Shown in pieces: positions 1-33,719 of a stretch of 33,719 nt of DNA. The DNA comes from Phycisphaerales bacterium (GTDB lineage Bacteria; Planctomycetota; Phycisphaerae; UBA1845), in assembly GCA_013140575.1 (NCBI GenBank), contig JABFSN010000056.1, forward strand, positions 1-33,719. The letters run 5' to 3'. Every line of letters starts with the position of its first letter. Positions within the stretch are counted from its first letter, which is position 1. The position numbers and the translations under genes are program-made. Under the pieces are notes generated by a model. The model was not told where the DNA came from and did no database searches. It saw only the letters and a program-made list of their open reading frames with translations.

Positions 1-352
1 GAATCGGCCAGGTGGGGCAGACCGCACCGGGGCGGTGGGCGCGGGTGGCGACTGTGACCATGCGGCCACGAGTGGCGGTCGGGGTGTTGCTGTTTCGGGC
101 GGCGGAAACGTCGAGCGCCATCACGGGGCTTGCGGTGGTCGGATCCGGTGAGAACGTGGATTCGGCCGGGGTGCGATTCGGAGCGGCGAAATTGGAATTG
201 CGAAGCGGTCCGCGGGAACGTGGGGGGTCGCTCCGCGGTCCGCGCGGCGGAAGATAATCAACCGAACGATGACGGTTGGCAGGCGAGGGACAGGCAATTG
301 ACGGCGTGGTTGGGACATGACCAGGGCTCGATTCGTCAGGACGACGAATCAG
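1..352. other. Upstream region with no supported gene
   Basis: No convincing gene is seen. Short open frames exist on both strands, for example one starting with GTG at position 12, but they have no recognisable domain, no signal peptide and no clear ribosome-binding site, and they overlap one another as high-GC shadow frames do. The region probably holds the promoter and leader of the giant secreted-protein gene that follows. I could not pick a specific promoter. Confidence 0.5.
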
Positions 353-3300
353 ATGAGAACTACCGTGAATAGAAGCGTCATTGCGGCATTGCTGGCGGCG
401 GCATCGTTCATCGTTGCGGATGCGCGGGGACAGGTGGTCCGCGTGGCGCCGGTCGTGCGACAGACGGCGACGGCGGAGGGTTCGACGCGGGTGGCGGGGG
501 CGACGCCGCCGGCGTCGGCCGTGCGGATCGCGACGGGTTCGACGTTCTACGTGGAAATCTGGGCGACGCAACCGGGGGCGCCGCCGGACGGCTTGGCGTG
601 CGTGCACGTCGATCTGGGATACGACCGGACGGATTTGATGAATTCCGTGCCGCCGCTGCAGGCGTCGGGGTTGTTTTCGGTGAACGTGGTGACGCCGGTG
701 TTTGACGATCTGTCGGGCGCCGTGGGCGACGTGGGCGGATGCCAGCCGATTCCGCCGATCGCGGGGCTGGGCGTTGGCGAATGGGTGCTGGTGGACCGGG
801 TGCCGATGACGGCCATCGGCACGGGGGCGAGCATCACCGTGTCGGTTGGGGATGCCAATAATGTTTTCGCGGGGACCTCGATTATCGGGCAATTGGACAA
901 CGTGGCCCCGGCCAATGTTGATTTTCAGACGCGGGTGTTCGCGATCGGCGACTGCCTGACGGCAGCGGATTGCGACGATTCGAATCCCTGCACGGATGAC
1001 AGTTGCTCGGTGGCGAACACGTGCGTGTATGTCAATAACTCGGTCGGGTGCGATGACGGCAGCAACTGCACCACGGGAGACGTTTGCGGCGGCGGGGCGT
1101 GCGCGGGGACGGCCGTCGATTGCAGCGGGTTGAATAACCAGTGCAACGTGGGTGTTTGCAATGCCGCGACGGGACTGTGCCAGGCCCAGCCAACGAACGA
1201 GGGTCTGACGTGCAGCGACGGGAACAACTGCACGACGGGGGACGTGTGCACGGCCGGCGTTTGCGGTGGAACGGCCGTCAATTGCAGCGGGCTGAACAAT
1301 CAGTGCAACGTTGGCGTGTGCAATCCGGCCACGGGACTGTGCCAGGCGCAACCGGCGAACGAGGGACTGACGTGCAACGACGGGGCCAACTGCACGACGG
1401 GGGATGTATGCACGGCGGGCGTCTGCGGGGGGACAGCGGTCAATTGCAGCGGATCGAGCGATCAATGCAACGTCGGCGTGTGCAATCCGGCGAACGGGTC
1501 GTGCCAGGCGCAGCCCGCCAACGAGGGCGGCGTGTGCAACGATGCGGACAATTGCACGACCGGGGATGTCTGCCTGTCGGGGGCGTGCGGCGGGACGGCC
1601 GTCGATTGCAGCGGGCTGGATGATCAGTGCAACATGGGGGTCTGCAACCCCACCACGGGGGCGTGTCAGACGATTCCGGCGAACGAGGGCTTCTCGTGTG
1701 ACGACGGGAACTCGTGCACGGCCGGCGATGCGTGCAGCGGCGGCAATTGCATCGGAACGCCGATGGGCGGTTGCCAGACGTGCGTGACGGCGGTGGATTG
1801 CGACGACGGCAATCCGTGCACGAACCAGTCCTGTCCGGCCGGCGTCTGCATTTACACAAACAACGCGGCGCCGTGCAACGACGGATTCGTATGCACGCTG
1901 AACGACACGTGTTCGGGCGGGGCGTGCGCCGGGGCGCCGACCGACTGCTCGTCGCTGAACAGCGCATGCACGCAGGGGGTGTGCAACACGGTCACCGGCG
2001 TCTGCCAGGCGCAGAACATCAACGAGGGCGGGCTGTGCAACGACGGGAGCAATTGCACGACCGGGGATACCTGCGCCGCCGGGATTTGCACGGGGACGGC
2101 GGTCAATTGCTCGTCGCTGGATGGCCAATGCACCGTGGGCGTGTGCAATCCCGCAACCGGGACGTGCCAGGCGAATTCGACTAATGAAGGAGCGCCGTGC
2201 AACGACGGGCTAATCTGCACGCAGAATGACTCGTGCAACGGCGGAAACTGCGTGGGAGCGACGATTCCCGGATGCCAGCCGTGCGGGACGGCATTGGACT
2301 GCAACGACGGGAATCCGTGCACGGACGGGGCGTGTCCGGCCGGCGTGTGCGTCTATACGAACAATGCGGCGCCGTGCAGCGATTCGATTCCGTGCACGGA
2401 AAACGACGTCTGCGCCGGCGGCGTGTGTACGGGTACGGCGATCGATTGCTCGTCGTTGGACGACGTTTGCGACATCGGGGTGTGCAACCCGGTAACCGGT
2501 GCGTGCCAGACGCAGGCGAGCAACGAGGGCGGAGCGTGCGACGACAACGTGCCGTGCACGATCAACGACGTGTGCACCAACGGGACGTGCCAGGGGACGA
2601 ACCGAGACTGTTCCGGGCTGAACACCATCTGCCGGGTGGGCGTTTGCAACCCGGTTACTGGTGTTTGCCAAACGCTGCCGATCAACGAGGGCGGGGCGTG
2701 CAACGACAGCAACGTCTGCACGCAGAACGACGCCTGTAACAACGGCGTATGCACCGGATCGGGCGTCGACTGCAGTTCGTTGAACAACCAATGTCTGGTG
2801 GGTGTCTGCAACCCCGCGAACGGAATGTGCGAGACGACGCCCGGGAACGAGGGCGGGACGTGCAACGACGCGCAGATTTGCACGACCGGCGATGCCTGCA
2901 ACGCGGGGAACTGCGTGGGCACGCCGACGCCCGGTTGCCAGAGCTGCGTCACCGCGTCGGAATGCGACGACGGAAACCCATGCACGAACAATACGTGCCC
3001 GGCGGGCATCTGTATTTTTGTCAACAACACGGCGTCGTGCAACGACGGACTGCCATGCACGATCAACGATGTGTGTTCGGCGGGCTTGTGCAACGGCGCG
3101 CCGCGCGATTGCAGCAGCCTGAACGACGCATGTCACGTCGGCGCGTGCAATGCGGCAAGTGGATTGTGCGAGCAGCAGCCGGCCAACAATGGCGGCGCGT
3201 GCAACGACGGCGTGCCGTGCACGATCAACGATGTGTGCAGCAATGGCACGTGCGCCGGCGCGCAGAAAGACTGCAGCGTGGTCAGCAACGCGTGCAACGT

Positions 3301-6300
3301 CGGGGTGTGCAACCCGGTGACGGGCGTCTGCGTGCCCCTGCCGATCAACGAGAGCGGCCCGTGTAACGACGTGAATCCATGCACGGTCAACGATTTCTGT
3401 TTCAACGGGGCGTGCGTGGGAATTCCCATTCAGGGGTGCCAGAACTGTTCGTCGCCGGCGCAATGCGGCGACGGGAATGCGTGCACGAACGACATTTGTC
3501 CCGCAGGCGCCTGTTTGCATCAGAATAACACGGCCTCGTGCAGTGACGCGAACAACTGCACGACCGGCGATATTTGCAATGCCGGCGCTTGTGCGGGAAC
3601 GCCGGTCAATTGCAGCGGCCTGAACGACCAGTGCAACGCGGGGACGTGCAACCCGGCCAACGGGAGCTGCCAGCCGTTGCCCATCAATGAGGCACAGGCG
3701 TGCGATGACAGTCAGGAATGCACGGCGCCGGACGCCTGCAACGGCGGCGTTTGCCTGGGGTCGCAGATAGCCGGATGCCAGAAGTGCGGCGTGGCGGCCG
3801 ACTGCGATGATGGCAACCCATGCACCAATGAATCGTGCCCGTCGGGGATTTGCATCTATGTCAACAACACGGTGGCCTGTAATGACAATAACCTATGCAC
3901 CACGGGCGATCTGTGCGCGGTCGGGGTGTGCGCGGGTACGGCGACCAATTGCAGTGCGTTGAATGACCAGTGCAACGTGGGCGCGTGCAATCCGTTCGAC
4001 GGTCTGTGCCAACCGAGTCCGATCAATGAGGGGAATCCATGTAACGACGGCGACTTGTGTTCGGCGAACGACGTGTGTACGGCGGGGACCTGCGACGGGA
4101 CGACCATTCCCGGTTGCCAGACCTGTTCGACGGCCGCGCAATGCGACGACGCGAACCCATGCACGAATGACACTTGTCCGGCCGGCGTCTGCGTTCGTAC
4201 GAACAATTCGAATTCGTGCAGTGATGGATCGCTGTGCACGACCGGCGATGTGTGTTCCGCCGGGGCGTGCGGCGGGACCGCCGTGAACTGCAGCGGTCTG
4301 AACGGCCAGTGCGTCGTTGGGGCGTGCAATCCGGCCAATGGAACGTGCCAGGCGCAGCCCGCGAATGAAGGAGGCGGATGCAACGACGGCGCGAATTGCA
4401 CAACGGGCGACGTGTGCACGGCGGGCGTTTGCGGCGGTACGGCGGTCAACTGCTCGTCGCTCGACGGACAGTGCGGGGTCGGGGTGTGTAACCCGGCCAC
4501 GGGGGCTTGCGTCGTCATGCCCATGAACGAGGGTCTGTCATGCGACGACGGAATGTTGTGCACCGTCGGCGATACGTGTATGTCCGGCGTCTGCACGACG
4601 ACGCCGGTGAACTGCACGTCGCTGGATGCCGTCTGCCGGGTCGGCGTATGCAATCCCGCGACGGGAACCTGCCAGGCGCAGAACCGGAACGAGGGAGGCG
4701 CCTGCAACGACGGCGTGAACTGCACGACGAACGATGTCTGCACGAGCGGAACTTGCGGCGGGACGGCGGTGAACTGTTCGTCGCTGAACAATCAATGCAA
4801 TCAGGGCGTCTGCAATCCGGCTACCGGGATCTGCCAGGCCCAGCCGATCAACGAGGGGCTGACGTGCACCGACGGCAGCCTGTGCACGACGGGCGACGTG
4901 TGCATGGCGGGCGTTTGCGCGGGGACGGCCGTTAATTGTTCTTCGCTCAACAATCAATGCAACGTCGGTGTCTGCAACCTGGGAACGGGTTTGTGTCAGG
5001 CGCAGACGATCAACGAGGGACTGACCTGCAATGATGGCTTGAACTGTACGGTGGGGGATGTGTGCACCAGCGGGGTCTGCGGCGGCATCGCGACGGACTG
5101 CTCGTCGTTGAATAATCAATGCAACGCGGGGGTGTGCAATCCGGCCAACGGCCTGTGCCAGCCATCGCCGATCAACAACGGACTGGCGTGCAACGACGCC
5201 AATCTGTGCACGTTGACCGATGTGTGTTCCGCGGGAACGTGCAGCGGCACGCCGCGGGATTGCAGCGCCCTGAACGACCAGTGCCTGCTGGGCGTGTGCA
5301 ATCCGGCCAACGGGCAGTGCCAGACCACGCCGACCAACCAGGGCGGCTCCTGCACGGACGGTTTTTTGTGCACCAACAACGACGCGTGCAACGGGGGCAG
5401 TTGCGTCGGCGTTCCAATACCGAATTGCCAGAAATGCGGGATCGCGGCCGATTGCAACGACGGCAACCCCTGCACCAATGAAAGCTGTCCCGCGGGGGTG
5501 TGCGTCTATGTCAACAATACGAGTGCGTGCAACGACGGAATGGCCTGCACGACGGGCGACGTGTGCGGGGGCGGGACGTGCAACGGAACGACGGTGAATT
5601 GCAATGGTCTGGACGGACCCTGCACGGACGGCGTGTGCAACCCGCTGAACGGGCTATGCGTGGCGCAGCCCATCAATCAGGGGCAAACGTGCACCGACGG
5701 GAACAACTGCACAACGGGCGACGTGTGCAACGCGGGCGTCTGCGCCGGAACTGCCGTGAATTGCAGCGGGCTGACGAATTCGTGCAATCTCGGCGTCTGC
5801 AACTCAGCGACGGGGCTATGTCAGGCACAGCCGACAAATGAGAGCGGCACGTGCAGTGACGGGCTGATCTGCACGTTGACCGACCGGTGCACGGCCGGTG
5901 TTTGCGCGGGCACGCCGCGGGACTGCACATCGCTTAACGGCGCGTGCGTGGTCGGCGCCTGTAACACCGTTAGCGGCATCTGTCAGGCGGTGCCGGCGAA
6001 TGAGAATGGGTCCTGCAGCGACGGGGTGCCGTGCACGACGTCGGATCGCTGCGTCAACGGCACTTGCGCGGGCACCGCGGTCAGTTGCACGCAACTCAAC
6101 ACGATCTGCCGCGTCGGCGTGTGCAACAGTTCAACGGGCGTTTGCGAGCCGCAGCCCATCAACCAGGGCGGCTTTTGCGTGGACGGAAACAACTGCACGG
6201 TTTTGGATTCGTGTCTGAACGGAAACTGCGTCGGCCAGCCGCGGGACTGCTCGTCGCTGAACAGCGCGTGCATTGTCGGACAATGCAATCCCGCGAACGG

Positions 6301-8584
6301 TTTGTGCGGCGCCGTCCCGGGAAACGAAGGCGGCGCGTGCAGCGACAGTGTGCTGTGTACGATCAACGATGCGTGCGCCGCGGGCACGTGCGTCGGCCAG
6401 CCGCGGGATTGCTCCGCATTGAGCGACGCCTGCAACCTGGGAACGTGCAATGCGGCCAACGGCCAGTGCCAGCGGACGCCGATCAATCAGGGGTTTACCT
6501 GCAACGACAACAACGTGTGCACGACCAACGACCGTTGCAGTGTCGGCGTCTGCGTGGGAACGCCGGTGAACTGTACGGGCCTAAACGATCAATGTCATCT
6601 TGGCGTGTGCAACAGCGTTAATGGAAGCTGTGTGTCCACCAACGCCAACGAGGGCGGGACGTGCAGCGACGGAATTCCATGTACCGTAAACGACGTCTGC
6701 ACGGCCGGTGTCTGCGGCGGAGTTCCGAAAAATTGTTCGAGTGTCAACAACACGTGCAACGTCGGCGTGTGCAATCCGGCAACCGGGGTTTGTGAACCCA
6801 GTCCGACCAATGGAGGCGGCATCTGCAACGACAATAACCCGTGCACCACGGGCGAGATCTGCGTTGTGGGCGCGTGCATCGGAGGGCCCGTTAATTGCAG
6901 CGGCGTCGACGATCAGTGTAACGTGGGGGTCTGCCAAGCCGGCACGGGCGCGTGCATTCCCTCTCCGGCGAACGAGGGCGATCCGTGCGACGACGGCGAC
7001 TTCTGCACCGAGACCGATGCGTGCGCCGGCGGCGCGTGCGTCGGATCGACCGTCAATTGCAGCGACGGGGTGTATTGCAACGGCTTCGAAACCTGTTTCG
7101 ATCAGCAGTGTCAACCGGCGGCCGACCCGTGCGACGACAACGTTCACTGCACGATTGACGCGTGCAGTGAAGCTGCCGATCAGTGCATGCACACGCCCAC
7201 GGCGAGCTTCGGACCCTACGGCGATCCGAATGGCGATGGCAACATCGACATTTTCGATATCCTGTGCGTGCTGGATACGTTCGGAGGCAGTTTCGGGGTG
7301 TGTACGCTCAACGAAGCGGACTTGGCGCCGTGCGGCGGCGACGGCGAATTGGACGTTTTCGACATCCTGATGATTCTGGATCTCTTCAGCGGCATCGATC
7401 CCTGCTGCAGCACCGACATCGGAACGTGCTGCACCAGCGCCGGCGCGTGCATGTTGATGGTTGGTGAAATCGAATGCTGGGCGCAGGGCGGCGTATTCCG
7501 CGGCGGTGCGGCGTGCGCCGACTCCGACGGGGACCGCATTCCCGATGCCATGGAAACGAACAACTGCAATTTGAACCTGCCGTGCAGCAGCGGCACCGAT
7601 CCGCAGAACCCTGACACCGACGGCGACGGCATCTGGGACGGCGACGAGGTATACGGCACGCTCAGCGGTTTGAATCTCCCGGCGCTGGGCGCGCTTCCCT
7701 GCCGGCGGGATGTTTTCGTGGAGTTGGATTGGACCGATGATTCATTCGACATCGGACAGCACACCCACCAGCCGACCCAGGCCGCGGTGAATGTTTTGGT
7801 GACGGCGTTCGCCGCCGCGCCGACGACGAATCGGGATGGGACGACGGGCATCACGCTGCACGTCGATCATGGCCAGGGCGGCCCATTTACCGGCGGCAAC
7901 CTCATTCCCGGAAACAACGCTTCGATCGTCTTCGACGTCACTTTTTATATATTCAAAGGTCTCCATTTCGCGCCCAATCGCAAGGGATATTTTCATTACG
8001 GGGTCTACGGTCACCGCGTCGATTCACCCAGCAACAACGCGATGGGCATCGCCGAGTTGCCGGGGGACGACTTCATGGTGACGCTCCAGAACAACACCCA
8101 GTCGACCAGCCTGATTTCAAAGGTGACCCTGCACCAATTGGGACACAATCTCGGGCTGCGGCATGGCGGCAACGAAGACCTGGATTACAAACCGAACTAC
8201 AACTCGGTGATGAATGCGCGGTACCTTGTCGGCGGCGTCGACGGCATTGACTGCGACGCGCGCGGCAACGGCGGCGCTGATTTTTCGAGGGGTACGCGAA
8301 TATCATTGAACGAGAATGCCCTGAACGAACCGCAAGGCGTCTGCGGTGGAATTCCCATCGACTGGAACGGTGGCAGTATCTCCAGCGCGCCGATTGCACG
8401 AAACATCAACTGTGAGCCGACATTCAGCGCTGCGTGCGGCCAGGGACTGCAGCAGTGTTTCGACAGCGTGTGTACCACGCTGTCGGATTTCAACGACTGG
8501 GCAAACATCGTGTTCCCGGCATTGAGCGCGGGCGATCGCGTCGCGGGACCGCCCGAACATAGCCGGTGCCCGTCGGGCCCGTGA
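353..8584 (+). CDS. Giant secreted Cys-rich repeat protein with dockerin-like pair and metalloprotease-like C-terminal domain
   Basis: The product is an exported protein of about 2,743 residues; its function is unknown. The ATG at 353 is preferred because AGGA lies at 338-341 and the protein then begins with a normal signal peptide (MRTTVNRSVIAALLAAASF...ARGQ); an in-frame ATG at 317 adds 12 residues. Residues about 30-195 look like a beta-sandwich, possibly cohesin-like (GLACVHVDLGYD). Residues 201 to about 2280 are disulfide-rich repeats. A dockerin-like EF-hand pair follows (DPNGDGNIDIFDI near 2291; GGDGELDVFDI near 2328), then TSP3-like loops (DSDGDRIPD, DTDGDGIWDGDE). The C-terminal 250 residues resemble zinc metalloproteases (DVFVELDW, GITLHVDHG, HQLGHNLGLRHGG at 2594), but the catalytic Glu of HELGH is Gln. 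There is no C-terminal anchor. The frame is intact throughout. Confidence is high for the gene, low for its role. Confidence 0.93.
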   Translation: MRTTVNRSVIAALLAAASFIVADARGQVVRVAPVVRQTATAEGSTRVAGATPPASAVRIATGSTFYVEIWATQPGAPPDGLACVHVDLGYDRTDLMNSVPPLQASGLFSVNVVTPVFDDLSGAVGDVGGCQPIPPIAGLGVGEWVLVDRVPMTAIGTGASITVSVGDANNVFAGTSIIGQLDNVAPANVDFQTRVFAIGDCLTAADCDDSNPCTDDSCSVANTCVYVNNSVGCDDGSNCTTGDVCGGGACAGTAVDCSGLNNQCNVGVCNAATGLCQAQPTNEGLTCSDGNNCTTGDVCTAGVCGGTAVNCSGLNNQCNVGVCNPATGLCQAQPANEGLTCNDGANCTTGDVCTAGVCGGTAVNCSGSSDQCNVGVCNPANGSCQAQPANEGGVCNDADNCTTGDVCLSGACGGTAVDCSGLDDQCNMGVCNPTTGACQTIPANEGFSCDDGNSCTAGDACSGGNCIGTPMGGCQTCVTAVDCDDGNPCTNQSCPAGVCIYTNNAAPCNDGFVCTLNDTCSGGACAGAPTDCSSLNSACTQGVCNTVTGVCQAQNINEGGLCNDGSNCTTGDTCAAGICTGTAVNCSSLDGQCTVGVCNPATGTCQANSTNEGAPCNDGLICTQNDSCNGGNCVGATIPGCQPCGTALDCNDGNPCTDGACPAGVCVYTNNAAPCSDSIPCTENDVCAGGVCTGTAIDCSSLDDVCDIGVCNPVTGACQTQASNEGGACDDNVPCTINDVCTNGTCQGTNRDCSGLNTICRVGVCNPVTGVCQTLPINEGGACNDSNVCTQNDACNNGVCTGSGVDCSSLNNQCLVGVCNPANGMCETTPGNEGGTCNDAQICTTGDACNAGNCVGTPTPGCQSCVTASECDDGNPCTNNTCPAGICIFVNNTASCNDGLPCTINDVCSAGLCNGAPRDCSSLNDACHVGACNAASGLCEQQPANNGGACNDGVPCTINDVCSNGTCAGAQKDCSVVSNACNVGVCNPVTGVCVPLPINESGPCNDVNPCTVNDFCFNGACVGIPIQGCQNCSSPAQCGDGNACTNDICPAGACLHQNNTASCSDANNCTTGDICNAGACAGTPVNCSGLNDQCNAGTCNPANGSCQPLPINEAQACDDSQECTAPDACNGGVCLGSQIAGCQKCGVAADCDDGNPCTNESCPSGICIYVNNTVACNDNNLCTTGDLCAVGVCAGTATNCSALNDQCNVGACNPFDGLCQPSPINEGNPCNDGDLCSANDVCTAGTCDGTTIPGCQTCSTAAQCDDANPCTNDTCPAGVCVRTNNSNSCSDGSLCTTGDVCSAGACGGTAVNCSGLNGQCVVGACNPANGTCQAQPANEGGGCNDGANCTTGDVCTAGVCGGTAVNCSSLDGQCGVGVCNPATGACVVMPMNEGLSCDDGMLCTVGDTCMSGVCTTTPVNCTSLDAVCRVGVCNPATGTCQAQNRNEGGACNDGVNCTTNDVCTSGTCGGTAVNCSSLNNQCNQGVCNPATGICQAQPINEGLTCTDGSLCTTGDVCMAGVCAGTAVNCSSLNNQCNVGVCNLGTGLCQAQTINEGLTCNDGLNCTVGDVCTSGVCGGIATDCSSLNNQCNAGVCNPANGLCQPSPINNGLACNDANLCTLTDVCSAGTCSGTPRDCSALNDQCLLGVCNPANGQCQTTPTNQGGSCTDGFLCTNNDACNGGSCVGVPIPNCQKCGIAADCNDGNPCTNESCPAGVCVYVNNTSACNDGMACTTGDVCGGGTCNGTTVNCNGLDGPCTDGVCNPLNGLCVAQPINQGQTCTDGNNCTTGDVCNAGVCAGTAVNCSGLTNSCNLGVCNSATGLCQAQPTNESGTCSDGLICTLTDRCTAGVCAGTPRDCTSLNGACVVGACNTVSGICQAVPANENGSCSDGVPCTTSDRCVNGTCAGTAVSCTQLNTICRVGVCNSSTGVCEPQPINQGGFCVDGNNCTVLDSCLNGNCVGQPRDCSSLNSACIVGQCNPANGLCGAVPGNEGGACSDSVLCTINDACAAGTCVGQPRDCSALSDACNLGTCNAANGQCQRTPINQGFTCNDNNVCTTNDRCSVGVCVGTPVNCTGLNDQCHLGVCNSVNGSCVSTNANEGGTCSDGIPCTVNDVCTAGVCGGVPKNCSSVNNTCNVGVCNPATGVCEPSPTNGGGICNDNNPCTTGEICVVGACIGGPVNCSGVDDQCNVGVCQAGTGACIPSPANEGDPCDDGDFCTETDACAGGACVGSTVNCSDGVYCNGFETCFDQQCQPAADPCDDNVHCTIDACSEAADQCMHTPTASFGPYGDPNGDGNIDIFDILCVLDTFGGSFGVCTLNEADLAPCGGDGELDVFDILMILDLFSGIDPCCSTDIGTCCTSAGACMLMVGEIECWAQGGVFRGGAACADSDGDRIPDAMETNNCNLNLPCSSGTDPQNPDTDGDGIWDGDEVYGTLSGLNLPALGALPCRRDVFVELDWTDDSFDIGQHTHQPTQAAVNVLVTAFAAAPTTNRDGTTGITLHVDHGQGGPFTGGNLIPGNNASIVFDVTFYIFKGLHFAPNRKGYFHYGVYGHRVDSPSNNAMGIAELPGDDFMVTLQNNTQSTSLISKVTLHQLGHNLGLRHGGNEDLDYKPNYNSVMNARYLVGGVDGIDCDARGNGGADFSRGTRISLNENALNEPQGVCGGIPIDWNGGSISSAPIARNINCEPTFSAACGQGLQQCFDSVCTTLSDFNDWANIVFPALSAGDRVAGPPEHSRCPSGP
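953..7190 (+). repeat. Two-level coding repeat: 29 A modules and 8 B modules
   Basis: Within the giant gene, an A module of about 54 residues (about 162 bp, eight Cys) recurs 29 times by my count. Its key elements are D-C-S-x-L-N-x-Q-C, G-V-C-N-P-A-T-G-x-C, N-E-G-x-x-C-x-D-G and C-T-x-x-D-x-C-x-x-G-x-C-x-G-T. A second module, B, with D-C-D-D-G-N-P-C-T-N, C-P-A-G-V-C and N-N-x-x-x-C, occurs once at the start and seven more times internally, after A units 4, 6, 9, 11, 12, 13 and 20. The A unit before each internal B ends with a G-C-Q linker instead of the usual D-C-S. A units 1 and 2 are nearly identical, while later ones are more diverged. Confidence 0.9.
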
Positions 8585-8824
8585 TTGACGAGGCGAGCGA
8601 TTTCTGAATGCCGAAGGGCGCTGCGAGAGTCCGGCCTCATGGGGCTTCGGCGGATGTTCCAGTGGGCAGGACGCTTGTTCTGCGTCGGCCCTGTTGAACT
8701 CCGCCGTGGGCGTATCGGGCTCAGTTGCGAACGCCGGCGCTCCCTCCAACGGCCGGGCGCAAGCGGCGCTTGGTCGCGGGCAGGGATGTAATCGTCGGCC
8801 GGCGGCGCCGGGCTCGCTTCGCCC

Positions 8825-9841
8825 ATGATACTGAACACCTGGTCGATCACGTCTGTGTTTCTCGCGGGCGTCGGAATCCTGTTGTCACTGGCGATTATCG
8901 TTGTTTCCACGGTGGGCCGATTTGTTTCGGTCCGCGGCGTTTGCGATCCTGGCCGCGACGAACCCGCAGACCGCGTGCATCTGCTTGTCCTCTTGGTGAG
9001 CGTGCTGACCGGCGTCCGCCTAATTGCCTGGCCGCACTTCTACTGGCTGCTGAAAAGCCTCGTCGCCGGGCTTTCGTCTTTGGGCGTCATGTGCGCCTAC
9101 GGCGTCGCGCGACTGAATCCGTTTCTTGTAACACCCATTCATCTGCTGAAGCCGGCGGCGTTGACGGCATTGGGTTTCGCGTTGGTTGCATCGCGATCAA
9201 GACCATCGGCTACGGACCGCGGATCCCTGTGGCGGGGATCGATGCCGGCGATTGTCGCGGCCGTCCTGGTCATCGCCGAATGCACACTCGAAGGCGTCTA
9301 TGTATTTCGTGAGAAATCCGGCCAACAAATAACGTGCTGCACCCAATTCATCGACACCCGATCCGCCGACGCGGCGATTCTCTCGGTTTCGCCCGCGTTA
9401 CGGGAACTGTCCGCGGGCTCGACGGGGATCGTGGCTTGGACGGCGGGCACGCTGGCGATGATCGCAGCAACGGCCGGCCTTGCCCGCGCGAATGCCCGCG
9501 ACAGGTGGGTGACGCGGATCTGGATTCCGGGCGCATTGAGTCTATTGGGCGCCGGCAACTTGTTTCTTACCGGCCGGGTATGGTCGGACACGGTCGCCCC
9601 GCGCGTCCTTCAACTGCCCTATCACCACTGCGTTTACGAACTGATTACGGACGTGCCCGCGATGACCCTGGCCGCCCTCGTGGCAGTTGCAGGCCACGCC
9701 TGCCTGTTGTGGCCGGTAGGTCTGCAATTGCTGCGCGGATCCGCGAGCCCTGCGGTCGCATCGGAACAAGGACCAATCTATGGGTTCTGCGCCTTGGCCC
9801 TGGCCACGGAACTGCTGATCGTGATCGTACATCTGGTTTGA
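8825..9841 (+). CDS. Uncharacterised multi-pass membrane protein with CC and HHC motifs
   Basis: The product is 338 residues with roughly eight hydrophobic segments, near 8-30, 52-68, 76-95, 108-123, 139-155, 201-220, 232-250, 276-297 and 318-337. I do not recognise a named family. Soluble-side loops carry cysteine and histidine clusters: C90 in VMCAYG, a Cys pair at 171-172 (TCCTQF) and LPYHHC at 264-269. Such a pattern would suit metal binding or thiol redox chemistry at the membrane, but this is inference. The ATG at 8825 has no strong Shine-Dalgarno sequence; it begins directly with a hydrophobic helix. The gene follows the giant secreted-protein gene by 240 bp and converges on the next gene, with only 55 bp between the two stop codons. 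Confidence 0.8.
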   Translation: MILNTWSITSVFLAGVGILLSLAIIVVSTVGRFVSVRGVCDPGRDEPADRVHLLVLLVSVLTGVRLIAWPHFYWLLKSLVAGLSSLGVMCAYGVARLNPFLVTPIHLLKPAALTALGFALVASRSRPSATDRGSLWRGSMPAIVAAVLVIAECTLEGVYVFREKSGQQITCCTQFIDTRSADAAILSVSPALRELSAGSTGIVAWTAGTLAMIAATAGLARANARDRWVTRIWIPGALSLLGAGNLFLTGRVWSDTVAPRVLQLPYHHCVYELITDVPAMTLAALVAVAGHACLLWPVGLQLLRGSASPAVASEQGPIYGFCALALATELLIVIVHLV

Positions 9842-9896
9842 CCCCTCGCTCGCCGCGGCGACGGCGTCACGAGATGAACCGAGGCGCCGCACGGGG

Positions 9897-11270
9897 TCAA
9901 TCGAGGTCGGACTCCCCGGCCGAATCCGCGCGCCCACCGGCGGCCCGATAGGCCGATTGGAATCTCCGGGACGCGGGATCCAGTTCCACCGCCCGCTCGA
10001 ACTGCTCCAACGCTTCGGCGTCGCGGCCCATCAGTTCGTAGGTGCGCCCCAGCGAGTAGGCCGCCTTGGCGCTGGTGGGGTGCTCCTGAATTCGCAAAAG
10101 CCCGATGCGCAGGGCGATGTCGATGTGGAATTGCGCCTGGTGTTGATCTCCCAGCAGTTCATAGGTTCGCACCAGCGACCGATTCACCGACGCCGCTTCC
10201 GGATCGCGGTCGAGCTGTTTCAAATCCATCGCCAGCGCCAGGTGCAGGAGCCGGTCGCCTTCAGCGGCGTCGCCCGCGTCGCGATGGCACCGCGCGAGCT
10301 TCCGCAGGACCGATGCATCTCCCGGATTGGCCTGCCGCGCCCGTTCGAGAAGGGCGATCGCCATGTCCCATGCCCGGTACCGGGCATAGCGCGCCGCGAA
10401 CTTGTCGACGCCGTTGGCGATGCGGGTCTCGTTCCGTTCCCGCCCGTCCGGCGTGACGTGAATCGCCAGCGTGGTGTTGGCGGCAAGTGACAGCAGCAGG
10501 CACGCGCCGAACAGGCCGCGACCCGCCAGTTTCCCGGCCGCGCCCTGCGGCCAGCGGGAGGTTTCGGACGATAGCGCCCGCCGCCCGGCAAACGCGTACT
10601 GCATGGCCATCACGGCCAGCGCAGTTCCCACAAGGATCTCCGCGATTTCCCCCTCGTTGAATTGCAGCGGTCCCAGTTCGAGGCAGGCCGCGACGGTGAA
10701 GAACGGCCAGAGATAACCCGGCGGGACCGCCAGCCCCCGCGCTTCCGCCCATACCGCGATCCGAAACCGCGTGCGGTACGATAGCGGATAGAACAATCCG
10801 TACACCACGAGTGCGGCCGCCACTGCGTATTCCATCGCCGCCTTCAGCGACGTGCCGAACGGACCGGTCAGGAAATTATGGACGTTGGTTTCGCCCTGAA
10901 GATTGTGCTGGCGAAAGAATTCGGGAGAAGCGAACCCAAGAACGCGCTGCCCCCACGAAATCTCCTCCATGGCCACGTAAAAACACGCGACCGCCAGGAG
11001 GCCGAAAAACGGACGGTGCCGCCGGGAGGTGAACACCACCCGGAGCGACAACAGCATCGTCGCGACGTAAAGCCAGAACTGTATCCACTCCCCGAGGAGG
11101 TCTTCGTAAGTTGCCCAAATGTAGATCAGGGGATAGCGCAGCGCCGTGACCACGAACACGCCGGCAATGACCGTAAACAGGCCGTACGAGAACAGCGCCA
11201 GCGCCCGATCCGGTGAGGACGTGCGATTCACCCCGACATCCAACCCACCCATCGTCAATGCGGTCGTCAT
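9897..11270 (-). CDS. Membrane protein with EEISWGQR motif fused to C-terminal TPR repeats
   Basis: The product is 457 residues. The open frame reaches back to 11330, but the ATG at 11270 is chosen because an excellent ribosome-binding site lies just upstream (GGAGG at 11273-11277, AAGGAGG at 11276-11282). The N-terminal 290 residues contain about seven hydrophobic segments. Between them lie E-E-I-S-W-G-Q-R at 102-108 and N-L-Q-G-E-T-N-V-H-N near 123-132, a motif pair I recall from uncharacterised integral membrane proteins; its function is unknown. Residues about 300-450 form three to four tetratricopeptide repeats, for instance AAYSLGRTYELMGRDAEAL near the end, probably outside the membrane as a protein-binding tail. 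It lies downstream of the Cys-repeat gene on the same strand but a hairpin separates them. Confidence 0.85.
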   Translation of the reverse strand: MTTALTMGGLDVGVNRTSSPDRALALFSYGLFTVIAGVFVVTALRYPLIYIWATYEDLLGEWIQFWLYVATMLLSLRVVFTSRRHRPFFGLLAVACFYVAMEEISWGQRVLGFASPEFFRQHNLQGETNVHNFLTGPFGTSLKAAMEYAVAAALVVYGLFYPLSYRTRFRIAVWAEARGLAVPPGYLWPFFTVAACLELGPLQFNEGEIAEILVGTALAVMAMQYAFAGRRALSSETSRWPQGAAGKLAGRGLFGACLLLSLAANTTLAIHVTPDGRERNETRIANGVDKFAARYARYRAWDMAIALLERARQANPGDASVLRKLARCHRDAGDAAEGDRLLHLALAMDLKQLDRDPEAASVNRSLVRTYELLGDQHQAQFHIDIALRIGLLRIQEHPTSAKAAYSLGRTYELMGRDAEALEQFERAVELDPASRRFQSAYRAAGGRADSAGESDLD

Positions 11271-11272
11271 AC

Positions 11273-11282
11273 CCTCCTCCTT
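11273..11282 (-). promoter_or_regulatory. Ribosome-binding site for the 9897-11270 gene
   Basis: On the minus strand the sequence reads AAGGAGGAGGGT immediately before ATG at 11270. It contains two overlapping GGAGG cores with about 2 and 5 bases of spacing. This supports the internal start over the in-frame ATG at 11330, which lacks such a site. Confidence 0.75.
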
Positions 11283-11385
11283 GCATTCGAAGCCATCCAG
11301 CGATCGGTAGACGAGGTTCGTTTCGGCCATTACGCCCCATCAGTCCAGTGCTGCCGTGGTTCGGACTGGAAATGGACCAAGAAGA

Positions 11386-11415
11386 GAGAGGGGCCCGGAA
11401 ATCCGGACCCCTCTC
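11386..11415 (-). terminator. Hairpin, candidate terminator of the 11496-14270 gene
   Basis: Thirteen-base arms GAGAGGGGCCCGG and CCGGACCCCTCTC pair with a single mismatch around the four-base loop AAAT. The hairpin sits 80 bp beyond the stop codon of the minus-strand Cys-repeat gene and before the start of the next minus-strand gene. On the minus strand it is followed by TCTTCTT, a weak T-rich tail, so intrinsic termination is plausible but not certain. Confidence 0.6.
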
Positions 11416-11495
11416 GTTATTGGACTGTCATCCGCCGCCCCATCCGGAGTCAGACGCCATCGTCTAACAGCCCCCGGGGCGACGCGGCCAGGCGC

Positions 11496-14270
11496 CTACC
11501 AGCGATCGGAATCGCTGTCGGAATCGCCGCCCGAGTGGCCACTGCCGTCCACGAACTCGTAGAAGCAGTCGCCATCACCCGGCTTCGGCGCTTTGTGCCA
11601 GCACCAGCCCTTCTTGTGCCAGCCCCAATTGACGTTGTGCCAGTTGTTTCCGGCGCCATGGCCGTATTTGGGATGCGAATCGTGATCCGATCCGTCGCAC
11701 ACCAGGTCCACGATCTGTCCGTCGATTACGTCGACCAGATCGCAGCCGATGTCGATGATCGCGTGGGTCTCTTCGCAGTCACCCTCGGCGGTGAAGCTGA
11801 TCCGAATCTTCTCGCCGTCGCGACCTTCGGAATCGCTGTCCGAATCGCCGTGGTGATCATCGGAATCGCTGTCCGAATCACCGTGGCCGCCGCCGTTGCC
11901 GCCCCAGCCGCCGTTACCGCCATAGCCGCCCTTGGCCCACCAGTGACCGCCGTTCTTGCCCTTGCCGTCCGAATCGCTGTCGGAATCCGAGTCGTCATGA
12001 CCATCGGAATCGCTGTCCGAATCGGAGTCGCCATGACCGCCGCCGCCGTTGCCGACGAGGGCGCACAGATCGACCGTGCAGGTTTCGTCCCCCGCGGTCA
12101 CGATCAGCACCGCCTTCTTCGAACGGATCTTCAGCACGTCGCCGTCCGTGTCGGAATCGTCGTCGCCGTCCGAGCCGATCGGGCACAACGCACCGCCGTT
12201 GCGGCTCTCTCCGGCCACGACCTCGAACTTGCCGAACACCGAACCCACGCCGATTGGCTGCGAGCAGCTCGTGTGGATGGTCTGCTTCAGCGTTCCGTTC
12301 ACGTAGATGCTGATTTCGGTGCTCAACGTGCCCTTGTCGTCGGCGCCCATGAACGAGAACGTCCCGCCCGGCGCGACCATGCCCTCAAACACCTTTACCC
12401 ACGGTTTCTTCTGCTTGACCTTGATGGTTCCGGCATAGGACCCGTTGTACTTCAGCGTCAGCTTGGTGACCTTGCCGTCGCACTCGCCGCAGCCCGGCTC
12501 GACCACCACGACTTCCGCGTTGCACGTAACCACGCACTCGCCCTCGTCCATGCAGTCGGCCGAGCAGCCGTCTCCGTCGGCGTTGTTGCCGTCGTCGCAT
12601 TCCTCGCCGTCATCGACAATGCCGTCGCCGCAACACGGGGACGGCGCCTGCACGCATCCGTTCACCGGGTCGCATTCCGCGCGGTGGCAGTTGTCCACCG
12701 GCGCGCACGTGATCGGCGTCTGAATGCAGCCATCGTTCGGATCGCACACGACCGTGTGGCATGCGTCGGTCGGCGTGCAGGTGGTCGGCGTCTGCACGCA
12801 CCCGTTCGCCGGATCGCACGCCGCCGTGTGGCACGCATCGACCGGATTGCACGCGATAGGCGTCTCGACGCAACCATTCGTCGGATCGCAGGTGGCCGTG
12901 TTGCACGCGTCGCTGGGCGTGCATGTGATCGGCGTCTGTACGCATCCATTGACCGGATCGCATGTCGCCGTATGGCACGCATCGACCGGATTGCACGCGA
13001 TCGGCGTCTCGACGCAACCGTTCGCCGCATCACACGTCGCCGTGTGACAGGCGTCGCTCGGCGTGCACGTGGTGGGCGTCTGGGTGCAACCACTAACCGG
13101 GTCGCACGCCGCCGTGTGGCACGCGTCAACCGGATTGCAGGGAATCGGCGTCTGAACGCATTGGTTCAGACCGACGCACTGCGCGGTGTGGCAGGCGTCC
13201 TGCGGTGTGCACGGGAACGGGCTTTCCACGCAGCCCAGCACCGGATCGCACGTCGCAATGCGACAGGGATTGGTCGCCCGACACACGATCGGCGTCTGAA
13301 CGCAGCCGTCGACATCGTCGCAACTGGCCGTGTGGCACGCGTCCGACGGTTCACAGGGGTCCGTGCATGTCACGGGAATGCGAATCGCGCCCAGAATCCA
13401 CAGGATCGAATCCGAACTCGGGAATTCCGGCGGCGACACCAGCCGCACCGTCGTCGAGCCGATGCCTGCGGGAATGTTGAATGGGAAGACGGCCGTATCG
13501 AACGTCTCGCCATCCGCGCTCACCAGTTGATCGTTGATGTTCGCGTTGTTGCTGATGGTGATCCGGTCGCGCCGGGCCACGTCATTGTCCCCGGAAAAGA
13601 CGTACAAATCGCCGACCCGGGCGCTCGTCGTGGCGACGTACGGATACGTCACCGGTACGGTTACCTTGGCCGCCGCCAGCTGGTCGTTGTGCCAGGCGAA
13701 ATCCAGACCGTCGGCCGCCAGCACACGGAACTCGCCGGTTTCGGTCGGGTCGGTGTAGACCACGAACAACCCGGCGCCGTTCAGAATCGCGATGTTGTTG
13801 GCCAGGTCGCCGTCTTCGATCGTGAACGTGTGCGTGCCCGCGCCCAGGTTGGTCACCTGATCGGCCACGATGTCGGTCACGTCGGCCCGATAGCCGATGT
13901 TGTTCTTCCGGCCGCTGCCGGCCGAGATGTTCACTTCCGAGCCGATGTATTCACCGGTCAGGAATTCGCCGTTGAACAGCAGTTCCTGATCACGGTACGG
14001 CTCGTTGACCACGCAATTGCCGCCGCCGTCTTCTTCGCAGTCGATGTCACGCCCGACCCAATACAGATACGCCTTGATGACCGGCCCGCCGATATCGACG
14101 GTGATGTCCCGCGATCCAGCGCCCAGTCCCTCGAGTCCGATGCCGCCCTCGGCCACCGAAACGCCGGTGCCCTGGATATCCAGGTCCGGGTTGTTGACCA
14201 GGGTCGTCGCGTGCGCCGCGCCCGTCCCGATCAGAACCATCATTGCAGAACCCAATGCCTTCCGCTTCAT
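11496..14270 (-). CDS. Secreted Cys-repeat protein with Ser-Asp/Gly-rich C-terminal region
   Basis: The product is 924 residues. The frame is open back to 14570, but ATG 14270 has GGAGG at 14277-14281 and starts a clear signal peptide (MKRKALGSAMMVLIGTGAAHA). Residues 25-300 are a beta-rich domain (KAYLYWVG, ELLFNGEF, YRADVTDIV, GAGLFVVY) resembling DUF3344-like surface domains. Residues 302-545 hold ten 24-residue Cys repeats. Residues 547-573 match the myxococcal Cys-rich/DUF4215 pattern (CGDGIVDDGEECDDGN). Residues about 595-690 begin CDGKVTKLTLKYNG, a beta domain I recall from other bacterial secreted proteins. Residues 746-819 alternate Ser-Asp runs with Gly, His and Trp, and the protein ends SDSDSDRW. 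There is no LPxTG or PEP-CTERM anchor. It is probably an extracellular structural or adhesive, perhaps calcium-binding, protein; the role is inferred. Confidence 0.9.
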   Translation of the reverse strand: MKRKALGSAMMVLIGTGAAHATTLVNNPDLDIQGTGVSVAEGGIGLEGLGAGSRDITVDIGGPVIKAYLYWVGRDIDCEEDGGGNCVVNEPYRDQELLFNGEFLTGEYIGSEVNISAGSGRKNNIGYRADVTDIVADQVTNLGAGTHTFTIEDGDLANNIAILNGAGLFVVYTDPTETGEFRVLAADGLDFAWHNDQLAAAKVTVPVTYPYVATTSARVGDLYVFSGDNDVARRDRITISNNANINDQLVSADGETFDTAVFPFNIPAGIGSTTVRLVSPPEFPSSDSILWILGAIRIPVTCTDPCEPSDACHTASCDDVDGCVQTPIVCRATNPCRIATCDPVLGCVESPFPCTPQDACHTAQCVGLNQCVQTPIPCNPVDACHTAACDPVSGCTQTPTTCTPSDACHTATCDAANGCVETPIACNPVDACHTATCDPVNGCVQTPITCTPSDACNTATCDPTNGCVETPIACNPVDACHTAACDPANGCVQTPTTCTPTDACHTVVCDPNDGCIQTPITCAPVDNCHRAECDPVNGCVQAPSPCCGDGIVDDGEECDDGNNADGDGCSADCMDEGECVVTCNAEVVVVEPGCGECDGKVTKLTLKYNGSYAGTIKVKQKKPWVKVFEGMVAPGGTFSFMGADDKGTLSTEISIYVNGTLKQTIHTSCSQPIGVGSVFGKFEVVAGESRNGGALCPIGSDGDDDSDTDGDVLKIRSKKAVLIVTAGDETCTVDLCALVGNGGGGHGDSDSDSDSDGHDDSDSDSDSDGKGKNGGHWWAKGGYGGNGGWGGNGGGHGDSDSDSDDHHGDSDSDSEGRDGEKIRISFTAEGDCEETHAIIDIGCDLVDVIDGQIVDLVCDGSDHDSHPKYGHGAGNNWHNVNWGWHKKGWCWHKAPKPGDGDCFYEFVDGSGHSGGDSDSDSDRW
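11814..12035 (-). repeat. Ser-Asp dipeptide and Gly/His/Trp low-complexity tract
   Basis: This stretch encodes residues 746-819 of the Cys-repeat protein: several runs of Ser-Asp separated by Gly-rich segments with His, Lys, Tyr and Trp (for example GGHWWAKGGYGGNGG). At DNA level a GAATCGCTGTC-like unit recurs on the plus strand. The tract is strongly acidic and presumably extended, like the Sdr stalks of staphylococcal surface proteins in composition only. Confidence 0.8.
12636..13367 (-). repeat. Ten tandem 72-bp coding repeats, alternating in two versions
   Basis: The units encode C-x-P-x-D-A-C-H-T-A-x-C-D-P-x-x-G-C-V-x-T-P-x-x, 24 residues with four Cys. In units 4 to 9 the opening alternates between C-N-P-V-D and C-T-P-S/T-D, so the higher-order period is 48 residues (144 bp). 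That suggests the block grew by duplicating pairs of units. Units 1-3 and 10 are the most diverged. Confidence 0.85.
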
Positions 14271-14599
14271 TTCCGTCCTCCAATTAGACTGTTGACCTAC
14301 CGTCTTGCATTCAACTTCCGCGTGTTCACGCTTCCGGGAGAATGGACCACCGGTGCGCTGACGGACTGTGCCGCCATGCCGATCGGTGAATGCGGTGCAG
14401 AGCGCCCTTTCGGACGTGCGAGTGTTCCCCCCGAGGCGTTTCAGCACTATAGGTGACGGGATTTGGAGGATTCCACGTCCGCAACCGCACCGCCGATGCG
14501 TCCCATCATGCGGGCAACGAGGCACGTGCAACGGCCGCTTTTTTCGGGGCCAACGCCATCGCCAAGACATTCCCCGCTCGAATCGTTATCCTCTCGCTG
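14271..14599. other. Divergent intergenic region
   Basis: This 329-bp region separates the divergent starts of the Cys-repeat gene (-) and the helicase gene (+), so both promoters should lie here. In-frame extensions of both genes run through it but encode no recognisable protein and overlap each other. I found no promoter pair with acceptable spacing and no strong inverted repeat. Confidence 0.5.
14277..14281 (-). promoter_or_regulatory. Ribosome-binding site for the 11496-14270 gene
   Basis: GGAGG on the minus strand, six bases before ATG at 14270. It fixes the start at the signal peptide rather than at the far upstream ATG at 14570. Confidence 0.75.
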
Positions 14600-16783
14600 A
14601 TGGACCGGTCCGACGTCTGCACCCGTTTTCTCGATGCCTTGGTGTTCGACCTGTACCCGTTTCAGGAGGAAGCGCTGCTCGCTTGGTTTGAATCCGATGG
14701 CGGCCTGCTCGTTTCCGCGCCCACCGGAATGGGCAAGACACTGATCGCCGAAGCCGCCCTGTTCGAGGCCTTGCACGGTGGCCAACGGCTTTATTACACC
14801 ACGCCGCTGATTGCCCTGACCGACCAGAAATTCCGCGAGTTTCAGGACCTGGCCGAACGCTGGGGATTCGCCCGCGACGACGTGGGTCTGATCACCGGAA
14901 ACCGCAAGATCAACCCGGAAGCCCGCATCCGCGTCGTCGTCGCCGAAATCCTGTTGAACCATTTATTGGCCGCCGACCAACGCTTCGACGACGTGGCCGC
15001 CGTGGTCATGGACGAATTCCATTATTTCAACGACCTCGAACGCGGCATCGTGTGGGAATTGTCGCTGGTCATGCTGCCGCCGCATGTTCGCTTGATGCTC
15101 CTGTCGGCCACCGTGGGCAACGCGGCCGATTTCATTCGCTGGCTGTCCGAACAACACGGCCGCAAGGTACGCCTGATTCAGACGCAGGAGCGGCGCATCC
15201 CGCTGGAATTCAACTGGGTCGGCGACAAGCTGCTGACCGAACATCTTCCCACGATGGTGAGCGACAACGACGGCGAAAACCGCGCCCCGGCGCTGGTGTT
15301 CTGTTTCAACCGCGACCAATGCTGGGAGGTAGCCGAACGGCTGAAGGGTCTGCCGCTGATCACCGCGGCCACTCGCGGACAGATCGAGGAGCGCATCAAT
15401 GCGGACGACTTCAAACTGGGCATCGGCCCGAAACTGCGGCAAATGCTGATCCGCGGCGTCGGCGTTCACCACGCCGGAGTCCTGCCCAAACACAAGATCA
15501 TCGTCGAAACCCTGTTCCTCGAAAAATTGATCCCGTTCGTGGTCTGCACGGAAACGCTGGCCGCGGGCATCAATCTGCCCGCCCGATCCGTGGTGTTGAG
15601 CACGCTGGTCAAGGGCAAACGCGGCGAGGAGAAGCTAATCGCCCCATCCGCCGCCCATCAGATGTTCGGGCGCGCCGGCCGGCCGCAGTTCGACACCCAC
15701 GGCTACGTCTACGTCCTGGCCCACGATGACGACGTAAAGATTGAAAAATGGCGAAGAAAATACGAGCAGATAGACCCCCATTCCAAGGACTTGGGCATCC
15801 TCCGTGCCCGCAAAGACCTGGAACGCAAACGTCCGTCGCGGCGCAAGACCGAAACCTACTGGACGCAGGGACAGTTTGAGTCACTCATCAAGGCCGGTCC
15901 GGCCAAGCTCGCCAGCCGTTCCATGATCCCCTATCAGGTGCTCGTGTTTCTGTTGAGCCGCACCGGCCGGCTGGCGGACATCCGCCAATCGCTGAGCAAA
16001 CGATTCAACACGCCCGATCGCATCGCCGGCTATCAGCAGCAACTCGAGCACATGATCGACAACCTGGCCACGTTTGGACACGTGACCCGGGCCGACGACG
16101 GCGACCACGTGGTCGTCAACGAAAGCGTGTTCAAACTGCTGACGTTCCGCAGCGTCGATCCGCTGTACGGCGCGTTTCTGGCCGGGCAACTGGTGTTCAG
16201 CAATTTCGAGGAGAAGCTCCAGGTGCTGGAAAGCGTGCTGCCCATGCCGCCGGCGTTGGAACGCCGCGTCGATCTGCCCGACATTGAACCCGGCCCACTC
16301 CAATTGAACGTGTTGCAACCGCGGCTGCTGCAAATGGGGTTGCTCGTCAACGACGAGGAATCAGGGCAACTCGTCGCCCCCGAGGCCGACCACGAAGTCG
16401 ATCATTGGGCCGCCGGTCCACGACGCACGTTAAGCCTGCCCGAAATGCTGAAGGCCCTGTTCGACGCCCGGCTGAAATCGCCGGAGGAACTGTTGATTCG
16501 GCCGAAATGGATCGCCGGGGGCGTCAACGATCACGACGGCGATTTCTACCGCTACGTGACCAACCGCGACCTGACCAAGGACGAAGGCCTGATCCTGCGG
16601 CACCTGCTGCGTTTGACCATCTTGTGCGGCGAGTTCGCCACGTTTTCCGGCGGCGATCCCGACTACCGGACCATCGCCGACCGCACCACGAAGGTCTGCA
16701 CCCAGGTAGACCCCCGGTACACCGACCGCTTCCTGACCGCGGAACAACAGGCCCCCGACCTCCTCGATATCCGTGCCTCGTGA
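14600..16783 (+). CDS. Ski2-like DExH-box helicase
   Basis: The product is 727 residues if translation starts at ATG 14600; an in-frame ATG at 14453 adds 49 residues that look non-coding, and neither start has a clear Shine-Dalgarno sequence. It is an ATP-dependent nucleic-acid helicase of superfamily 2. Motifs appear in order: Walker A SAPTGMGKT at 39-47, motif II DEFH at 138-141, motif III LSAT at 168-171, HHAGVLP near 290 (typical of Ski2/Mtr4/HelY/Hel308-type enzymes), CTETLAAGINLPA near 316, and motif VI QMFGRAGR at 354-361. The C-terminal 350 residues are the less conserved helical part. RNA or DNA as substrate cannot be decided from sequence alone. It stands alone on the plus strand, so there is no operon clue. 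Confidence 0.93.
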   Translation: MDRSDVCTRFLDALVFDLYPFQEEALLAWFESDGGLLVSAPTGMGKTLIAEAALFEALHGGQRLYYTTPLIALTDQKFREFQDLAERWGFARDDVGLITGNRKINPEARIRVVVAEILLNHLLAADQRFDDVAAVVMDEFHYFNDLERGIVWELSLVMLPPHVRLMLLSATVGNAADFIRWLSEQHGRKVRLIQTQERRIPLEFNWVGDKLLTEHLPTMVSDNDGENRAPALVFCFNRDQCWEVAERLKGLPLITAATRGQIEERINADDFKLGIGPKLRQMLIRGVGVHHAGVLPKHKIIVETLFLEKLIPFVVCTETLAAGINLPARSVVLSTLVKGKRGEEKLIAPSAAHQMFGRAGRPQFDTHGYVYVLAHDDDVKIEKWRRKYEQIDPHSKDLGILRARKDLERKRPSRRKTETYWTQGQFESLIKAGPAKLASRSMIPYQVLVFLLSRTGRLADIRQSLSKRFNTPDRIAGYQQQLEHMIDNLATFGHVTRADDGDHVVVNESVFKLLTFRSVDPLYGAFLAGQLVFSNFEEKLQVLESVLPMPPALERRVDLPDIEPGPLQLNVLQPRLLQMGLLVNDEESGQLVAPEADHEVDHWAAGPRRTLSLPEMLKALFDARLKSPEELLIRPKWIAGGVNDHDGDFYRYVTNRDLTKDEGLILRHLLRLTILCGEFATFSGGDPDYRTIADRTTKVCTQVDPRYTDRFLTAEQQAPDLLDIRAS

Positions 16784-17118
16784 TCCAGCTCGTTGTATTC
16801 GCCACCGAGACAGATCGAGATTAGCGTTACGAGGATCGATTCCGGCATCGCGGGAGCGGGCTTTACAGGACACTTGTGCGGGCGAATGATACCTGTGTGC
16901 CGCGCGGGGCGGGTGTGGTCGGGTGAACCGGTCAATCGGCGAACGCGGAAGGACACGCGGCGCCGTCGGGTCGTTGCCGGGGCATTGCGGCGTCAATCGG
17001 TACGATTGGTGTGACCATGAACCATGCCCGTCGTTCAGACGAAGCCCGGCGAGCGAACGATCGTAGTTCGCGCGCAGTCCCGGTTTCTCGATGTACCCTG
17101 CGATCGCGCCGCAAGTTG
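16784..17118. other. Intergenic region with no supported gene
   Basis: The 335 bp between the helicase stop and the signal-peptide start of the next gene contain only shadow open frames. An in-frame extension of the downstream gene to 17011 adds 36 Arg-rich residues without family resemblance. The promoter of the 17119-19139 gene pair should lie here. I saw no RNA gene or strong hairpin. Confidence 0.5.
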
Positions 17119-17817
17119 ATGGCAACTCCGTGGGCAGCTTCGGTTCGGGGTCGGTCCGTTCCGCGGGTGGCGTTGATCGCCGCCGTGTACTGTTCCGGCG
17201 CGGCGCGAGGCACGACAATTCTCCCATGCGCATTTCACGAGGTCTGCACACGATCCGACGTCGTTTTTCACGGTCGGGTTGAATCCGTGACCGGCGAACG
17301 GGACCGCGTCACGGGCTCGATTCACACCTGGACTTCGTTTGCAGTCATCGAATGGATCGCGGGGGAACCTGATCGGACGAGGTATGCGCTGCGCACGCTG
17401 GGCGGCGAGGTGGACGGCGAATCGGTTCGCGTGGCGGGCATGCCGCAATTCGAAGTGGGGGCCGAGTACGTCGTGTTCGTCCGCGAGGGCGCACGATTCA
17501 TTTGCCCGCTGGTCGGATGGCATCAAGGGTGTTTTCGAGTGGACCGGGAGACGGCGGCGCATGAACCAGCGCCGCGGTTGTCTGCGAAGTCGTCCGCGGT
17601 GATTCGCGACTATTACCACCAGGAAATCCTGGGTGTTCGCGACGGGCGTTTGTTGCGATCGAGCCCGAAAGATGAACCGAATGGACCGGGCGATATCCCC
17701 ATCGCCGGCGGGACGGGGAGCGAAGTGCGACCGTTGACGCCCGCCGCGTTCATCGCGGAGATCCGGTCCATTCGCGCGCGGACCGACGCGGCGCGGCGCT
17801 CGGGTTCCGAACCATGA
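17119..17817 (+). CDS. Small secreted protein coupled to a matrixin gene
   Basis: The product is 232 residues. The ATG at 17119 starts a signal peptide (MATPWAAS...VALIAAVYCSGAARG); an upstream in-frame ATG at 17011 is less likely. The mature part has S-D-V-V-F-H-G-R-V-E-S-V near 46-57, a TGSIHTWTSFAVIEWIAG strand pair, and G-M-P-Q-F-E-V-G-A-E-Y-V-V-F near 107-120. That layout recalls a family of small exported proteins often found beside matrixin-like proteases; an OB-fold like that of TIMP/netrin domains is possible but unproven. Its stop overlaps the start of the metalloprotease gene (ATGA), so the two are probably co-translated. A chaperone, inhibitor or partner of the protease is the simplest guess. 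Confidence 0.8.
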   Translation: MATPWAASVRGRSVPRVALIAAVYCSGAARGTTILPCAFHEVCTRSDVVFHGRVESVTGERDRVTGSIHTWTSFAVIEWIAGEPDRTRYALRTLGGEVDGESVRVAGMPQFEVGAEYVVFVREGARFICPLVGWHQGCFRVDRETAAHEPAPRLSAKSSAVIRDYYHQEILGVRDGRLLRSSPKDEPNGPGDIPIAGGTGSEVRPLTPAAFIAEIRSIRARTDAARRSGSEP

Positions 17818-19139
17818 TGAGCAACGACCGCCGACCATGCACGGTTGTCGGGGCGATCGCGATCGTGGCAGTCGCCTGCGCGCGGCCGGCGGCGGGGTTT
17901 TGCCTGCTGTCGGCGTACTGGTTCGGCGGGGAGGCGGTGATCCGTTACAATTTTCCGCCGGCCGGAATTCGCACCAACGGCACGGAATCGTGGGATGCGA
18001 ATGCAGTCTGGGCGCTGGAGCGATGGACGGCGGTTACGGGCCGATTTCAATTCACCGACGGCGGACCCAGCCGTGTCGGGCAGGACAATCGCGACGGCGT
18101 CAACAACATGGTGTTCGATGTGGTGATCGGCGGCGATGCGTTCGGACCGGAGACGTTGGCCGTCACCGTCACGCGATCGACGGCCGACGGGGACGCGCTG
18201 GAATCGGACATTGTTTTTAACGCGGCCGTGGTGTGGGACGCCTACGCCGGACCGCTGCACGCGGATCGCGACGGTCGGACGGTGTTCGATTTCCGGCGCG
18301 TGGCGCTGCATGAGCTGGGGCACGTGCTGGGGCTGGGACACCCGGACGACTCCTGCCAACAGACGGTTCCGGCCATTATGAACGCCCGGACCACGGACAC
18401 CGAAGCGCTGACCGACGACGACCGCAACGGGGTCAGTTTCATTTACGCGGACGAGAACGAACCGCCGGTCGCGGTGGCCGGCGGCAACCAGGCGGGCAAC
18501 GGCGTTCGACCTTTTCGGCTGAACGGGACGGCGTCGGGCGACGAGGACGGGTTCATCGCGTTGTACCAATGGCGCGTGAATGGCGAGCTGCACGCGACGG
18601 GACCGGAAACGGAGGTGGCGCTGAATTTCGGGACGCACATCGTGGCGTTGACGGTGGTGGACGACGACGGGGGGTCGGACACGGACACCATCATCATCGA
18701 CGTGGGACCGTATCCGTTCGCGCCGAAAAGCGGCAATCGACCGCCGGTTGCGGACGCGTCCGACGACATGACCATGCTGCTGGGTGAATCGGCGACGCTG
18801 GACGCAAGCGGGTCGTTCGACACCGACGGAGAGATCGTGCAGCACATCTGGACGGAGGGGGAGTCGATCATCGCCCGCAGCCCGCTGGTTCCAGTAGTGC
18901 CATCGACCGGCACGCACGTGTACCGCATCACCGTGTTCGACGACCAGGGGTCGGCCGCCGCCGACGAGGTGGCGGTGACGGTGCAGTCGGACCTGTTGTC
19001 CGATCCCGGGCCGGTGATCAACGGCCGACCGCCGACGGTCATGCGGCCGTCGGTGGCGATGTGCGGGCCGATGGCCATGGCGCCGATGTGGGTGGGGCTG
19101 GGCGTGGTGTTGTTGAGGCGATCCAGCCGGTTTCGCTGA
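17814..19139 (+). CDS. Matrixin-family zinc metalloprotease with two PKD-like domains
   Basis: The product is 441 residues, or one less if the second Met is used. A signal peptide ([18 protein letters not shown]) leads into a matrixin-like catalytic domain with the intact zinc motif [11 protein letters not shown] at 166-176 and a Met-turn candidate AIMN near 187. Two PKD-like beta domains follow, at about 215-300 ([10 protein letters not shown]... GEDGF-type core, [11 protein letters not shown]) and 305-395 ([10 protein letters not shown]... [23 protein letters not shown]). The C-terminus has a Cys-Gly start, a hydrophobic helix and an Arg-rich end (CGPMAMAP...LLRRSSRFR), like MYXO-CTERM/PEP-CTERM-type sorting signals. 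It is therefore probably an exported, possibly surface-anchored protease. The start overlaps the preceding gene by four bases. Confidence 0.9.
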
Positions 19140-19142
19140 TGC

Positions 19143-19191
19143 GCGGAAGGGGAATCCCGCGACGGTGGGTGCGGGAGGAGATTCCCGCACC
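19143..19191. repeat. Pair of imperfect direct repeats with a perfect hairpin
   Basis: The 18-bp sequences at 19143-19160 and 19171-19188 match at 15 positions. The second copy is part of a perfect nine-base-pair stem, GGTGCGGGA at 19168-19176 and TCCCGCACC at 19183-19191, around a six-base loop. It lies just after the matrixin stop and before tadA, so it could be a terminator for the former or a REP-like element. There is no T-run. Confidence 0.6.
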
Positions 19192-19231
19192 AGCGGGCCG
19201 GGGCGATCACCCCGCCGGGGTCGAATTCACA

Positions 19232-19720
19232 ATGCCCTATGATGACACCGCGACATCGGCCGATGACGAGCGGTTCATGCGCGCGGCGCTGGACGAGGCC
19301 GGCGCGGCGCTGGACGCCGGCGACGTTCCCGTGGGGGCGGTGGTGGTGTATCGAAACGCCATCATCGGCCGCGGACACAACCAGCGCGAATTGCTGAACG
19401 ACCCGACCGCGCATGCGGAAATGCCGGCGCTGACCGCGGCCGCGGGCCATCTGCGGTCGTGGCGGCTGGTGGATTGCACGCTGTACGTGACGCTGGAACC
19501 GTGCGTGATGTGCGCCGGGGCGGTGGTGAACGCCCGTCTCGCCCGATTGGTCTACGGCGCCGCCGATCCCAAGGCCGGCGCCTGCGGATCGCTGTTCGAC
19601 ATCACCCGCGATCTGCGATTGAACCATCAGGTGCCGGTGACCGCCGGCGTGTTGGCCGATGATTGCGCGCGGTTGTTGCAGGCGTTTTTTCAAGACCAGC
19701 GACGACGGGGCAAGAAATGA
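19232..19720 (+). CDS. tadA: tRNA-specific adenosine deaminase TadA
   Basis: The product is 162 residues, the usual length for TadA, which converts A34 to inosine in the anticodon of tRNA-Arg(ACG) using zinc. The CMP/dCMP deaminase signature is complete: D-P-T-A-H-A-E with zinc ligand H61 and catalytic E63, and P-C-V-M-C with zinc ligands C91 and C94. The N-terminal helix and [10 protein letters not shown] strand are typical. The frame is open upstream to 19061 inside the matrixin gene; ATG 19232 is chosen because the family begins there, although no Shine-Dalgarno sequence is evident. The residue after HAE-M is Pro, slightly unusual. A guanine deaminase-like role is less likely given the DPTAHAE context. 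Confidence 0.95.
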
Positions 19721-19777
19721 AATGACGGGGGGAGTCGAGCGGACGTCCGTCACCGGTAGTCTGCGTGCCCCTAAAAA

Positions 19778-20617
19778 TCACGAATCCCGGCGCGTCGCGG
19801 TCACGACGGGTTCGGAATCGAAAACCGTAACGCGCTGTGCACGGTTGGCTTCGACATCGAATCGTATACGGACGGCCGCGACGCCGGCGGGGTGAAACAC
19901 ATGATCGCCGAGGTTCAACAGATTCCGTGGCGAGCCTGCCGCGCCGCGCTGGATGGTCAACAGCCCCGATTTTTTGTGAACCGCGACCAGAACGTGGTCG
20001 TCAGTCGCTGGACCGAGTGAATAGGTTCCCGTGTAAACGGATTTCTCCTCGTCGGTCAGCGGTCTCGATTCCGGTTTTACGTCTGCGTCGCCGAGCGATG
20101 CCAGATAGGCGGCTAATTCCGCGGCCCGATCGCCGCCGCTCCGCGCGTGGGCCATCAGCGTGATGCCGTGTGGTCCCGTCGTTCGCTGGATACCGGGTTG
20201 TGCCACCACCATGGCCTTCACGGCGTCGAGCGCGCCCATCATGGCGTAGGTGAACAAATCGGGGCGAGCGCCGTGGGCCATCAACAACTTCGCGATTTCG
20301 TAGTTGCCGGTGTGGGACGCCGCGCCGAGGGCGGTTTCCCAGTCACCGAAACCCCAATCCCACGTCGCGTTGGCCAACGCCGGCGATCGTTCCAACAACT
20401 CCTTGACCCGCGCAATTCTGCCATGCGATGCACCCACGGTTTCTTTTACCAATACGGGATCCTGATGGGGGAAATGGGCGAGTTTTTCGACGTTGGGGCT
20501 GCCCTTTTCCGGCGAGGGGGAGTCGCCCTCGACGCCCGATACGGCAGTCGCCGCAAATCCGCATGACACGACGGCACCGGGAACGGACAGAACGATGGAT
20601 CGGCGAGTTGGCCACAT
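19778..20617 (-). CDS. Exported ankyrin-repeat protein
   Basis: The product is 279 residues. The start at ATG 20617 has GGAGG six bases upstream; an in-frame ATG at 20641 adds eight residues. The N-terminus has T-R-R-S-I-V-L followed by a hydrophobic stretch, so export through Tat or Sec is likely. Residues about 65-155 contain ankyrin-type repeats (ASHGRIARVKELLERSPALAN, ALGAASHTGNYEIAKLLMAHGA, and a third, weaker one). The C-terminal 90 residues (YTGTYSLGPATDDHVLVAV to the end) look like the small DUF3471-type beta domain found at the end of many planctomycete and acidobacterial proteins. The binding partner is unknown. It converges with tadA, 57 bp apart, and is divergent from the cation transporter gene. 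Confidence 0.85.
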   Translation of the reverse strand: MWPTRRSIVLSVPGAVVSCGFAATAVSGVEGDSPSPEKGSPNVEKLAHFPHQDPVLVKETVGASHGRIARVKELLERSPALANATWDWGFGDWETALGAASHTGNYEIAKLLMAHGARPDLFTYAMMGALDAVKAMVVAQPGIQRTTGPHGITLMAHARSGGDRAAELAAYLASLGDADVKPESRPLTDEEKSVYTGTYSLGPATDDHVLVAVHKKSGLLTIQRGAAGSPRNLLNLGDHVFHPAGVAAVRIRFDVEANRAQRVTVFDSEPVVTATRRDS

Positions 20618-20623
20618 GATGAA

Positions 20624-20628
20624 CCTCC
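20624..20628 (-). promoter_or_regulatory. Ribosome-binding site for the ankyrin gene
   Basis: GGAGG on the minus strand, six bases before ATG 20617, within AGGGAGG. It supports this start over the ATG at 20641. Confidence 0.7.
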
Positions 20629-20820
20629 CTGCGGAATACAACGGGAATACGGCACGCTACCATACCATCATGTCCCGAATGCACACAATCAGGTGTAATT
20701 CGTTGTCGCGAGTTGGCCGCAAACCACCTGGACGACGGTTTTTAACGCCGCGGATTGGCGAGCGATCGCCGGGCCCGCGACATCTGCTCCCCAAACGTAC
20801 GAACGTGTAAACTTGCACCG

Positions 20821-21723
20821 ATGGACGAGCCCATCCGACAGGGGCAGCGGGCAGCGATGTTCAGCCTCGCGATCAACACCGGTCTGGCGGTCATCAAGTT
20901 GGCCGGCGGATTGCTGGGGCATTCGTACGCCCTGGTGGCCGATGCCATCGAATCGCTGGGCGACATTTTCAGCGCCGCGATCGTGCGCGCCGGGCTGGTC
21001 ATTGCGGCCCGCCCGCCCGACGAGGACCACCCCTATGGTCACGGCAAGGCCGAACCGCTGGCGGCACTGGCGGTTGCGATATTGTTGATCGGCGGTGCCG
21101 CCGTCATTTCATATCACGCGGTTTTCGAGATCATGTCGCCGCACCAGGCCCCGGCACCGTTCACGCTGGGCATTCTGGCGGCCGTCATCGTTTTGAAGGA
21201 AGCCGTGTATCGGCATTTGTCACGGGTGGGCGCCGACGTCGGCAGCACGGCGTTGTGTGCCGACGCCTGGCATCATCGCGGCGACGCGCTGACCTCGGCG
21301 GCTGCAGCGGTCGGCATCACCGTCGCGCTGATCGGAGGACCGGGGTACGAATCGGCCGACGACTGGGCGGCGTTGGCGGCGTGCGTCATCATTCTGGCCA
21401 ACGGCACGCGGTTCGCGCGCACCGCGATCGCCGAATTGATGGACACGCGTCCGCCCGACGATATCGCGAACGCGATTTCCGAAGTGGCCCGACGCGTGGA
21501 CGGAGCGCGATTCGTGGAGAAGGTGGTCATCCGCAAGGTCGGGCCGTGGCTGTATGCCGACCTGCACGTCGAGGTTGATCCGGAATTGACCGTGCGCCGC
21601 GGGCACGAAATCGCCCACCGTGTCAAGGACGCGGTGGTGGGGGCGTTCACCAACGTCGCCGACGTGCTGGTTCATATCGAGCCGCATGCCGAAGATGGCC
21701 GACCGCGGTCCAGCTCGGGTTAA
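20821..21723 (+). CDS. Cation diffusion facilitator (CDF) family transporter
   Basis: The product is 300 residues, normal for a bacterial CDF metal/proton antiporter of the inner membrane. Diagnostic motifs are ADAIESLGD in TM2 (E44 and D48 occupying the usual metal-site positions), DEDHPYGHGKAEPLAAL in the TM2-TM3 region, and DAWHHRGDALTS in TM5 (His and Asp four apart). The soluble C-terminal domain follows, with a typical HVEVDPELTVRRGHEIA segment. The TM2 residue is Glu rather than the His or Asp common in zinc CDFs, so the metal (Zn, Fe, Mn, Cd, Co) is not assigned. ATG 20821 is used; no Shine-Dalgarno sequence is seen. Its stop is 21 bp from the convergent pyruvate kinase stop. Confidence 0.93.
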   Translation: MDEPIRQGQRAAMFSLAINTGLAVIKLAGGLLGHSYALVADAIESLGDIFSAAIVRAGLVIAARPPDEDHPYGHGKAEPLAALAVAILLIGGAAVISYHAVFEIMSPHQAPAPFTLGILAAVIVLKEAVYRHLSRVGADVGSTALCADAWHHRGDALTSAAAAVGITVALIGGPGYESADDWAALAACVIILANGTRFARTAIAELMDTRPPDDIANAISEVARRVDGARFVEKVVIRKVGPWLYADLHVEVDPELTVRRGHEIAHRVKDAVVGAFTNVADVLVHIEPHAEDGRPRSSSG

Positions 21724-21744
21724 TTCGGTCATCGTCGCCGACCG

Positions 21745-23190
21745 CTACGCCGGGCACATGCCCACCAGGTGAATGGCGATGGACGACCCCCGTTCCCGGG
21801 CTCGTGGATCGCCGACTTCCACGATCACGTCGCCGGCCTCCAAACCGTATTTCGCGGCCAGCATCGCCTCCAGTTCCTCCCACGGCGCCGCCCCGGACAT
21901 CAACTCCCCCGACACCAGCAGCGGATCGAGCCCGTAGGATAGTGCCATACGACGGCACATCCGATCCTGCGCCGCCAGCGCCACCAGTGGCCGGCGGATC
22001 TGATACTTGCTGATCCATCGCGCCGTCCGGCCCGACCGGCACCAGACCGCCACCAGTTTTGCCTGCAGGTCCAGCGCCACCATGGCCGCACTGCGCGCGA
22101 CGGCCGACGACGTGGGGTCCGATTCATGCCCGACGCGCAGGCGCTCGTCGACCACGTCCGCCCGGCGCTGCCCCTTCCGCGAAGTGAACGCGTAGGCTTC
22201 CTCGCAGATGCGGTTCATCATGGCCACCGATTCCACCGGGTTCGCGCCCGTGGCCGATTCGCCGGACAGCATGACCGCGTCCGCCCCTTCCAGCGCCGCG
22301 TTGGCCACGTCGCTGACCTCGGCCCGCGTGGGCGTCGATCGTTCGATCATGCTGTGCAGCATCTGCGTCGCAATGATGACCGGCTTTCCCGCCCGACGGC
22401 ATCGCCACACGATGTCCTTCTGCAGGAACGGCACCTGCGTAACGTTCATCTCCACGCCCAGGTCGCCGCGTGCCACCAGAATCGCGTCGGACGCCTGAAC
22501 AATCGCGTCAATATCATCGATCGCCTGCGGCGTCTCGACCTTGGAAACGATCGGCGTGTCGGCCCCCAGCTTGCGGATCGTGCGCCGCAGCGCCTGCACA
22601 TCGTCCGCCCGCCGGACGAACGACAACGCCACGAAATCGACTCCCTGGCCGATCGCCCATTTCAGGTCGTCCTCGTCCTTGGGCGTGATGGCCGAAATCG
22701 ACAGGCTGGAATCAGGAACGTTCAGTCCCTTGCGCGTGCCGATGACCCCGCCCATCTCGCATTCGCACAGCAGCCGGTCGGGACGCCGTTCGCGCACCCG
22801 CAGCCGGATGCTCCCGTCGTCGATCAGCACCCGGTGCCCCGCGTTGACCTCGTCGATGAACTTGTCGTAATTGGTGCCGAATCGCGCGGCCGTGCCCCGC
22901 CCGGCATCGCGGACGATTTCGCATCGGTCGCCGGGCTTTATAGCGGCGGACTGCGGGTCGATCTCGTTCGTACGCACCTTCGGCCCGCACAGATCAGCCA
23001 GCAGGGCGACGTGCAGACCGCGATCGGCGGCCACGCGGCGGGCGGTTTCCACCACCCGCTGATGCTGGGCCTGCTTGCCGTGGGACATGTTCAGCCGCAG
23101 GACGTGTACGCCCGCTTCCAACATGCGCCCCAGCACGTCGGCCGACTCGCTGGCGGGTCCCACGGTGGCCACGATTTTGGTAGGAATCAC
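21745..23190 (-). CDS. pyk: Pyruvate kinase
   Basis: The product is 481 residues from a GTG start at 23190; the open frame extends to 23298, but pyruvate kinases normally begin just before TKIVATVGPAS, as here. The enzyme transfers phosphate from phosphoenolpyruvate to ADP, the last step of glycolysis. Visible motifs are NMSHG at 34-38, the ADP/substrate region KGLNVPDSSLS, catalytic K217 in IVSKVETPQA, the metal-binding VARGDLGVE, and the signature ATQMLHSMIERSTPTRAEVSDVANA at 274-298 followed by MLSGESA. The C-terminal allosteric-type domain is complete. The length matches the family. It is a single gene between two convergent or tandem neighbours with no operon partner. Confidence 0.96.
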   Translation of the reverse strand: MIPTKIVATVGPASESADVLGRMLEAGVHVLRLNMSHGKQAQHQRVVETARRVAADRGLHVALLADLCGPKVRTNEIDPQSAAIKPGDRCEIVRDAGRGTAARFGTNYDKFIDEVNAGHRVLIDDGSIRLRVRERRPDRLLCECEMGGVIGTRKGLNVPDSSLSISAITPKDEDDLKWAIGQGVDFVALSFVRRADDVQALRRTIRKLGADTPIVSKVETPQAIDDIDAIVQASDAILVARGDLGVEMNVTQVPFLQKDIVWRCRRAGKPVIIATQMLHSMIERSTPTRAEVSDVANAALEGADAVMLSGESATGANPVESVAMMNRICEEAYAFTSRKGQRRADVVDERLRVGHESDPTSSAVARSAAMVALDLQAKLVAVWCRSGRTARWISKYQIRRPLVALAAQDRMCRRMALSYGLDPLLVSGELMSGAAPWEELEAMLAAKYGLEAGDVIVEVGDPRARERGSSIAIHLVGMCPA

Positions 23191-23325
23191 GCCGGGGATC
23201 GTACGCCCGACGCGAACTCCACGCCAGCGCGTCGGTCCGCCGGTGGTGCGATGCCATGGAATTCCCGGATGGCGGCACCGTGAACGGAAGCGTTTCACGC
23301 CATGGGCAGGCGGGACTTTCAGAAC

Positions 23326-23343
23326 CCCGGACGCAAGTCCGGG
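23326..23343. repeat. REP-like hairpin with GCAA loop
   Basis: A perfect seven-base-pair stem, CCCGGAC and GTCCGGG, closes a GCAA tetraloop. The flanking sequence (AGAAC before, ACC after) resembles that of the hairpin at 23451, which points to one dispersed family. It could also end transcription reaching it from the upstream minus-strand gene. Confidence 0.6.
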
Positions 23344-23401
23344 ACCGACACAGAACCGGGTTCAATTCGTCCTGGACGTCCGTCGTCGGTTGTCCGCGCC
23401 C

Positions 23402-23417
23402 CGTCACTCGAGTGACG
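23402..23417. promoter_or_regulatory. Perfect 16-bp palindrome, candidate operator
   Basis: CGTCACTCGAGTGACG is exactly self-complementary with no spacer. It lies 212 bp upstream of the pyruvate kinase start. A half-site-like GAGTGACG recurs near 23573. It could be the operator of a dimeric regulator; no regulator gene is in the window. Confidence 0.35.
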
Positions 23418-23450
23418 TACCTGATTAGCGTGCGAAACCCGCGATTAGAG

Positions 23451-23470
23451 CCGTGGGCGCAAGCCCACGG
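23451..23470. repeat. REP-like hairpin with GCAA loop
   Basis: A perfect eight-base-pair stem, CCGTGGGC and GCCCACGG, closes a GCAA tetraloop. It has the same design as the hairpin 125 bp to the left. I associate hairpins of this style with intergenic regions in planctomycete genomes, but that was not checked. Confidence 0.65.
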
Positions 23471-23649
23471 ACGACGACCCGGTGCGATATCTGTCGCCGC
23501 ACGAACGGCTTGCCAGTACCAGGATTGCGCCCGGTGCTCTGAATGGCACCGGCGAATGCTAATCACCTACCGAGTGACGGGTTCCGACGAGGCGCGCCGA
23601 CGACTGGATACAGACATTCCCAAACAACGGATCGAGGACTGCGGAGTCG

Positions 23650-25962
23650 CTACATCGGCGCCTTGGCCACGCGCTCCTCGGGCGACTTGAAGTGCATGAC
23701 GTACCGGGTGCGGAACGTATCGCCTTCGCGGGTTGTGCATCCGGCCGACGACTTGAAAAAGTTGATCTTGCGGACCACCGGTCCCAGCTTGCCGATCATG
23801 GGCACCACCCGGCCGGCGATCTGCCGCGCTTCCGGGTCGGGAATGTTCATGGTGGCCATGCCGATACCCATAGTCATTCCCCCGAGGGCGGCGCCCAGCT
23901 CGGCGCCCAGATTACTCAGGTCGGAATAGGAGGCACTGACGAACGGGCCTTCGGGTACCACGGTTTCCTTCATCATGCGGGTGTTCGTGCGGATGTTGGC
24001 GTGCTTGCCCCCGGCGGTGGCGCAACAGATGCCGACTGCGTCCTCCGTGCCGATCATCAAGTACCCGTCGCGTACGCCACACGTCAACGCAACCGGCGAC
24101 ATGGCGAACGACAGGCGGGTGAACCCCTCGAGCATTTCGTGCGTCGATGGTTCGGTGCGAACGGAAAACATGGTCAACATCGGGTTCTTCTCGGCCAGCG
24201 CGTTGATTTTCTCGGAACAGAACGCCAGCGCCGCGGTGATTTTTTCCCGGGCGACTTCCTCGTTTCGAACCTTGGTCAGCCACGCGAAACCGGCCGGACC
24301 CGATTCCGGCTGCACGTGCGCGGTAATCATTTCACCGCTCAACCAGTCCAGCACATCGCGGCGCACGTCGAAATTGAAATTCTGCTGCGTGTCGGCCCAT
24401 TGTTGCCATGCGGCACGGCCCTTCTCACCGAACGCTTGGAACGTTTCCTCGACGTAGTCGTACAGCCGGGCCATGTCGATGCCCGAAGTGATCGAATAGG
24501 ACACAGTTTCGTACGGAAGGAATCGCGCGAAATCCTCGGTCATCTGCCGCTCGCCGAAAACGGGATAAAACGGCAGCTTGTCGGCGCCGGCGGCCATGAC
24601 GGTCAACACATCGGTGTAAACGGAATGGTCCTGCGTGTACTCCACGGACGCGATGTGGTCCACGATGCCGGGGATACTCGTCAGCCGATCTACCAGCTTG
24701 TGAACCGCTTCGGCCTTGACGTCGCCGGTCTTGACCGTCTTGGCCATGGTCTCGGACTTTTCCAACGCGGACTTGTAGCGGGGGTCGTCGCGGAGTGTAG
24801 CCAGATCGGCATCCTCCTGAATCCACTCAGGCGAGTAGAAACCGCCGTCCACCGATTTCACCAGCCAGCGCAGCGCCTCTTCCTTGTTCTTGTTCAGGGC
24901 ATGGAAACACGCCAGGTTGTACATAATCAGCGAATCGGTCGGGGCGACTTCGTGTGCTGTCTTGATGACCGCGAGGGCCTTTTCCATATCGCCCCGGCGA
25001 TAAGCGTCGAGCGCCGCGTTGTTCAGTTCGTTGGCTTTTTCGTTGAACTGAGCGTTGATGATACGGTCGAACGGGGAATTTCCTCCGGATTTGACAACGA
25101 TCGACATCATGTCGTCGAACCATGCCACCATCTGCTTCATGTCGAAAAAGAACAGGCTGTTCTCGGCGTCCGGCAGCTTGTCGAATGCCGCCCGGAAACG
25201 GGGGTCGTCGCTGATCGGGCGCTTCTCCGATTTCTTGTCCAGAAGCGCCAGAACTTCGTCCAGCATGGCGTCGCCGATGGAAATGACGATGACGTCGTCA
25301 TGATGCATCGCCACGCCGATGCCCATTATCGGCTTCGCGTAGTCCTCGGGCTGGACGTTCAAACAACATCGCTTCGCGGCGCCGGCCGGGGAATCCACCA
25401 GCTGGAGCACTTTCTTCGACGAAGCCTTGTTCACTTCGCACTGCACCGCCTCGGCGATGCTCCGCAGGCCGTTGAAATTCTTCTCGGTGGTTTCTTTATC
25501 CCCGCGGAACACCCAGACGTAGTCGGGGATGGTGACGTTGACGTTGCTGCCCATCGCCACCGGTCCGGACATACGGATGGCGAACACCATTTCACCGCGC
25601 GATAGCCCCTTCCAGTCGACACCGTGTACCAACTCCTTGGCCCGGTCGATGATGCGATTCAGCTCGTCCCGGTTGCCCAGCGTTGCGTCATCGGCGCCCG
25701 CGACCAGGTGATGGCTGATCAGGTCAAACGCGTCGTTCAGGATCCCCGATTCCATGAACGCGTTGTGGACCTCGGACCAGTAATCGCACAGAAACTCGCT
25801 TTCGGAATTGTGCCGGCTCGCGGTCACCATGAACACGTCGCCGGGGATGGCCGTCGTCAAGCCGAAACGCTCGACGCTGCGTTCGCCGGCGAGACCGGTC
25901 GTCGCGACGGAAAGCGAAACCATCACGCACGCGACCGAGTGATGCGTCGTACGATAAATCAT
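23650..25962 (-). CDS. Secreted DUF3352-like protein with TPR segment
   Basis: The product is 770 residues. ATG 25962 is chosen because it starts a signal peptide (MIYRTTHHSVACVMVSLSVATTGLAG); the open frame continues to 26061. I see no characterised enzyme family. The N- and C-terminal parts look like DUF3352-type domains, seen in planctomycete exported proteins that score residues such as GDVFMVTASRHNSE and LSFAMSPVALTCGVRDGYLMIGT. Residues about 325-415 form a tetratricopeptide stretch (ALDAYRRGDMEKALAVIKTA, IMYNLACFHALNKNKEEAL) ending in the common D-L-A-T-L-R-D-D-P-R-Y motif. There is no anchor, so the protein is probably periplasmic or secreted. It is downstream of the subtilase gene on the same strand, with a gap of 298 bp. 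Confidence 0.85.
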   Translation of the reverse strand: MIYRTTHHSVACVMVSLSVATTGLAGERSVERFGLTTAIPGDVFMVTASRHNSESEFLCDYWSEVHNAFMESGILNDAFDLISHHLVAGADDATLGNRDELNRIIDRAKELVHGVDWKGLSRGEMVFAIRMSGPVAMGSNVNVTIPDYVWVFRGDKETTEKNFNGLRSIAEAVQCEVNKASSKKVLQLVDSPAGAAKRCCLNVQPEDYAKPIMGIGVAMHHDDVIVISIGDAMLDEVLALLDKKSEKRPISDDPRFRAAFDKLPDAENSLFFFDMKQMVAWFDDMMSIVVKSGGNSPFDRIINAQFNEKANELNNAALDAYRRGDMEKALAVIKTAHEVAPTDSLIMYNLACFHALNKNKEEALRWLVKSVDGGFYSPEWIQEDADLATLRDDPRYKSALEKSETMAKTVKTGDVKAEAVHKLVDRLTSIPGIVDHIASVEYTQDHSVYTDVLTVMAAGADKLPFYPVFGERQMTEDFARFLPYETVSYSITSGIDMARLYDYVEETFQAFGEKGRAAWQQWADTQQNFNFDVRRDVLDWLSGEMITAHVQPESGPAGFAWLTKVRNEEVAREKITAALAFCSEKINALAEKNPMLTMFSVRTEPSTHEMLEGFTRLSFAMSPVALTCGVRDGYLMIGTEDAVGICCATAGGKHANIRTNTRMMKETVVPEGPFVSASYSDLSNLGAELGAALGGMTMGIGMATMNIPDPEARQIAGRVVPMIGKLGPVVRKINFFKSSAGCTTREGDTFRTRYVMHFKSPEERVAKAPM

Positions 25963-26260
25963 GTTTGTTCTCGCTTTCCAAGGTGACCGCAGTGGCGACC
26001 CGTTTCCCATTTCGATCCGACGTGCCATCGAGTTCATCGACCGAATGACTCGTTGAAGCAAGGGATTCTACTGGGGCGTTCGCTCGTTCTCAACGCGCCG
26101 ATGACGTTCATCACAAGATCGCACAACTTCCGACACTGCGTCTGTCCGCTCCTGTGCGACCGTCGTCTGTTCGCGGCGAATCCACCGACCCGGTTCGCCA
26201 TGCCCGCGAGACAATTCGCCGGGTGATGACCATCCGCGAGCTCGACAACACCGGATCATG
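25963..26260. other. Intergenic region with no supported gene
   Basis: This 298-bp gap separates two minus-strand genes: the subtilase ending at 26261 and the DUF3352-like gene starting at 25962. It should hold a terminator and a promoter, but I recognised neither a strong hairpin nor a clear ribosome-binding site for the downstream gene. Confidence 0.45.
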
Positions 26261-29200
26261 CTACAAGTGGGGATGGCCGACCAGGCGCTGGAACAGTCCG
26301 AAATCGACCAGATCAATGTCCCCGTCGCCGTCCATGTCCAGCCGGGCGCAATCGCCGGCCGTCCCACCGACAATCGACGTGCGGCACGGATTCCACGATG
26401 CGAAGTCCGACAACGTCGTTTGGCCGTCGCCGTCGAAATCGCCCAGTCGTTCGCATGAATCGGGGACGCCGTTCACGTTGACGTCCGTGGCCACGCCGTC
26501 GTTGATCTCGCATTCGTCGGGCACATCGTTCGAGTCGCAGTCAGCGCTGGACGCGGCCGTGCGATAGTGCAGCCCAACGTCGACGAACGTCAACCCAGAA
26601 CACACCGCCGCATCGACCGCCGGTGACGGCAACAACAGCACCGCCGCATCGCCGCCGTTCACCAGTTGATTGAATTGTCCCGCAGCCAGAACCATCGTTG
26701 CCGCATCCGGTTGTTCCGGGCAATCGCGGCCGCCGTTGGCGAACAATCGCCCGGCGACGATTCCGTTCAGACGCACGTCGATCCACTCGTCCGCACTCGC
26801 CAAATCCGTTCGTGCGGACAACTGTATTTCGACGTCGCCGACGGCCACCGGCGGGGCGACGAACACATGCGTCCGCGGACGGGCGAAATCGATGGGGCCC
26901 GTCGGCCCCGACTCGACCTCGAAGCGCCCTACGTCGCAGACGTCGGGAACCGCGTTGTGGTTGCAGTCCAACGCGGCGTCCTCCGCGATGGCGCATTCAT
27001 CGGGCAAGCAGTTTCGATCGCAATCGGGCGCGCTGCCGTCCGCGACCTCGCATCCGTCGAACACGCCGTTGGCGTTGCAATCGGATTGGCAATCGTCGGG
27101 TACGCCATCGGCGTCGCAATCGTGGGATGCACCCGCGGCAATGTCACAATCGTCGGGCCGGCCGTTGGCGTTGCAATCGGTCTGACACGAATCGGGCACG
27201 GCGTCGGCGTTGCAATCGACCGTGGCGCTGGACGCAGTTTGGCAGGCATCCGACAGTCCGTCGCCATTGCAATCGTCGAAATAGTCCGATTCGAATGCCC
27301 CCTGGTCGACGCGGCAGAATTGCACGCGCGGCTCGCCCGACAGGTCCGCTTCCGCTTCGTCGAAACCGGCGTCCGGTGGACCGGCGTTAATGGCCGGCGA
27401 ATCGGGCAGCAGTCGAACATCGCCCAATTCGGGATTCACGAACCGTGCGTCGGCGCCCCGGTTACCTGTCCCCGGCCAATCGCCTTCAATCGTGCTGTAG
27501 CTGACGATTATTCGCTCCGAATCGCCGTCGACATTCGTGACCCCGTTGTCCTGAACGATGCACCCCACGAGGGTGGGCGCGGCCAGCGCTGCAGCGAACA
27601 GTCCCGCGCCGCGATCGACGGCGGAGTTGTTCACCACCGTGCTGTATTCCACACGCGGCGTGCCGCCCGCGACGTACATCCCGCCGCCGTCGTCGATGGC
27701 CGTGTTGTCGGCCAGCAAGCAATGCCGCAGGACGACGCTCGAATCGTCGGCGTAAACGCCGCCGCCGTCATCGAATGCCAAGTTTCCATCGAGCCGACAC
27801 CGGTGCAGCCGGGGACTCCCGTTGCCGCGGTCGTAGACGGCGCCGCCGTCCCCGGCCACGTTGGCCCGAAACGTACATCCCGCGAATCCGCTCCCCGGAC
27901 GGTGGCTTGCGTTGAACCACGCACCGCCATGACGCTCCGCCACGTTTCGCGTCAGGCGACTGTCGTCGGCCATCACCTTCCCGTTATCGAAATTGGCGAT
28001 GCCGCCGCCGTCCGTGCCGGCGCCATTGCCCTCGACCACCGAATCGAACAGCAGGAGTTCGGCGCCGGTGTTGGCCATCGCCCCGCCGCGGCCGCCGGCG
28101 GTGTTGTGCTCCACCATGCACTGTTCCAATATCAGGAGGGATTCACCCGCGTTGTGAATTCCGCCGCCGTCGATTTCCGCCTGATTCGCGATGATCGTCG
28201 TTTCCACAAACCGGGGAGCGCCGTTCTCGACGGACACGCCGCCGCCCCATCGCGCCGTGTTTCCGATGACTCGCGCGTTTCCAATCGTGGGGGCCGCGTG
28301 GAACACCCAAATGCCGCCGCCGTGGTCATCGGGAAAGTCGCCGTCGGCGACACCTGCCGCGATGGTGACGCCATCGAGCACCGCACCGGCGTCCACGTCT
28401 TCCGCGGTGACGACGTGATGGGCATTGTCCAACCGCGTCCCTTCCGACGAGTCGTCGTCGCCGTTCAGGTCGCCGCTCAACACCACTCGATTTCGCATCG
28501 GATCGCGGTGCTCCCGCGCCGATTCACCCCCGGCGAACCCGCCGTAAACCGCCACCCCGTCCACCAGCCGAAACGCCGCCCGACGGTCGGCGCCCGCGTC
28601 GGCTGGACGATAAACGTCGGCCGCGATCCATATTTCCGTGACGTTCCCCCCGGAACCGGCGGCGTGCAGCAGCGCGTCCTGTAGCGATTCGTAGGCATCG
28701 GCCCAGCTGCTGCCGTTGCCAGCTCCCGTCGCCCGCCCGTCTACCAATAAAACCGAATATTCGCATATATCAGGAATTCCATCTTGGTCCGCGTCGTCCA
28801 ATCGACCGTCGCCGATGTCGCACAAATCGGGGACGCCGTTCCTGTTGCAGTCCGAAATCTCCAGCTCGACAATATCGACGCTGTCGAGGACGTTGTTTTC
28901 GTCGCAATCCTCCTGATATTCATAAGCGCCCATGTCCATTGCCGGCGGTCCGCCGACCCCGGAATCGGAAACGGTTGGATCGTCCACCAGTCGAGGTTGG
29001 CCGGAAACGTCGGTCAACTCGCCCGGGGGCAGGCGGGTCGCGTCGCCGGCGTCGATGCAGGAGGAACCGGCCGCGATGCGAAAATCGTCGTCGTCCGTTG
29101 CCGAGTCGCCGTCCAGCCCATCGCCGTCGATGAACTTCGGGTCGCCCGCCGTATTCCCGATGCCACCGAAATCGTCGGTCCAGCCCTGCACGCACGAATG

Positions 29201-32200
29201 CGCGATCGTTGGAGCCGGGCCCGAAAAGGCGACTTGACCGGATAGACGAGTGCCGACCGCGTCACGATTGTTCCACAAAATGGAGTTTACGATCCCGGTG
29301 GTGCTTCCACTGTCCGCGAACAATCCGCCGCCGAGCGGCGCGAAATTTCCGCTGACGGTGCAGCTTTGCAACGAGATCGATCCGCCGGACGTGCGCACGG
29401 CCCCGCCGGCGTCGGCGCCGGTGTTCCCCGAGAAGATGCACTGAAACATCGCCGCCGATCCGGATGCCACATGAACGGCGCTGGATGAGTTGGCGTGCAG
29501 CCGGGCGTTGTACAGTTCGAGATCGCTGCTAATCGCGTAGATGCCGCCGCCGACCGCCGCCAGATTCCCGGCAATGCGAACGCCTTGCAACTGCGCGTCG
29601 CCGCCGGCCAGCGCGAAAAGCCCGCCGCCGCGGGAACCCGCCTGATTGCCGATCAAGGCGCCGCCGTGCATCGACAGCACGCCGTTGGTAACAAAAACCC
29701 CGCCTCCGTCGGCGCCGGTGAGATTGGACTCGATGCTGCAATCGATGAGCTCGGGTGCGGCATCGAGACTATGCAAGCCGCCGCCTGCGGTCGCGGCTGT
29801 ATTGCCTGTGATACGGCAGTGACGCAGCACCGGTGCGCCGCCGACAACGCGAACGCCGCCGCCACCGTCGATCGCACGGCCGCCGGTAATGATCATTCCG
29901 TCGATCACCGCGCCCGGTCCCGCATCGTCCGAGACAAGCACGTGGTAGGCGTTATCATCGGCCTGGCCGAAATCGGGAGTGTCGTCACCATTCAAATCGC
30001 CCGACAACTCCGTGAAATGCGTGCGCCAATCCCGTTCGCCAAGGGCTGTTTCACCGCCCGCGAAACCACCGTAGATCGTGACCCCGTCCATCAGTCGGAA
30101 AGACGCATTTCGATCGCCGCCGATTCCGGCCGGCCGGTAGACCCCCTCCGCGACCCACAGCCCGGTCACCAGTCCCTCCGCGGCCGACGCATACGCCACC
30201 GCCGCCTGCAAATCGACAAATGCATCGTGCCAGTTCAGTCCGCTGCCCAGTCCATCGGCGGACGAGCGGACGAATACGATGGTCGATTCGCAATAGTCCG
30301 GAACGCCGTTCCGGTTCCGATCGGGCGCGCCGAGATCATTGATTTCGCAGTCGTCGGCCACGCCGTCGGCGTCACAATCGGGTTCGCAACCGTCGGGCAC
30401 ATTGTTTCCATTGCAGTCGCGACTCGCGTGCGCCGAAACATCGCACTCGTCAGGAATGGCATTGGTATTGCAGTCCGGTGACTCGCCCGTGGAAACGTCA
30501 ATCGGATCAAACGTGCCGTTTCCGTTGCAGTCTCCGTATTCATAGGCGCCGAGATCGACAATCGGAGCGGTCCCCGACCCCGTGTCGCCGACGTCGGGCG
30601 CATCGAATCGCCGGGGGACGCCGGCCAAATCAACCGGTGTAGCTTCGGCCGTTTCACCGTTACCGTCGATGTCGTACACATCGAGCGGAATCAAGGCGTT
30701 TGCGGCGGCGTCGATGTACGGTGAATTCGGGGACAGCCGCAAGTCATCGTCGTGGGTTCCGACAATGCCGTCGGGACCCAGCGCATTCACAAATCGCGGA
30801 TCATCGGTGCGAATCGAATCGCCGTCGAATCCGCCGGAATAGGATTGAACGCAGCTACTTGCGACAAAAGGAGTGCCCGCCGCGTACAGAAGCTGCGCCG
30901 ATTGGGAAGTGCCGGTCGCGTCGCGGTTGTTCCACAGAATCGAGTTGGAAATGTCGAGACCAACGGCCGATTCAAGCCAGACGCCGCCGCCGGATATTGC
31001 GGCGACATTGTCGTGAAGAGTACAGTGGGAAAGCGACATGTTCACCGAACCGCTCCGGTGATGAATGCCACCGCCTTCGCCGGCGGTGTTGCCGCTGAAG
31101 ATCGTGTTGACCGCATGCAGCGAGGAGTCGAACACGCTGAACACGGCGCCTCCGAATCCAGAAACGCCATTGCCGAGAAACGCGCAGTTAATCAGCGCCA
31201 AATCAGCGCCCTGGCCGGCGACGGCGCCGCCGTCCTTGGCGACGTTTCCGATGAACTGTGACCGGATCAGCGTGGGTTTTCCACCCTGCATCCACATCGC
31301 GCCGCCCAAAAACCTGGATTCGTTGTCGTGAAACAGGCAGTCGACAAACGTCGGATCACCGCCGTCGTCAAACAACGGCCCCCCGCCCGCGTAGAAACCC
31401 GATTCCGACATTTCAAGATTATCGCCGAGCACGGACAATGAGCGGAGGTTTCCGCTGCCCACCGCGCTGCCGCGGTCCGCGACATTGTGGATGAACTCGC
31501 AGCGCGAAACCACGGGGCTGCCGACCTCGATATACATTCCACCGCCGATGGCGCCAACGTTTTCGCGAAAGACACAGTGCGAGACGGTCGGGGTGCCATC
31601 CTCGATGTACATCCCGCCTCCGGTGAAATGCTCGCACGTCAGTCCCAACGTCGACGTGCGCCCGGCCGTCACAACGAAACCGTCCATCACCGCGGACGCG
31701 TCGGCGCCGATCGAAGTGACCACGCGATAGGCGTTATCCGCGGTCGCATCGGATCCGGTGCCGTCGTTGGCCATCAAATCGCCCGACAGAGTTGTGACGT
31801 TGTGCGTGAAATCACGCTGCGCGCGGGCGGTCTCGTGACCCACGAATCCGCCGTAGAGCGCAAGTCCCGAGGGCAAGAGAAACGTGGCGCTGCGAGGATC
31901 GCCCGGGATCGAGAGTTCGGTGGGGCGATAAGTTCCCTTCGCGATCCAGACCTCGGCGACTCCGCCGCGAACGCGGGCTGTGTCAATGGCCGTCTGCATG
32001 TCCCGGTACGCATCGGTCCATGTGGTGCCGTGTGATCGGCCGGCCGCATCAGCGTCGACGAACAGAACGGCGACAGTGCATTCGTCAGGGGCGCCATCGG
32101 AGTCCTGGTCAGCACTGAAGTCGGAGCGAATGTCGCAAATGTCGGGCACGAGATTCCCGTTGCAGTCTTGCGCGCTCAACTGGCACTCGTCGGGCATGCC

Positions 32201-33719
32201 GTCCGGTTGACAATCAACGGCCTCGCCCGAGGCGATGTCACACGAGTCCAGGCGCCCATTGGCGTTGCAGTCGAAGGCGCCGCCGGACGCCAGATCGCAT
32301 TCATCGGGCAGGCCGTTGGAATCGCAGTCCAATTCCGATTCCAGGCAGGAATCGGGAATGAAATCTCCGTTGCAGTCTTCGACCAGGCCGTCGCGGGCCT
32401 CGCACGCGTCGAAGACATAGTTGTGGTTGCAATCGAGGAACGGCTCGCATTCATCGGGCGTCGCGGTTCCATTGCAATCATTGCTCAATCCATTGAGAAT
32501 GTCGCAGGAGTCGGCCGCCGAATTGCCGTTGCAATCGGCTTCGCAAGAATCGAGGATTCCGTTGGAAGTGCAGTCCAGTTGAGGCTGCTCCGTGATCTGT
32601 TCCGAGTCCGGACGGCCGTCGCCGTCGCAGTCGCGTTCGCGCGGCGGCGACACGCAGACCGAAAACGACTGCGGCCCCTGGGGCACGTTGAAACCGGCAA
32701 CCTGAATCGTCCACTTCCCGGGTCGTGGATCGGATACATACACCTGTTCCATGTTGTTCAGATGATCCGCACGCTCGCTAGTGGCCGGCTGGTCGGGCTC
32801 GATGGGATCCAACGTCCAGGGATGATGCGTGGCCAGTTGGGGGTCGAGAATCCGCAGGTCCAAATCATTGACCAGCGCGGGCGATACATTCGGCGTGCCC
32901 GGCGGGTCGTCCCATGCGATGGTCACCTTGATTTCGGTGTCGCCGGGCAAGACGAGCAGGGGCATTGTAAACACGCCGCCACCGGACACGTTCGCCTCGA
33001 CTACGCTGTCCGTGTTGACAGAGTCGATGGTCCGTACGATTCGCACCGAACCGTATCCTGATTGATAATCGGGCCCGGGAGCGGCGACGTCGGCGGCGTT
33101 GTGGGCGAGCAGGGCCTTGAGGGTGGCGTTGGTGAAATCCGCCCGGTCGGGAAATCGTCGGCGGTACGCCTGCAACAGAAGCGCGCTCAGTCCGGTGACC
33201 GTGGGCGTGGCCATCGAGGTGCCGCAGAAGGTCACATAGCCCGATGAGGCCGAGCACGAGGTCACGCCGTCGTCCCCGTCGGACTGGCAGCCGGGCGCGG
33301 AAATGTCGGGCTTGAGTCGGCCGTCGTCGGTCGGACCCCAACTCGTAAAGAACGCCACCGAATCGTCGTTGGAATTCAAGGCGCCCACGGAGATTGAGTT
33401 CTTGGCGCATGCCGGCGGGGCCGTGGAATGATACTGATTCGGGCTGACGGCGCAGCAGAAGGCGCATGCCCGTTCATTCCCGTTGGCCCAGATGATGCGA
33501 AAGGGTTGTCCGAGAGCTCCGGCGGCAATCGCATCGATGACGGCCGACGTCACCCCGTAGTCCCCGGTCAGATCGCAATTGAGGAAATTCCTGCACACGT
33601 TCGTCCCGATGGAGTTATTGGCGATGTCGGCGCCGTGAAGGTGGATGGCTTCGGCGTAGTCGGACTCGATGTCGCCCGGGTTGGTATAGAGGAAGATGCC
33701 GGTGCCGTCCGTCTGGAGA
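26261..33719 (-). CDS. Partial subtilisin-family (S8) protein with three beta-helix modules and terminal dockerin-like motif
   Basis: The gene runs off the right edge; more than 2,480 residues are visible. An in-frame GTG at 33598 is not the true start, because the frame stays open with subtilase sequence (LHGADIANNSIGTN) to the edge. Visible are WANGNE (probable oxyanion Asn), the SWGPTDDGRLKPDISAPG segment and GTSMATP with the catalytic Ser codon at 33215-33217; the Asp and His should lie outside. A P-domain/PPC-like beta domain follows (VTIAWDDPPGTPN). Then come 11 D-C-N-x-N-type repeats and three beta-helix modules (about 32075-30536, 30283-28915, 28762-27275), each introduced by F/L-V-D/R-x-x-A...W-x-D-A-Y/F and ended by D-x-G-A-Y/F-E, with DCNxN clusters between. 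A beta-sandwich and an EF-hand pair (DFDGDGQTTLSDFASW, DMDGDGDIDLVDF) close it. It is presumably secreted. Confidence 0.92.
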   Translation of the reverse strand, partial: LQTDGTGIFLYTNPGDIESDYAEAIHLHGADIANNSIGTNVCRNFLNCDLTGDYGVTSAVIDAIAAGALGQPFRIIWANGNERACAFCCAVSPNQYHSTAPPACAKNSISVGALNSNDDSVAFFTSWGPTDDGRLKPDISAPGCQSDGDDGVTSCSASSGYVTFCGTSMATPTVTGLSALLLQAYRRRFPDRADFTNATLKALLAHNAADVAAPGPDYQSGYGSVRIVRTIDSVNTDSVVEANVSGGGVFTMPLLVLPGDTEIKVTIAWDDPPGTPNVSPALVNDLDLRILDPQLATHHPWTLDPIEPDQPATSERADHLNNMEQVYVSDPRPGKWTIQVAGFNVPQGPQSFSVCVSPPRERDCDGDGRPDSEQITEQPQLDCTSNGILDSCEADCNGNSAADSCDILNGLSNDCNGTATPDECEPFLDCNHNYVFDACEARDGLVEDCNGDFIPDSCLESELDCDSNGLPDECDLASGGAFDCNANGRLDSCDIASGEAVDCQPDGMPDECQLSAQDCNGNLVPDICDIRSDFSADQDSDGAPDECTVAVLFVDADAAGRSHGTTWTDAYRDMQTAIDTARVRGGVAEVWIAKGTYRPTELSIPGDPRSATFLLPSGLALYGGFVGHETARAQRDFTHNVTTLSGDLMANDGTGSDATADNAYRVVTSIGADASAVMDGFVVTAGRTSTLGLTCEHFTGGGMYIEDGTPTVSHCVFRENVGAIGGGMYIEVGSPVVSRCEFIHNVADRGSAVGSGNLRSLSVLGDNLEMSESGFYAGGGPLFDDGGDPTFVDCLFHDNESRFLGGAMWMQGGKPTLIRSQFIGNVAKDGGAVAGQGADLALINCAFLGNGVSGFGGAVFSVFDSSLHAVNTIFSGNTAGEGGGIHHRSGSVNMSLSHCTLHDNVAAISGGGVWLESAVGLDISNSILWNNRDATGTSQSAQLLYAAGTPFVASSCVQSYSGGFDGDSIRTDDPRFVNALGPDGIVGTHDDDLRLSPNSPYIDAAANALIPLDVYDIDGNGETAEATPVDLAGVPRRFDAPDVGDTGSGTAPIVDLGAYEYGDCNGNGTFDPIDVSTGESPDCNTNAIPDECDVSAHASRDCNGNNVPDGCEPDCDADGVADDCEINDLGAPDRNRNGVPDYCESTIVFVRSSADGLGSGLNWHDAFVDLQAAVAYASAAEGLVTGLWVAEGVYRPAGIGGDRNASFRLMDGVTIYGGFAGGETALGERDWRTHFTELSGDLNGDDTPDFGQADDNAYHVLVSDDAGPGAVIDGMIITGGRAIDGGGGVRVVGGAPVLRHCRITGNTAATAGGGLHSLDAAPELIDCSIESNLTGADGGGVFVTNGVLSMHGGALIGNQAGSRGGGLFALAGGDAQLQGVRIAGNLAAVGGGIYAISSDLELYNARLHANSSSAVHVASGSAAMFQCIFSGNTGADAGGAVRTSGGSISLQSCTVSGNFAPLGGGLFADSGSTTGIVNSILWNNRDAVGTRLSGQVAFSGPAPTIAHSCVQGWTDDFGGIGNTAGDPKFIDGDGLDGDSATDDDDFRIAAGSSCIDAGDATRLPPGELTDVSGQPRLVDDPTVSDSGVGGPPAMDMGAYEYQEDCDENNVLDSVDIVELEISDCNRNGVPDLCDIGDGRLDDADQDGIPDICEYSVLLVDGRATGAGNGSSWADAYESLQDALLHAAGSGGNVTEIWIAADVYRPADAGADRRAAFRLVDGVAVYGGFAGGESAREHRDPMRNRVVLSGDLNGDDDSSEGTRLDNAHHVVTAEDVDAGAVLDGVTIAAGVADGDFPDDHGGGIWVFHAAPTIGNARVIGNTARWGGGVSVENGAPRFVETTIIANQAEIDGGGIHNAGESLLILEQCMVEHNTAGGRGGAMANTGAELLLFDSVVEGNGAGTDGGGIANFDNGKVMADDSRLTRNVAERHGGAWFNASHRPGSGFAGCTFRANVAGDGGAVYDRGNGSPRLHRCRLDGNLAFDDGGGVYADDSSVVLRHCLLADNTAIDDGGGMYVAGGTPRVEYSTVVNNSAVDRGAGLFAAALAAPTLVGCIVQDNGVTNVDGDSERIIVSYSTIEGDWPGTGNRGADARFVNPELGDVRLLPDSPAINAGPPDAGFDEAEADLSGEPRVQFCRVDQGAFESDYFDDCNGDGLSDACQTASSATVDCNADAVPDSCQTDCNANGRPDDCDIAAGASHDCDADGVPDDCQSDCNANGVFDGCEVADGSAPDCDRNCLPDECAIAEDAALDCNHNAVPDVCDVGRFEVESGPTGPIDFARPRTHVFVAPPVAVGDVEIQLSARTDLASADEWIDVRLNGIVAGRLFANGGRDCPEQPDAATMVLAAGQFNQLVNGGDAAVLLLPSPAVDAAVCSGLTFVDVGLHYRTAASSADCDSNDVPDECEINDGVATDVNVNGVPDSCERLGDFDGDGQTTLSDFASWNPCRTSIVGGTAGDCARLDMDGDGDIDLVDFGLFQRLVGHPHL
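26450..32640 (-). repeat. 28 dispersed DCNxNxxPDxCD coding repeats in five clusters
   Basis: By my count the subtilase protein contains 11, 5, 3, 7 and 2 copies of a motif D-C-N-x-N-x-x-P-D-x-C-D/E, separated by linkers of up to about 12 residues. The clusters lie before, between and after the three beta-helix modules and before the final dockerin-like motif. Their Asp/Asn spacing resembles the calcium-binding loops of thrombospondin type 3 repeats. The coding DNA shows on the plus strand as recurring GTTGCAATCG-like text. Confidence 0.85.
27275..32075 (-). repeat. Three homologous beta-helix modules with Pmp-like repeats
   Basis: Each module is about 460-510 residues and opens with a region holding W-x-x-G-x-Y-R-P/V-Y-G-G-F-x-G-x-E-x-x-x-x-x-R-D and L-S-G-D-L. 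Short parallel beta-helix turns follow, with F-x-x-N and G-G-A/G-I/M/V motifs, for example FIGNVAKDGGAV and FSGNTAGEGGGI. The F-x-x-N plus G-G-A-I combination is the hallmark of chlamydial polymorphic membrane proteins. The three modules are homologous but well diverged. Confidence 0.85.

Follow-up and report, generated by a model that had tools for sequence, protein, structure and literature searches.

Most work on pseudo-metalloproteases concerns animals, with the ADAM family. Eukaryotic cases dominate a review of pseudopeptidases (PMC11266112), and a survey of zincins found that the Glu of the active site is replaced most often by Gln, with HQxxH among the altered ADAM sites (PMC3650047). 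In metzincins this Glu is the general base, and the E225A variant of mirolysin has no activity (PMC6949598). The mirolysin Tyr two residues past the Met is described as the tyrosine-switch residue; its counterpart in free astacins and serralysins is a zinc ligand, and it likely stabilizes the reaction intermediate (PMC6949598). Archaemetzincin has a Phe at the switch position (PMC3427221). We found no bacterial pseudo-metzincin from planctomycetes in a search of the literature, although this does not prove that none exists.

The domain described here lies at the C-terminus of a giant protein of a Phycisphaerales bacterium. It is encoded on a stretch of 33,719 nucleotides (the window), which is the whole of contig C215 from a 5.05-Mb draft genome in 268 contigs. 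The relatives of this genome belong to Planctomycetota and include MAGs labelled Phycisphaerales.

Architecture of the protein and its surroundings

The protein and its parts, all on the + strand, are as follows.

317–8584, +: open reading frame of 2,755 residues, secreted multidomain protein, GC3 0.76–0.81 throughout the frame
317–433, +: probable Sec signal peptide, residues 1–39, read directly (basic start, hydrophobic VIAALLAAASFIVADA)
After the signal peptide: N-terminal domain of about 170 residues, by direct reading
968–7171, +: Cys-rich tandem repeats with a period of 54 residues (162 bp), about 36 units
7223–7372, +: dockerin-like pair of calcium-loop motifs, DPNGDGNIDIFDILCVLDTFGG ... 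GGDGELDVFDILMILDLFSG, read from the translation
7520–7645, +: TSP3-like Asp-rich calcium motifs, DSDGDRIPD ... DPQNPDTDGDGIWDGDE
7640–8581, +: metzincin-type domain, catalytically degenerate, from homologues and from the fold (Z about 11 to adamalysins)
8132–8164, +: zinc-binding helix HQLGHNLGLRH, with all three His and with Gln for the catalytic Glu
8204–8218, +: Met-turn SVMNA, which retains the Met and has Ala (codon GCG, 8216–8218) for the switch Tyr
8282–8284, +: Phe 2656, Tyr in 16 of 16 close homologues

Residues 211 to 2329 contain 321 Cys, and the repeat region gave a weak match to Dicty_CTDC. Similar repeats occur on about ten other contigs of the same genome and are thus a common theme of its surface proteins. 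The calcium-loop pair has no Pfam dockerin match at E 0.01, and the TSP3-like motifs are conserved beside the protease domain in relatives.

Elsewhere in the window, 11496–14570 (− strand) encodes a second Cys-rich surface protein, close to 317–8584; it has 1,024 residues and matches Dicty_CTDC (five repeats), DUF7467, and, weakly, DUF4215. Antisense to it, a 973-residue open frame (11535–14456, +) has no Pfam match. At 26261–33718 (−), a frame cut by the contig end encodes 2,485 or more residues of a giant protein that has a Subtilase (S8) domain at its start and a weak NosD-type repeat match further on. A 441-residue matrixin with PKD-type domains (PF00413, E 7e-11) lies at 17814–19139 (+) and has an intact HELGH; its Met-turn reads AIMNA and shares the string MNAR with the degenerate domain.

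Family assignment and active-site residues

Sequence comparisons placed the C-terminal domain among the metzincins. Homology extends over about 300 residues with up to 52% identity, and a family profile search matched adamalysins and matrix metalloproteinases around the zinc motif. The degenerate DNA motif of the site occurs once in the window against none expected (100 shuffles), and the homology shows a true metzincin site rather than a chance string. The predicted structure, with a mean pLDDT of 59 and low values around the Met-turn, resembles adamalysins, TACE, and archaemetzincin (Z 9.7–11.4 over 162–185 residues). Searches of Pfam and NCBIfam returned only domain matches below curated cut-offs, the Pfam matrixin model Peptidase_M10 scoring 21.1 bits against a gathering cut-off of 24, and a PHROGs search returned no match.

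The preliminary description had read a Gln in place of the catalytic Glu, attributed it to a single base change, and noted that the zinc ligands are kept, and each of these observations stands. Codon 8135–8137 is CAA, specifying Gln 2607 within HQLGHNLGLRHGG (8132–8170, + strand) in an open frame; the codon in homologues is GAA or GAG; and the metzincin motif HxxxHxxGxxH retains its three His ligands. The Met-turn Met aligns with the Met of all homologues, and the residue two positions further on, a Tyr that is near-invariant within this subfamily though not across all metzincins, is Ala 2634. Both the Glu and the switch Tyr of an active metzincin are therefore missing. The domain combines homology to active-looking enzymes, loss of catalytic residues, and a conserved fold, as expected of a pseudo-metallopeptidase.

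Homologues were sought in GTDB contigs and several hundred planctomycete genomes, including 114 genomes of the order. This search yielded 69 distinct homologous domains, 64 of them with a readable zinc motif. Glu is present in 63 of the 64, and Gln in the window domain alone. The Met+2 Tyr is found in 61 of 64 (counting L028, which reads SVMSY after correction of its register); the exceptions are the window domain (Ala), the third tandem copy of L003 (Asp), and L067 (Trp). L003 carries three metzincin copies (1254–2330, 2848–3906, and 4224–5258), the third of which keeps HELGH and has a long branch of 1.33. The genome of the window contains just one other homologue, L010 (genome G000, contig C108:9825–10622), which belongs to a different subfamily and has intact HEFGH and MSY. 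Among the genomes searched, no further one from the species or genus was found to carry the gene.

The two active-site changes stand out against an otherwise conserved domain. In a close set of 16 homologues with 57 invariant columns, the window domain departs at three (E2607Q, Y2634A, and Y2656F); if columns are taken as exchangeable, both active-site residues would fall among three of 57 with P = 0.0019. Across the family, 22 columns are at least 90% conserved, and the window domain departs at exactly E2607Q and Y2634A. Two active-looking relatives, L045 and L048, show equally many departures in the close-clade columns, which indicates that the window domain is not generally eroded and that its changes fall on catalytic residues. 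Its end branch measures 0.54 changes per column, within a clade range of 0 to 1.3.

The two losses do not carry equal weight. The AIMNA Met-turn of the neighbouring matrixin, which coexists with HELGH, and the Phe of archaemetzincin mean that Y2634A alone is no proof of inactivity. Loss of the Glu is the stronger argument, given the known role of this residue and the inactive E225A mirolysin.

Across 397 genomes of the class, a motif search detected HE-type sites in 240 and HQ-type sites in four. Two of the four HQ matches are real proteins, the window domain and L090; the other two, L088 and L089, seem to be chance occurrences in frames that do not encode metzincins and were set aside. L090 (genome G081, same order) is an unrelated, metzincin-like frame of 565 residues with Gln for Glu: HQLGHLFGLRHVDD.

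Probable catalytic loss and alternative readings

In our view, the C-terminal domain is likely a real pseudo-metzincin, one that folds, holds zinc, and binds without cutting. It would descend from an active enzyme, a secreted zinc endopeptidase whose metzincin subfamily is uncurated and occurs in Planctomycetota and a few further phyla. Loss of the general base (Glu to Gln) and of the switch residue (Tyr to Ala) would have occurred in this lineage, while the three His that bind zinc, the Met of the Met-turn, and almost every other conserved residue are still in place. Zinc binding is likely because the three His and the Met are kept, and peptide hydrolysis is unlikely because the base and the switch Tyr are gone. 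The earlier designation as a probable pseudo-metalloprotease is thus borne out, and it now includes the Met-turn substitution; loss of catalysis, as judged from the sequence, is well supported. The domain most likely still folds, retains zinc, and binds peptide or protein uncut, and would act as a zinc- and ligand-binding module. Its simplest use may be to recognize a ligand without cutting it, at the end of a long disulphide-rich extracellular stalk, or to form a structural cap. More tentatively, the giant stalk might carry a zinc-holding binding tip that captures peptides or guides substrates for active proteases encoded nearby; the comparison of such a tip with the adhesive pseudo-ADAMs, as their counterpart in bacteria, is just as tentative.

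Three other readings were weighed. If the enzyme were active and position 8135 wrong through sequencing or assembly, one base change would account for the Gln; every sampled homologue has Glu, and the record is a draft assembly of 268 contigs. The preliminary description had in fact proposed that Glu in all homologues would point to a single sequencing error. Glu is indeed universal among the 63 sampled, but the verdict does not follow, as the second loss is independent: the change from TAC or TAT to GCG takes three base differences, so that one read error could yield the Gln and not the Ala, and this codon lies 81 bases from 8135 in clean coding sequence with no indel or frame break nearby. 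A single sequencing error is hence insufficient as a full account, and we regard an error at 8135 as highly improbable. We give equally little credence to weak or altered hydrolysis persisting with Gln, through a different base or on another substrate class. The zinc ligands are intact, and HQLGHLFGLRH in a second, unrelated planctomycete protein indicates that such sites recur; yet the Glu is the metzincin general base (PMC6949598), and the switch Tyr that helps to stabilize the intermediate is also gone.

Recent, still neutral decay, in which the protease function became dispensable and the domain is on its way to becoming a pseudogene without acquiring a new role, is unlikely, if somewhat less so than these two. 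The substitutions occur in one genome only, and a further conserved Tyr has changed (Y2656F). With Glu in all 63 sampled homologues, Gln was rejected as a conserved subfamily trait, and selection keeping the Gln cannot be shown. Against decay, the 2,755-codon frame is open without stop or frameshift, GC3 is of coding type across the domain, and 54 of the 57 invariant columns are retained. Broad decay was rejected, since departures at conserved columns are not in excess of those of the two active-looking relatives and the end branch is not long. Genuine pseudo-metzincin status remains our preferred reading.

Comparison with known metalloproteases

Among the closest counterparts are active-looking planctomycete relatives (L001–L004, L011–L015, L045, and L047), with domains about 41–52% identical to that of the window. 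They share the DxDxDG motifs in front and the C-terminal tail CxxLxDFNDWANI, but all have HE, and SVMNY or SIMNY except in the third L003 copy. They are mostly frames of 440–730 residues without the Cys-rich repeats of about 2,000 residues. Adamalysins or reprolysins (M12B) and matrixins (M10) share the fold and the extended zinc motif with the window domain, whereas the usual Met-turn partner in its family, a Tyr at Met+2, is like that of astacins and serralysins and unlike that of adamalysins and matrixins.

Among inactive members, the pseudo-ADAMs (ADAM22 and the sperm ADAMs; HQxxH type, PMC3650047) likewise have a metzincin fold with an altered Glu or zinc site, are extracellular, and are believed to have a binding and not a cutting role. 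The fold comparison matched the window domain to structures of ADAM22, among others, at Z of about 10. These proteins differ in being eukaryotic, with disintegrin and other domains, whereas the window protein is bacterial, has Cys-rich repeats and all three zinc His, and shows no sequence-level membership. CLCA and other zincin families with substituted HExxH also changed Glu mostly to Gln, in repeated single-lineage losses (PMC3650047); they represent another family with many substituted members, compared with one of 64 in the window subfamily.

As a bacterial case in which two active-site residues are gone and the rest is kept, the domain offers a clean natural test of whether the metzincin scaffold can be reused for binding. 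It is also a warning for annotation pipelines, which would call the protein a matrixin-like protease. Taken together, these comparisons give good support to adding the window domain to the known pseudo-metalloproteases, including those of the HQxxH type.
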